From contig CM035807.1 in assembly GCA_020466095.1 (NCBI GenBank), forward strand, positions 62,067,812 through 62,131,811: 64,000 nt of DNA. Reading direction: 5' to 3'. A program made the translations under genes and the position numbers. The stretch's first letter is position 1. The number at the start of each line of letters is the position of its first letter. Shown piece after piece: positions 1 through 64,000 of the stretch. The stretch comes from Chlorops oryzae (Eukaryota; Arthropoda; Insecta; Diptera; Chloropidae). The notes beneath the pieces are model-generated. The model had not been told where the DNA came from and made no database searches. It saw only the letters and a program-made list of their open reading frames with translations.

Positions 1-477
1 TCTTATATGGGCTGTTAAGCCTTTGTGATTAAGCACATGAACCTATACACAACGAAGTTTGGTTGGTTAAATTATTTTAGCCAAGCGCATGTACCTGTGT
101 AGAGCATGAATTACCCCGTTGAATTATCGTTGTTAACTCTTTATATTGAACCAAAAATTGTTCTTATATACTAATAATAATATGCCAAAAAAGGTAGAAA
201 ATACTGATTTAGTTAAATTCAGTTGTTTGTAAATTGCTTACATAAAGTTGCAGTGATTGCAATATTGATATATTGATCGTATCAAGCAAGTGCAATGGGC
301 TTTGCTAGTTCAACGCCTTATGAACGAAAGTGCAAACAAAGCATTCAAAAGAGAGCGATTTCTGTCGTCGCAGAAATTTATACTTGAAAAATAAAACAAA
401 ACAACACATTATGTTGAGTATCAACAATTAGATTTGTACGAATCTTTTAATAGCCAGGACTATGCTCCGTTGATATA
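1..477. other. AT-rich sequence, nothing recognised
   Basis: No long reading frame, terminal repeat or familiar motif was seen. The stretch is AT-rich and has no clear relation to the repeat that begins at about 478. Confidence 0.5.
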
Positions 478-905
478 GACATGTATATATATTATTGATC
501 AGGATCAAAACCTGAATCGATTTAGACATGTTCGTCTGACCGTCCGTCTGTTGTCCGATCTCCTATAAAGCGGCTGGACTAATTAAGTCAAAATTCGGCT
601 CACAGGTGTATCGGGATCCGCGAACGATCCTCAGTAAAAATAGGAGACAGCCGCCCACGGCCACGCCCAGAAATTAATTTTATGTGTGTTGAGTAAAATG
701 CTTGTAACCACTCAACAACCTTTTTTTTTGATATTTGGTGTACTCTTAAACTACAAAAAGTGACATATTCTGAAAAAAATGACGCCGCCCTGCTCGAGCC
801 ATGCCCACAAATAAGGGTTTATCGCAGCTTGTGAAGTAAATGGCATCGAAGCTTCAAAATCGCAACATCGGTTGACCAAGGCGATTGTTAGTTTTTTTTA
901 TACGT
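478..905 (-). repeat. DINE-1/Helentron-like repeat, first part, split by jockey insertion
   Basis: This copy is degraded. It shares a string of blocks with the better copy at 16258-17330: the 'gatcaggatcaaaa..tgaatcga' block, 'ttagacatgt' followed by a short GTCY run (GTCTGACCGTCCGTCTG), the 'ccacgccca' blocks, and 'gcttcaaa.tcgcaacat.ggtt.accaaggcga'. It stops at about 900, right where a T-run marks the 3' tail of the minus-strand jockey. The missing part resumes at about 5225. A single repeat cut by the LINE is the simplest reading. Confidence 0.7.
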
Positions 906-999
906 ATTTTTATTATTGTATCTTCAAAAACTTATGAACTAACCATAATTGAAAAAATCTTAATACTAGAATTTAAAAAATATATATAAAATTTATATT

Positions 1000-3500
1000 A
1001 TTTGGCCTCCAGTCCAAGCCGACGCATGGACTAGGCTGTCTTTAGTGTGGTTAATTGCTCAAAATAGGGTACATACAGAGGGTAATAGAAGAATAAATGA
1101 TAATAGAGGGGAGGCAGGTCACGCCTCTTGAGCCGTGTGTAGCTGTTTATTAACACCTTATTTCTGGCTAATCAGTTCGTATGTTGAGACAACCGAGTGC
1201 GGTATTTGCAACTTAATGGGAAAGTTCGTTCGACAATCGGGATGCAAAGGTCCTTGTGTATGTTTTCGTTCTTAATGAACCATGGAACACCAGTAATAGT
1301 CCGAAACGTTAGACTCTGAGGGTTGTATAGTGTCTATTAAAGAGTTACTCGCTTTCTCCTCAGAGCTGGAAGCCATAAGTCTATAAAAGCTTAATTGTTG
1401 CGTTTTAAAGCAGCACTTTGTGTTCGAGCCGCAATCTTGACTTACTGTTAAATAGCCAGTGCAGTTTTTGGGCGCTTAGCTTGATTTGGGTCCGCTTTGC
1501 CTCAATATGCTTGCGTCATGTGAGTCGGCGATCTAAGTGAATGCCTAGATATCCCACTTCATTGGCCTGTGAAACTCGTGTGTTACCAGGCATAATTGAA
1601 GACCATGTCTCGCGACGCAGCACGAAAGTTATTTGGGTGCATTTGCTGGCGTTTTCTTTTACTCTCCGATTCGCAAGCCAGTGTTCACCGATTTGAAGAT
1701 GATTTATAACAACTCGAGAGGCAACGACAGGGTCGCTATGTGCTCACAAAACTGCTGTGTCATCTGCAAATTTAGATTTGAATAGCTCTAAAGAAATAGG
1801 CAGGTCAGCCGTGTATATCAAATATAATAACTACCCAAAGACGCTGCCTTGAGGTACACCTGCTGAGATGTGGAACTCTTTCGTCGTGTGAGTTCCATAT
1901 CTCAAACCCACACTCACATATTATGAACCTCTTTTCAGAGATACGACTTAAGGAGTTTGTAGGTATTATTGCGAAGTGTTTGTTTTATTTTAAACACCAA
2001 ACCAGAATGCCAAACCTTGTCAAAGGCTTGTGAAATATGCAGAAATATGGCGGAGCAGTATTTAGTTTTTTCAAACGCGTTTCTGATTTTGGTAGTATTT
2101 GTCTCTGCCTGTTCAAAAGTACCATGGCTTTTTCGAAAACCAAACTGGTGCTCGGGGATTACTCTGCAGCTTTGCAAGGATGGTAAAATCTTTGCCAAGA
2201 GACATTTTTCAAAAACTTTTGAGAGCACTAGCAGTAGGCTAATTGACCTATATGATGATGGAAATGAGGGATCTTTTCCTGGCGTAGAGATCATGACGGT
2301 GTTTGCAATTTTCGAGGCTCAAAGGTTAAATCCTATTCTTAATATAGCATAAAATGGAAGGAGGATTAGTCCTGTGGCTGCAGCCAGAAGTTGTTGTGGC
2401 CTGCTGCCTTTTTCGGTTTGGCTCTCAAATGATAGTTTGAACATCTTTATGCTGAAATGCACGTATATCTTAGCTTAGACGTGGGTAAGTTTGTGGTAAA
2501 CGGTACAGGTTGGTAGGTGGATTAAGCTTAAACACGTTTTTTAGGTACTGCGAAAAAAAATGAGCTTGTTCTTCATCCTTTTTAGCCCAACTTCCAGTGT
2601 TGGTACGCAGGGTTGATACGTTTCTTTTGTGTGTCTTCACGGTTTTGTTTATTTTCCAAAGAGAGTAATGAGTTTCTGCTGTTAGGCTCAATTTTCGTGT
2701 GAAGTTTTCTTAATTAGTTCTCAGATCAACATCACGAGTTTCTCTTAGGCGCTTAGTTGCTTGTGTTAAGTTGTACTTTGCGTTGACGCTGTCATTCTCT
2801 TAGTAGGCGTCTTTTTTCTCAACCAAGGGTTTTGATCTCGCTTGAAATATATCTTCGAGGTATTATTGGGTTTCTGATTAATTTTGGGGTAGCGTAAACT
2901 GCGGCCGATATTATGATATCGTTAAGCTCTGTTGTGGCATCCCCAACATCACTTTCGCTCCGGAGGACCGTGTTCTCGTTGTAATGCGAGCTAATATATT
3001 TTTAAAACTTGAACCAGTTGGTTTTCATTTTGACAATTATCCCGGGTTTTTCGGTGAGTGGGGAGTGATTAAATGACAGATCGAAGCTGGATTGAGCATG
3101 CAATTCGCTACGATCAAAGTTTTTGTTGACTGCAAAATCAATCAGGTCGGGTTTTTTTTGCAAGTCGGAAGGCCAGTAAGTGGGATAACCTGTTGAAATA
3201 CACTCAAAATTTTCACGACTTTTTATTAACAGTGAATATAATTGTCGCCCTCTGGGGTTTTTTAATCTAGATCCCTAGTGTGGATGCTTAGCATTATAGT
3301 CCCCAGCTGATTTTAGTTTCTTGCCAATCTTTTGGAAGTACACTAAAAGTTGCGTACCAGTAACAAAAAGCTTTACGTCAATTGACTGTGATTTAAGAAA
3401 TGTTTGATTTCGAAGCTTGTGTTGTCAAGGACCGTTAGCATTCCAATAACAAGTTTTAATGAAACTCATTTCTTTGCAATTAGAATTTTCATGAGTTGGT
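1000..3500 (-). pseudogene. Jockey ORF2 (endonuclease + reverse transcriptase), broken
   Basis: ORF2 would nick target DNA and prime reverse transcription of the element RNA. The endonuclease block GDYNAKHPH..GSRLKNPRGRQLY is readable at about 3225-3310. The linker block SLWKINK.KTHKR..LRTNTGSWAKKDEEQAHFF lies at 2470-2691. RT motifs follow: YRSISLLLVLSKVFEKCL, HQFGFRKSHGT and SQAFDKVWHSGLV (1935-2294), the FADD active site (FADDTAVL, near 1750), and WDI.AFT.IADS/YLGIHLDRRLT (near 1520-1560). The C-terminal block ASNSLIDTIQPSESNVSDYYW is near 1290-1380. Stops and shifts occur throughout. The active-site aspartates are still visible, but no continuous protein can be made. Confidence 0.8.
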
Positions 3501-3529
3501 TTTGGGCACGCATCATTCAAGACCATTGA

Positions 3530-4590
3530 TTACAAATTTGATATGACAGCTTGAGGGTGTAGCGCAGCGTTCGACCTGACATCGTCAGCATACGAAATAG
3601 TCATAGGAGTAGGACCAAAATGTGCAGCTGTCGCAAGCGATGCTTGAGGTTGGGTCGCAGTGTTAGACTTTACAGCGTCAGCATATAAAAATGCTTTGGG
3701 AGGAAGAGGTGCTGATGCTGGTCGTTGCTGGCTCGGTAAGAAGTTCGGAACTTCTTGGTGAATTTGCCGCTTGCGTTGGTCTTTTTTTTTCTTTATTACC
3801 ATGTAGATTGGGCATCCACAAAAACTCACTTTGTGGCTACCAGCACAGTTAAATCAGAGTTGTGTTGGTCAACTTGACAAGAGTTGGAAGATTTCCGATC
3901 TCCACATGCAGCGCACACTGGGTGCAGTGTGCAACAGGTTTGCGTGTGACCAAATTCTTGTGCACTTAGAACATTGTTCTTGTCCCTTCCGCTAATGGGG
4001 CTCTATAATCGCAATTTTGCGGTGAAGGAAATATTGGTGATTGTATATTGGGTGGACCTCATTCTTTTTTAGTTTTTGGGTACTAGCTACTGGATCAAGC
4101 TCAGTGCGGTATAAGGGTTGCGGAATTTTATTTTTGTTTTTAATATTAATAACACTTTTTGTTGGGATCCCGCAGCTTTTAGGGCATCTTTGATTTCTGC
4201 TGAGTCCGCTGATCGCTCTATCCCTTAGAGAACTACTATTAAACCCTTGCTTGCTTTGAGCTGGTAGGTATAATAGCTCTTTTTCGGTGCACCAAATTGT
4301 TTGAGCAAGGCGCGATAGTGGGTTTCGCTATATATTTGCATTTCTGTTTCTTTCACGTTTCCTCTTTTAAGTGAGACTGCGTGAAAGTTGCTACTGCCAA
4401 CTGCACGAGTGATAGTTGCTACTAGAGCGTTCGACATGATCATTTTTGCTAGCAAGGAGCGCAAATCTTTTCGGGCTTGCGCTAGTAGCAAAAATCGTTG
4501 TTCCGTTGGGCTTAAATAATTTTTTAGCCTCTTGTTCGTGTGTCTTTGAAGACACAATTTTTGCTTAATGTTCACGTAGTGATCCATTCT
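3530..4590 (-). pseudogene. Jockey ORF1 (gag-like nucleic-acid chaperone), broken
   Basis: Jockey ORF1 proteins bind the element RNA. The N-terminal piece (4225-4587, MDHYVNIKQK.. to ..ASKGLIVVL) is followed, after a stop, by the PRE_C2HC-type region. That region reads HPIYNHQYFLHRKI near 4050-4090, then cysteine/histidine knuckles (QCSKCT; then C-x2-SHK-VSFCGCPIY near 3800-3850), and a proline/alanine-rich tail (3530-3780) with a tandem-like repeat of 'YADAVKS'/'YADDVRS'. Several frameshifts separate the blocks. The same PRE_C2HC block recurs on the plus strand at 20266-20535. Family assignment is good; the protein is not functional. Confidence 0.75.
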
Positions 4591-5224
4591 TGTCTGCCCT
4601 GGCGAAATATTTTTTTTCGTGAGCGCTAACGTTTTTTGTTTGATTGTGTGTTTTTAATTTCTTTGTCTTGCAGAGTTGCTGTTGTTGATGTGCAGGTTAG
4701 GTTTGCGATGAGAGCCAAAACCGATGATGTTGTTGCTGTGTGCCTAGAACTAGCAAAAGTTATAGTTAGTGTACTTACTGCAATTTTGCAGGAGTATTAG
4801 AGCTTGGTTGCCAAAAGAGAGGAAAATTTGCTGCATATGTTTGCTGCGGTGGGCTGGGGAGCTTGCTTAAATGCGCTGTGTTTCTCAGAACATTTTGTTG
4901 CTGGATTGTCACAAAACACTGTGCAAACGCCTACGGCCGCCGCACGCCGACGAACGTTGGACACTTAATATTGTTTATTTTTTTTTTTTAATTCTTGTTT
5001 TTTATTCATATTTTTTTTATTACTTTATAATTTTATTTATTATTTATTTTTTTTTTGTGCTCTTTGTCGATTTTTATTTTGTTTCACGCCAATCTTTGGA
5101 CTATCACTGTTTTTATAGTTAACAGTATTCCCATTTTTTTTATATTTTGCTGTTTTGTTTGTTTATTTTCTTTTGAAGGCTAAATAGCTATGGGCGCACG
5201 ACGCACTTTCTCCGCGAGAACGCA

Positions 5225-5500
5225 AACTGAACTGATGAATGAAAGGTGAAGGAAAAAAAATTTTTGGCCTACTCACTGCCACGCCGACAAATGGAGATTT
5301 TTCTTCATTTCCGAAGTAAACGGCGTAAAAGCTTCCAATTCCCAACATAGGTTGCAACGAAAGGTGTAGAAAAAACTATGTAGTACGCCCACTGCCACGC
5401 CCACAAATGGAGATTTTTCGTTACATAGTGCTCCACAAATGCCAGGACGTTAGTTATTTCAAAGTCGGGCTTGACTTTTGCTTTCTTACTGGCCTTATAC
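5225..5500 (-). repeat. DINE-1/Helentron-like repeat, second part, after jockey
   Basis: Contains two copies of the central-repeat unit ('ctgccacgcc.acaaatggagatttttc' and '.tccgaagtaaa.ggcgta.aagcttc') and ends with 'atttcaaagtcgggcttgac..ttgctttcttact'. That end is shared with the better copy near 17280-17325. With 478-905 it forms one repeat interrupted by the jockey. Confidence 0.7.
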
Positions 5501-5639
5501 TTAATTAGATTGCTGGTCACCAAAAACATGAACTTTTCAAATAATTTTTTAAAATATATATGTATTTTTTTTTAGTCCTGCAACCAGGAGTCTAAGAATA
5601 AATTCCTTTATCCTACAAGTCTACGTGCACAGTAACATA

Positions 5640-5870
5640 AGAAATAATCATGAGTATATTGAAATGCAGTTTTTTGCAGGCATGTATTGCGACGTTAACC
5701 AGCTGGAGAAATTTATGGCGGCGTGCAGAGGTTTCACGCTGTTTCTGGATCAGAGGGATTGCATGCAATAATTATAATGTAAGCCAGTTTGAAAAGTTTT
5801 TGATGACGTGTGGGGCTTGCACGCTTATGCTGGATTTGCGGGATCCAACACAACAATAGTAGCAATAAAT
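5640..5870 (+). other. Small duplicated reading frame, unrecognised
   Basis: Two related peptide segments follow each other. NQLEKFMAACRGFTLFLDQRD (about 5690-5755) and SQFEKFLMTCGACTLMLDLRD (about 5782-5845) align residue for residue and are roughly 95 bp apart at the DNA level, with a stop between them. The first is preceded by 'ttttttgcag', which could be a splice acceptor, and followed by 'gtaagc', which could be a donor. This could be a duplicated micro-exon or a fragment of a mobile-element protein. I do not recognise the family. Confidence 0.3.
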
Positions 5871-6079
5871 CTGTTTTTATATTATATGTGCAGGGACTGC
5901 GCATTTAGCCCCACGATGGAAGAAGAGATACACCTTCTCATTAATTCCAGATTAATCGGAAGTTTTATTGAGAATTATTTGGATCTGCTGGTCGATCCTT
6001 CCCCTTTAAAGGCGAAGTGTATGATAAATTTAATATCCCACGCGATTATGGTTGTCTTGTTATTTTTGAAAGTATTTTT

Positions 6080-6700
6080 CTCTGATTTTGGCGAACTCTA
6101 ATTTAACAGGTTCCACAATGAGCTCTATGTCAATACGTTCATTTCAAATAAACCAAGGACGTCCTGTCATAGTTCTTAGTATTTTGTACTGTGCTCTTTA
6201 CACGATATCTATGTTTGAATTGCTTGCATTTCCATACTATTACAATTCATACATCTTTATTAGTTTTGAAACTTGGTTGTAAAGAAGTATTTAATATTCC
6301 AGTTTTAGAGGAGAGCAATTACTTGATAACCAGTGAAAGCTATTGGCTTAAAAATTCGTTTGGGTTCTCTTGGTCTGAATATGCTTGCGCCACGTTAGTC
6401 TTTTACTGAATTTAATTCCGAGGTAAGTTGCTTTCTCACATTAGGGGATGCGAATATTATTGAGGATAATGTCCAAAGAAACCTTTCTGTTGAGTGTGGA
6501 AGTGAAAAGTTGACATTTAAGCTCATTAGTTTTAATTCGCCATTTAAAAAGCCAGTCTTCTATATCGACGAGCTTTATTTGGAGCTTTGAAATTGCGATA
6601 CTTATAATCACTATCCCTTCACCTTTTGAAATCGTTGCGTTTATCTTGACGGAATTAACCCTCAGAGCGTTGAAGTGTTATTCGTGCTCTCAAGACGATA
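6080..6700 (-). pseudogene. Second jockey-clade LINE, reverse-transcriptase C-terminal fragment
   Basis: Translating the minus strand gives, in order, KLVDIEDWLFKWRIKTNELK, then ATYLGIKFSKRLTWRKHI (about 6370-6430), then YGNASNSNIDIV.RAQYKILRT (about 6150-6220). These are the standard blocks downstream of the jockey RT active site. They differ from the copy at 1000-3500, so this is a separate element. The endonuclease and N-terminal RT are missing; the sequence above 6700 runs into a hairpin MITE. The fragment is dead. Confidence 0.7.
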
Positions 6701-6771
6701 TTTCTTAATTATGCCTTGGTGCTATTTTTGTGTACTTCTTTCGACTGCATACGCGGTTATGAATCATTCGG

Positions 6772-6919
6772 CCCTATTATGATTGTCGACTACTGATAGA
6801 GAATCGAACAAGTTCCATCTTCTACAAAAATTTTTAATTTTCCACATACTAGAAAATGAAAAATTTCAGTCGACAGAACTTTTTCGATTCTCTATCAGTA
6901 GTCGACAATCATAATAGGG
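6772..6919. mobile_element. 148-bp hairpin MITE
   Basis: A perfect inverted repeat of 37 bp (6772-6808 against 6883-6919, beginning CCCTATTATGATTGTCGACT) encloses about 74 bp. Allowing one mismatch the stem extends a few bases further inward. Size, perfect termini and lack of coding capacity fit a non-autonomous DNA element. No target duplication is obvious. Confidence 0.8.
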
Positions 6920-7890
6920 GTGATTGACTTCAATTTCGAGTTTTTGTTTTGATACCGCTTTGACAAACTTGTAAATGCTACTCCCAAAAACCGCTGATGC
7001 AGCAAATATAATATGATTCGAACTTGTTAAAAAGTTCAGCTTGGAAAATTGTGGATACCTGATGTATGCGTTTATATTGTAGTTTTTTATCGACCAGTGA
7101 ATCTATATTGATTGCCGACTCTCCCCCTTTTAACGGAGTTGCGAGCATCGTGACTGTGAAATGTTTTTGCCGAACACTTCGCTCTTTTAATACGAGACGT
7201 TCGGACGGCTGCGTTTTATGCGATGTACTGGTTTACATTTTTGATAACAGTGTGACATCTTGGTGCAGGAAGTTGTTGTTGGGCTAGTGAGATGGTTGCC
7301 TTATGATGCTTCCTGGGTTTTAATGTTGATGGGCCATGTTAATGTGTACCAGAGCAGGTGCCGAAGTATATTGAAAAATATTATCCGTCTAATTTATAAG
7401 CTACCATTCTTTGCTTATGTCTTCAAACCAACAAAAGTTTCTTTAACTAATTATTCAAAGTTTTGGAAAACCATTCTTTGGTTAAAACCAAAATACAAAA
7501 TTGTACAACATAATTGTGGATTGTGAACATAATTGTTTTGAATATTCATATTTTTTTTTTTGCTCAATTTTTTTTTTTTTAGTTCTAATATATATAGTGA
7601 TTTATTTGTTCTTCTCAAGCTTTTATACAACCAAAGGCAAAAATTACAAATATAGTCTTATTATATTCTAACCTCTACCTTCATGATGAATCTGAGTCCC
7701 TCCACCGTTGTGCTATATTATGTTATTTCGTCTTTTCAAAAATAATTTCCCTTATATTTTATGTGCAAATTTTCATTGAAAATATATTTTGTCCGCTAAC
7801 CTTAAGACAAAAAATCTTTCCTCTAAATTCTACCTTTTCGTTTGTTCGTTTCTTGGCTCTGATTAATGATTTCAATATTTAAGTCAAAAT
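6920..7890. other. Unassigned, with a PPT-like tract
   Basis: No gene was recognised. 'ctcccccttttaacggagttgc' near 7126 resembles 'ctcccccttttaaaggagtcgc' near 53531. On the minus strand both read as a purine-rich tract such as precedes a 3' LTR, so remnants of a common LTR element are possible. Confidence 0.3.
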
Positions 7891-7897
7891 TTTTCTT

Positions 7898-8597
7898 TCA
7901 GTCAATGATCTCTTTTTGATCCTCTGATATTTCCTTCCAATCTCTCATTACTGCCCCTATTATTTCTCTGGATAAATTGATTTGCCTCTCGTTAAAAATT
8001 TTTTCATCTGGGTTGTACCCCCTTCCTGCTTCCATTGACTCAAAAAGTTTTCTGCAAATCTTAGTGTAAACAGCCCGCAACCAATAGTATTATTCTGCTG
8101 CCGAGAGTTAGGCTATACCCAAATTTCCTGAGAAAAGCTTATGTCTTTTGTTATTTCTCTAACTCTTTCGAAAACAATTTCATATTTGCACAGATTTCTA
8201 ACTTGCTGTGTGGCTTGAGAGAATCCAATAGGTGCGTGTGATTTGCTTTTTCTACTAGTAACATCCAATGATTACTCTCGCATATTGGAAAAATGAATGT
8301 TTAAATTCAGTTCATATCAATGCATTTTATCAATTGCTTTATTCGGTGTTCGCCTATTGCCTAGTTGGTTGCTTCCCTTGCCGCTTTCATACTTTGGTAG
8401 GCAAAGGAACTGATCACGTGCACTTCTTTCTGAATGGAAAAATGCAAACCCAACAGCCAGTTCATAAAACCATCGATATGCACACTATCTAACCACCGGT
8501 AATCAATTACCCTGCTGTAATTATCCTGTGTTATAACAGTCGATCTATTTCCCATTTTGTATGTATTGATTTGTTTTTCGGCCATGTCGGTGGTCAT
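7898..8597 (-). pseudogene. Ulp1/SENP-type (C48) cysteine protease domain, frameshifted
   Basis: C48 enzymes cleave SUMO-like modifiers. The minus-strand translation in three frames gives the family blocks in order. These are VIDYRWLDSVHIDGFMNWLL (start near 8510), a mid block SFAYQSMKAAREATN, then NHWMLLVEKANHTHLLDSL with the catalytic His at about 8268 and the Asp soon after. SRQQNNTIGCGLFTLRFAEN then carries the expected Gln and nucleophile Cys at about 8065-8100, followed by a charged C-terminal tail (7898-8000). Four catalytic-site residues (His, Asp, Gln, Cys) are thus preserved, but at least two frameshifts and several stops break the frame. No introns or neighbours link it to a host locus. 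It may derive from a mobile element that carries a Ulp1 domain or be a dispersed gene copy. Confidence 0.6.
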
Positions 8598-8599
8598 TG

Positions 8600-9130
8600 T
8601 ATTCTAAGTTTTTTTTTAATTTTTTTTTTTAATTTTTATACTTACTCTTTACTCTTTCCTCTTACTCTTTCTGATTTATTTTCTTTTTTCTTCTTTGAAG
8701 TCTGTGGCTCCTAAAGGTACCCTTAAAAGACACAAAAATAATGACGTTAATTTGCCCTCAGTTTCTATTTCCTATTGTTCATAATTTCAACACGACCTTA
8801 CTGGTCTAATCGTAGTTATCAAAATGTATTGTCAAAAGTTTTTACTTATTTACGAGTAGACTGACCATTTTGCAAAGTTGGATACCCGATACTTTCTTGC
8901 TTTTGCTCTCTAGAAAAAAAAAATAAAAATACCAAAAACGGGAAGACAAACAATAATAAATAAGCGAAATATAACACTCCATTTGGGTAGCGGAGGTTTG
9001 CTTCTTTGTCTGAATTTCCGCGGTATGTTTTCGTCACGAAAGGTTGTTCAATTTGTTTGTAACTTCTGACTTTCGGTACACTTTAAGCTTCTGAATTTTT
9101 CTCTTTCTCTTCGTATCGTCTGCAAATGGT
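8600..9130. other. Unassigned; expected place of errantivirus 3' end
   Basis: Downstream of env on the minus strand a 3' LTR would be expected. A long pyrimidine-rich tract on the plus strand (about 8640-8697) would be purine-rich on the element strand, but no second LTR copy could be matched to it. I could not define an LTR here. Confidence 0.3.
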
Positions 9131-9424
9131 TCAAACACTCTCCTTTCTTTTTAGCTTAGCCCCCAGTTCCTGTTTTATTTCTACTCTTACTGATTTTCTG
9201 TTAATAATTACATAAAGGGCTACTACACAAATTATGATATTTATAAGCAGTGTACGACTAATACCATACGACATGATTTTTTGGAACTTTATCTCTTTTA
9301 TGTTGGGACTATTCTCGAAACTATTTACTACTATGTCCTCGAATATTACCTGTTTGTTTGAAATGGTGTTGCCCCTTTTATTTTCCGGATAAAAATATTT
9401 GCTTTCCATTACACAGGTATACAA
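9131..9424 (-). pseudogene. Errantivirus env, C-terminal transmembrane part
   Basis: A 97-codon open stretch ends with a hydrophobic anchor (TLLINIIICVVALYVIIN) and a short basic cytoplasmic tail (RKSVRVEIKQELGAKLKRKESV). This is the usual end of an insect retrovirus envelope glycoprotein. It is cut from the rest of env (11113-12500) by the 1.69-kb palindrome. Position, orientation and the membrane anchor support the call; the sequence itself is not distinctive. Confidence 0.6.
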
Positions 9425-9426
9425 GG

Positions 9427-11112
9427 TTTTGGACCAGAGAAACTGGATAGCGACCCTATAGGAATTTTTTGTGCAGATTCCGAATCTGGTACCCGTTTTT
9501 CTCTATCACGTCAAGTTTTTGAGAAATCGTTAAATAACGGTTTTTGACATTTTTACCTATAGTCTATGTCAATAATGAGGTCGTAGACCCTATATGCCTT
9601 AACCAATTTCAAAGTTTTTGGTACTCATATGAAAGAGGAATGACAACGCAACATATCCTTTATACACAAATTTGGAATTGATTCAGTAACTTGGAAGCTA
9701 TAGGGCAAAAAACGCGATGCTGATTTCCAATTTTTAGCGATTTTGTTTAAAAACTTGAAATTCAAATGGTTATAATTTCCGAACCAAGGCTGGTATTCCA
9801 GGTCTTAATACTTTGAATGAAAGAACAATCAATTGAAAAAGTTTTGAGCCTAAAACAAAAAAAATCCGTTGTGTCGTTCTAATTTTATGATGATTTTCGC
9901 TGAAAATGACAAAAACGAATTTTTATTTTTGGTATATTCTTCGCTCGTTCATATGCATATTTCAGTTCGAATTGTGTATGTTGGTAAAACTGGCTTAAAA
10001 AACATAAAACTTAAATTCTATTTTAAACCTATCTTTAAAGCTAAAACCAATTTAAACTTTAAAAATGAACAGAATTTGAACTGAGCCTTTTGTATTGTTT
10101 ACTATCTGTTTCGCGTATAAGGGACCAGCAATAGTCACTCAACATTCCTTCATCCCAAAAGCCCTTATAATTTTTTTCAATCCTCTGTAAAATCCTACAT
10201 AAAAATAGTTGGAGGACTCTTGAAAAATTATCGAAAAATGGGAGTTCGGATGTCACTAAAAATACATTTTCTCCACTCACATTTGGATTTCTTCCCCGAA
10301 AACTTGGGCAAAACTAGCGACGAACAAGGAGAGCGCATTCACCAGGACCTACAGAGGATTGAAAAAAATTATAATGGCTTTTGGGATGAAGGAATGTTGA
10401 GTGACTATTGCTGGTCCCTTATACGCGAAACAGATAGTAAGCAATACAAAAGGCTCAGTTCAAATTCTGTTCATTTTTAAAGTTTAAATTGGTTTTAGCT
10501 TTAATGATAGGTTTAAAATAGAATTTAAGTTTTATGTTTTTTAAGCCAGTTTTACCAACATACACAATTCGAACTGAAATATACATATGAACGAGCGAAG
10601 AATATACCAAAAATAAAAATTCGTTTTTGTCATTTTCAGCGAAAATCATCATAAAATTAGAACGACACAACGGATTTTTTTTGTTTTAGGCTCAAAACTT
10701 TTTCAATTGATTGTTCTTTCATTCAAAGTATTAAGACCTGGAATACCAGCCTTGGTTCGGAAATTATAACCATTTGAATTTCAAGTTTTTAAACAAAATC
10801 GCTAAAAATTGGAAATCAGCATCGCGTTTTTTGCCCTATAGCTTCCAAGTTACTGAATCAATTCCAAATTTGTGTATAAAGGATATGTTGTGTTGTCATT
10901 CCTCTTTCATATGAGTACCAAAAACTTTGAAATCGGTTAAGGCATATAGGGTCTACGACCTCATTATTGACATAGACTATAGGTAAAAATGTCAAAAACC
11001 GTTATTTAACGATTTCTCAAAAACTTGACGTGATAGAGAAAAACTGGTACCAGATTCGGAATCAGCACGAAAAATTCCTATAGGGTCGCTATCCAGTTTT
11101 TCTGGTCCAAAA
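9427..11112. repeat. 1.69-kb near-perfect palindrome (foldback insertion in env)
   Basis: Arms 9427-10189 and 10350-11112, each 763 bp, are reverse complements with only scattered single-base differences; the loop is 10190-10349 (160 bp). Outer termini read TTTTGGACCAGA at the left and TCTGGTCCAAAA at the right. The element interrupts env of the errantivirus. Loop and right arm encode the ORF at 10220-10480, and the left arm repeats its last 45 or so codons in inverted form. A transcript through it would fold into one long duplex. No target duplication was found. Confidence 0.9.
10220..10480 (+). CDS. C-terminal piece of an uncharacterised repeat-associated protein
   Basis: 86 codons. From residue 11 it reads MSLKIHFLHSHLDFFPENLG, then DEQGERIHQDLQRIEKNY, then a WDEGMLSDYCWSL block. 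I recognise this arrangement as the C-terminal region of an uncharacterised protein seen repeatedly in arthropod and other invertebrate genomes. The name and function are unknown to me. The first ATG gives a longer frame (MKNYRKMGV..) whose extra residues may not be natural. The segment HFLHSHLDFF lies in the loop of the palindrome. From about LQRIEKNY onward the coding lies in the arm and is duplicated inversely at 10087-10189. No upstream exons are present, so this is a transduced fragment. Confidence 0.5.
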   Translation: MKNYRKMGVRMSLKIHFLHSHLDFFPENLGKTSDEQGERIHQDLQRIEKNYNGFWDEGMLSDYCWSLIRETDSKQYKRLSSNSVHF

Positions 11113-12500
11113 GTTGGCCTTTATTTGTAAACTTGTGTTATTGAATTCGCATTGAAGAACTCTTCTTTTCTTATCTTTATACTGCAGTTTGTAAAAGTTA
11201 TAAGGGCGTTATTTTCTATGGTCAAATTTCGTTTGTCGCAAGTTTGTTCCAACTTTATTTTCTTAGCGTTTTTAAACAAAATTTTACCTTCATCAACATA
11301 TTGCGCAAACGTTTTATTTCTTAAAATTAAATAACAGCAATGGCGACTTCTTTTTAACTCTTTTAAAATTGCGTTATCTTGATATGTAAAAAATGTACTG
11401 TTGACTTGTACCTGTTGAGGTTATTAATTCATAATCAGCCATTATTTCGAAATATTTATTATTTGGTATTGATGCTATTAAATTTACTTCTGTTTTCAGT
11501 AACGTTTTGGGTAATGTAATTACTATTATAATCGAGCCCTTGGCATGTGATAATATTCCTACACGCACAAATTTTAATTTAAAAAATCAATTTCGAAATT
11601 TTCTACTTCTTCTGAGGTTTAAATGATTGGGTGTATTAAACGATGTTTTGCAGCTGCAATATTGTCCTGTATTAGGTTTATCTTTACTTCAATGCTTTGC
11701 AGCTTAAAAATTCATTGAACAATATGCGCTTCACTATGTCCATGTAACTCTTATCCAATTTATTTATAGAATATCTATCTTTGTGTATAGCATTTCTTAT
11801 AATGCCCAAAGTCTGGTTAAAGTAAGTATTTATACTTATTTTTTCATTGAGGCCCCCTATAGCATTGTGGCTATTTTCTGTCACTATCTGAAGGTGCTCT
11901 TTGAATTCCTGCCTGCCTGATTGTCCATATTTCCAAACAACCATTTTGATGCGGTCCCGCTGCATCCATTAGTCCCCTTATAAAACGCCTCTGCTCAGAC
12001 GGGGTTATGGGGTTATGGATTTTAGTTTTGTTCTTATATTTTCGATTTCATGGATTAACAACTTTTTGTTGTATATTTCTACCTGATTCATGAAAATTTC
12101 TATTGAGTCTACCATGTCCGCTATTTCTTTTGGATGAATAATATGTAAGATTGTGTATGAAGCCACTACAATTTATGTGTCTTGTATGGGAATTTCTACA
12201 AAACCCTTTTGTTCGGTAATCGGTGTTGTTAACAAGTAACTCCCGCCCATTGACAACAACGAAAAACGCAATGCACAAGACCGAATTCAATTTATGTTCA
12301 GTTAGATCGGTTAATCGTTTTAAATTTCTTCTGCTTATTCTTATTATTCCTTAAATACAATTTGGTAAGTTGTGAATGCGTTTTAACGTGTCATAGTGGT
12401 TATGCTTCGATGAATTCAGCTTTATTTTATTGATGCTATTATTTTCAGAAGTTAAATCAACTTGAATTCTGGGGTTGTTCAAAATATTCATGTCTGTGAA
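11113..12500 (-). pseudogene. Errantivirus env, surface/fusion part, broken
   Basis: The minus-strand translation shows a basic cleavage-like stretch SEQRRFIRG (near 11970-11995). A hydrophobic fusion-peptide segment follows with the block SKWLFGNMDNQAG (near 11920-11955), characteristic of errantivirus envelope proteins, then heptad-type sequence (HLQIVTENSHNAIGGLNEKI, near 11850-11910). A frameshift falls between the cleavage site and the downstream part. Stops interrupt the N-terminal surface domain between 12050 and 12500. The C-terminal anchor lies beyond the palindrome at 9131-9424. This is an old, non-functional copy. Confidence 0.65.
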
Positions 12501-12879
12501 ATATAAAAATAATTTTCGAGATATGTGGGTTTTAAAAGTTTCGATAGGGCATTCTTATTTAAACATCGCCTTAAGATGTTAAGAAGAAATTCCTAGTCAT
12601 ACTAAAGTTTAAAAACAGTAAGACCTCACCAAACGTGATAAAAATCTTAATTTTTCGATAAATTTTTTACATTAAAGAACTCTTTACGGCACTCTAAAAT
12701 TGTTATTGAATTTTTTGTTTAGCGGATTCGTTCTTAAAAATAAAATTTGACTACCGCTTATTTTGATTTTATATTCTGATTTACGCTTTAAACAACAACA
12801 AAAATTTAAAAAAAACCATTTCCCACTGTTGGTAATTTCCAAGTGTATTTTTACGACGGAAATCTGAGTCTAATTATGA
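12501..12879. other. Unassigned stretch between env and PTP segment
   Basis: AT-rich, with many stops in all frames on the element strand. I could not say whether it is decayed env, untranslated sequence brought along with the phosphatase, or both. Confidence 0.3.
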
Positions 12880-13600
12880 TTACTATTTGCATACTGTATT
12901 AATGTTCTGTAAAAGAATATGTAGTGATTTGTGCTACTTACAGAATATGCTCTTTGTGTTCAAATTTTTTTAAACTAATTCCGGAATTTCTTTTTCCATT
13001 CCTAATGTCAAATGAGTAAGTGCGATAAGTAATACCGTCCGATGCTGGCGCTACAATGTACTACAGCTAATGAATTTTTCAGTTTGACTTGTTGCTGAAT
13101 TTCGTCCCAAAATCTTAGCAGTGTACTTGGCTTGGGCGTGCCATTGTTGGGCTTCGTTCAAAATTGCCAGTGCAAGATTTTGCGTAAATTCCCATTGTTC
13201 AAATTTTTTATTTCTAGTTTACTTGATACAAAGTCCTCTTCTGAAACTTTCTTAGCTGTTTTTGTCTCAAATTCATTGCATCTAAAAATTTCTCTCTCGT
13301 TTTTTCCCAATACTGGTAACATTTTTCCACCCCTTCTTCTTTTATTCTTGTTAACATTATTATATTGAAACAATTCTGTTCCCATACAATACGCCAAAAA
13401 TCATTTGTTGTGTTTATTAATGGTCCCTGAGTTGCTATGTATTCTTTTGTATTTTTAACCGCACTCACGAAGTTGGCATGCATGTTATTAGAGCCGCTTT
13501 CAGTTGCGTTTATGAGTTTTACTCTGCTGTGATCGAGGCATGGTACGTTAGCGCATCTGTTTTTATCTTTATTTTTCTTTCAAATTGTTTATTTTCCCCT
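12880..13600 (-). pseudogene. Protein tyrosine phosphatase domain inside the errantivirus
   Basis: Classical PTPs hydrolyse phosphotyrosine. Read from 13600 downward, the minus strand gives the conserved PTP blocks in order: KNRCANVPCLDHSRVKL, then KEYIATQGPL and DFWRIVWEQN, then IIMLTRIKEEG and KCYQYW (13330-13450). Next come TPKPSTLLRFWDEIQQQ (about 13080-13135) and the P-loop VVHCSASIGR with the HC-x5-R signature (about 13034-13062). A C-terminal helix block QRAYSVSSTNHYIFFYRTLIQYA closes it (about 12890-12960). The domain is thus nearly complete, but it has frameshifts after KCYQYW and after the P-loop. The WPD loop reads KPNNG, so the general-acid Asp is lost. It begins directly after the integrase C-terminus and precedes env in the same orientation. 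Capture of a cellular or viral PTP by the retroelement is the simplest reading; insertion of a processed gene copy is the alternative. Confidence 0.75.
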
Positions 13601-13724
13601 CTAGGGGATCGTTTTACAACCAACCGATGTTCTTTCTTTAAGCCTATCTTGCCCAATTCTTTCATTGTTTCTTTGATTTTCTGTGCCGAAATTTTTAGGT
13701 CTTTTTTTATTGCACAAACTTATT

Positions 13725-14520
13725 CGTGCTTCTTCTGACGATTTTTTATTAAAGTTTTATGAAAAGCCTTTTCTCGACAATTAATTTTTAGGCCTACGTT
13801 CGTTGAAGTCGCATTGGAAATAACTTCATAAGGTCCATTCCAAGGGGGACAAATTTAGTTTTTCTATTTTGGTTTTTCAAACCAAACCTTGTCTCCTTCT
13901 ATAAAGTCTCGTGTTTTTTAATTCTTGTCATATTATTTTTTTAGCTTTTTCATTAGCGCATTTCTGATTTTTTCTTGGTAGCTCATAAGTTCGTTGGATT
14001 TGGTACTTAAAAATTTTACTATAGTCATTCGCATTGTATAATAGAGCAGGTTTCTGTTTTAGTTTGACGGGAATTTTGAAATCAAAACCGAATAAGATTC
14101 TACGTGGGGTTTGTTTCGTGGATGAATGAGCTGTGTTGTTATGCACGTGCATTGCATGGTGCAGCAATTCGTTCGAGTAAGTTCCGTCTCCGTTAACAAA
14201 ATTTCGAAGGTATTCTACCAATTTATGATGACTTCTTTCTAATCAGCCATTCGCTTCGGGGTACTTTGTAGAAGTTTATTACTTCTTTACGCCTAAAATT
14301 TTGCAAACTTCTTTAAAAAGTATGGATGTTAAATTAGTACCATTGTCGGTTTCCAATACTTTAGGGATGTTAAATTTGGAAATTATTTTTTTGACAAATG
14401 TTCGCGCCACAGTTGAAGCCTCCGCATCTGGAATTGACGTGATCGGGTGTGGGCCAACTATGTCCATGTAAACCTTATCGAGTGGTCGATGGGGTATCTC
14501 CGTGATGGCCATAGGGCTTT
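13725..14520 (-). pseudogene. Errantivirus integrase, broken
   Basis: Integrase joins element cDNA to host DNA. The core shows PLDKVYMDIVGPHP with the first catalytic Asp (about 14460-14490) and VLETDNGTNL with the second (about 14320-14350). After one stop comes YPEANG.LERSHHKLVEYL with the Glu (about 14215-14260). The ORF at 13928-14221 continues with HAMHVHNNTAHSSTKQTP. The C-terminal domain IEGDKVWFEKPK and GPYEVISNATSTNVGLKING-like block is at about 13740-13915. All three D,D,E residues are visible. At least two stops and a frameshift break the frame. Confidence 0.75.
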
Positions 14521-15200
14521 AGTCAATTATTGAGCTTTTATTTTTTTGGTAGAGTTTACATGTATCTATATATGCTTTAATTTGGCGTTGCATTCCCTCC
14601 CATTTATATTGACTGCGTATTCTTAAACACGTCTTAAAGAGACCTTAATGCCCTGCAATTGGGATGTCATGCAAAATCTTTAAAAACTTTTGAATTTCAC
14701 CCTGATCTAAAAAAAAAAGCATACGTGTCTTCGCCTTCGACGTTTTGAAGTTTTTTATTTAGTGGGTTTAATTCTGCTTCCTCTAAAGTTGTTGTTTGTG
14801 ATCTGGTATCAATGTTTATTTTATTTTTTAAGGGCGTTATTCTGCTTAAGGCGTCTGCATTTAAATTTTTCTTCCCTGGCTTATAACAAATGTCAAAATC
14901 ATATTCTAAAAGTTTCAGTCAAAAATCTTGTATCCTGGTCCTTCAAATTCACTATTCCTTTTAATCGTTTGTGGTCTGTGAAGATTTTGAAATGTTTTCC
15001 TCAAAGATATGTCCTAAAATTATTGACTGCCCAAACTATTGCTAGAAATTCTTTTTCTATTGTTGAGTAACGCCATTCGGTGGCACTAAGCGCTCTACTA
15101 GCGTTGGAATTTGGGAAGGTCTTGTCCTGGAGCATCTTGAGATAAGACGGCTCCTAGAGTTTCATTACTAGCATTTGTAGTTAAAATGAATGGTGTCTCT
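14521..15200 (-). pseudogene. Errantivirus RNase H and linker, heavily decayed
   Basis: Just downstream of RT the block PPILQYPD..TPFILTTNASN.TLGAVLSQ can be read at about 15110-15215. The catalytic Asp of the usual TTDAS motif is Asn here. Most of the rest (connection domain and zinc-binding HHCC part of integrase) is too decayed for firm boundaries. Stops occur in all frames. Confidence 0.55.
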
Positions 15201-16257
15201 TAATCTGGGTATTGAAGGATGGGAGGACTTGTGACTGCGTTTGGGAATTGTTCCGTTGCCTTTTGGCAGTTTGGCAGTTCTCGGTAATTTTGTCAAAGGT
15301 AGTGAGATTTGCGGCTGCTGGAATGAACTTTCTATAATAGTTAATTATACCCAGAAATGCCTGACATTGTTTAATATTTTTTGGTGTCCCAATGTCTTTC
15401 ACACACTTTACCTTTTCCGGGTCTGGCAAGACTCCCACTTGTGCACATTTGTGGCCTAAATATACCACTTCTTTTTGTAAGAAATTGCATTTTTCTGTTT
15501 GCAATTTTAAATTGTTTTTTCTCAATACTTCGAGGACTCTTCTTAAGCGCATATCATGTTCATTTTAATTTCTGGCATAGATGACGATATCATCGAGATA
15601 TACAAAACAGTCAACGCCCTGTTAAGATACTGTTCATTATGCGCTTAAACGTTGCAGCTGCCCCTGTGAGCCCGAACGGCATCCTTGGAAATTCTAAATA
15701 ACCTAAACCTGTGCTAAATGCTGTTTTCCCTTCCCATTGTCCTCCAATTGCACTTGGTGGAAGCCACTAGCCAAGTCTAGTGTTGAAAAGTAACGGCTGT
15801 AACCTAGTTGGTCCAGGATCTCGTCGGGAGTTCATTTCTTTCTTTTAGTGTTTCTGCAGCCTGTACTGCCTGGAATTATAGGGTGGGTGGTCTACTGCTG
15901 TTGATATTTGGTGCTTCAGGACTGACGCGTATGAAAGTTTATCTCCTTGCAAATGCAAAACATCTGAGTAATCCTTAAATATGCTTCGTATTGAATTTAA
16001 CTCATCTTTATTAAGACTGCTGTCTAAAGTAACCTTTTTGACTAAATGGTCATAACGAATATCATCATTCCAGCACTTATTCAACTGACTCACATTTGGG
16101 ATGTGTTATTCCGTGAAATCTTCTTCTCAATCGAATTCAAATTCAATATCTGTGTTTAATCTGATGGCACTACTATTCGTATTTAAAATTGGTACATAAC
16201 CTTTTCCATTTATGATTCTCGTAAGCGCGCTTCCTACGAAAACATTTGGTTTTATAT
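15181..16257 (-). pseudogene. Errantivirus reverse transcriptase with protease tail, broken
   Basis: Reading down from 16257: KPNVFVGSALTRIINGKGYV..ILNT is the protease/RT linker, RSIFKDYSDVLHLQGDKLSY.SVLKHQI (about 15900-16000) is the segment preceding RT, and VYLDDIVIYA near 15580 is the active site with both Asp present. Then come RLRRVLEVLRKNNLKLQTEKC and YLGHKCAQVGVLPDPEKV (15181-15552), and QAFLGIINYYRKFIP. Stops between 15550 and 15850 interrupt the fingers/palm region. The DINE-like repeat is inserted directly upstream of the linker (16258), separating it from gag and the protease core. Confidence 0.8.
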
Positions 16258-17330
16258 GTTTTTATACCCAGCGTAAGCGGGGTATATTAGTTTTGTGCAA
16301 ATCCTGTAACAGAGAGAATTAAGCTCCGGAGATATAAAAAAATATATATAGAAATGATCAGGATCAAAAACTGAATCGATTTAGACATGTCCGTCTGTCC
16401 GTCTGACCGTCTGACCGTCTGACCGTCTGTCCGTCTGTCCGTCCGCCCATGTTCGGATCTCCTCCGAAACGCCTGAACCATTGAAGTCGCAATTTGGCAC
16501 ACATGTATATCGGGAACCGAGTATGATTCTAATAAAAAATGGAAGACATCTGCCGACTGCCACGCCCACAAATGAATTTATTGAGTTTTCAGTAAAATGC
16601 TTATAACTTGCGAACCACTCAACACGTTCCATTGATATTTGGTTTACTGTTAAAGTACAAAAAGGCACATATTCTACAAAAAAATGGAAGCCGTCCTCCT
16701 CGAGCCACGCCCACAAATAGGCCCACAAATAAGGGCTTATCGTAACTTGTGAAGTAAAGGGCGCAGAAGCTTCAAATTCGCAACATAGGTTTGTCAGGGC
16801 TAATTTAAGGTGTAGGAACAAAAATTTATATAGCCCGCTCACTGCCACGCCCACAAATGGAGAATTTTTGGTACTTCCGAAGTAAAAGGCGTAGAAGCTT
16901 CAAATTCGCAACATAGATTCACCAAGGCGAATTAAAGTTGTAGGAAAATATTTAATGTGGCCCGCCCACTGCCACGCCCAAAAATGAAGATTTTTCGGTA
17001 CTTCCGAAGTAAAAGGCGTAGAAGCTTCAAACTGGCAACATAGGTTCACGAAGGCGAATGAAAGGTGTAGGAAAAAGTTTAATGTGGCCGGCCCGCTGCC
17101 ACGCCCGCAAATGAAGATTTTTCGTAACTTCCGAAGTAAAAGGCGTAGACGCTTCAAATTCGTAACATAGGTTCGCCAAGGCGAATAAAAGGTGTAGGGA
17201 AATAATTTTTGTGGCCCACGCATTGCCACGCCCACAAATGAGAAGCAAAACATAGTGCGCCAATAATGTGGGGACGCTGGGTATTTCAAAGTCGGGCTTG
17301 ACCGACTTTAGCTTTCTTACTTGTTTATTC
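16258..17330 (-). repeat. DINE-1/Helentron-like repeat with about 127-bp central tandem units
   Basis: The best copy in the window. One end (17330 downward) reads CAAGTAAGAAAGCTAAAGTC and carries the stem TCGGTCAAGCCCGAC. The other end (16258-16290) has 'atacccagcgtaagcggggtat', a hairpin-like terminus, and 'atacccagcgt' is matched inverted by 'acgctgggtat' at 17273-17283. In between lie a GTCY microsatellite (about 16387-16447) and four to five tandem units of about 127 bp, each with 'gccacgcccacaaatg' and 'cttccgaagtaaaaggcgtag'; unit starts near 16843, 16971, 17098 and 17225. This layout (subterminal inverted repeat, GTCY run, 3' hairpin, central tandem repeats) is that of DINE-1-type elements. 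It is inserted in the errantivirus. Confidence 0.8.
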
Positions 17331-17339
17331 TTTATAATA

Positions 17340-19410
17340 TTTACTTCGAGTCTTTTTGCATATATTGCTATTATTCTTGCTTGACATATATTTTCTATCG
17401 TTGACGTCTATAATGTTATTACCCCTTCCTCTTTCGTCGAGTTCATCAAAAAAAATCTTGTTTAATTCTAGGTCCTTTAAATGCATTGTATCCTAAAATT
17501 ATATTGTTTCTTCTTTTTTGTCTCTTTTTACATGCGTCCTTTTTGTAACTAGATAAGGCCTTTCATTTTCGAACGTTTTGAGGGCTTTCCGGTCTTTAGG
17601 CCTTGACCGGGTCGCTGAGAGATTCCTTTCCTATTATCTTGTTGCTGTAAGTTACAAAATCTCGTTATATGCCCATATTTCGAGCACTTAGAACATTGCC
17701 TATTTATAGGCGGACGATTGTTTTCTATGCCCGTCTCACTAGACTTCTGATATACATTTTGCGTACTGAAATTCCGATTTCCTATTTCATTAAAATTTTT
17801 AGTGTTTACATTTTGAGATCTGATTGGATCAAAATGCTGTTTCGGGTTTGAATTTGGCTGCTCTAAAATTTGCCCTGAGTTATAAAATTGTTGTCTGATA
17901 TTCTGCTGATTTGGCTGCCCATTGGTGTTTTCCCGTCTACTGGTAATCTACAAAATCTATTACTTTCGTGACCTTTTGTCTTACATATATTGCAAAAAAG
18001 ATTCCTAAGCGTGCCAAAACAATTACTATATATATTGCCTCTTCTTTCACAATAAGTGCAAGTTTGTGCTTCTGAGCGTGTAAGGGGTATTCATTCTCGG
18101 CTGGCATATGTCCCGAGTATGACCGACTGACTCGCAAAGAGAACAAGCCAATCGAATGAGGGTATTTGGGGAGGCATTGACTCACAAAATTGTTGACACT
18201 AGATTTTATATTATATCCAATGTGAAGATCTTCAGACTCTTCTGCCAATTTGATTTAATCAGAAATCGGTCTACCCTTATTTGTTCCTTATTTGCATATA
18301 ATATAAGGATCCCTTACACCAAAAATTATTTTGTTTGTGGCCAGTTTTCTATATTCACTTAGTGCGGATACTGCCTCTGAGGAATTCTACGACTTATTGA
18401 TAATTTTGTCTTCCTCATTCAATAGAAACTCTCGCTCTCTCGGTATCCTGCTGCCCTGCTCCTGCTATTTGTGATCTATTTGTTTCGAGACTACCACGCT
18501 TTAAGAACTCCGTTTTTATTATGGAACAAAGCTCATACAGGCCAATAAATGCCAACTGATTAATTTTTACATAAGCTACGCCAGATAGTCTGTTTTTTTA
18601 TGCATTTTATAATGTCTCATGCATTATATGTCATGTGAAAGCTCATCTACTTGTACTGGATTATTCATGGTTATTCCTATTGAAGGCACGCTGCTTGAAA
18701 CAGAGGGTTGAGACCGAAAATTAGGTGTGTGAATGTGAGCCTCAATTATTTTTGTAGAAGGAATTGTATTTGTCACCGTCACCGGTGTAATTTTGTTTTG
18801 GGCAGGGCCTGTGCTTGTGAACGCAATAGGTGAGGATTCAATATTTCCTGTATATGTCCTTGTCGTTCTTAATTTTCGTGTCAGATTTGGAGTGGGAGAA
18901 GTGGCACAGACTGTCCTTAAGTTGGTTTTAAATTTTTGAACTTCTTGTTTCAATTAAATTACTACTTTTTTACTTGATTTTAGACTTGATTTACCCTGCT
19001 CGATCAACTCTGCTGTTTCTTTTCCTACTGCCCGTTTTAATTTTTTCCTGAGAGTGTCGTTCTGCTCTTCCGAAACTTTTATTATATTATCCTTTTCTTC
19101 GATTTGCTTTCTTAATTTCTTACAGTTTCTGTCAAGCAGTGTTATCAGTGTTTCTTCTAACTTTTTCTTTTTATCTTTTGAGACTTGACTTAAAAGACCT
19201 ACTGTATCCTTGATTTTGTTAGTGAGAAAACTTGGTTCTTAAAGTTTTGTAAATTGGACGAACATGGCTTGATCTGTAATTAGTTGCGAAATTTCTTTAT
19301 TGAAACCAACCTCCTTTACTTATTCGCACGTATCAGCTAAAATGGATTTCGCATATATTTCTGACTGATGTAGAGTCTGTCTAAGTTTTTCTAATTCCTG
19401 TTCCATAGGA
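17340..19410 (-). pseudogene. Errantivirus gag, broken
   Basis: Gag would form the capsid and bind genomic RNA. The start MEQELEKLRQTLHQSE lies at about 19404, followed by lysine/glutamate-rich coiled-coil-like sequence (19000-19350). A threonine/serine/proline-rich stretch is at 18624-18953. Nucleocapsid knuckles follow: CNICKTKGHESNRFC (about 17945-18000) and CSKCSKYGHITRFC (about 17650-17700), both C-x2-C-x4-H-x4-C type. At least three stops interrupt it. An identical start peptide is recognisable at 26602-26640, the broken second copy. Confidence 0.65.
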
Positions 19411-19535
19411 AATTTTCTAAAAAATTTTAAATATGTTAGTTAGATATGTTAGTTAAAATTCTGTACTCACCATTTTCATTCTTCCGTTTGCTAACATGTA
19501 TTCCCTCGTCAGCGATGAATCTGCTACCGTTGTCA
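19411..19535 (-). promoter_or_regulatory. Errantivirus leader with splice donor
   Basis: 'gaaaatggtgagtacag' on the minus strand (about 19460-19478) is a strong donor upstream of the gag start, as expected for the spliced env RNA. The block 'cagcgatgaatctgctaccgttg' (19511-19533) recurs at 32660-32682 in the leader of the second copy. Upstream of it the similarity ends, so the 5' LTR of this copy is missing or replaced. Confidence 0.5.
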
Positions 19536-20265
19536 ATTTTTTTTTGTTTTGTTTAAATTATCGGAGAAATATCGGGGAGCAAAAGAAGAACAGAAAGACC
19601 GCATCAAACCTTGAAGAAGAATAGGAAGAGGCATAGGAAGAAACCAACAAAGAGAATAATAGCAAGCATAGAGGAATCAGAAGAAAAAGAGTGGGAAGGA
19701 GCAGAAGAAGAGAAGAACCGGAAGACCACGTTCATCATGGAAGAAGATTAGGGAAGAAACTAGTTGTTTGGTTCCTCGCTGTCTGCGGTAGGCAGAGTTT
19801 CATAAGTTGGTTGATTTTTTTTGAGTTGATAGTTTCAACTTTTTTGGAATTTAAGATTTTAAAATTTCAAGTTTTACATTTTTAATTTAAAATTTTTAAA
19901 TTTTAAATCTTTTTATGACAATGAAATCAAAACTTTATCAACTCTGAGCTCGACTTGTGTGCTCTAAAAGTAAGCAACTATGCTCACTCGGTTGACTGGT
20001 GGAATATCTTGGTGAGTTCTTTCCTTTTAACGCTATAACTATTATTATTTTTCTTCATTTCTTTTCTTAATTGTTAATTGATCTTCTTACCATTCAATAA
20101 TTTCGTCGGTCCCTATAAAAATTGATGACATACTCAAGTTTTCTTTGTGGTTTTCAGTAAGGGATTATCGTTACCATAAGTTAAATTGTATCCCATTAAG
20201 ATTGACTTCAATAAGATCTTATTTACGGCATCGCTATTTTCTAATTCTGTTTTGGTTGATTATGG
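19536..20265. other. Purine-rich tract, then AT-rich sequence
   Basis: From about 19565 to 19755 the plus strand is almost all A and G (repeated gaagaag, aggaag). The rest is AT-rich, without recognisable genes. Confidence 0.5.
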
Positions 20266-20535
20266 TTGAATATTAAAAACAAACAAAATATTTCGCAACC
20301 CCTATATCACACTGAGCTTGATCCTTCAGCTACCTCCCAAAAACTAAAAAAAAAGAACGAGGTCCACCCAATATACAATCTGCAATTTTTGCTACACCGC
20401 AAAATTACGGTCGAAGAGCCTAATAAGCGGAAAGGACCCGTTCAATGCTCTAAATGCCAAGAATTTGGTAACACCCACTTTTGCTATTGCACAAGCTTTT
20501 ATGGTTTGTTTACCAATGTGAAGTTTGATCCTTGA
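20266..20535 (+). pseudogene. Jockey ORF1 fragment (PRE_C2HC region)
   Basis: The ORF reads ..LKKKNEVHPIYNLQFLLHRKITVEEPNKRKGPVQCSKCQEFGNTH... HPIYN..FLLHRKI and VQCSKCQEFG.TH are the PRE_C2HC domain and first zinc knuckle of jockey-type ORF1. The nucleotide sequence is clearly related to the minus-strand ORF1 at 3990-4140. Everything before and after is missing. Confidence 0.75.
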
Positions 20536-20586
20536 GAGGATCAGGGATCACGAGTTTGGTCTGCTTATACTGAATACATTCATCTC

Positions 20587-20730
20587 AAATTTTCGGATGA
20601 GTTGCCACAGGTAGGTGGCGGAACACTATCGAGAGTGTTCATGTGGGTTGTCTCAGGTAGCTGACGGGACATGATCGCGTTTTCGAAACAACTCATCGCA
20701 TCGGGGACGTGTGCTTCGTGGGATGGACTC
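20587..20730 (+). repeat. Truncated 5' LTR of the mdg3-like element
   Basis: 'cggatgagttgccacaggta' through 'gacgtgtgcttcgt' matches 23007-23186 at the 3' end, with few differences. The next base pairs are already gag coding, so the LTR 3' part, primer site and leader are deleted. Confidence 0.7.
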
Positions 20731-21385
20731 AAGTTCGGTAGAAGCTCAAAATCCTGTAAAAGATGTAGATCAAATTTGGAAAATACTCCAACAGCAACAA
20801 AGCAAACTCGTACGGCTGTTGGAAGGAATAAGGAAGCCAAACGGACTTTCAATGTTAGACTGCAAGCCGGAAGAAAGCAGTTTCAATGCACGGGCTTCGA
20901 TAGCAGCAGCGGAGATGTGTGTTTCAGAGAGTTCAGTAAAAGGTTCTGCTCTCGTGTCCTTGCTAAGCACGTCCTTGAGAGGATCAGCTTCGGTTTCGTT
21001 TGCCCAAGTCTACTATCCAGGAATGGAGTGGACAGACTTCAAAGAGCTTTTCCTGGCACGATATGATGATTTTGATACCGTAGCTGGATTCCTGATCAAA
21101 TTAAACTCGAGCGCTCCTCAAGATGGTGAGAATCTGGCGTCATATTCGGCGGTAATGATAACGACGCTGATGTCATACATAAACAAACTGACTCATGAGG
21201 AAATAGCCGTTGCAATATTGTTGGCACATGTTGGAAAACTTGAGTCACGTGTGCAGCGATTGGCGTTTACAACGAATATATCCAGTCGGGTGCAGTTGCA
21301 AAATGAATTAAAGGCGTTGACATTTAAGAGGAAGGTGGTAGAACATGGAAATCCTGCGAGCAAGAGAGCGGAATTTTCCGTCGGA
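20711..21385 (+). pseudogene. mdg3-like gag, truncated
   Basis: Open from 20711 (ATG in former LTR sequence, MLRGMDSSSVEAQNP) to about 21385. The block AQVYYPGMEWTDFKELFLARYDD is typical of gypsy gag capsid regions. GENLASYSAVMITTLMSYINKLTHEEIAVAILLAHV, the following helical part of gag, lies at 21120-21230. The C-terminal nucleocapsid knuckles are missing because the frame runs straight into RT sequence in a different phase (the ORF track ends as ..CACDTGWPLRVLECTVWLM, a shifted reading of RT). Confidence 0.55.
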
Positions 21386-21700
21386 TTTAGCAAGTGGTTA
21401 TCATCAGATTCCAATGCATCCAGACTCTATAGAGAAGGCTGCGCTTGTGACACCGGATGGCCACTTCGAGTACTTGAGTGTACCGTTTGGCTTATGTAAC
21501 GCGCCGTTCGTTTTTTAACGTGCAATTATCAATGTCTTAGGGGAACTTGTTTGAAGTTATGTTGTGGTGTATATGGATGACATAATGATCTTAGGTACCT
21601 TAGACATTGTAGAATCTTTAGAGAGAATACGAGTAGTATTGCAGTTCTTGTCGGACGCAGGTTTTTCTTTTAATTTAAAAAAATATAATTTCATGATAGA
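21386..21700 (+). pseudogene. mdg3-like reverse-transcriptase fragment
   Basis: In the +1 phase relative to gag the sequence reads LASGYHQIPMHPDSIEKAAL and GHFEYLSVPFGLCNAPFVF (21390-21520), then VVVYMDDIMIL with the YMDD active site (about 21560-21590), then RIRVVLQFLSDAGFSFNLKKYNFM. A stop and a frameshift lie between these blocks. It fuses directly to integrase at about 21704. Confidence 0.75.
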
Positions 21701-21703
21701 GAG

Positions 21704-22837
21704 ATGGCCAACACATTTGAGGTGCGCTCTGGAGTTCTGTATAGAAGAATTCAACAAAATGGTAGCACCAGGTGTTTGCCAAAAATACCAAACGCATTTC
21801 AATGGTCGGTGATAAACTCAGTTCATGAGTCCTTGATTCATACAGGCACAGAAAAAACACTAGAAAAGCTGTATGCATTTTATTGGTTTGAGCATATGGC
21901 TAGATGTGTAAAAAAATTTGTTGAAAACTGTGCCACGTGTAAGATTGCAAAATCACATTCGGGTAAGGTCCACGCGGAATTACATCCCATTCCAAAGATT
22001 TCAGTACCATGGCATACAATTCATATTGACGCAACAGGAAAACTCAGTGGGAAAAACGATAAAAAGGAGTATGTATTTGTCATGGTTGACGCTCTTAAAG
22101 AATTCGTACTTTTACATCATACTTTGAATATAGATTCGATGAGTAGTAAAGAGGCCGTGTCGTTTGGCTTCAGTTTATTTGGACCACCAACACGAATTAT
22201 TGCAGATCAAGGTCGTTGTTTTGCAGGTTCGGTCTTTCGTGAGTTCTGTAAAAAACATGGTATTAATCTTCCCCTGATAGCTACAGGAAGCAGTCGCGCC
22301 AACGGTCAAGTTGAGCAAGTTATGGGAACACTTAAGAATATGCTAACTGTGGTGGAAACTGACAAAGAAAGTTCATGGCAAGAAGCAATTCCAAAAGTAC
22401 AATTAGCTATTAACTGCTCCATAAATCGGGTTACGAGAAGTAGTCCACTTTAGTTGTTGATCGGGCGGGTGGCGAGGCCTCTTAATTTGTTGACAGTAGA
22501 TGACACAGAGCCGGAGGTAAATATTGAAGACTCACGACAGCAGGCTATCGTTCGAATTAACAATAGTGCAAAATATGATAAAGACAGATTTGATAGGACT
22601 AAGGCTACAGTTAAAAGGTTCGAGGTTGGGGAGTTCGTGTTAATTCAAAACGAGGATTTCAATCAAACAAAGCTAGACCCTAAATATAAGGGTCCTTTCA
22701 AAATTTTAGAAGTATTGGAGGGGGAAAGATATACAATTACAGCCCTTGACTCCAAGAGAACGTATAAGTATGCTCATGATCGTTTACGAAAAGTATTTAA
22801 TAATGCTAATTTTTTAAATGATGATGGCAAAGATTGA
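21704..22837 (+). pseudogene. mdg3-like integrase, one in-frame stop
   Basis: Almost complete integrase. The zinc-binding HHCC part is HESLIHTGTEKTLEKLYAFY..CATCK (about 21825-21945). The catalytic D,D35E residues lie in IHIDATGKL, IIADQGRCF and ANGQVEQ (about 22020-22320). The C-terminal SH3-like domain is FEVGEFVLIQNEDF and LDPKYKGPFKILEVL (22620-22720). A single TAG at about 22452 splits the frame after SRVTRSSPL. The rest to 22837 is open. There is no RNase H upstream because of the deletion. Confidence 0.8.
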
Positions 22838-22979
22838 AAAGATAATACAATGGGATCGTCGTATGTGTTTAGAGGATGTAAAAATAAAATTGTTGTGTAA
22901 ATAGTACAAACCTCGTAAGTTATTATTGTATAAAAATATTCTTCTGTCATAAGTGTTGATTTAATTCATGAAATTGGGA

Positions 22980-23655
22980 AGATCGTGCGGTGCGGAACAC
23001 TGGTGAGTATTCGGATGAGTTGCCACAGGTAGGTGCCGGAACACTAGTGAGAGTGTTCGGAGGAGTTGCCACAGGTAGGTGGCGGAACACTATCGAGAGT
23101 GTTCATGTGGGTTGTCTCACGTAGGTGACGGAACACGATCGCGTCTTCAAAACAACTCATCGCACGGGGACGTGTGCTTCGTCAGGATGGTCGGTAGTCT
23201 GGTAGAAACCACCTAGAATAAAATCTTCGAGTGAGAACATGATCTTAAAATAACTCGCATTGGGATGTGAGGAGTTCAGGTCAGGATTGCCGAGCTCGTT
23301 GAATGGAGGGCAAATCACACGAGGACGTGTGATCTGTCAGTATGGCCGTGTCGTAGTAATCAATGAATTCGGCATCAAGTGTTGAAAACACTTAGGGAAA
23401 ATCTATCAAAATGGCGAAGAATTAAACGAAAAAAAATGTTTTCTTGAGAAGAAAGAAAACGAGATTTATTCATTCATATTTTGAGAATTTGAAGTCAGAT
23501 CGGCCTGATGATAGGGATTCCCCGCAATACTTTACAATAAATAACGTATCCGATATCCTTCGAATTCGACATATATATATATATATGTATATTCTAGTAT
23601 TAAGACTTTTCACATATTGTAAGTTCATAAGTTTTTTGAGGATGCAATAATAAAA
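22980..23655 (+). repeat. 3' LTR of the mdg3-like element with internal 46-bp repeats
   Basis: Begins near 'gaagatcgtgcggtgcggaa' and runs to the AT-rich end with 'aataataaaaatacg' (polyadenylation-like). It includes three tandem variants of 'gttgccacaggtaggtg.cggaacac' about 46 bp apart (23015-23130). The shared block with 20587-20730 is the evidence that it is an LTR. A short (AT)n lies at 23572-23587. Exact ends were not defined. Confidence 0.55.
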
Positions 23656-23929
23656 ATACGTGCAAAAAAAAAAAAATGTCCGTCCCATTAAAACTCGCAA
23701 ATCTCGAAGTACGTTCAAAGATCGTCCCCATTAAGTTGGTGGTGTAGGCTAAGTTGACTTCGTCCCTATTAGCACCTGATCTGGCTCTGAGCACATTTTC
23801 CCATAAGGGTATGTGCCAACCTTCACATGGCATCCTCGCATTTGCATAGATAACCATGAGATCGTTTAAAGATGACTACATACTCGAACAGATATAGCGG
23901 CTTCGAGTTGGGGCCCCATTAAATACATA

Positions 23930-24560
23930 ATGAACACTTACTTAACTAACAATTACAGGCTTAGGGAACGGCCGACTGTAGTACCACAAACCGTAAGACC
24001 CCAATCGACCCCTCCTTGTTCTTCTAACAAAATTCGAGTAGCGAGCCTGAATATTGCCTCCCTAACCGGTAGATCAAGTAAACTCACGCTGTGTTTAACA
24101 AAAAGAAATATCAACATCTGTGCACTTCGGGAGACCCGATGGAGTGCAGCACAAGCACGTAACATTGGTGAAGGTTATAAGTTATTTTATTATAGTGTCA
24201 CGATAACTCGTTACGGTGTTGGTTTTCTAATTTCTGAGAGATTTCGCGATACGGTAGTTGAAGTTTAAAGACTATATGATCACCTAATAAACATTCTACT
24301 TATTTCGAACGGAAAGAAAATTCACTTTTGCAGCTCTTACGCTCCACAGCCTGGTTGTCCGGAACAACATAAGGATTCTTTTTGGGAGCTCCTTTATGAA
24401 GTTATCCTTGATGTCCCACAGGAGGATTTCTTGATAATTGCTGGTGATCTTAATGGCCATGTCGAAAGCACCTCAGAGAGTCACTCTTGCCATGGAGAAC
24501 TGGGCTACGGAACTAAGAACAATGATGGCGATCGAATCGTTGCATTCGCTGACTCCCATA
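23930..24560 (+). pseudogene. RTE endonuclease, broken
   Basis: APE-like endonuclease that nicks target DNA. IRVASLNIASLTGRSSKLTLCLTKRNINICALRETRW (about 24030-24140) is the first catalytic block, with Asn and Glu present. YGVGFLISERF follows. After a stop come KIHFCSSYAPQPG, the catalytic IIAGDLNGHVE (about 24435-24465) and ESHSCHGELGYGTKN. Aspartate and Asn of the GDLNGH motif are present. Confidence 0.75.
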
Positions 24561-24604
24561 ATCTTTTTGTCTTGTTCTTGACATAAAAGCAGTACCATCT
24601 GAGA

Positions 24605-26510
24605 CTATTGGTTCACAACACCGCCCTGTTGTATGTGACATTCGTGTTGATCCACCAAGAAAATAAAACATCTTGTAATTGGTCCTGAGAGAATGAAATG
24701 GTGGAAATTTAGAGAACGGCATGATGAAATTAGATCAAAGATTTCTCTATCTTCCCTAACATCTGTTGAGGAATCTTGGAATATACGTATAAAACACATC
24801 CAAAGCGTTCGAAGTACTGGATATGGAAAAACAAAACCAGACAGAAAACAGATAGATAAGGAGACCTGGCTTTGGACTGATGAAGTCCCATCGAAAGTCG
24901 ATGAAAAGAAGCAACTTATCATATTTTTATACGGAATAGAACATCCGAAAACTGGCAAAAGTACTTCGATGCAAGAAAGGCATGTAAAAGAGCAGTGGCA
25001 TGCACCAGAGCTGCACACTTTGAAGAGCTCTATGGTCGCCTTAGTACTCGTGGGGAAAAATTTATCTATCGTCTTACTAACTCTCGTCAACGATTTACTG
25101 AGGACATTGAAAAGTTTTACCGAGTCAACGATGAAAATGGCCATCTTACTTAAGATCGCAAAGATTGTTGTGAACGCTGGCGAAACTATTTAAAAAAAAA
25201 TTTTACAGACGAGTGCCCACACCCACCCATACCAACTATAGAAGCGATATCTGGTTCCATTCAAAGAATCACTTTAGACGAAGTTGATGAGGCCATAAGT
25301 AAAATAAAAATTGGTAAGGCTACTGGTATAGATATTGTACCAGCTGAGATTTGGAAATCAGGTGACTTCAACTCTTGGTTACTGGAATTACTTAACCAAA
25401 TGGTAACGGAAAAGAGAGTTCCCTCAGACTGGCTAATGAGCACATCCGTACGCATATGGAAAAAGAAAGGTAGCCCAGCAGATTGTTCATATCACACACA
25501 CTTCAAGTGTTTGAAAGGGTACTAGATAAACGAATTCGTGAAAAAGTCAGGTTAAAGATAAACCAAACTGGGTTCGTTAAAAACTGTGGCACCACCGATC
25601 CAATTTATGCCGCTCGACTTGTTTATGAAAAAACACAGGGAAAAACAAGTAACACTTTATATGGCCTTCCTTGATTTAGAAAAGGCATTTGATCGCGCTC
25701 CTCATGATCTCATTTGGTATGCTTCGAGAAAACACTTAGTCCGGGAAGAACTTATTATGTTGGTTAAACTTCTGTATGCAAATCCCAAAAGTCTAGTACA
25801 TTCTGCTGCTGAAATTTCATCTCATTTTTCAATATCTGTAGGCGTTCACCAAGGATCAGCTCTATCTCCACTTTTGTTCATATAAGTTATGGATTCAATT
25901 ACCGAAGACCAACAATATCACCTCCGTGGACGTTAATATATGCAGATTACGTTCTTCTTGCCTCAACCAATAAAACCAACTTGCAGCAACAAGTACAAGA
26001 CTGGCATGATAGATTGTCTATGTTTGGACTACGTTTGAATGCCGGGAAAACAGAATACATGACAAGAGACAATTGCGAAGCGGGGACCATCAAAATAAAT
26101 ATAGCTGACATACCAAGGACGGAAAAACTTAAATATCTTGGGTCGACACTTTCTGCTGACGGGGCGATCACTCGCGAAGTAACTGAGAGAATTAACGCCG
26201 CTTGGCTCAAGTGGCGTTCAACGACTGGTGTTATGTGCGATTAAAAGATAAGTTACCGCTTCAAATCTATAATTAACCGCACAGCCATCAGGCCAGTCGC
26301 TCTTTATAGTACCGAATGCCTAACAGCGACGAAAGTAGCAGAAAGAAAGTTTAGTGTTATGGAAACAAAGATGATTCGCTGGATATCCGCATTCACTGGT
26401 CTTCATCATGTTCCAAACGTAGACATCCGTAGACGCTACGTAAAGGCTACACACTGGAAATTGAAGGTTGCAGAAAACGGGGGCGTCCGAAACATTGCTG
26501 GATGGACACA
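24605..26510 (+). pseudogene. RTE reverse transcriptase, broken, catalytic Asp lost
   Basis: After the linker (24690-25190) the RT begins near 25240. EVDEAISKIKIGKATGIDIVPAEIWK-type sequence is at 25275-25350. FERVLDKRIREKVRLKINQTGFVKN lies at 25505-25580, AFLDLEKAFDRAPHDLIWY at 25665-25715, GVHQGSALSPLLFI at 25843-25885, and then YADYVLLAST (about 25938-25967). There the second Asp of the usual YADD is Tyr. GLRLNAGKTEYMT and LKYLGSTLSADG follow (26028-26160). Several stops and frameshifts. Confidence 0.8.
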
Positions 26511-26601
26511 ATAAAATGGACAGAAAAAAATTGAGGAACTGGTCGCGTTTTGTGGACCCCGGGATAGACCGGGATAGTTAAAGACGTCAGAAGAAGAAGA
26601 A

Positions 26602-26640
26602 TAGACTCTTTCTAATCTTTTCTAATTCTTGTTCCATAGC
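26602..26640 (-). pseudogene. Start of errantivirus gag (copy B)
   Basis: The minus strand reads MEQELEKIRK, matching MEQELEKLRQ at 19404 in copy A. Only about 38 bp remain, between the RTE 3' end and a MITE. With the leader and LTR at 32635-33480 it marks the second errantivirus copy, split by the mag-like gypsy and cut by the RTE. Confidence 0.6.
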
Positions 26641-26645
26641 ACAGT

Positions 26646-27184
26646 GCGACACACATTTTGGGGGCTGGGATGTGATAGTGGATCATAAATGTACTTAGAA
26701 AAACATTAGGTTCTGCATCAATCCTTTTTTCAACTTTTTTTTATTCATATTCGATTTATATCACTTTTTAGATATTTTGACAAAGCTCTTCCGCGTTAAC
26801 CGTACGGAATATTGTCTTCAGCAAAGTTGTTGCAAAAACTGTAAAAACGGCCTCTCGTTCTCTTATAAGCAGCCAATTTGAAAAAAAGAATGATACAGAA
26901 CTAAATGTTTTCCGAAATAGTTTCATGATGCATTATCAAATCCAACCCCCCAAGATGTGTGTCGCGCAAGAACGGTGAAAAGTGGGCATTTTTGCATTTT
27001 ATAGCCACCGGATGCACTTTTCTGGGTAAATTTGCTCGGCAAAGTGTTTCTCCTTTTCAATATTAACAACTTTTCTGAAGAAACCAAAACCGTCCGGTTA
27101 ACTTATAAGCAGACAATACGAAAAATGTAATGATGCAGAACCTAATGTTTTGCCAACTATTTTTATGATCCACTATCACATCCC
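26646..27184. mobile_element. MITE with long inverted termini plus a partial second copy
   Basis: 26646-26965 is a foldback unit. GCGACACACAT.TTGGGGG at the left is matched inverted at the right, with imperfect pairing continuing about 90 bp (through 'aacattaggttctgcatca'). From 26966 to 27184 the right half is repeated (again '.ttataagcag.caat', 'tgatgcagaacctaatgtttt', 'tgatccactatcacatccc'), so the region is about 1.7 units. It replaces the 3' end of the neighbouring mag-like gypsy. Confidence 0.7.
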
Positions 27185-28411
27185 TGACTCAACTGACCTT
27201 TTTCGCTTATAGTTTAAAATACTTTTTTCTTGACTCTGAATGATCTCATCTTTAACTGTTGGTGGTTTCAATAAGTCAAATCTTGTCCTTACAGCTCTGC
27301 CTAGAAAGATTTTTGCAGGGGTTTCATTTGTAGAACAATGTTTTGTATTTCTATGGTCCATTAGGAATCTATTTAACGTTATATCAGGGTTTGATTCATT
27401 TGAATTTTTACTTGCTGCATATAATGATTTTTTTATAGTTCTTACAAAATTTTCAATTTGTCCATTCGTTGAAGGATGTTCGGGTGCAGTCGTTAAGTGT
27501 CTGATGCGATTTTGATAAATAAATTTTTTGAATTCTTCGGATACAAACTGTCTACCATTATTGCTGACTATGGTATTGACTATGCCAAATCGACAAAAAG
27601 TTTCCCTTAATTTTGCTATGACAAATGCAGATGTGTTGTCCTTCGTTTTGAAAGCTTCCAACCATTTTGAGTGAGAATCTATCAAAAGGAATATGAAAAA
27701 TCCATTTATTGGACCCGCAAAGTCAATGTGAATTCGTTGCCATACTGCGCTAGTGGGTGTCCATGGCAAAATAACACTTTTTTCAGGGCTGGGAAGAATT
27801 TCTTGACAAGGAATGCATTTTTTTATAAGTTCTTCTATTTGTCTGTCTATTTTTGGCCACCAGACGTAAGATCTGGCCATTGCTTTTGTCTTTACTACTC
27901 CTAAATGAGTTTCATGTAATTGTTGCAATACAAAATTCTTTAATTTTTCAGGTATAACTATTCGATATCCCCATAAGATACATCCTTGGTCTACCGTTAA
28001 TTCGAAAGCTTTATTTCTGAATGCTACATATTCATCACCTTTCAGTTCAGCTATCGTACCTTTAGATACGGCATCCGAAACTTTCGACAATAAAGGGTCT
28101 CGTCTGGTTTCGCGTGCTATGTCCTTGAAGTCTAGACATAGATTGTTTTCACTTTGAATGAAGTGTATAAACGATTTTTCATTATTAGAATCTTTGATGT
28201 CTGCTTGTGGCATGCGTGAAAGCATATCAGCATCATTCAAACTACCTTTAATATATTCGATCTTGTAATTAAATCCAGATAATAGAAATGCCCACCTCTG
28301 TATTCTGGCTGCGGCCATTAAAGGTAAACCCTTGTTAGACCCAAAGATTGTGAGTAATGGTTTATGGTCAGTTCTCAGAGTAAACTCATTTCCTAAGAGG
28401 TATTGTTTCAA
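27176..28411 (-). pseudogene. mag-like RNase H end and integrase, second catalytic Asp changed
   Basis: The frame starts in RNase H (NEFTLRTDHKPLLTIFG). It continues through RIQRWAFLLSGFNYKIEYI to integrase: LHETHLGVVKTKAMARSYVWWPKIDRQIEELIKKCIPCQ (HHCC), HIDFAGPINGFFIFLLIDSHSKWLEAF (first Asp), IVSNNGRQF (second position, Asn instead of Asp), and NGQIENFVRTIKK (Glu). The C-terminal domain stops early because the last codons (..SGM) belong to the adjacent MITE. Long and open, but likely inactive at D to N. Confidence 0.8.
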
Positions 28412-28733
28412 CTTTGAAACTGAAAATATTATGGCTAAAGCTTCCTTTTCTAAGGTGCTGTATTTTTTTTTCAGATTTCAAAAGAGATCTAGAAATAAAT
28501 GCAATAGGTTTGATTTCGTAATTTGGGAATCGATGCGAAAGAACACCCGCAATTGCATTATTGGAGGCATCTGTGGTGAGTATTATGGCCAGTTTTGGGT
28601 TAAAGTGAACTAGCACTTTATCTGAATTTATTTCCTTTTTTATCTGTTCATAAGCATTTTGACATTCACTATACCAGTTGAATTTTACATTTTTCTTTAA
28701 AAGATTGTAAATTGGAGAAATTTTTTTTTGCAA
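28386..28733 (-). pseudogene. mag-like RNase H, frameshifted at both sides
   Basis: ISPIYNLLKKNVKFNWYSECQNAYEQIKKEI then LAIILTTDASNNAIAGVLSH are standard for the RT-RNase H of gypsy elements; the catalytic TTDAS is intact. It joins RT through a frameshift in a T/A run near 28722-28730 and joins the next segment through another A/T-run shift near 28465-28473. Both shifts are one-base homopolymer differences and may be sequencing errors. Confidence 0.75.
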
Positions 28734-29502
28734 ATTTATCGATAAATTTTGAATAGTGATTAACCATTCCTAGAAATGCGCGTACTTCTGAAACGTCTTT
28801 TGGAATGGGTGCATTTTTAACTGGTTTTATTCTTTCTTGACTTTTACTGAGGCCATCTTTATCAATTACAAATCCTAAATAGGAAATTTTCGACTGAAAG
28901 AATGCACATTTTGAAGCGTTAAGTTTTAAACCCGCTTTAGATAGTCGATTAAAAACAAGTTTAAGGTTTTTAATGTGTTCAGAAATGTTTCTTCCTGAGA
29001 CGGTGACATCATCCTGATACACAACAGTGTGGGGAATATCGCGGAGCAAGGATTCCATTGTCTTTTGAAAAATTGCTGCCGCTGGTTTAACACCAAAGGG
29101 TAACCTTTTCATATTTAGGGTGCCAATGTGCGTTGACCACGTACAAAGCCTTTGCGATTCATTATCTAACAATAATTGATTGTATGCTTTCGATAGATCA
29201 AGTTTTGTGAAAAGTTCACCACCCTGTAATGACGCATAAATTTCGTCAATTAAAGGTAAAGGATATTTGAAATCGCATAAGTATTTATTGATCGTGACTT
29301 TATAATACCCGCATATACGTAATTCTCCGTTTGGTTTTAAAATCGGAACCAAAGGCGTTCCCCATTCAGAATTATCTACCGGTTCTAAAATGTCGTTTTT
29401 AATAAGTTCTCGCAAACTATTTTCTACTTTGGTTTTCCACGCTAGAGGAATAGGACGTGGCTTGACAAATATTGGCTTAGTATTCTCACAAATCGGTAAT
29501 GA
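28669..29502 (-). pseudogene. mag-like reverse transcriptase
   Basis: IFVKPRPIPLAWKTKVENSL, LRELIKNDILEPVDNSEWGTPLVPI, RICGYYKVTINKYLCDFKYPLP, LDLSKAYNQLLLD, RLPFGVKPAAAIFQKTME, VVYQDDVTVSG (active site YQDD, both Asp present), LGFVIDKDGLSK and VRAFLGMVNHYSKFIDKF are all the RT blocks in order. Upstream it is cut by the mariner at 29503; the first few codons of the ORF (MDFFLLH..) are mariner terminal repeat, not RT. Confidence 0.85.
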
Positions 29503-30794
29503 TATTAGGTGTAGTAAAAAGAAATCCATTATTTTTGCATTAAATTGAGGGCTTTATTTAAGATAGTTAGAATGACCCGATTTAGGTCAAATATGCGACG
29601 TTTTGTTCGATAACTTGTTGCCATTTTAAAGGTAATTTCATTATGCCTCTCTCATAGAAGCCCTCGTTCCTATTAGCAAAAAATTGAGACAGTCGAATTT
29701 CAGAAGCCTCTCTTGAAGCGAATGTTTCACCAGCAAAATTGTTCGCCATGGACAGGAACTGATGGTAATCAGTTGGTGCCAGGTCCGGACTATAAGGTGG
29801 ATGCAGAAGAACCTCCCAACCAAACTCCCGGAGCTTCTGGCGAGTCACTATCGATGTGTGTGGCCTGGCGTTATCCTGATGGAACACAATTCCTCTTCTA
29901 TTGGCCAAAGCTGGCCGCTTATGGGCGATTGCTTCCTTCAGACGGTCCAATTTTTGACAGTAGAGTTCCGAGTTAAGAGTTTTGCCGTATGGGAGCAGCT
30001 CATAGTAGATAATTCCCTGCCAATCCCACCAAACACACAGCAAAACCTTCCTGGCCGACAATCCTGGCGTGGCCACCGTTTCCGCCGGTTCACCGTGTTT
30101 CGACCACGACCGTTTTCGCTTGACGTTGTCGTAAGTGACCCACTTTTCATCACCAGTCACCAACCGCTTCAGAAATGGGTCGATTTTGTTGCGGTTCAGC
30201 AGCGATTCGCAGATGGAAATTCGGTCTATGAGGTTTTTTTGCGTTAACTCGTGTGGCACCCATACATCGAGCTTCTTTGTGTATCCAGCCTTATTCAAAT
30301 GGTTCCAAACGGTTTTTTGTGCAATCTTTAGCTCTTTTGCAATCGAAACAGTGCTAACATGACGGTCGGACTCGATAATTTCCATGATTTTATCGACATT
30401 TTCGACAATTGGCCTTCCAGTGCGTGGTGCATCCTTGACATCGAAGTTACCGGAACGGAATCGACGAAACCAAAATTGCGCATGATTGGCTGTTACAGTA
30501 TCAGGTCCATAGACGCTATTCACATTTTCAGCCGCCTGGCTTGCGTTTTCTCCCTTATCGAAGAAAAACTGTAAAATATAGCGAATTTTCTCTTTGCTGA
30601 TGTCCATCTTTGACAAGCTCTCAAACAAAACTGAATCAATCAATCAAAAAAGTGTCAAAAAAGCTTTTTTAGTAGGAACTGTCATCTTTCTAATGCCCCC
30701 TAGCGGAACACGATCGGACTTATACAACGCGAGATGCAGATAAATAACGCCATCTATTGGAAAAATAATGGATTTCTTTTTACTACACCTAATA
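29503..30794 (-). mobile_element. Complete mariner element (29505-30792) with TA duplication
   Basis: 1,288 bp between inverted ends that begin TTAGGTGTAGTAAAAAGAAA. The two ends match over about 30 bp. TA dinucleotides at 29503-29504 and 30793-30794 are the target duplication. One ORF covers most of it on the minus strand. Both flanks are mag-like gypsy coding sequence that resumes on the other side, so the insertion is clean and younger than that gypsy. Confidence 0.95.
29582..30607 (-). CDS. Mariner transposase, intact
   Basis: Cuts and pastes the element at TA sites. I chose the ATG at 30607 (MDISKEKIRYIL), 341 codons and typical for the family, over an upstream ATG that adds 12 residues. 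N-terminal helix-turn-helix: SQAAENVNSVYG..VTANHAQFWFRRF and AKELKIAQKTVWNHLNKAG. The catalytic domain has TGDEKW (first Asp), FHQDNARPH (second) and YSPDLAPTDYH (third); there are 34 residues between the last two Asp, the DD34D spacing of mariners. WVPHEL is also present. The subfamily looks mellifera/cecropia-like from memory only. No stop or frameshift, and both termini are present, so it could still be active. Confidence 0.92.
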   Translation of the reverse strand: MDISKEKIRYILQFFFDKGENASQAAENVNSVYGPDTVTANHAQFWFRRFRSGNFDVKDAPRTGRPIVENVDKIMEIIESDRHVSTVSIAKELKIAQKTVWNHLNKAGYTKKLDVWVPHELTQKNLIDRISICESLLNRNKIDPFLKRLVTGDEKWVTYDNVKRKRSWSKHGEPAETVATPGLSARKVLLCVWWDWQGIIYYELLPYGKTLNSELYCQKLDRLKEAIAHKRPALANRRGIVFHQDNARPHTSIVTRQKLREFGWEVLLHPPYSPDLAPTDYHQFLSMANNFAGETFASREASEIRLSQFFANRNEGFYERGIMKLPLKWQQVIEQNVAYLT

Positions 30795-31250
30795 TTTTGG
30801 CAAGTTTATAACAACCAATTTCATTATTGAAAACTTCAAGATATTCATTCTTTATTTGTTTTTCTAGCACTTCATGAGTACTATTCATAAAAATTATTTG
30901 CTGTAGACCAAAATTGAATGCTCTAAGGAAATCTCTACCGAATAATGGGGGGTTGTTTGTGTTCGTAACTACGAATCTGATAGATTTTGTTTTATTATTG
31001 TATTCTACATCGGCAAAGTATTCACCAATTATCTCTATTTGATTGCCACCATAATCTACATAAGTCGAGTTACATGGTTTTAGACTCACATTATTTAGCC
31101 ATTTGTTTAAATAAAATGATGATATCAAACTGCATGGTGCTCCTGTGTCGCATGTAATGTTCCTGGGAACACCTTCCATAACTACGGAAACTGTATAAAG
31201 ATCAGTTGAATCTTCACCATTGATACTGTAAATACAAAAGTTAGGATTTT
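30795..31250 (-). pseudogene. mag-like protease region
   Basis: NITCDTGAPCSLISSFYLNKWL carries the D-T-G-A aspartic protease motif. RFVVTNTNNPPLFGRDFLRAF is the C-terminal flap/hydrophobic core. The ORF at 30754-31179 runs into the mariner terminus (..LGVVKRNPLFFQ is mariner sequence). Upstream, the frame continues back toward gag through a stop or shift near 31200-31250. Confidence 0.7.
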
Positions 31251-32118
31251 AATTAATATCATTTTCATCATCAGAGACGTCAGATTGTGATACGTAATTT
31301 ACAGAGTATAATTTTCCACGCCAAATGGATGCGAGATGTCCAACCTTGCCACAGTTGTGACTCTTGTGTTCCTTAAATCTGCAGTCCTTAGATTGATGAT
31401 TACGCCATCCACAATGATTGCATGTTAAATTCTTCTTAACATCTGATTTGCTGTTGTTGTTGCTGTTACTGTTTCTGTTGCTGTTACTGCTGCTGTTACT
31501 ATTGCTGTTACTGTTGCTGTTATTGTTTCTGTTATTAACATTGCTGGTCTTTCTGTTGTTGTTGAATTTCGTCGAAGACTTATGTTTCTTTACATAATTG
31601 ATATTCGAATTGTTGTCGCTCTTACTAGAAGATTTCGTTTCCTTGATGAGTGCTTTCCGCAATGCGTCTTCCAATGAAAGCTTTTCGTCCTCTTCGCAAA
31701 GTCGTTCGTAGATTTTCTCTGGAAGTCCAATGACAAATCGGTCAAGTAAGAATGCTTCCAAATGTGTTCCGACTTTACAGTTAAGCGCCAATTGCTTTAT
31801 GCGTGCATACCAATCCGAAACCGTCTCGCTTTCTCCTTTTGTAGCAGTGTGAAATCTCTTTCGCTCTCTAAAAATGATCGATGGTGGTGTGAAATGTGTG
31901 TTTAACATCCCGCACAACTCTTTATAAGTGCAGGAAACAGGCGATTTAGGGCTGCATAAGCTGTGTAATATGCCATACGGTACCGTTCCAATTGATTTTA
32001 GCAAAGTAGCCTTTTTTATATTATCTTCTGTGCAATTTATTTCACAAAAGTGTATGTCCAGGCATGTTGTTAGCCTGGATGAGCGTAACTGTACCACTAT
32101 TTTCGTTCGGCATGGCAC
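31249..32118 (-). CDS. mag-like gag, open
   Basis: 289 codons, no stop. The capsid-like half has SKPVSCTYKELCGMLNTHF, then TATKGESETVSDWYARIKQLAL and RFVIGLPEKIYERLCEEDEKLSLEDALRKAL. An asparagine/serine-rich low-complexity stretch (NNRNNNSNSNSNSNSSSNSN) comes from a (trinucleotide) run at 31455-31530. One good knuckle CNHCGWRNHQSKDC is followed by a second, SHNCGKVGHLAS, lacking its first Cys pair. The start at 32118 lies about 320 bp from the LTR, so the true start could be slightly upstream. Confidence 0.7.
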   Translation of the reverse strand: MPCRTKIVVQLRSSRLTTCLDIHFCEINCTEDNIKKATLLKSIGTVPYGILHSLCSPKSPVSCTYKELCGMLNTHFTPPSIIFRERKRFHTATKGESETVSDWYARIKQLALNCKVGTHLEAFLLDRFVIGLPEKIYERLCEEDEKLSLEDALRKALIKETKSSSKSDNNSNINYVKKHKSSTKFNNNRKTSNVNNRNNNSNSNSNSNSSSNSNRNSNSNNNSKSDVKKNLTCNHCGWRNHQSKDCRFKEHKSHNCGKVGHLASIWRGKLYSVNYVSQSDVSDDENDIN

Positions 32119-32429
32119 TAAATATTCTGATGTCTGAAATTTTTTTGTTTTACCGTAATTTTTTTATTTTTTTATTTTTCTCAATTTGACTTTAAGGTCT
32201 TTATTATTTAAATGCTTCTGGTTTCTATGTTGTATATTATACACGTTTGGCCATATATAAGTACATATGTGTTTGTGTAGATTAGGCACGTTTTTAATTG
32301 TAAAAATCACATTCAATGTTTTTATGTGGATTTTTGGTTTTATAATTGTTTTTCGTTTTGTTGTATTTACAACGTTTGTTTTAACGCACACGCTTTTTCA
32401 ATTTATGTATTAACATAAGATTTTTACCG

Positions 32430-32444
32430 AATCGTCGCCATTTA
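32430..32444 (-). promoter_or_regulatory. Primer-binding site candidate of the mag-like element
   Basis: Immediately inside the 5' LTR the minus strand reads TGGCGACGATTCGG after a short TAAA spacer. A TGGCG start is usual for tRNA-primed sites; the tRNA was not identified. Confidence 0.5.
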
Positions 32445-32634
32445 TGTTATGTCCCGAGGTGACGAGAAAGCATGTATGCACTATTCGAGTTCTATAATTC
32501 AACTGTATATTATAACACGTACTTATAATTAGTTAACATATGAGTGGTAAGTATAAAAGGTAAGGTAATAGTAGGGTAATAGTAGGGTAACATAGGCATG
32601 CTTAGTTCTACATACTTATGTAACATATATAACA
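32445..32634 (-). repeat. 190-bp LTR of the mag-like element
   Basis: Begins TGTTATGTCC and ends ATATAACA (plus strand), giving the inverted TGTTAT/ATAACA ends. It is flanked inside by a TGGCG primer site and outside by errantivirus leader. It contains a short 'gtagggtaata' tandem repeat. No second copy in the window. Confidence 0.7.
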
Positions 32635-33060
32635 ATAACGTTTTTCTCAATGTATTGCCAGCGATGAATCTGCTACCGTTGATTTTATTACTTATTTGTT
32701 TTTATGCTTTTGGACTCATGAATCGCACTGTTCCGTTCTATTAAAATTATTGAAAATTTTTTTTTACGGTATTAAAATTTTTGCAAAGGAGTACCGGCAG
32801 AGCACGAATAAACGTTACTCCTGGATACCTACTTCGATTTAAATACCGCATCCGCCTGCGCTGCAAGAAACATGAATGTTCGAGCTTCGGTCACCCGGGT
32901 CTGATTTTGTCAAGTTTAAAATCAAAAAAAGGGTCCGCTTTACTTAACTCTTATTTTCATATGCCACACCGCACAAACGCATAAGGATATTTTCTTAAAA
33001 ATTCTGATCCTTGACTCGAATCCAACCGAAATTAGGACGAATACCGGCTGCGCCAAAATG
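32635..33060 (-). promoter_or_regulatory. Errantivirus copy B leader and tRNA-Ser primer site
   Basis: 'ccagcgatgaatctgctaccgttg' (32659-32682) matches the leader of copy A (19511-19533). At 33044-33057 the minus strand reads TGGCGCAGCCGGTA, which is complementary to the 3' end of a serine tRNA, as used by 17.6/297/ZAM-type elements. The leader breaks at 32635 with the mag-like LTR; the next part of copy B is the gag start at 26602-26640. Confidence 0.65.
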
Positions 33061-33480
33061 TTGCGGTTATTAAGGAAAGGTATTAGTCTGGCTTCTCCAG
33101 GCTAAAACACATACTTGAATATCCAATATAAATAAAAATCAGGACACAGGAAATCCAATTCAGTCCTTTTATTATACTATTTATGGTTACAATTACAGTG
33201 TTTTGATACTACTCTATCTCCTATTTTATGCGAAAGGACTTCCATAATTCCCTATCTATCAATTAAGTCTACGCTCAGCTGTCGTGGCCCTTGGGTGAGT
33301 ACGTGCACCGGAGTTAAGACTTTGAATACATGATCATGAATCGTCCTGTCACAATTGTTGCTTCAATTTTATAAGAAAAAAAGTGCTTAGGCTGCACTCT
33401 CTCGCCAAGTCCAGCATATTTTCTTATTGATAAATCGACTATTGCCCAATATCTCTGTTGGCTATAGCTTCCTATTTCAG
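33061..33480 (-). repeat. 5' LTR of errantivirus copy B (far end not defined)
   Basis: Adjoins the primer site three bases away and begins TGTTGCGGTTATTAAGG on the plus strand. On the element strand an AATAAA polyadenylation signal lies at about 33162, consistent with R/U5. The distal end could not be fixed because no second LTR is available to compare. Confidence 0.5.
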
Positions 33481-33719
33481 CTGGTGTTGACGTAGGTCGT
33501 CGTTCTCATAATTGTTGACCAACTTCTGCACTCAAGTTCCAATTTCTGTTTTGGTGACGATATTGCGACATCGTCTTCGGTCGTTGCATTTCTTCTATTC
33601 GCTTTTTCCCTTAATTTGCTCGTCTTGCAAAAACGGTTGACTCTTTCTGTTGATTTGTGTACGCTAGGTAACACAGTGAGTACTCGTATGTTGTAACTCA
33701 CAGCATGTATTTTTTTTAT

Positions 33720-34400
33720 ATTTTAACCAGTTAGTCCCTGATTTCGTTAGGCTAAGGGGGCCTTCAAGATCTTTTGGATACTGGTGTACAAGGTATACAG
33801 CAGGGGAATGATCTGCGGACACGTCAGTTGTTGCTTTTGCTGTAATAAGTTCTCTTGCAATACCCTTAGTAATTCCGAAGTCTAAGAGGTCACGTTTTTT
33901 TGGAGATCTGTTGGCCAGTTAGAAGGCTGCCTAGAAGATACAAAGTCCAGAGGGTTGATTTTATTCATGATTGCCTTGTTTAACTGTTGGCTCTTAGGCC
34001 TGCAAGTTCTGGAGCTCCAACAAGTATGTTTTGTTTTAGTCTCCTGCTGCTATTAACTTATCTTCTAATGGCTCAAGGAAATCTAAGAACAGTTTTTTAA
34101 TTATGATGAAGCGGGGTGGGCAATAAATCGCCGGTTAAATGAGGTTTTTTCCTCTTATTTTTACGCAAAGTGTTATTGCCTGAATGAAAATATACCAACG
34201 CCCCTATGCGCCATGAAATCTGGGTCGCTAGTTTGGTAGAAGAAATAGCCATCGATTAAAAAAAGATTGTAATTTGCTAAGTGAGTTCCGGAGAGATGCC
34301 TTATGTCAACTTCTTCTTCATATAAAAAATTATGAATTTCAAGTGTACGCTTGGTTAACCCGTTCAAATTCCTGGCACAATTTTTCAAAACACTCATATT
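33720..34400 (-). pseudogene. Jockey-type endonuclease fragment
   Basis: Minus strand MSVLKNCARNLNGLTKRTLEIHNFLYEEEVDIRHLSGTHL (34280-34397) and LIDGYFFYQTSDPDFMAHRGVGIF match the start of jockey APE endonucleases. RQPSNWPTDLQKNVTS and LLQQKQQLTCPQIIPLLYTLY (33770-33920) match its end (PTYWPTD.., ..SSDHSPV). The catalytic Glu-type block reads SGTHL instead of SETHL. Everything else of the LINE is absent. Confidence 0.7.
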
Positions 34401-34519
34401 TTTGCCAAACGTGCTGTCATTTTTTGTGTTTTCATTTGCAAAATTTTATCTAGTTAGCTTTGCATTCTTTACATAAATTGGGACAGACTTTGAGATAGCT
34501 TGAATATCATAATCTCAAG

Positions 34520-34883
34520 ACTTTATACCTTATTACCGATTTAACCTCAGAAAACAACGAAATTCCAAATCATCATGAAATTTTTTTAATAAGATCAGAA
34601 ATCTTAGAAAATTTAGTTTAAGGATTCTGTAAATGAAATCAAAGGCAAGCTTGTTTAGAGTTTCAGCAACGGTACCCTTATCCAGATGCAAAGCAGTTTG
34701 GTGCAGTTAATGGTCGCAAAAATCATATCGACGTATTAGTCGTTAGAAAAAGTCTTATTTAAAAAAAATATTGAATTTTTCTAAATTATTGTGTTCTAAG
34801 ATTTCGGAGCTTAGTAAAAAAAATTCATGATGACTTTGAAATTCGTTGTTTCCTGAGGTTACACCGCTAATAAGGTTTAAAGT
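34520..34883. mobile_element. 364-bp foldback MITE
   Basis: Imperfect inverted termini of about 100 bp. 'actttataccttattaccg.tttaacctcag.aaacaacgaa' at the left is matched by the reverse complement ending 'ggtttaaagt' at the right. The middle has no coding capacity. Confidence 0.75.
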
Positions 34884-36204
34884 TTGTTTTACGGATTTAA
34901 AGGAAATTTACAGCATTATTGAAAATAAAATAGAAAAGTATGGCTTAAAGACCTTTTTCACACCACAATGGACTGCAAAATAAAAACATGTGAAAAACTT
35001 TCTTTTTCATTTGTCTTGACCACCTCTTTTACAACCTTCGGATGTACAACCTTATGCGAATCACCCTGTATATATACAGTCTTTGCATTAATACATATTG
35101 AATTCCGTATATGTATGTATATTAACACTTTAATTTTTATTATATTCCACTTTCCATAACAAAAAAAATTTATTGGTTCGATTAGAAAAACAAATTCTAA
35201 TTTTAAAACAAGAATTCGCTATTCGTTTGGTGGAATTTAGGTGTAACTCTATTGCCTAGGTATAAATAAGTGATGTCAGCGCTGTTTCGACTGCGTGAGC
35301 CATAACGCTGCTTTCAGAACATCTCGGGTTGGGTTGGCCGGAGTGCCAAACATAAATAGAAACCGCGCGCGGAAAAATCCAAAATTTAAAATTTGGTTAA
35401 GTTTTGGGACAGTGAGTGAGTGATTAACTGATTAAAAGTCCTTCGAAAAAAATTTCCAAACAGCCAACTACTTTTTTTTTTATTATTAAATTGGAAAAAA
35501 TAACATAAACAAAGGGAGGTCCAATTTTTCAATTTTCATTGGATCAGTTAAAGGGTGAGTTTGTGTTTTGATTTGTGTGTGTGTGCCTCCCATCAAGCGA
35601 TGCACATCCCTACTGGTGAGATGTAGAGTTTGTGTATATACGATGTGATATGTGTGGTGTGTAAGTGTGACCGACGCCCTTCCTATACCGTACTCTTTCG
35701 CATTATTTTCTCTTTTCCTGTAGCAAGGAAAAGGACGCGATTGTCTCTTGTTTAGCGTTTATGTTCGGACGGGTACGCAAGAGCAACGTAATGAAAAAAA
35801 AAAACCATTTCGCACTAAGTGCCGATTAATTATTTCTTTTTGTTTTTCATTTACCTGGAATTAATTAAAAACTTATATGATTTCAGATGAGGTGCGTCAG
35901 TTGATTTCTTTTGTTAAGAAACGACAAGGCAATATTTCTTTGAAAATAATAATTTTAGTCAAAACACAAGCAACGAAACCCAACCTGTACTTCTTTTTTC
36001 TTCAATTAAAAGAATGACATAAATTCAACAACAGAACACAAAACCAAAATTCAGTTACAGTTAAGCCGGTGATGTTTCTACCAGCATTCGCTGGAACAAA
36101 CACAAGAAACCAAAATCAATTCGATTGGCCCCAACGACATTTTAATTCTGTTTCCTTTATTCATATGCTCGTTGCGTCATCCTACCGGTGGCGCCATAAA
36201 TGTT
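34884..36204. other. Unassigned; TATA-like promoter or LTR-leader sequence
   Basis: No protein was recognised. 'aggtataaataagtgatgtcagcgc' near 35259 is a TATA-box-like element followed 25-30 bp later by a possible start. GT-rich repeats lie near 35565-35590. Next to the LTR end at 36205 it may be the untranslated leader of that element. Confidence 0.35.
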
Positions 36205-36298
36205 GTGTGCTCGGGATGAGTGTCTAAGCAAAGACCACAAATAAAAACGCCATCGACTTCAATTTCAAGTGTTCTTCATTTTATTTCTTTTTATATAT
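36205..36298 (-). repeat. LTR end plus primer site, interrupted by TIR element
   Basis: The minus strand reads ..CACAACATTTA then TGGCGCCACCGGTAGGATG (36188-36206), a primer-site-like TGGCGCC sequence just after an LTR end. AATAAA on the same strand (about 36278) fits R/U5. The rest of this LTR would lie beyond the inserted TIR element, from 37993 on. Family unknown. Confidence 0.5.
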
Positions 36299-37992
36299 GG
36301 GCATTTCCATCGTAACTCACGCGACAGGCGTACGACTTCAAGGCTTGCTTACTCGAAAGTTTATGTAATAAAGGTATAAAAAAATTACAATGTACATATA
36401 TCCTGGTAGAAGTACTAACGGTATGGTCTATCAAAATTTTCCTTGCAACAACTAACTTAGAATAGCAATGTTAAATGTTTTCGTAACTTACGCGACAAAA
36501 AAATGAAGTGCGTTTTACAAGCAAAGTTACAAGTTGAAAATTTTGCGAATTTTTCGTACACAACTTGCCTTTTTTTTAAATTTGAAATAATTAGAAAGCT
36601 GTGAAATTTTATAATAAACCAACTTAGCCAATCAATTTTGGGTGTTCAATAAAATATTGAGCTTTTAAAAAATACTTGCCCTAACTCACGCGACATAACT
36701 CACGCGACATAACTCAAGCGACAAAATGTCCGTTAAGAAAATTAATGTTCAAATATTGAAAGTTTAGCTTTTAAACAAAGTTTTGTTTTATTAAATATTA
36801 AATAACATAACAAAAATGTATTTTATTACCAAAAAACAAAAAAAAAAAGTTAATTAAAAAATTTAAGAAGATAAAAACCATCAATCAAAGATTCATATTA
36901 CACTTCCACGTCTATAGTGGCTCTGGGATAGCGTAGGGGATGCATGCTTTGCTCTTGCTCCCAGGTTCCGAGTTTCGATTCCCGGCACAGGCCAAACGGA
37001 GTGTAATGTTCCAAGCCTAGCACTAGTTTTTCATAAATCGCATGTAAGGGGCACACTACATAATAAGACATACACTCACAAACACAAGAAAACCTCCTTG
37101 GTATCACAATGGGCCGAATAAAGGCCTAAGTGGCAGCCACTTCAACCTACATACCTACCTACACGTCTATATCTTAATGTTATGCTTTTTTGAATAAAAG
37201 GTTTTGGCAACTGCAATACTATTTTTGTTGACAAATGAAAATTAATGATTATTTTTTATTCCCACAATATTACGAATTTTGACCGTTTGTGTCTTCCTAT
37301 AATCTCTCCAATTTCCATCATCTTTTCTTAAATTCGATCTCCACTTCTTCATCCTTTCTTTGACCTTGTTTTTTTTTCTCTTTCTTTTCCATCTTTTTGC
37401 CCAAAATAAAAAAACATTAAATATTGTTGAAGCTTTCGTACTCGAATTTGCTCTTACCGTAACTCACGCGACAAATTTCAACAGCAAATAACAGATATGT
37501 TAACAAAATATAAAGGATTTTTTTTAAATCACTTTTAGTTGTTGAACTTATTCTCTCTTTTGCTGAAAACGATCTTGTTCTGAAATTTTTTTTATAATCA
37601 CACTGGTCAAAATAACATATATTCGTAACTCACGCGACATAAAAATAGACATAAGAACAATATAAAAAATTTACAGTTATTTCATATGCAAGCGCTCTCT
37701 TAGCATAGTGAGGCTAACATTCAAAATAATTAGACCAAATTTTACCCAATATTATTCCTTTTAACCAGCCATCTTAGGCTTATAAAATGTTCATACAAAA
37801 ATTAAATCAAGATTATCGAAAAATTTCGCCACAAGTTTAGACAAGGTTTTTTTGGGTTTAAATATTATGTAAGATATTAAAACTTTCAGAATTAAAGCTT
37901 CATGTATAAGAGTATTCTAATATATAAAAAAAATTTGACTTAGAAGCGCATAAAATTTTTAAGTTGTGGTTGACATTTCTGTGGAAATGCCC
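36299..37992. mobile_element. 1.69-kb TIR element with seven direct copies of a 14-mer
   Basis: Ends GGGCATTTCCA (36299-36309) and TGGAAATGCCC (37982-37992), an exact 11-bp inverted pair, flanked by 'atat' on both sides. Inside, taactcacgcgaca or a one-base variant occurs at 36313, 36484, 36682, 36696, 36710, 37460 and 37626, always in the same orientation. No ORF of note. A SINE sits inside it. I do not recognise the family; a non-autonomous DNA transposon is likely. Confidence 0.7.
36917..37161 (+). mobile_element. tRNA-derived SINE, 245 bp
   Basis: A perfect 10-bp target duplication CACGTCTATA flanks it (36907-36916 and 37162-37171). Near the start are pol III boxes: A-box-like TAGCGTAGGGG at 36929-36939 and B-box GTTTCGATTCC at 36972-36982. 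It ends in a simple CTAC-type tail (acctacatacctacctac). Inserted in the TIR element. Confidence 0.88.
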
Positions 37993-39033
37993 ATATGACA
38001 ATCTTATTCCGGCTTACTTAACTGCCCTTATCCCCAGCTACACTAAATTCCACACTTTGTCGTCCGGGCTCGTAAGTAGGTTCGACAAAGTTAAGATCTA
38101 ATTGTTCACTTTTCGATTAAAAACCGCAAGTCCTCTTCCATAGATCGAAGCTTCGCTTAAAAAGATTAATATTGCTGATCGAGCAATATTGGATATTGTT
38201 TCTGCATCAGCTTATTTTCGATCTTCCCCTGCCGGTATGCCTACGCTGCACTTGTTGATGTTGTTTTCGTTTTAGCAGCGGCTAGTCTCTTGCTACGCGT
38301 TTCGCTGCGCTGGCAGGCCAGACGCTGAGCGTTTAAGTTGCTTAAAGGGGATTTGTTGCCCCTTTTTGGTGAATTGTTCCAATGCCATCTTCTAGTAGAA
38401 TTTACTTAATTATACCTGTTTCTTAGGCTTTCTGTAAGCTCGTGGATTTAATATTGCGTGAATGGCCACAATGCGTCGATGATTTAATAAAGTTTTTAGT
38501 TTCTACTAATCTCAGGCGCATGGTCCTTACACTCGTCGCACGTTGTCTCGTAAATGTGCTGGGTATATGTATATAAATATATTTTTTTTAATTTTAACCA
38601 AAGAAAAAAAAATTTTTTAATTTTTTGGTTTTGTTTTTTTTTTTATTGAATTTTTTTGATTTTGGTTTTTTGAAATTTTTTGTTTGTTTATACATTGAAA
38701 GAACATTCCTTCTGCGCTCTGAAGAGTTTCTTAAGTTTTCGGATGGTTTCTCTTCGTTTTATAGGGTGTGCGTCATGGATAGTTAATTGATTTTCCACTT
38801 TGAATTTCCCTTTTTGAATACAGAAATATATCACGCATACCCCTCCGGAAAGCAGTAAAAAAGCGGTGCCGCTTACTCCTTAGGGAATGTTTTGGTGAGA
38901 AGTTAGATCTTAAATTCGTTCTCTGTTTTTAAAATTCTTGGTATTAATTTCTTGGAAAAAAAAATTTTCGGTCATCGTCATTCATTACGCCGAACAGCCA
39001 ATTAGATGCTTTACCAATTGCACTGATTAACCC
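37993..39033. other. Unassigned, LTR remainder candidate then AT-rich
   Basis: The first part may continue the LTR broken by the TIR element. A short inverted repeat 'aatattg.tgatcgagcaatatt' is at 38168-38192. 38570-38700 is T-rich low complexity. No gene was seen. Confidence 0.35.
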
Positions 39034-39041
39034 GTGTCGGT

Positions 39042-40113
39042 TAGGGGTGACATAGTGTTGTATGGAGATTCTTAGTAACAAGTTTTCGATACGCTGTTAC
39101 CTCTTATTTTGTGAGGTTTGGTATAAAAATGCATGTGCCAAAAAATGGGGAGGGTGGGGTGTCAGCAAATGGCTCCTCATCGGGGTCAAAGATGGGTTAA
39201 AACGAGAAAAAATCCATGAAATGCTTTATAACTGTCCCAGAGTCGCTCCTAGAGGGGTAAAATATTAGACCGACTCCCATTATTTTTTTTCCCAAATATT
39301 TTCTCTGAACAAATATGCCACCTATCTCTCCTCCTTAAGGGGGCTCCCATACAAAAAAAATATTTTTATAAATTTTACCCCCACCGTCGTAATTTGCCCC
39401 AGAGTGCCCCTAGAGGAGCCAAATATATGACCGACCCCTATCAACCTTGTCCCCCTAACATTTTTTTTCAACATACTGATACCCTATCTCCCCTCCTTAG
39501 GGGGTCACCCGTACAAAATTACCTTAATTTTATCACAGTTTCATACAAAATGGCTGTCATTACAGTCAAATCCCTCCTAGAAGGATGATATATATGACCG
39601 AACCCCATTATTTTTTTACCCCAATTATTTTCTTCAAACACACCCACCTTCTATCTCCCCTCCTTAGGGGGGTCCCAATACAAAAATAGGCTTAAATTAA
39701 AGAAATATGCCTCACGAACTTCAATCTATAATATAGATGCCGTAGGAACAAGAACGAGCATGTTCAGTATATATATTCTAAAAATTTACAAAATTACCTT
39801 TTAAACCAGCCTAATATGCAGAATATTGAATTCGTTTTTGGTATGTTTTAATATGTTATAATTATTACCTTTTTGTAAAACTGAATTTTGGGTTCCATCC
39901 CCTAACTGGCCAAATAATGACCCTAGTAGAAAAAAATAAATTTTCGATTTAAATGCCGCAAACCTCAATATATGACGAGTTCTTTGAGACTATAACAATT
40001 AAAATCGGTAAGTGGTTTCTATTCATAAAATTAATTCAAAACAAATATTTTTTGAAACGCATTATTCACTGTTTTTACGTTCGTTTCTTGAGTCTTTGCA
40101 TGCGTACAGACCA
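39042..40113 (+). repeat. Left arm of the foldback element
   Basis: Pairs in inverted orientation with 50343-50774 and 52281-52919. It contains three tandem units of about 165 bp, each with 'cctagagg.g..aaatat.tgaccga.ccc' and 'cctatctcccctccttaggggg' (near 39249, 39411 and 39576). Reading frames in it are shadows with no recognisable protein. Confidence 0.85.
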
Positions 40114-40890
40114 GAGAACTGCTTTGAGTGTGCTCGAGCATGTTCGAACACCCTTGCTGAAAATTCAGAACACGTCGAATATCAAACTCCGCAGCTATGT
40201 GTTCGATCGAGTTGCACACGCGAAATCTTATTTTCGAGTTCGAGCACCTAACTCGAATTTTGTTGTACGTGTATTCAGACTCTCATTGCAGGTTTGTACG
40301 CAAACTGATCCGAAAAAACCACTCAAACTCGAGTTCAACTCGAGTTCTATGGGTATAGAAACAGAACAAGGGGAAAATATCAGAGTCAAATGCGGAGAAT
40401 AAAGGTGTATGTGCGTATGTACATATGTGGGCCTGCTCAAATATGACTAATTTACACCAAAGTTCCGTGTGCGTTGCAGCTCTCTCATACATATTTTTCT
40501 GTAGAAAAACGTAGATAACACACTCGAGATGCACTCGAGTTTATTGGGTATGCACGACTTAAAAACACTCGAAACCGAACAGAGTGTATGAAAAGAACTC
40601 GAGTTTAGCGCACAACATGCTCGTGTTGAACTCATGCGCACACGAGACATTACGATTGTTGTACTAAAGGGTTTGATTCAAACCAAATCTAATCCACACA
40701 CTCGAGTGTACACAAACACTACCCAGTGGCAAATAAGGGGAAGTCCTCTACTAACCCGGTAATGCCCAGAACTATTTTTTTCCAGATTTTGTTAAAAATA
40801 AGTCCATTTATGTATTTTGGTCTTCTGAGCACGAAAATGAAGTTAATTTTTCATTTGATGTTGACACTTTTCCGGAAAATGCGAAAAACT
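40114..40890. other. Foldback interior left of the array; CTCGAG-rich
   Basis: No gene. The palindrome CTCGAG occurs about seven times between 40130 and 40710. 'aacccggtaatgcccagaac' at about 40753 also starts the second and third array units (43809, 46833). Confidence 0.5.
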
Positions 40891-40893
40891 AGC

Positions 40894-43520
40894 GTTACCA
40901 TATGGTAACCGTGGGTCGTGTAGGGTACTGGTTTTTTTTAAGTAAATTCTCGGTTTATTTTTGTTGATATCAAAATAAAAAAATGCAATTAAGTGTTTTA
41001 TAAAAAAATAAGGCATTGATATTCGATTTATACAAAAAAGGGGAATTTTTGGACAATAAAAGTTAGTTTGTATAGTATAGCTATTTAAGTTTTTGTGTGA
41101 TAGTTCGCAAAGCAATTGACGCAAAGTCCAACGTCACATTTTTTGCAAGCTGTACGCCCATTTACTTTGCAACGATCCCCAGCACAACGCCTACGATTTG
41201 ATGGGACCACAAAATGTCCCACCTGATCATACCGGAGGGTCTGTTCCACTCGGCCAGATTGTTGGGCGTATCTATGGCTTGACATTGGACCAGAAGATTT
41301 GGCTTTGGTACCGTGGTGCTTGCAGTAGTAAACTGCCAATTGTCTTCGAAATTCAAGCTGTGGCATTTTCGGCTGTAATTTTCGATGAAGCTGCCAAGCA
41401 TTTTGAATACATGCATCAACTAGCCAAGTGAAAATGCTCGACCACCACTTTTTCCCTTTATACGCGATTCGATATTGGGCCACATTTTGGTCGAAACGAT
41501 CGACTCCACACATATATTTGTTATACTCCGTGATGGCGCAAGGACGGGGTACTTTTATCTTGCTTCTGCTCTCCTTCGAATATCGCTGCGCCATTGATTT
41601 GGGATTTTCACCAAAGGTGGTGGACAATATACACACAATATTATTGTCCTTCCACTTCACCAAGCGAATGCCCGTGCGCTTTACCATTATCGATTCGGAA
41701 TGACCTCTTTGCATAGTTAATAAATGTTTTTTATGTGCCAGTGGACAGCTTGCTGGAATACGATTTTCGCGAATGGTTCCTGTTGCATTATACCCGCATG
41801 ATTTTAAATACTCCAATAAAGGATAACTCGTAAAAAGATTGTCAAAATAAAACGAAAAAGGCAATGCTTTCAACGTATCGGGAAAATCATCGATCATGCT
41901 CACCAAAGGAGCGGCACATTTTCCAAATTTCGCTTCATACTCCTTGTTTGAACGAGGATTCTTTCCTTGATATATTTCAAAGTTAACCATATAGCCTGAT
42001 GGAGTACAAAGGGACCAAACTTTGAAGCCAAATCGCAACGGTTTTCCTTTTATATACTGCTTGCATCCATGCTTACCAAAATAAGCGATCATGCTTTCAT
42101 CATATGAGAGATTTTGCTCGGCATGAAAATTTTCAATCATTTTGGCTTTGAGATGGTCGGTGATTGGACGTAATTTCCACATCTTATCGGGATTAAGGCT
42201 TTCTCGAGAAGATGTTTTAGAGTTGTCTTCGAAGTGAAGAAATTGTAGGATTTCTTGAAATCTACTTCGACGCATGGTGTTGCAAACGAGATTGTTGCGA
42301 ATGTCTTCATCTTGGCTCCACAAATTTCTAAAGCAAGCGTGATAGTTGTAGCCTGTTATAATTAATATGCCGATAAATGCCCGAAGCTCTTCGACTGTTA
42401 TATTGGGATTAGGCTTATTCATTCCGATCGCATACAGTGCAGATTGTTCACTAATGTGAGTTAGAAGATCGTTATCAAAAAACTTTTCAAACTGCTGATG
42501 AGGCAGAATACCACGGCAGTCGGCGTAATTTTCATCAGGAAATATTGGTATAAGAGATGGAGCATCGTCTTTTACCCATTCGAATGTTGTTGCTTTATTT
42601 CCTGGAGGCAATTCAATATTTGATGCTTTTGGCTGCACCTTACGTAGTCGTTTTTTACACGGTGAACTTGTTTTTGTTGATGTTGATGTTTGTTCGTCTC
42701 GAAAGATATCCTCAAGATATTCGGGTAAATCATTGAAATCATTTTGAGCTAAAAATTTAATAAGTAAATAATTAAAGTATGCATGAGCTAAAATTGGTAA
42801 CCAACATACCTCTTAGTTCATCTTCCTCAACGTCGAAAGTTTGAATAGTCGACCACTACAAAACACAATTTCGCAGCCGCTTTTTAGTTGAGCGGGGCAA
42901 ACATTGTCTGGTATACCACCAGATTCCTCTTCCGCATCATCCTCACCAGATATATTGCCATCGTTTGGTGGCTCGATGTATATTGCGGTTTGTACGTCAA
43001 CCACATCATCGCCACTACTTAAAGTTTCAAGATAATCTTATACTTGTTGCAATGATAAACCACTAAAAACGGCAAAATTTAAAAAGGAATTCAAATTATA
43101 CACTTTCAAAAAAATGTGGTCAAAATGCATTTTTTGACCTTCAAAACAAAATAAAAAACATGGTTTGAATTGCTGGATGAAAAATAGATAAATTATTATA
43201 AATGAAATGACTAAATGTCTTCCAATTTGAAATAAAAAGCTAAATATGTCTAAACATCTACCGCGGTCGGCTACAACTTGATCGTCGATCGCAGCCGTAA
43301 GAACAGTTTTTCGTTTCATGCCATATGTACATATGTACATTGTACATATGCTTGTTTTATTTACATTTAACTGTGCACGTGCGCGTTGTCGCAGTTTAGT
43401 ATTTTTCATTTCTTAGAAAATAGCTAAACACAGAAATGCTTTAAAAAGAAAAAAAAATGGTTTTTTTCCTTATCCAAAACCAGTACCCTACACGACCCAC
43501 GGATACCATATGGTAACGAC
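40894..43520 (-). mobile_element. piggyBac-like element, array copy 1
   Basis: Inverted ends around 'ttaccatatggtaaccgtgggtcgtgtagggtactgg' (left) and 'ccagtaccctacacgacccacggataccatatggtaa' (right). Transposase lies on the minus strand. Copies 2 and 3 follow at about 3.03-kb spacing with the same orientation. True outer ends (TTAA) were not identified because the flanks are part of the tandem unit. Confidence 0.75.
41085..43064 (-). pseudogene. piggyBac transposase copy 1: DDD intact, N-terminal exon broken
   Basis: Mobilises the element at TTAA. The long exon (41085-42748) keeps all three catalytic Asp: in YDESMIAYFGKHG, in FYFDNLFTSYPLLEYLK, and in YNKYMCGVDRFDQNV. It also keeps a full Cys-rich C-terminal domain (RCAGDRCKVNGRTACKKCDVGLCVNCF). 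A 61-bp intron (42749-42809, GTATGT..TTTTAG) separates it from the acidic N-terminal exon, which has IYIEPPNDGNISGEDDAEEESGGIPDN. That exon has a TAA where the other copies have Leu (SLQQV.DYL) and a one-base deletion at GRLFKL (GRHIQTF in the others). The catalytic core is therefore sound but the protein cannot be made from the usual start. Confidence 0.85.
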
Positions 43521-43552
43521 GCGAGAAAAATTTAAAAAACGAACGTGAAAAG

Positions 43553-43797
43553 TACTATGGGATGAGGAGGGAGCACGAGTGTTAAGCTCGATTTTATGAC
43601 CGTCTCCGATTTTGATGAAACTTGCAGAATATTTTTGGCTCCTAAATCAAAAGCCTTTGCGCAAAGTTTTATCAAATTCTGAGATAAAAATTTTGACACG
43701 AAAATTTCATTTCAGGTACTATGGGATGAGGAGGGAGCACGAGTGTCAAGCTCGATTTTATGACCGTCTCCGATTTTGATGAAACTATCAGAATATT
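43553..43797. repeat. 163-bp tandem duplication in the array spacer
   Basis: 'actatgggatgaggagggagcacgagtgt.aagctcg' starts at 43553 and again at 43716, each followed by 'gattttatgaccgtctccga'. A mutated single version recurs in the next spacer at about 46740-46815. Confidence 0.8.
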
Positions 43798-43950
43798 CTT
43801 GGCCCCTTAACCCGGTAATGCCCAGAACTATTTTTTTTCTAGATTTTGTTAAAAATAAGTCCATTTATGTATTTTGATCTTCTGAGCACGAAAATGAAGT
43901 TAATTTTTCATTTGATGTTGACACTTTTCCGGAAAATGCGAAAAACTAGC

Positions 43951-46553
43951 GTTACCATATGATAACCGTGGGTCGTGTAGGGTACTGGTTTTTTTTAAAG
44001 TAAATTCTCGGTTTATTTTTGTTGATATCAAAATAAAAAAATGCAATTAAGTGTTTTTATAAAAAAATAAGGCATTGATATTCGATTTATACAAAAAAGA
44101 GGAATTTTTGGACAATAAAAGTTAGTTTGTATAGTATAGCTATTTAAGTTTTTGTGTGATAGTTCGCAAAGCAATTGACGCATTGACCATTTACTTTGCA
44201 ACGATCCCCAGCACAACGCCTACGATTTGATGGGACCACAAAATGTCCCACCTGATCATACCGGAGGGTGTGTTCCACTCGGCCAGATTGTTGGGCGTAT
44301 CTATGGCTTGACATTGGACCAGAAGATTTGGCTTTGGTACCGTGGTGCTTGCAGTAGTAAACTGCCAATTGTCTTCGAAATTCAAGCTGTGGCATTTTCG
44401 GCTGTAATTTTCGATGAAGCTGCCAAGCATTTTGAATACATGCATCAAGTAGCCAAGTGAAAATGCTCGACCACCACTTTTTCCCTTTATACGCGATTCG
44501 ATATTGGGCCACATTTTGGTCGAAACGATCGACTCCACACATATATTTGTTATACTCCGTGATGGCGCAAGGACGGGGTACCTTTATCTTGCTTCTGGTC
44601 TCCTTCGAATATCGCTGCGCCATTGATTTGGGATTTTTACCAAAGGTGGTGGACAATATACACACAATATTATTGTCCTTCCACTTCACCAAGCGAATGC
44701 CCGTGCGCTTTACCATTATCGATTCGGAATGACCTCTTTGCATAGTTAATAAATCTTTTTTATGTGCCAGTGGACAGCTTGCTGGAATACGATTTTCGCG
44801 AATGGTTCCTGTTGCATTATACCCGCATGATTTTAAATATTCCAATAAAGGATAACTCGTAAAAAGATTGTTAAAATAAAACGAAAAAGGCAATGCTTTC
44901 AACGTATCGGGAAAATCATCGATCATGCTCACCAAAGGAGCGGCACATTTTCCAAATTTCGCTTCATACTCCTTGTTTGAACGAGGATTCTTTCCTTGAT
45001 ATATTTCAAAGTTAACCATATAGCCTGATGGAGTACAAAGGGACCAAACTTTGAAGCCAAATCGCAACGGTTTGTCTTTTATATACTGCTTGCATCCATG
45101 CTTACCAAAATAAGCGATCATGCTTTCATCATATGAGAGATTTTGCTCGGCATGAAAATTTTCAATCATTTTGGCTTTGAGATGGTCGGTGATTGGACGT
45201 AATTTCCACATCTTATCGGGATTAAGGCCTTCTCGAGAAGATGCTTTAGAGTTGTCTTCGAAGTGAAGAAATTGTAGGATTTCTTGAAATCTACTTCGAC
45301 GCATGGTGTTGCTAACGAGATTGTTGCGAATGTCTTCATCTTGGCTCCACAAATTTCTAAAGCAAGCGTGATAGTTGAAGCCTGTTATAATTAATATGCC
45401 GATAAATGCCCGAAGCTCTTCGACTGTTATATTGGGATTAGGCTTATTCATTCCGATCGCATACAGTGCAGATTGTTCACTTATGTGAGTTAGAAGGTCG
45501 TTATCAAAAAACTTTTCAAACTGCTGATGAGGCAGAATACCACGGCAGTCGGCGTAATTTTCATCAGGAAATATTGGTATAAGAGATGGAGCATCGTCTT
45601 TTACCTATTCGAATGTTGTTGCTTTATTTCCTGGAGGCAATTTCAATATTTGATGCTTTTGCTGCACCTTACGTAGTCGTTTTTTACACGGTCGAACTTG
45701 TTTTTGTTGATGTTGATGTTTGTTCGTCTCGAAAGATATCCTCAAGATATTCGAGTAAATCATTGAAATCATTTTGAGCTAAAAATTTAATAAGTAAATA
45801 ATTAAAGTATGCATGAGCTAAAATTGGTAACCAACATACCTCTTAGTTCATCTTCCTCAACGTCGAAAGTTTGAATATGTCGACCACTACTAAACACAAT
45901 TTTGCAGCCGCTTTTTAGTTGAGCGGGGCAAACATTGTCTGGTATACCACCAGATTCCTCTTCCGCATCATCCTCACCAGATATATTGCCATCATTTGGT
46001 GGCTCGATGTATATTGCAGTTGGTACGTCAACCACATCATCGCCACTACTTAAAGTTTCAAGATAATCTAATACTTGTTGCAATGATAAACCACTAAAAA
46101 CGGCAAAATTTAAAAAGGAATTCAAATTATACACTTTCAAAAAAATGTGGTCAAAATGCATTTTTTGACCTTCAAAACAAAACTAAAAAACATGGTTTGA
46201 ATTGCTGGATGAAAAAATAGATAAATTATTATAAATGAAATGACTAAATGTCTTCCAATTTGAAATAAAAAGCTAAATATGTCTAAACATCTACCGCGGT
46301 CGGCTACAACTTGATCGTCGATCGCAGCCGTAAGAACAGTTTTTTTGTTTCATGCCATATGTACATATGTACATTGTACATATGCTTGTTTTATTTACAC
46401 TTAACTGTGCACGTGCGCGTTGTCGCAGTTTAGTATTTTTCATTTCTTAGAAAATAGCTAAACACAGAAATGCTTTAAAAAGAAAAAAAAAATGGTTTTT
46501 TTCCTTATCCCAAAACCAGTACCCTACACGACCCACGGATACCATATGGTAAC
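43951..46553 (-). mobile_element. piggyBac-like element, array copy 2
   Basis: Near-identical to copy 1 end to end, same orientation, with a 'ttaccatatgataacc' left end and an intact right end. It shares private changes with copy 3, so copies 2 and 3 are sisters. Confidence 0.75.
44144..46100 (-). pseudogene. piggyBac transposase copy 2: catalytic Asp to Asn, Cys-rich tail cut
   Basis: Compared with copy 1, the second catalytic position reads FYFNNLFTSYP (Asn for Asp). The C-terminus reads RCAGDRCKVNGQCVNCF, because a deletion removed 11 residues of the zinc-binding tail. Otherwise the core is open (44144-45451). The region upstream, about 45452-45680, carries a frameshift (an extra base near 'gaggcaatttcaat') and a stop at 'ttttacctattcg'. 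The N-terminal exon (45802-46100) is intact here: SGLSLQQVLDYLETL, IYIEPPNDGNISGEDDAEEE, GRHIQTFDVEEDELRG. Confidence 0.8.
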
Positions 46554-46969
46554 GACGCGAGAAAAATTTAAAAAACGAAACGTGAAAAGTCATTTTGTGG
46601 AAACGAGGTTACACTCTAATTTTATCGACGCCCAGTTGGGTAAACTTTGCGAATTTTTGGTCTCCTAAACAAAGCCTTTGCGCAAAGTTTGGATTTTTCC
46701 AAAGGTGTGGAAAAAAGACACACAATATATTTCATTTCAGGTCACTATGCGAATGCAGGAGGGAGCACGAGTGTCAAGCTCGATTTTATGACCGTCTCCG
46801 ATTTTGATGAAACTATTATATTCTTGGCCCTTAACCCGGTAATGCCCAGAACTATTTTTTTTCTAGATTTTGTTAAAATAAGTCCATTTGTATTTTGATC
46901 TTCTGAGCACGAAAATGAAGTTAATTTTTCATTTGATGTTGACACTTTTCCGGAAAATGGGAAAAACAC

Positions 46970-49544
46970 GTTACCAAAAGACCGTGGGTCGTGTAGGGTA
47001 CTGGTTTTTTTTAAAGTTAAACGGGTTTATTTTTGTTGATATTCAAAATAAAAAATGCAATTAAGTGTTTTATAAAAAAATAAGGCATTGATATTCGATT
47101 TAACAAAAAGAGGAATTTTTGGACAATAAAAGTTAGTTTTATAGTATAGCTATTTAAGTTTTTGTGTGATAGTTTGCAAAGCAATTGACGCATTGACCAT
47201 TTACTTTGCAACGATCCCCAGCACAACGCCTACGATTTGATGGGACTACAGATTCCCACCGATCATACCGGAGGGTGTGTTCCACTCGGCCAGATTGTTA
47301 GGGCGTATCTATGGCTTGACATTGGACCGAAGATTGGCTTTGGTACCGTGGTGCTTGCAGTAGTAAACTGCCAATTGTCTTCGAAATTCAAGCTGTGGCA
47401 TTTTGGCTGTAATTTTCGATGAAGCTGCCAAGCATTTTGAATACATGCATCAAGTAGCCAAGTGAAAATGCTCGACCATCCATTTTTCCCTTTATACGCG
47501 ATTCGATATTGGGCCACATTTTGGTCGAAACGACGACTTTCCACACTATATTTGTTATACTCCGTGATGGCGGCAGGAAGGGGACTTATCTTGCTTCTGG
47601 TCTCCTTCGAATATCGCTGCGCCATTGATTTGGGTTTTTTACCAAAGGTGGTGGACAATATAACACAATATTATTGTCCTTCCACTTCACCAAGCGAATG
47701 CCCGTGCGCTTTACCATTATCGATTCGGATTGACCTCTTTGCATAGTTAATAAATCTTTTTTATGTGCCAGTGGACAGCTTGCTGGAATACGATTTTCGC
47801 GAATGGTTCCTGTTGCATTATACCCGCATGATTTTAAATATTCCAATAAAGGATAACTCGTAAAAAGATTGTTAAAATAAAACGAAAAAGGCAATGCTTT
47901 CAACGTATCGGGAAAATCATCGATCATGCTCACCAAAGGAGCGGCACATTTTCCAAATTTCGCTTCATACTCCTTGTTTGAACGAGGATTCTTTCCTTGA
48001 TATATTTCAAAGTTAACCATATAGCCTGATGGAGTACAAAGGGACCAAACTTTGAAGCCAAATCGCAACTTTAGTCTTTAATATACTGCTTGCATCCATG
48101 CTTACCAAACATAAAAGCGCAAATTTCACAAGGAATGATTTTGCTCGGCATGAAAAATTTTCAATCAATTTGCTTTGAGATGGTCGGTGATTGGACGTAA
48201 TTTCCACATCTTATCGGGATTAAGGCCTTCTCAAAAAAGATGCTTTAGAGTTGTCTTCGAAGTAAAAATTGTAGGATTTCTTGAAATCTACTTCGACGCA
48301 TGTGTTGCTAACGAGATTGTTGCGAATGTCTTCATCTTGGCTCCACAAATTTCTAAAGCAAGCGTGATAGTTGAAGCCTGTTATAATTAATATGCCGATA
48401 AATGCCCGAAGCTCTTCGACTGTTATATTGGGATTAGGCTTATTCATTCCGATCGCATACAGTGCAGATTGTTCACTTATGTGAGTTAGAAGGTCGTTAT
48501 CAAAAAACTTTTCAAACTGCTGATGAGGCAGAATACCACGGCAGTCGGCGTAATTTTCATCAGGAAATATTGGTATAAGAGATGGAGCATCGTCTTTTAC
48601 CTATTCGAATGTTGTTGCTTTATTTCCTGGAGGCATTTCAATATTTGATGCTTTTGACTGCACCTTACGTAGTCGTTTTTTACACGGTCAACTTGTTTTT
48701 GTTGATGTTGATGTTTGTTCGTCTCGAAAGATATCCTCAAGATATTCGAGTAAATCATTGAAATCATTTTGAGCTAAAAATTTAATAAGTAAATAATTAA
48801 AGTATGCATGAGCTAAAATTGGTAACCAACATACCTCTTAGTTCATCTTCCTCAACGTCGAAAGTTTGAATATGTCGACCACTACTAAACACAATTTTGC
48901 AGCCGCTTTTTAGTTGAGCGGGGCAAACATTGTCTGGTATACCACCAGATTCCTCTTCCGCATCATCCTCACCAGATATATTGCCATCATTTGGTGGCTC
49001 GATGTATATTGCAGTTGGTACGTCAACCACATCATCGCCACTACTTAAAGTTTCAAGATAATCTAATACTTGTTGCAATGATAAACCACTAAAAACGGCA
49101 AAATTTAAAAAGGAATTCAAATTATACACTTTCAAAAAAATGTGGTCAAAATGCATTTTTTGACCTTCAAAACAAAACAAAAAACATGATTTGAATTGCT
49201 GGATGAAAAAAAAATAAATTATTATAAATGAAATGACTAACTGTCTTCCAATTTGAAATAAAAAGCTAAATATGTCTAAACATCTACCGCGGTCGGCTAC
49301 AACTTGAGCGTCGATCGCAGCCGTAAGAACAGTTTTTTGTTTCATGCCATATGTACATATGTACATTGTACATATGCTTGTTTTATTTACACTTAACTGT
49401 GCACGTGCGCGTTGTCGCAGTTTAGTATTTTTCATTTCTTAGAAAATAGCTAAACACAGAAATGCTTTAAAAAGAAAAAAAAAATGGTTTTTTTCCTTAC
49501 CCAAAACCAGTACCCTACACGACCCACGGATACCATATGGTAAC
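46970..49544 (-). mobile_element. piggyBac-like element, array copy 3
   Basis: Same structure and orientation as copies 1 and 2. The 46.6-48.25 kb part has many small insertions and deletions relative to copy 2, while 48.25-49.54 kb is almost identical to it. The left terminus is eroded ('ttaccaaaagaccgtgg'). Confidence 0.75.
47165..49130 (-). pseudogene. piggyBac transposase copy 3: multiple frameshifts
   Basis: Pieces at 47263-47658, 47586-48068, 48013-48207 and 48220-48447 are in different frames. It shares the FYFNNLFTSYP change with copy 2. The N-terminal exon (48810-49090) is intact, and the intron signals match copy 1. Nearly all breaks are one- to three-base indels in the 47.2-48.25 kb part. 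Confidence 0.8.
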
Positions 49545-50342
49545 GACGCGAGAAAAATTTAAAAAAAGAACGTGAAAAGTATTTTTTTTTGAATAAATTT
49601 TATAAGCATAGAATAGTTTAATTCATTAGCTATCAATTGATGTAATTTGCTTTAAAATTGGCCAAAAAATAAACATTTTGTGGGTGCACTTACCGATGTG
49701 CTATATCGAAAAACATTTTTTTTTTACTTCTGCTTTTTTCGCTTCGGTTTGAGACGCGATTACTTCACTAATCAATCACAGAATGAAACACAAAAGCACT
49801 CGTTAGAAAGATGCAAGCCTTGCGCACCAAAAGAGTGCTATTTATTTTTATGTGTTTTGTAGTTTTGCAGTTATGCATAAATATGTACTCCCACATTTTG
49901 CGTTACCATATGCTAATCGTGGGTTAATTCGGGCTAAGCGACGCATCACTTGAAGTATCCCAAGCACTGTCAATAGGCATTAGTTCTCGTGGCAGTCATT
50001 GAGCAGGTAAAAGGTGATGTGTTCAAAGAATAGCGTAAGTTTTTTTTTTTAATCAAAAAGTAGCATATTTTCAGGACTGGACTAAAATTTAAAAGCAAAA
50101 GCAAAATCAAAACGCAAAACCAAAACTTTTTTGAACACCTCACTTTCTGCCTGCTCATGAGAGGCATAGGGTAGGCCTACCCAAAGCGGCCATGCTCGAA
50201 CAAAGTAGATGTGTTAAAGTGATGGGAAAAGTCTTTGATATCCCCTCGCTTAGGAATGTTCAAATGATCAATCCGGAGAGCATAAAATTTCCAACTGGGT
50301 ATGTATCCGTTGCAGCACTCTGGTACAGGCCGAGAGAGACAT
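49545..50342. other. Foldback interior right of the array
   Basis: No gene. 'gcgttaccatatgctaatcgtgggtt' at about 49902 resembles a piggyBac end, possibly a remnant of another copy. The sequence then approaches the right arm. Confidence 0.4.
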
Positions 50343-50774
50343 GCGTACAGACCGAGAGAGACATGCAAAGACCTAAGAAACGAACGTAAAAACAGTGAAT
50401 AATGCGTTTCAAAAAGTATTTGTTTTGAATTAATTTTATGAATAGAAACCACTAACCGATTTTAATGGTTATAGTCTCAAAAAACTCGTCATAGATTGAG
50501 GTTTGCGGCATTTGACTCGGAAATTTATTTTTTTTCTATAAGGGTCATTATTTGGCCAGTTAGGTGATTGGAACCCAAAATTCAGTTTTAAAAAAAGATA
50601 ATAATTGTAACATATTATTAAAACATACCAAAAACGAATCCAATATTCTTCATATTAGGCTGCTTTAAAAGGTAATTTTGTAAGTTTTTCGAATATACAT
50701 ACTGAACATGCTCGTTCTTGTTCCTACGGCATCTATATTATAGATTGAAGTTCGTGAGGCATTTTTCTTTAATT
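50343..50774 (-). repeat. Right arm of the foldback element, inner part
   Basis: Reverse complement of about 39690-40113 with few differences ('gaacatgctcgttcttgttc', 'ttttgaattaattttatgaat'). It is interrupted at 50775 by the solo LTR. Confidence 0.85.
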
Positions 50775-52276
50775 TGTAATGAACTCTTTTTTTCGTAGCC
50801 GGGGTATTTACTCAGCCGAGTAACCAAACTCCAGTCCCTTACAAAAATTTATATTTGAAGGAGACACACAAACTAGACGTGTAAGAAAAGATGTTTATTA
50901 AAAGAGAGGGACCGGCTTCTTTAAGGCCGCCCCAAAATCAAATACAATCAAATAGGTATATTACTGTCCGTCGCTGAGTGCAGGTGTTGGGCTCCAGCGA
51001 TGATGATGTTCTCTCAGCGTAGGTGTACGGCGCAACGACGTCGTCTCAGTGGGTAGCGAGGTGTCGGTATAAACTACCGCCTAACGTCCCTCCAGAACTC
51101 CACCGTATTTTTCGAGTTAAACCTCGACCGAATGTCTGCCCAGAATTTGGCGCACGCACGCGTAGAAGAGGTACGAACGCTTAATCCACACGTGCGTAGG
51201 CAATGGGTCACGGCAACGACAGGGAAACGTGGATGTGTGGAACAGGTACAAACGCTTACTCCACACTTACACGCTCACTGAGTTACGCACGACAATTCCA
51301 ACCGTACTCGAACCGTCGTACGTTCGTCCGACCTAGAATGCACTCGTATGAAGAATAAATGTCCGTGAAATGTCCATCGAGAAAGTTGACGCATGCACGC
51401 GTGGAACAGGTACAAACGCTTAATCCACACGTGCGTAGGCAATGGGTCACGGCAACGACAGGGAAACGTGTATGTGTGGAACAGGTACAAACGCTTACTC
51501 CACACGTACACGCTTACTGAGTTACGCACGACAATTCCAACCGTACTCGAACCGCCGTGCGTTCGACCGACCTAGAATGCACTCGTATGAAGTATAAATG
51601 TCCGTGGAATGTCCGTCGAGAAAGTTGACGCATGCACGCGTGGAACAGGTACAAACGCTTAATCCACACGTGCGTAGGCAATGGGTCACGGCAACGACAG
51701 GGAAACGTGGATGTGTGGAACAGGTTCAAACGCTTACTCCACCCGTACACGCTCACTGAGTTACGCACGACAATTTCAACACTATTCCCCTTCAGACACA
51801 ACCACTAACTACGATCGTCACTATTTACGTTTCGGCGAAATGCTTACCCACGTATACTGTGTAACAAGTTTACTTACATACGTTTCAAAACGTTCCGAAA
51901 TGTCTTATCGGTTGGCGTTGATATCTTCAACACGTGGACACAAACTTCTCGTTAGATGCGAATGTTTCGTCTTCCTTCTGGCGTTGTTCACTTCGCGGAG
52001 ATCACTGGGAAAAGGGAGCGATTTCTGTGCGGCTCGCGCTTTTATCCTCTTTTTCGAGCTAGCGATGAGTTCCTTAGTTCGATGTATTGTCCGATAATTC
52101 CTTCAGCTGATATCGATCACTTTGCCTGGCGTATTTTAGAGGTGCGTCCCACGGTGCATTGTCGACGTCCACACGATTGCACATTTTAGAGGTTAAACAT
52201 TTATTAAACCAAGGAAAAACATAATTAAACGAAAAACTGCAACCCCGCGTTAATCAATAATATGTGAGTCATCACA
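50775..52276 (-). mobile_element. 1.5-kb solo LTR with 239-bp minisatellite
   Basis: TGTAATGA..TCATCACA termini with a 4-bp AATT duplication (50771-50774 and 52277-52280) inside the arm, where the other arm has the empty site. On the minus strand an AATAAA signal lies about 120 bp from the end (about 50894), so the LTR is minus-oriented. No internal region is present. It contains the tandem repeat at 51154-51790. Confidence 0.8.
51154..51790. repeat. 239-bp tandem repeat, about 2.7 units
   Basis: 'caatgggtcacggcaacgac' recurs at 51201, 51440 and 51679. Each unit contains two related halves with 'caggtacaaacgctta.tccacacg'. Units differ by few bases. Confidence 0.9.
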
Positions 52277-52280
52277 AATT

Positions 52281-52919
52281 TAAGCCTATTTTTGTATGGG
52301 GACCCCCTAAGGAGGGGAGATAGAGGGTGAGTATGTTTGAAGAAAATATTTGGGGTAAAATAATAACGGGGGTCGGTCATATATATCATCCCCCTAGGAG
52401 GGGTTTGACTGTAATGACAGCCATTTTGTATGAAATTGTGATAAAATTAAGGTAATTTTGTATTGGTGACCCCCTAAGGACGGGAGATAGGGTGTAAGTA
52501 TATTTAAAAAAAATTTTAGGGGGACAAAGTTGATGGGGGTCGGTCATATATTTGGCTCCTCTAGGGGCAATCTGGGGCTAGTTACGACGGTGGGGGGAAA
52601 ATTTATAAAAAAAATTTTTTTGTATGGGAGCCCCCTTAAGGCGGAGAGATAGGTGGCATATTTGTTCAGAGAAAATATTTGGGGGAAAAAATAATGGGAG
52701 TCGGTCTTATATTTTACCCCTCTAGGAGCGACTCTGGGACAGTTATAAAGCATTTCATGGATTTTTTCTCGTTTTAACCCATCTTTGACCCCGATGAGGA
52801 GCCATTTGCCGACACCCCACCCTCCCAATTTTTTGGCTCATGCATTTTTATACCAAACCCTACAAAAAAAGAGGTTACAGCGTATCGAAATCGAAAAGTC
52901 GTGCACTATGCCACCCCTA
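52281..52919 (-). repeat. Right arm of the foldback element, outer part
   Basis: Reverse complement of 39042-39690 with few differences, including the three about 165-bp units. It ends CACTATGCCACCCCTA at 52919, next to the GTGTCGGT duplication. Confidence 0.88.
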
Positions 52920-53000
52920 GTGTCGGTGTGTATTGTTTTTATGCATATTAAAGTATTTTGCGATGTAGTTCCAATTGAATACACCGTCTAAATACTTAAG

Positions 53001-53459
53001 TGTGAATAAATAAAGGGAAATGACACTAAATAAATTATTTTCAATCATTTATTAAATTAACGTCCTTATTATCTATTCACAATTTATTACCCTAATACCA
53101 ATAACTCCTAGCAACAAATCAAAGTCGATTTGCCAATAGATGCCAGCTGATTTGCATAGTCGCATGTTTAAACTTCTAGAACTATTGCGTAACTTCTACG
53201 CTTCCTGCGCGTGCCATCGTTTTGCTGGTGTGGTTGTTGTTCACTGCCTCAATATGCCAGCTTGCACTTCAAGCCGGAACAGGTGATGTTCTTCTCGGAT
53301 TTCGTTTACGAATTCATTCATTGTTGTTGTTTCGTTGTTGGCCAAAGCTTGATCGTTATGCATTAATTGTTGTTTCAGACGTTCTTGGGTAAACTGCGCG
53401 CTTTTATGGTGACCATATGTAATAATTCCGAAGGCTCGTGAGTCGATTATTGACTCACA
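53001..53459 (-). repeat. Gypsy-type 3' LTR with polypurine tract, body lost
   Basis: TGTGAATAAA..TTGACTCACA (459 bp). On the minus strand it is preceded by the purine tract TTTAAAAAGGAGGAGGGATG (53460-53480), the usual priming site next to a 3' LTR. The sequence above (53481-54020) shows no recognisable pol or env. Family undetermined. Confidence 0.65.
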
Positions 53460-53480
53460 ACATCCCTCCTCCTTTTTAAA

Positions 53481-54023
53481 GCATCGAAAGCATTGCACCG
53501 GTGGGGTTTGTTTAATTGAGTCCAGCCGTCCCTCCCCCTTTTAAAGGAGTCGCTAATATGTTGACGATACCTCTTTGAATTTTATTTTTTCGAATAGAGC
53601 GTAGATAGCGCTGCTTATCAATTTACAATGTTGTACCAAACCACAGTGGTTCAAAATCCAATTTTTGAGGAATAGAATAGTTGCGGTTGCGCTAGCGATC
53701 TGAAAATTTCCAAAACGTCGCTTTCTGTAAAAATAAGGTTCCAAAAGAAAAATTGGCGTGGTCCGCCCATTTTTACGCTTAGCTGTGGTAGAAAATGGTA
53801 ATTTGCTTCTAATTGAATTATTTGTAAAGTTTAATCAAAAAGCCTAATATTCTGGAATCGAGAAAGCTAATGTTGAAAATCCGAATGTAAAATTAAAAAA
53901 CGATACTCGCTGTGTATATGTATATAGATGATCCATCGATAGGGACCTATTCATCTGAATATGTGTTAAAACATAATTAATGCTTGTTATTTTATATAAA
54001 ACAGTAAGATGATGACTAACGAT
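53481..54023. other. Unassigned between two LTRs
   Basis: Nothing coding was recognised. A second polypurine-like stretch is at 53525-53545. Confidence 0.35.
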
Positions 54024-54665
54024 TGTAACGTTCGGTCCTGAACGTTAGCAGAGAAGCCAGGATCAATCCCAAGTTAATTCTTCTGAATTAACTTTTTCGG
54101 CATAAAAAGACTAAGATGTTTTTTTATTTGCTTTAAGAAGTGGACCGGTATACGGCGTGAGCTAGTATCCGTCATCCAACTTCTTACTTTATTTAGTTGA
54201 AGTCTTAGTCTGCTTTCTAGTACAAAATATCATAGCTTATATATTAATTTTAACAGCGCGAAAGTGCTGAAGAAACATATGGACTCTTTGTTTTATTTTA
54301 AGAAATTTTAGCTGCGTTGGAAAAATCAATCCAAAACAATTCGATGTCATTGAATTGTAATGGGTTCATATTTCATGTGAAACATGCATGCTTACTTGTA
54401 CCTTTTTTTTATTGGTATCGCTTTTCGTCAAAAAAACGAAAGGCAAGCGCTGACCGTTGCCGGCGTGTGTGCATATTGCAGCTTGTGCGTTTTTTGAGTG
54501 TAAGCAATTGTTCGAGGCATTTATGACTGAGACCATTGCTTCTTAGTGCATTGGCAGAATAAAACGTAAAAGAAAAGAGTGAAAGAAATTGAAAGTATTG
54601 CCCGACATTGCTAGGGTAAAATGTTGTGCAGTGCAAAATAATGTTTTACCATATGTTATCTTACA
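54024..54665 (-). repeat. 642-bp 3' LTR of the 412-like element
   Basis: Ends TGTAAC..ATCTTACA. On the minus strand it follows the purine tract AAAAAAGAGGGAAGGTG (54668-54685). The body of a 412/mdg1-like element lies directly above, in the right orientation and at the right distance. Confidence 0.75.
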
Positions 54666-55130
54666 ACACCTTCCCTCTTTTTTGAAAAATCTTTACATTA
54701 GAGATATTTCATACGAGTATATCTTAACATTTTAATTTAATTAATATGATTTTTCTTATATCAATATTTTTGGTTTTTAATAGTAAAATCTTGTATGTAT
54801 TTTATTGATTCAATTAAATAAAATTTAAAATTCTAATGCTACTTTTATAAAAATTTTAATATTATTTATTGGTAATTGAATTTCTAAAGCTAATTATTGA
54901 ATTTATTATATGTAGTGCACTACTAGGTATATTTTGGATTAAAATTACAATATTAAGCTAATTTTAATCTATTCCTGTGTAAATTTAAAATTTTATTTTT
55001 GTATTTTATTTTACAATTTCCTCAATTATCAATATCAACTACTGTACAAGGTCGCTTATAAATGGGATCCAATTTATGATTGGTTTCGTCTTTCAGGTAT
55101 ACAATATCATTTGGCTTTATTATAAGTGGT

Positions 55131-56520
55131 TTAGCCTTTTGTCATTGTGATAATTTTTGAATTTTCATAACAATCATGCGCTCTTTTGTGTGCTTCTTGC
55201 AATCTAAATTTAATTTCTTTATCATATGCATCAAAATTGTAAACAGGATCAGTTGTTTTATTCTCCAAAAATTTTGGGATTTTTACTCGTTTTCCAAAAA
55301 CTAATTCAAAAGGTGTGTATCCATGTATTGTAGATGGAGTTGTATTATAACAGAATGAAAAATATGTAAGCCATTCGTCCCAGTCGGATTTTTCTATATT
55401 TATGTAGGAACGAATGTATTCATTAAAAATTCTGTGATTCCTTTCGACTGTACCTAGTGTTTGGTGGTGATATGCAGTAGAGGTTTTATGTTCAATTTTA
55501 AATAATTTGCAGATTTCTTGAAGTACCTGATTTTTATATTCAGTTCCCATATCAGTAAGTAATTCTTTAAATGGACCAAAAGTTAAAATGCAATTGTCTA
55601 TAATAGTTTTAGCAACTGATTTGGCTGATTTGTCGGGAACTGGTATAGCTATTAGATATTTTGTGAAATCGCAAATCATTGTAACAGCATATTCATTTCC
55701 ATTCTCAGATCTAGGTAATGTACCCATTGTATCTATTTGTAGTCGGTGGAAAGCTTTTGTTGGGGTTTCTGTTTTTACAAACGGTTCTAAGAAATTTTTC
55801 CCTGATTTGTTTGTTTTACATTTCTCGCATTTTCTAACAAAGTCTCTTACGTCTGTTGTCATATTCTTCCATACGTAATATTTTCGTAATTTTGCTAACA
55901 GTCTTGTGCTGCCAGGGTGTCCACCTAATACAGGGTCATCATGAAACTTTATTAAAAGTGACTGAATTTCTTGCTTGGAAGTAATTTCTTTAATTTCGGG
56001 TGTTATGACAATTTCTACCTTTTTTAATATTTCGGTGCCTATTGATTTAAATTCATTTATGTCGACATATTCAAATAATTTATAATTAATCGCGATTTTT
56101 ATCTTTTTATAGCCTTTATTGCCAACTATATTCTCAAGTTTCGGAAAGAATTGCACTAATGCAAGTTTTCCGTAAGCAATAAGGTTTTTTACTTTTAGTT
56201 CGTGAACTTTCAATTTTCCTTTAAATAACATAAGGGTGCACCTGTTATAATCAAATTTTAGGCAAGGTAGTTTTTTGACGTCTTGAGTCACTAATGACTC
56301 ATAAATTTTGAGAGCTAATTCTTTTTGATCGTTTTTTGGACTTTCGGTTTTTATTTCTTTTTGTTGTTTTGTTTGAGCCCTTGTTGTAATTTTTAAGATA
56401 GCTGCGCTGCTATGCGTTATGCCTTTGATTTGCCCAAAATCAATTCGAGTTAATGCATCTGCTCCGCAGTTATCTTTTCCTTTGATATTGTTAAGGAAAA
56501 CTGTCTGTCTCCTTGTTAAT
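55131..56520 (-). pseudogene. 412-like integrase, core intact
   Basis: FHDDPVLGGHPGSTRLLAKLRKYYVWKNM..CEKCKTNKSG is the HHCC domain. LQIDTMGTLPRSENGNEY, LLTDMGTEYKNQVLQE and TAYHHQTLGTVERNHRIF hold D, D and E (55440-55760). WLTYFSFCYNTTPSTIHGYTPFELVFGKRV follows. The ORF is open from 56291 to 55131. The upstream linker KGKDNCGADALTRIDFGQ (56400-56490) is the RNase H end. The C-terminus stops at MTKG, probably slightly early. Confidence 0.85.
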
Positions 56521-57000
56521 GTTGTGTCTTAAAAGATTCCAATTGCAGCACATAAACTGAATTGGGCTTTTAAGTTTTGTTCTGTGTAACAACGGCACTT
56601 GAACCGAGTTACTTGCTCTCAAAATGAAATGCTCTGTTTTGAAGTCAAATTAAGAGTCACTTTTATTTTCACCTTGTGGTGCTTATATATCATAAAATGT
56701 TACATTCTTATTTCACTTAGCATAACAAAAATAACAATTTATTGCAAATTTTGCATTATTATGACCATGAACTTCGTCGCAGGGCAATTACTACAATATC
56801 GAATTCAAAAAAAAAAACAAATAAAAAATTAAAAATCAAACGTAATGAAGAAATGCAATGTCAACATTAAAGACGCGATACAATTTTCAACGCTGTTATG
56901 AACTTATTTCGATTCAAGAAGTAATATTGTTTACTGCAAACTAAACAAAAAATAAACATAAAAAATAACAGTCTCGAACAATTAAACAGATATATTCTAT
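56521..57000. other. Sequence inserted between RNase H and integrase
   Basis: Pol similarity stops near 57000 (..DFVIEYI) and resumes near 56500. The roughly 480 bp between is AT-rich, without ORF or clear termini. An insertion in the pol gene is likely; no family was recognised. Confidence 0.5.
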
Positions 57001-57393
57001 AACAAAGTCGTATTCTTCTAAATCTAATCTCATTCGTGTTAGCTTTGATGATGGATTTTTCATCGAAAAAAGATAAGTTAATGGCTTGTGATCACTTTTT
57101 ATTACGAATTTTTTTCCATATACATAAGGTCGAAAAAATTTAATCGCCCAATGGATGGCTGTTAATTCTTGCTCAATTACAGACTTGTTGCTTTCGCCTT
57201 TTGTGAAAGATCTTGACGCGAATGCAATTGGTAACTGGACACCATCGTTATTTTGTGATAGCACTGCGCCGCACGCTATCTTGCTTGCATCTGTCGTTAT
57301 GCAAAAGTCTTTATTGAAGTCAGGGTATTCCAGTATTCGAGGGGAGAGGAGTAATTGTTTTAGATAATTAAATGTGTGACGACCCGTCGCCAC
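57001..57393 (-). pseudogene. 412-like RNase H fragment
   Basis: FNYLKQLLLSPRILEYPDFNK, FCITTDASKIACGAVLSQ (catalytic Asp present), FTKGESNKSVIEQELTAIHWAIKFFRPYVYG and FVIKSDHKPLTYLF, all standard. The start MATGR.. belongs to foreign sequence beyond about 57375. RT is absent. Confidence 0.85.
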
Positions 57394-58540
57394 GATAACG
57401 TGTAAATAGAAAGTGTACAGTTAGCCTTAAGTAGATTTAAGTAAATTTAAGTAGATTTAAGTTTTGCATTGTTAAATTAGTATCAAGTTTCGTTAGGGCG
57501 CGCGGAGAGCCAAGTTTATTTTCCTTTTTGTATTTTTATTTTACTTTTCTTTTCTTTTTATTTTCACGGATGAAGTAACTTTATTTTGTAGACGTAAGCT
57601 TAGTTACATCATGTAAAAGGAGCCATTTGGCTAGATCGACAGAAATTTCGTGTAACACCGGTCAAGAACACCGGGTGTATAGGGCACGTTAATTGCGAGT
57701 ATATTCGATAGAAGCCGAAAACCCCGATTGTAATAGTATCGATGTTAGGAGTATCGATAGGAGTTTTTGGGTTAGAAGCTTCACGCGTTCGATTTAGCTT
57801 TGGCATTAGCTGATGGACTGAGCTCGAGAGCGGAACCATCACGGAGAAATAGAAAAGCTGTTACATCGAGTAGAAGGAAGACGCCATTTTGGAGACCATT
57901 TTGTGCAGACACGTGAGACTGAAGCAGAAGATTCGAGAAAAATTAGTGGGCGTGCATTCAACGGAATTGCGTACAAATCTTGCCGAAGGTAAATTGGTCG
58001 GTGAGTTTGTGAAATTTTTGTGAAGAATAGCAATCTGGAGATTTTATAGATTGCATCAGTGTGATTTTAAGTGGAACACGGAGAACTTAGTAGTGGTTAG
58101 GAGTTTGAAAGTAAGAGCCACGCCTATAGAATTTTGTGTAGGCTATCCAGTATAAGGTGGTACACGAGATTCAACTCCACGTGTATCCGAGCAACGTAAG
58201 TGTCTGGAGACTACGGAAACCCCAAACAACCCTAACTGCTCATCCAAAAATCCCTTTACTCGCTCTTCCCTGGGTACCGAGACACTAGTGTTAGCTGTGC
58301 AGTGCTGTGGAGGAAAATCTTGCTCTAAGCGTGGTGGGGACATTGCGAGTCGCTCTGATCTGAATGCTATCTCGGCTCTAACCACATTTAGATGGTGCAG
58401 TAATCTAGACATGTTTCCCATCAACTGCTTCTTTGCGGAGAGGAAAATTCCATTCTATCTCAAACTTTGAAATAATTTTGGTCCGTTGTGGTTTTGTTGA
58501 AGGCATCTGAAGAACAGTGCAAAGTAAAAAAGCAATATAT
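57394..58540. other. Unassigned, LTR- or leader-like
   Basis: Starts TGTGACGACCCGTCGCC right at the broken edge of the gypsy. A short tandem 'gtagatttaagtaaatttaag' is at about 57429-57462. No gene was recognised. An LTR of another element is possible but cannot be shown without a second copy. Confidence 0.3.
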
Positions 58541-58559
58541 ATGAATAATTGTATACTCA

Positions 58560-59040
58560 ACTTTCAAATAACTATTTTTCAGCAGCGCAAAAATTGCATC
58601 GCAAACTTCGGGGACAAACATAGATATCGTATGGGGAGCAATGCGAAAAAAAATCTAAAAGGCTTTTATAGCTATCACCAGTAGCGAAGTGTACATGCTA
58701 AGCACTGACACAGTGGTACAGCTTGATGCAAACGAGTGTCTTTTTTGCCAATTAGCTCACATTAGTGCTAATTCAACTAATTCGATAACATTTGTTTCAT
58801 TCATCCGCACATAGTTTTGAAATAGGATTTTTTGATTCTTCACTTCACGAAGTTCGCGCAGAGTGCATTCATATGCACCATAATTATTTCGCTTTTGGAG
58901 CCAATCCCTCACCCAAACGCTTAGCGCCTTTCAAATTCTTTTGACTTTTCGTTTTTCTTGTTTCTTCGCATTGCTTCGGCAATATAGAGGGCAAAAGCGT
59001 CCTTTGGCTTGCGAAAAATATCCATTTTAAAATCGCATGT
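58560..59040 (-). pseudogene. PIF/Harbinger transposase (HARBI1-like) fragment
   Basis: Minus strand: VWVRDWLQKRNNYGAYECTLRELR..FQNYVRMNETNVIELVELAL (about 58775-58920) corresponds to the N-terminal WxRxWL/YxxLxxELR..F..FxRM block of HARBI1-like proteins. HTISMFVPEVCDAIFALLKN (about 58580-58640) corresponds to the helix-turn-helix end (STIS..VPEVC.AI...L). Stops fall between. The DDE catalytic region downstream is not present; sequence below 58560 is unrelated. Confidence 0.65.
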
Positions 59041-60179
59041 CTGCTCGAATAAAACCTTAAGTTTGTTATTCAATATATAACACGATAGAGTGATCGTCCT
59101 GCCCGATTTTCCCCCAAATTATTTGTTCCCCGATATGCGCCAAAAAGTTTTCGACAAAGTGAGATGATAATGTGACGCCTCACAAAATGATTGTGGGAAC
59201 TTTAAAAATCTGTGCTGATCTGGTTCAACAAAATCGGGGCAGATTGTCCTATTCGTGCAGATAGTCGGATCCCAGCTTTAGACCAAAAATCAAAAAATGC
59301 TCTTGCATTTCAATACAGCTAAAAAAAAAGTGAAGCTTAAGAGCAAGAGTAAAACTGATCGACATAAGAAGATAAACCCAACAAAAAAAAGTTTTTTTAC
59401 CATAGAAGATATCTTTATCGTGAAAAAAAACTGAAAAGCGTCCGAGGGAAATGAAAAGCAAAAGTAACAATATACGCTTACGTAGATTATCAGTTCAAAC
59501 ATTTACCAATTTATTCAATTTTCAGTTATTGGACTCAAAAATACCAAAAGTCAAAAACTTCAACCACATTCTTAAAGTGAACCATCTCAATCATAACACT
59601 GGAAGAATGTAGGATAGTTTAGAGAATGAAGACTTCTAGATCCTGTTCGTCCTGATTGCCTTTCAAAGCACTCAATGAATTTGTATACTTGCCATTTAAT
59701 TTCGAAGACAATGTTCTGAAATCGACAGCAAAAAGATTTGTATTTTGTTTTCAAAAATAAAATATTTCTGTTTTTGATTTGAACATTTTTTTGTTTGTCT
59801 TTAGTCATATCTCTAGTTGATTTTGAAATGTGTTGGTTATGTGGGGACTCTAAACGGTTTTTTCTTGTTTCGTTTAATTAAGTTTACGCAAAGCGAATGT
59901 TAAAAAAAGTAGAATGTTTTGATATACGTTTTAGGCACGTTCGTGCAGCTCCTTACAACATATTGAAAAAATTATTTTCAAACAACTATTTCTTAACTTG
60001 TTCCTCAAGCTGGACAGCTTTAATAGTAAGTTTTAAATTAAAAAGAAAAATATCTTTATATACCTCATAGAATATGGTTTTTATTTTAAGAACAGAAAAA
60101 CATATCTTTTTCGGACTCTTAACTTTTCAGCTAAATTAGGTAGTATTTTTTAAATTTTATTTTTCAGTCAAACACAAAC
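59041..60179. other. Unassigned AT-rich sequence
   Basis: No ORF or repeat of note. A minus-strand frame at 59587-59808 is open for 73 codons but is not recognisable. Confidence 0.4.
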
Positions 60180-60765
60180 ATTTTAAATTTGGAAATCAAA
60201 ATCCTTTTCCTTTAATTCTTCAAATACCGCAGTCAAAATAATTTTTATATCAATTTTGATAAGCAACCTTTCAATAATTCTGTAGTTCTTAGGAGGATGT
60301 TTATGGCTACAAAGAAAGCTTAAGTGCCAACTTTCGTTAGTCTTATTTAAATTTCGGGTATAGGAGGCAATTTTCGATAAACGCCCTTTGGCCACCGGTT
60401 TTTGGAAATTGATTAACTTGGCATAAAATATGTTTAACTATCAACTTTCATCAAAATATCTTGAAAAACTTCTATTTAAGAGAAGTTTTTGTAATTTTCA
60501 TAACAGACCCAACGAGGGCATTCGAGGACTTGTTGTTGCTGATGCGCCTCTTAGTACGCGTACCAAACTTCGTGATGATAACTCCACTCGTTTGATAAGA
60601 AAACTGTTTACAAACAGACGGACAGACAGACAGGCAGACGTACATAGCTAAATCGAATCTCCTGGTGACGGTGATAATTTATTTACATATTTCGTATAGT
60701 CTATCTCGACTGGTTCTGGGTGTTACATTAGGGCGTTTTACACGTGAAAAAAGTGTTGAATTTCG
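60180..60765 (+). repeat. DINE-like repeat, degraded
   Basis: Shares 'aggaggatgtttatggctacaaag', 'tttcgggt.tag', the block 'acaaacagacggacagacag' (GTCY run, inverse), 'ctcctggtgacg.tgat' and 'gtctatctcgactggttctgggtgtt' with 62505-63275 in the same order. 5' end not definable. Confidence 0.7.
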
Positions 60766-61295
60766 AAGATGGCCCCTGTCCAACAAAAGATAATGTAGAT
60801 CAAAGATTTTGGGAACCACTTTCAATTTTGTAAAATGATCTTTAGAGGTCTATCAGATGACTTGAATTGTCCTAAAAAACCGCCTTAAAGACTGCAACGA
60901 AAATATTATTAAGATATTGTAAATTTAGATTTTGGACTTTTTCTAGCAGACTTTTAGGGGTAGAAAAAACAAAAGTTGGTTACGAATTATGGTTTTTGTG
61001 GGAAGAGATCAATTTTTACTGATAAATTCTTTCATAAAATGTATACCCGATTGAAAAAGAGCCCAGCAGAAAATGTGAGGCAAATATCCGCGGTGAAATC
61101 CGCGTGAAAAAAAAAACGTACCGACTCCGGTGGTAAAGAAGTCGCGCGGTGAAATTTCTGCACGAATGGCAATGCGCTTCACGCCGGACAAGTTCATCGA
61201 ATCGGCGCGAGAAAGTCCGCTGCAGCGAAAAAAGTATTTGAGAGCTGAATGTGCTCTTTGTTTTCTCTTTTGTTGTCTTTTTAAGAACCTTTTTG
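60766..61295. other. Unassigned
   Basis: No gene was recognised. 'ggtgaaat.tctgc' style repeats near 61085-61160 may hint at an old repeat. Confidence 0.35.
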
Positions 61296-61297
61296 AC

Positions 61298-61346
<49 letters not shown>

Positions 61347-61351
61347 CTCTC

Positions 61352-61416
<65 letters not shown>
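61296..61416. repeat. (CT)n microsatellite
   Basis: About 120 bp of CT dinucleotides with a few extra T or C ('ttctct', 'cctctcc'). Reading frames through it (Ser/Leu or Arg/Glu repeats) are artefacts. Confidence 0.95.
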
Positions 61417-61417
<1 letters not shown>

Positions 61418-61479
61418 AGTTCAGGATGGAAACCCGAGTTTCGACAGAAGATTCTCCAATTGCGTTTTTCGTGTATTTC

Positions 61480-61620
61480 GAATTTTTCTAAAAATCCATT
61501 TTTTCTTCTACAATTATTGTTTGGCTCGGGTAGGGATCCAACCCGCGTACTTCGGATTTTGAGGCCAAAAGGCATGCCATACGCTTCATATCGCAAATGA
61601 TCTCCTGACGCTAAAACCAT
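61480..61620 (-). mobile_element. tRNA-like SINE head
   Basis: Minus strand: GAAGCGTATGGCATGCCTTT, then GTACGCGGGTTGGATCCC (B-box-like, one mismatch to GGTTCRANTCC) and GAGCCAAACAATAAT. The order and the GAGCCAAAC after the B-box resemble the SINE at 36917-37161. No flanking duplication was identified. Confidence 0.45.
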
Positions 61621-62504
61621 ATTTTAATTTAAGCAACTACTGAGATTCAAGCAAGCCGAGTTCAGAATGTAAATTACAATCGGGCATGACTTTTTCGCTC
61701 CACCTCGCTGACACTGTCATGCGGTGCATTTCCGAGCACCGAGCACCGAGGCGTACGCTCTGAAAGACGCGCAGACTTGTTCACCGCCGACAAAATATTC
61801 TGCTGGGGATTTATTTACGAATAAATTTGTGTGCCTAAATTTTTCGATTTACATTATTTTTCGTTAGGGAGGGGGTCATCTTTGAAATTCGTAATTTTTT
61901 TTTCACCAAAATTTTATTCGAAAAGGTATTTTAACCACTTACACCTACAAAGGATAATCCAAAGGTAGAGAAACTTAAATTTTTTAAATTCTTCAGACAC
62001 AAGTATGAGGTCAATTCTTAAAACCCATTACTTTGTTAGTTTCAAATAATTCGGAATTATTCCAGGAAACAATAAAATAACAAAGTTCCAAACAAATATG
62101 AGTTAAAATAAGTTTTAATGGATAATAATTAATGAGCTTCAATTGTGTTCAATTTAAAAAAAATTTTCATAACATCATTTGAATTTTTAGTAGAATGCCA
62201 CTTTTTTGGCCCGCTTTAATATGAATATAGTCTTAAAGAGAGAATATTCTGGACTAAGAAAGTAATTATTATCTGCTCTCATTTGCGTCTCTTCCTGGTG
62301 GGACCAATTTAACTTTTCAGTTGTAAAGCAAAAAATTATAAATGAAATCATGAACATAAAAACAGAATTTATTAAATGGGATTTAAATAAAACATCCTTT
62401 GATTTCTTTGTATTTTATGACCAGATTTAACTAGAATTACTATAATATTTTATTTGCGTACAAGTTTTTTAAAAATAATTAAGGTTTAGAGCGATTGAAA
62501 TCAA
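61621..62504. other. Unassigned AT-rich sequence
   Basis: No gene, repeat or termini recognised. Confidence 0.45.
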
Positions 62505-63275
62505 AAACAAGTAAGGGTGTTTTATCAGGCGAGCCTGACAATAAAATACCCGACACAAACACACATGTTTAAACATTTTTTAAACTACGCCCGAAACAGG
62601 ACCACTAGGTTAGAATATTCGAGAAGTTTTAAAGGCTAGGGGCCCCACTTTGTCATTTTTTTTTTTTTGCAATTCTTATCGGAGGCTTAAATATACACTC
62701 AAATTTTAAGTTTAATTGAAATATGTTGATAAAGGCCGGTTTTGAGGCAGTTTTGGGATTTTGGTGACAGATCCTATTACTGGAGGAACCCTTAATAATG
62801 GAACGACCCACAAAATTTTGGGAGGATGTTTATGGCTACAAAGGAATCATAAGTGCAAAATTTCGTGCAAGTCCCAATTGAATTTCGGGTGTAGGGCACA
62901 AATTGCAAAAAATGCCGTTCTGCCACGCCCACTTTTTTATTTTGTGGAAATCGTATTACTTGTCTTGAAACACATTCAAACTTAATTAAAGTATGTTGAA
63001 AAACTTCGATTTTAGAGCAGTTTTTGTGATTTTCGTAACAGACCCTAGTACTGGAGGTACCCCTAAAAATTTTCCGACAGGGTCCATTCTCGATACTCCT
63101 TCGATAAGACAACAGTATACAAACAGACGGACAGACGGAATGACATCTCGTAATCAAATCTCCTGGTGACGCTGATCATTTCTATATACATTTTGTATGG
63201 TCTATCTCGACTGGTTCTGGGTGTTTCACACAAACGCAAAATACCCTTGACACAGAGTGTGTCGGGGATAATGAT
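62505..63275 (+). repeat. DINE-1/Helentron-like repeat, complete-looking
   Basis: Starts CAAGTAAGGGTGTTTTATC with the stem TCAGGCGAGCCTGA, then 'aaaatacccg'. It runs through 'acaaacagacggacagacgg' and 'gtctatctcgactggttctg' and ends in 'aatacccttgacac' with the hairpin GACACagaGTGTGTC and 'ggggataatg' (about 63242-63272). Lacks the central tandem units of the 16258 copy but has the same start and end plan. Confidence 0.75.
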
Positions 63276-64000
63276 GTTGGTTGTTGTATGTTAAAGCGAG
63301 TTGTAACTTAAAAGATTTAATTAACCTTGATCAAAAAATCCGCCATCAGCGTCTTTTTTGTGTCATAACTTGGCCAAGAGAAGATATTTAAATTAAACAC
63401 CCAAAATTATGGTAATAATTACTAAGAATTATTGCAAAAGCCAGGGATCTGTTCGTTCTCGAAGCTTGAGCTATTTAAGACTTTAATGGCCAAGGATGTG
63501 AGGAGTCTTGTAAATTTAATCTGTCTTCAAACAAGAATCATTTAAATATAATAAATTTATTTTAAAATATTCAAAAGCATACATATAGGTAATTAATTAA
63601 AAAACTTCTGTTGCCCTAGTTAAAACTTAAACATATGTTAAAAACGTGTGGATTGAAAGCGTTTGAATTTTTTTTTGTTTATTTATATTTTTTTTTAAAT
63701 TTTATAATTTATTAGATCACTCCTTAATATAGGAGTCTAGCAATAAGTCCTTAAATCTTTCAACTAATTTGACAAAGTTACAAATCACAAAGCATTTTCC
63801 TATTTGAAAAGTTTACGACTTAACAAGTAATTCATTGCGGGCCTCGGAAACCGAAAACTAGGCTTCGCTGATATGTGAAGAAACACATTTAATATTGACG
63901 GTGTTGTTTGCGGACACGACAATTTTTACTAGCTACGGTGTCCGTGGATTGCAAGGGTGCATGCAGTGCACCCACCAAGTTCACGATCAGCTAGGAAAGC
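63276..64000. other. Unassigned AT-rich end of the window
   Basis: No gene recognised. 63665-63710 is T-rich low complexity. Confidence 0.45.

What the first reader, a model, noticed from the sequence alone, without database searches (positions are those of the whole stretch)
12880..13600. A tyrosine phosphatase domain sits between integrase and env of an errantivirus-like element
Seen: in the minus strand, directly after the integrase C-terminal block (..GPYEVISN.. near 13820), PTP blocks appear in order (KNRCANVPCLDHSRVKL, KEYIATQGPL, DFWRIVWEQN, VVHCSASIGR, QRAYSV..YIFFYRTLIQYA). Env blocks follow in the same orientation. Known: errantiviruses normally pass from pol to env with little in between, and polydnaviruses and baculoviruses are known to carry PTPs. 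Inference: a gypsy-type retrovirus may have captured a PTP gene. The CLDHSRV spelling is reminiscent of MEG2-type and bracovirus PTPs, but that is from memory.
Basis: partly seen in the sequence, partly recalled or inferred. Interest (0 to 1): 0.9.

Follow-up and report, generated by a model that had tools for sequence, protein, structure and literature searches.

The report
Insect-type retrovirus family carrying a phosphatase
The odd gene fragment in this window is one decayed copy of a large family of insect-type retrovirus elements whose polymerase protein ends in a complete, conserved tyrosine phosphatase domain.

Summary
The window holds a decayed Ty3/gypsy provirus with a tyrosine phosphatase (PTP) between integrase and env. 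It is no private insertion: of 70 PTP matches fetched from the same genome (150 listed), 65 are of this type, 64 of them with integrase upstream. There the PTP is the C-terminal domain of Pol: integrase, 58-72 aa, PTP, stop. Nine lineages, 47-57% identical to the window's, keep it: HC(X5)R in 64 of 65, pN/pS 0.21-0.47. Three of four copies tested have LTRs 99.8-100% identical. The same RT-RNaseH-IN-PTP protein occurs in a JGI sequence (P0123, 1622 aa), and an IN-PTP fragment in an ENA one (P0004). Close relatives without PTP exist. The nearest single-domain relative is MEG2/PTPN9; the donor is unresolved. The family also carries a Ulp1-type protease ORF and a conserved antisense ORF. Ten paper searches showed no report; one key survey was not held. 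Function is inferred.

The parts
33059..33705 (-). 5' LTR of the window copy, cut off from the rest by about 13 kb of other sequence (nested insertions)
   Evidence: 75.6% to the 650-bp LTR of copy L009
32641..33058 (-). leader just after the 5' LTR
   Evidence: 83.9% to the stretch after the L009 LTR
17543..19561 (-). gag region, broken
   Evidence: 81-89% DNA matches to the 5' piece of L009; protein pieces 67-87%
13740..15564 (-). pol: reverse transcriptase to integrase, broken; may reach further upstream (to about 16105, by eye only)
   Evidence: RVT_1 E 1.6e-4 and rve E 4.2e-6, both under their cut-offs; 71% to L005 over 288 aa
12873..13719 (-). tyrosine phosphatase domain with its lead-in, C-terminal part of Pol in relatives with open frames; broken here
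   Evidence: PF00102 E 6.8e-33; 88% and 58% to L005 PTP, lead-in 68%
11154..12274 (-). env, broken
   Evidence: 42-70% to env of lineages A, D, E; env of lineage E is PF12259 E 1.4e-7
9427..11112 (.). hairpin element (two 763-nt arms, 99% alike) inserted in env
9134..9426 (-). probable env C-terminus beyond the insert
   Evidence: reading of the open frame only; no Pfam match; inference
7762..8597 (-). Ulp1-type (C48) protease ORF, broken
   Evidence: 74% and 48% to the L009 ORF, which is PF02902 E 9.2e-14
6614..7670 (-). 3' region up to the LTR border; the 3' LTR itself was not found
   Evidence: 68-81% to the stretch before the 3' LTR of L009

Best explanation
The window holds a dead copy of an insect-type Ty3/gypsy retrovirus family in which a MEG2-like tyrosine phosphatase was acquired long ago as the C-terminal domain of Pol (RT-RNaseH-IN-linker-PTP) and has since been kept as a working enzyme by selection. 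SHOWN: in-frame architecture, conserved catalytic residues, an excess of silent over amino-acid changes, recently inserted copies, the same fusion in two sequences from other sources, absence in two close lineages. INFERRED: being part of Pol, the phosphatase is made at Pol's low dose, goes into the particle with RT and IN, stays attached or is cut free by the protease, and removes phosphate from tyrosines of host (or Gag) proteins in the producing or newly entered cell, favouring assembly, early steps or escape from host signalling. Because lineage F, which seems to have no env, keeps the PTP too, the function is more likely intracellular than tied to env.
For: Own-genome PF00102 search: 596 candidates, 150 scored, 151 matches, 150 listed. 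Integrase part upstream on the same strand in 64 of 65 element-type loci (not L059) and in 0 of 5 host-type loci; in frame within 90 aa in 50 of 64. HC(X5)R[ST] in 64 of 64, WxD in 60 of 64, both with no stop before residue 220 in 58 of 64; the 65th, L046, has lost the His. Lineages 47-57% identical to lineage A. pN/pS within lineages 0.21-0.47 for PTP (61 copies), 0.18-0.37 for the IN region (24 copies); shared variants 0.10-0.29. LTR pairs in 3 of 4 copies (650 bp 100%, 497 bp 99.8%, at least 247 bp 100%), 4-bp target duplications in the 2 where both sides could be read. P0123, P0004. Model of P0004: pLDDT 84, first eleven PDB hits all PTPN9.
Against: No activity, expression or packaging data. 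Copies were picked by PTP score, which lowers pN; 80 of the 150 listed matches were not read. Lineages J and K live without PTP, so it is not essential. Lineage F has HCAAGIGRTC and WAD instead of HCSAGIGRTG and WPD, so activity may differ. A single origin is not firmly shown (84/67; unresolved against nematode PTPs). MEG2 is not the best match in every search: tandem LAR-type chains score higher in sum, the middle window piece matches PTPN2 best (E 0.0009), and the top protein hit is a fish protein (37%). The P0004 model used an alignment rich in PTPN9.
Confidence: 0.62

Rival explanations
1. Private insertion: a processed host PTP transcript landed in one old provirus and means nothing for the virus.
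For: The window copy is broken in PTP, pol and env.
Against: 65 of 70 fetched matches are of the element type, 64 with integrase upstream, in nine divergent lineages; same fusion in P0123 and P0004. The only run of 8 or more A or T in 12000-14000 is a T run in the sense of the PTP; target duplications at the PTP borders were not searched systematically.
Confidence: 0.01
2. The PTP acts as a binding or targeting module rather than an enzyme: fused behind the GPY/F part of integrase it tethers the complex to phosphotyrosine proteins or chromatin, much as chromodomains do in chromoviruses.
For: It sits just behind the integrase C-terminus, where chromodomains sit (recalled); motif drift in lineages F and G.
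Against: Cys and Arg of the active site are kept in 64 of 65 and the WxD Asp in 60 of 64; a pure binder would be expected to lose them.
Confidence: 0.2
3. Several separate captures, or exchange of the PTP module by recombination between lineages, rather than one capture followed by descent.
For: C and E are close in IN (pS 0.54) but not in PTP (pS 0.83), while D and E pair in PTP; the AU test rejects the PTP-bearing rows as one IN clade (p 0.0154); P0123 PTP is on a long branch; with more nematode PTPs the element rows are not one resolved group.
Against: All 17 element PTP rows fall together in one tree (84/67) and the fusion point is alike; three changes suffice on the IN tree, for instance one gain and two losses.
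Confidence: 0.3
4. Counter-defence: the PTP is an immune or behaviour modulator like those of polydnaviruses and baculoviruses, working on host signalling.
For: PTPs are named as virulence or behaviour genes of bracoviruses and baculoviruses (passages of PMC5704228 and PMC3856412); the company of a Ulp1-type protease would fit a set of host-modifying enzymes.
Against: No test here; inherited proviruses may gain little from immune evasion.
Confidence: 0.3

Closest known systems
Errantivirus / insect endogenous retroviruses (Metaviridae, Ty3/gypsy with env)
   Same: LTRs TG..CA with 4-bp duplications, RT-RNaseH-IN Pol, env of Baculo_F type, insect-like host genome (inferred)
   Different: Pol carries a PTP domain after IN; extra Ulp1-type ORF and antisense ORF; lineage F without recognisable env
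Chromoviruses (Ty3/gypsy with C-terminal chromodomain; recalled)
   Same: an extra domain fused behind the integrase C-terminus
   Different: here a phosphatase domain of about 240 residues, not a small chromatin reader
Orchid Gypsy elements with an AlkB m6A demethylase ORF (PMC9289625, abstract and outline seen)
   Same: a gypsy lineage that fixed a captured cellular enzyme
   Different: additional ORF in Phalaenopsis, titled recent; here fused to Pol, divergent lineages, other enzyme
Ginger1 transposons (PMC2836005, passages seen)
   Same: gypsy-like integrase with an extra C-terminal Ulp1 or OTU domain
   Different: DNA transposons; here the Ulp1-type protein is its own ORF and the C-terminal domain is a PTP
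Cellular MEG2/PTPN9
   Same: closest single-domain sequence in the PDB and closest fold
   Different: fused to integrase; outside the MEG2 clade in three trees
Bracovirus and baculovirus PTPs
   Same: viral use of a PTP in insects (passages)
   Different: DNA viruses; three PTPN9-like sequences from Cotesia, Cydia and an unnamed source, taken as bracovirus-type from memory, never fall inside the element group

Membership tests
Errantivirus-like Ty3/gypsy retrovirus | paired LTRs and short target duplication | tested here: met
   3 of 4 copies with LTR pairs, 2 with readable 4-bp duplications; none found for the fourth
Errantivirus-like Ty3/gypsy retrovirus | RT - RNase H - integrase in one Pol | tested here: met
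   Pfam column of P0123; window pieces under cut-off; no Pfam run on Pol of the own-genome PTP copies
Errantivirus-like Ty3/gypsy retrovirus | env of the insect retrovirus / baculovirus F type | tested here: met
   PF12259 E 1.4e-7 for lineage E; env homologue in 26 of 52 pieces searched, many of them too short to reach env; lineage F 2 of 17, weak
Errantivirus-like Ty3/gypsy retrovirus | RT tree with named errantiviruses | not tested
   no named reference sequences were on hand
Classical tyrosine phosphatase | PF00102 domain | tested here: met
   E 6.8e-33 in the window; 148-294 bits for the 150 listed own-genome matches, cut-off 20.9
Classical tyrosine phosphatase | HC(X5)R loop and WPD Asp | tested here: met
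   64 of 64 and 60 of 64, two of them read beyond a stop; HC lost in L046; in the window copy HC(X5)R readable, WPD region degraded
Classical tyrosine phosphatase | phosphatase activity | not testable with these tools
   needs protein
MEG2/PTPN9 | falls in the MEG2 clade | tested here: not met
   element PTPs outside the MEG2 rows; own MEG2 of this genome not obtained
Bracovirus PTP | groups with bracovirus-type PTPs | tested here: inconclusive
   sister to the element + nematode group (94/83), apart; only three such sequences
Ulp1/SENP protease (extra ORF) | PF02902 above cut-off | tested here: met
   52-60 bits against 20.7 for three ORFs

The most novel reading that the evidence does not exclude
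A clade of insect retroviruses packages its own tyrosine phosphatase, and codes for a Ulp1-type protease and an antisense protein besides: retroviruses that carry a toolkit for rewriting host protein modification, delivered or made with Pol, old enough to occur in other hosts and swapped between lineages as cassettes.
Probability: 0.35. Interest if true: 0.95.

Novelty: new variant of a known kind. Interest (0 to 1): 0.9.

Why it matters
Retroviruses are not known, as far as my searches and memory go, to encode a phosphatase; here an enzyme that reverses tyrosine signalling is joined to the replication polyprotein and kept under selection through deep divergence. It makes testable whether a retroelement needs or shapes host tyrosine phosphorylation, and gives a natural experiment: lineages with PTP, without PTP, and with PTP but apparently no env, all in one genome.

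Tried and rejected
Private processed insertion: rejected. Bracovirus origin: left open. LTRs by self-comparison near the element failed because the 5' LTR lies 13 kb away; found later with a relative's LTR; the window's 3' LTR was not found. Protein search with the window piece alone found nothing, perhaps because of its length limits; with a PTP from an open copy it found 1878 proteins, 120 listed. IMG/VR scans: no relative with the window piece (12 pattern matches, none confirmed), no match with L005 PTP, none with an IN C-terminus (22 pattern matches, none confirmed), one weak 29% hit with alignment A1 (20 pattern matches; L087, not followed). The window's second gypsy element (55-57 kb) was tried as a PTP-less sister: no PTP there, but only 32% alike in IN and no env motif found, so it served only as outgroup. 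The N-terminal window piece 13522-13719 has no PDB hit. Its weak Pfam matches to unrelated families (E 0.03-0.06, under cut-off) were taken as chance. Splicing of a PTP message was not tested. The genome's own MEG2 was not obtained.

Full report
What was checked. The finding names PTP blocks on the minus strand at 12880-13600 between integrase and env. Pfam confirms a protein tyrosine phosphatase: PF00102 at E 6.8e-33 for 13217-13579 and a second, weaker piece (E 0.017, under cut-off) for 13011-13157 in the right order; the last piece has no Pfam hit, its first PDB matches are PTPN9 at E 0.2. The pieces lie in more than one frame with stops. With a relative's open frame as query the domain runs from 13576 to 12876 and its lead-in to 13776. 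Integrase lies upstream (71% to the relative over 288 aa) and env downstream.

The family. The window lies in a 442-Mb, 1044-contig genome (unnamed) with three long contigs of 173, 118 and 97 Mb. That it is an insect is inference: the type of elements, and a LAR-like host PTP whose nearest row is from the fly Megaselia. A search for PF00102 gave 596 candidates, of which 150 were scored; 151 matches, 150 listed. I read 70 of these; 80 listed ones were not read. Five of the 70 (L001, L002, L051, L052, L055) look like ordinary host PTP genes or exons. Sixty-five have PTPs of the element type; an integrase part lies upstream on the same strand in 64 of the 65 (not in L059, of which only 250 upstream bases were held) and in 0 of the 5. 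I sorted 64 by sequence into nine lineages, A to I; the 65th, L046, is an older A-like copy. The window copy belongs to lineage A (88% over 91 residues).

Architecture. In these copies the PTP is not a gene of its own. The frame runs from integrase through the GPY/F module and the motif KGKEK, then 58-72 residues, then the PTP domain, then the stop. The integrase C-terminus is in frame within 90 residues in 50 of 64 loci; in the others a shift, stop or break lies between. Stop-to-stop frames above 1500 aa occur in about 30 of the listed matches.

Is it kept working? HC(X5)R[ST] is found in 64 of 64 sorted loci, WxD in 60, and 58 have both with no stop before residue 220; L046 has lost the His. 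Eight lineage representatives share 47-57% identity with lineage A, yet the active-site Cys, Arg, the WPD-loop Asp and others are invariant, also against two host PTPs. Among 61 copies without stops pN/pS within lineages is 0.21-0.47 (some lineages with 1-3 pairs only); for the integrase region (24 copies) 0.18-0.37. Between lineages pS is near saturation (0.61-0.87) and pN 0.23-0.41. Because copies were chosen by PTP score, pN is biased down; variants shared by at least two copies, which probably arose while the element was replicating, give 0.10-0.29 in lineages A, C, D, E, F, lower than private ones in each (0.31-0.42), on small counts.

Recent activity. For four copies I fetched both ends. 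Three have LTR pairs: L009 650 bp, 100% identical, 4-bp duplication; L029 497 bp, 99.8%, 4-bp duplication; L035 at least 247 bp, 100%, cut by the end of the piece so its duplication could not be read. None was found for L016 in the pieces held. The proviruses of L009 and L029 span 11.2 and 10.2 kb.

Elsewhere. A search with the IN-PTP part of one copy put P0123 first: a 1622-aa protein from a JGI contig of 7035 bp with RVT_1, RNase H, IN zinc finger, rve and PF00102 in one chain, 42% identical over 97% of the query. P0004 (ENA, 362 aa, contig 1312 bp) has the integrase C-terminus and PTP; its PTP is 41-48% identical to the lineages. The other 119 listed hits carry PF00102 with no rve in the Pfam column, and look like cellular PTPs. 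The organisms behind P0123 and P0004 are not named; their distance from all lineages here says they are not copies of these. So the fusion is unlikely to be an oddity of this genome.

Origin. By single-domain score the best PDB match of the lineage A domain is PTPN9/MEG2 (182 bits; tandem LAR-type chains score higher in sum, 166 bits for the better LAR domain). The middle window piece matches PTPN2 best (E 0.0009). Among proteins the top hit is a fish protein (37%), then P0004, then many PTPN9 proteins. A model of P0004 (pLDDT 84; its alignment was rich in PTPN9) has PTPN9 as its first eleven PDB matches, TM 0.86-0.89 on the target. In trees the element PTPs do not fall inside MEG2. In one tree all 17 element rows group together (84/67) beside one nematode PTP; with more nematode PTPs the element rows are unresolved against them (85/85 for both together). 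PTPN9-like proteins of the Cotesia/Cydia type, which I take from memory for bracovirus-like, are sister to the element + nematode rows (94/83) and apart. A single old capture from a MEG2-like PTP is the simplest reading, not proven; the genome's own MEG2 could not be fetched.

Relatives without PTP. An integrase search (146 scored of 5413 candidates) showed some copies 78-82% alike whose Pol frame is only about 1325-1367 aa. I fetched five. L082 (lineage J) and L083-L086 (lineage K) end Pol soon after the GPY/F module and have no PTP match at E 0.01; L082, L084 and L085 have env downstream (50-65%), L083 and L086 none in the 3 kb held. In an integrase tree J and K fall with the own-genome PTP lineages to the exclusion of P0123, which bears a PTP (89/95); branches inside that group are largely unresolved. 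The data reject the PTP-bearing rows as one clade (p-AU 0.0154), and three changes suffice, for instance one gain and two losses. Rows of lineages G, H, I have only 32-45 residues there. C and E are close in integrase but not in PTP, which points to recombination.

Other cargo. (1) A Ulp1-type C48 protease ORF: PF02902, E 9.2e-14 in L009, 9.6e-14 in L084, 4.4e-16 in L085. It follows the PTP directly in six lineage A copies (L007, L008, L009, L011, L012, L013) in whose 1.5 kb after the PTP no env was found; for L009 the rest up to the 3' LTR has none either. It lies after env in the 3' pieces of a C and an E copy and in the window (8597-7762), and before env in lineage K. His, Asp and Cys of the triad can be read by eye. 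(2) An antisense ORF in the spacer between PTP and env in 15 of the 70 loci (lineages A, D, E; many loci are too short to show it), 40-50% identical between lineages at E 4e-38 to 2e-60, with most differences at third positions and pN/pS 0.46-0.52; a relative is in PTP-less J (31%, E 1.7e-14) and perhaps in C (23%). It has no Pfam match above cut-off and no PDB match below E 0.026, and no match in the window. (3) Lineage F: env match in 2 of 17 pieces, weak (30-35%), and only about 1.8 kb between PTP stop and 3' LTR in L029, so env seems lost while the PTP is kept.

How it may work. Established biology of retroelements (recalled): Pol is made at a low ratio to Gag and packaged, then cut by the protease. 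A domain fused to Pol should therefore enter the particle. I infer that the phosphatase is packaged and acts in the cell on phosphotyrosine proteins. Lineage F argues for a role inside the cell; J and K show it is dispensable in some settings. A binding or targeting role behind integrase, and a counter-defence role, remain open.

Print record. Ten full-text searches listed no report of a PTP in an LTR element. The two papers that hold both terms speak of PTPs of baculoviruses and bracoviruses, not of errantiviruses (passages). The main texts of PMC13172572 (term count and passages) and PMC12992720 have no 'phosphatase'. The key survey cited there, Chary and Hayashi 2025 (eLife 108449), is not held, so prior mention there cannot be excluded. 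Nearest analogues: PMC9289625 (abstract and outline) and PMC2836005 (passages).

Verdict. Real, general and unusual: a known kind of retroelement with a new Pol domain. Anatomy is firm; function is inference.

Noticed in passing
L005:2427-3098 (-), L035:3084-3872 (-), L017:472-1218 (+), L082:1662-2228 (-): Conserved antisense ORF of about 190-260 aa between PTP (or Pol end) and env; signs of purifying selection; no known family.
   Followed up: partly
window 7762-8597 (-); L009:2627-3514; L084:840-1688; L085:999-1838; L076:967-1779; L078:2075-2869: Ulp1-type C48 protease ORF carried by these proviruses, placed after env, before env, or directly after the PTP by lineage.
   Followed up: partly
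lineage F loci such as L029, L037: Copies with intact PTP but no convincing env; active-site variant HCAAGIGRTC with WAD.
   Followed up: partly
window 40752-49585: Near-identical tandem units of about 3 kb (94.7-96%), with ORFs that look like piggyBac transposases (label by eye).
   Followed up: no
window 9427-11112: Hairpin of two 763-nt arms, 99% alike, 160 nt apart, inserted in env.
   Followed up: no
window 38965-39093 (-): Lone env fragment.
   Followed up: no
window 55131-57420 (-): Second gypsy-type Pol, without PTP; relatives with 1219-1253 aa frames recur in the genome.
   Followed up: partly
lineages C, D, E: Integrase and PTP disagree on who is closest to whom, which suggests recombination between lineages.
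   Followed up: no
L087: IMG/VR contig with a weak PTP-like match (29%).
   Followed up: no
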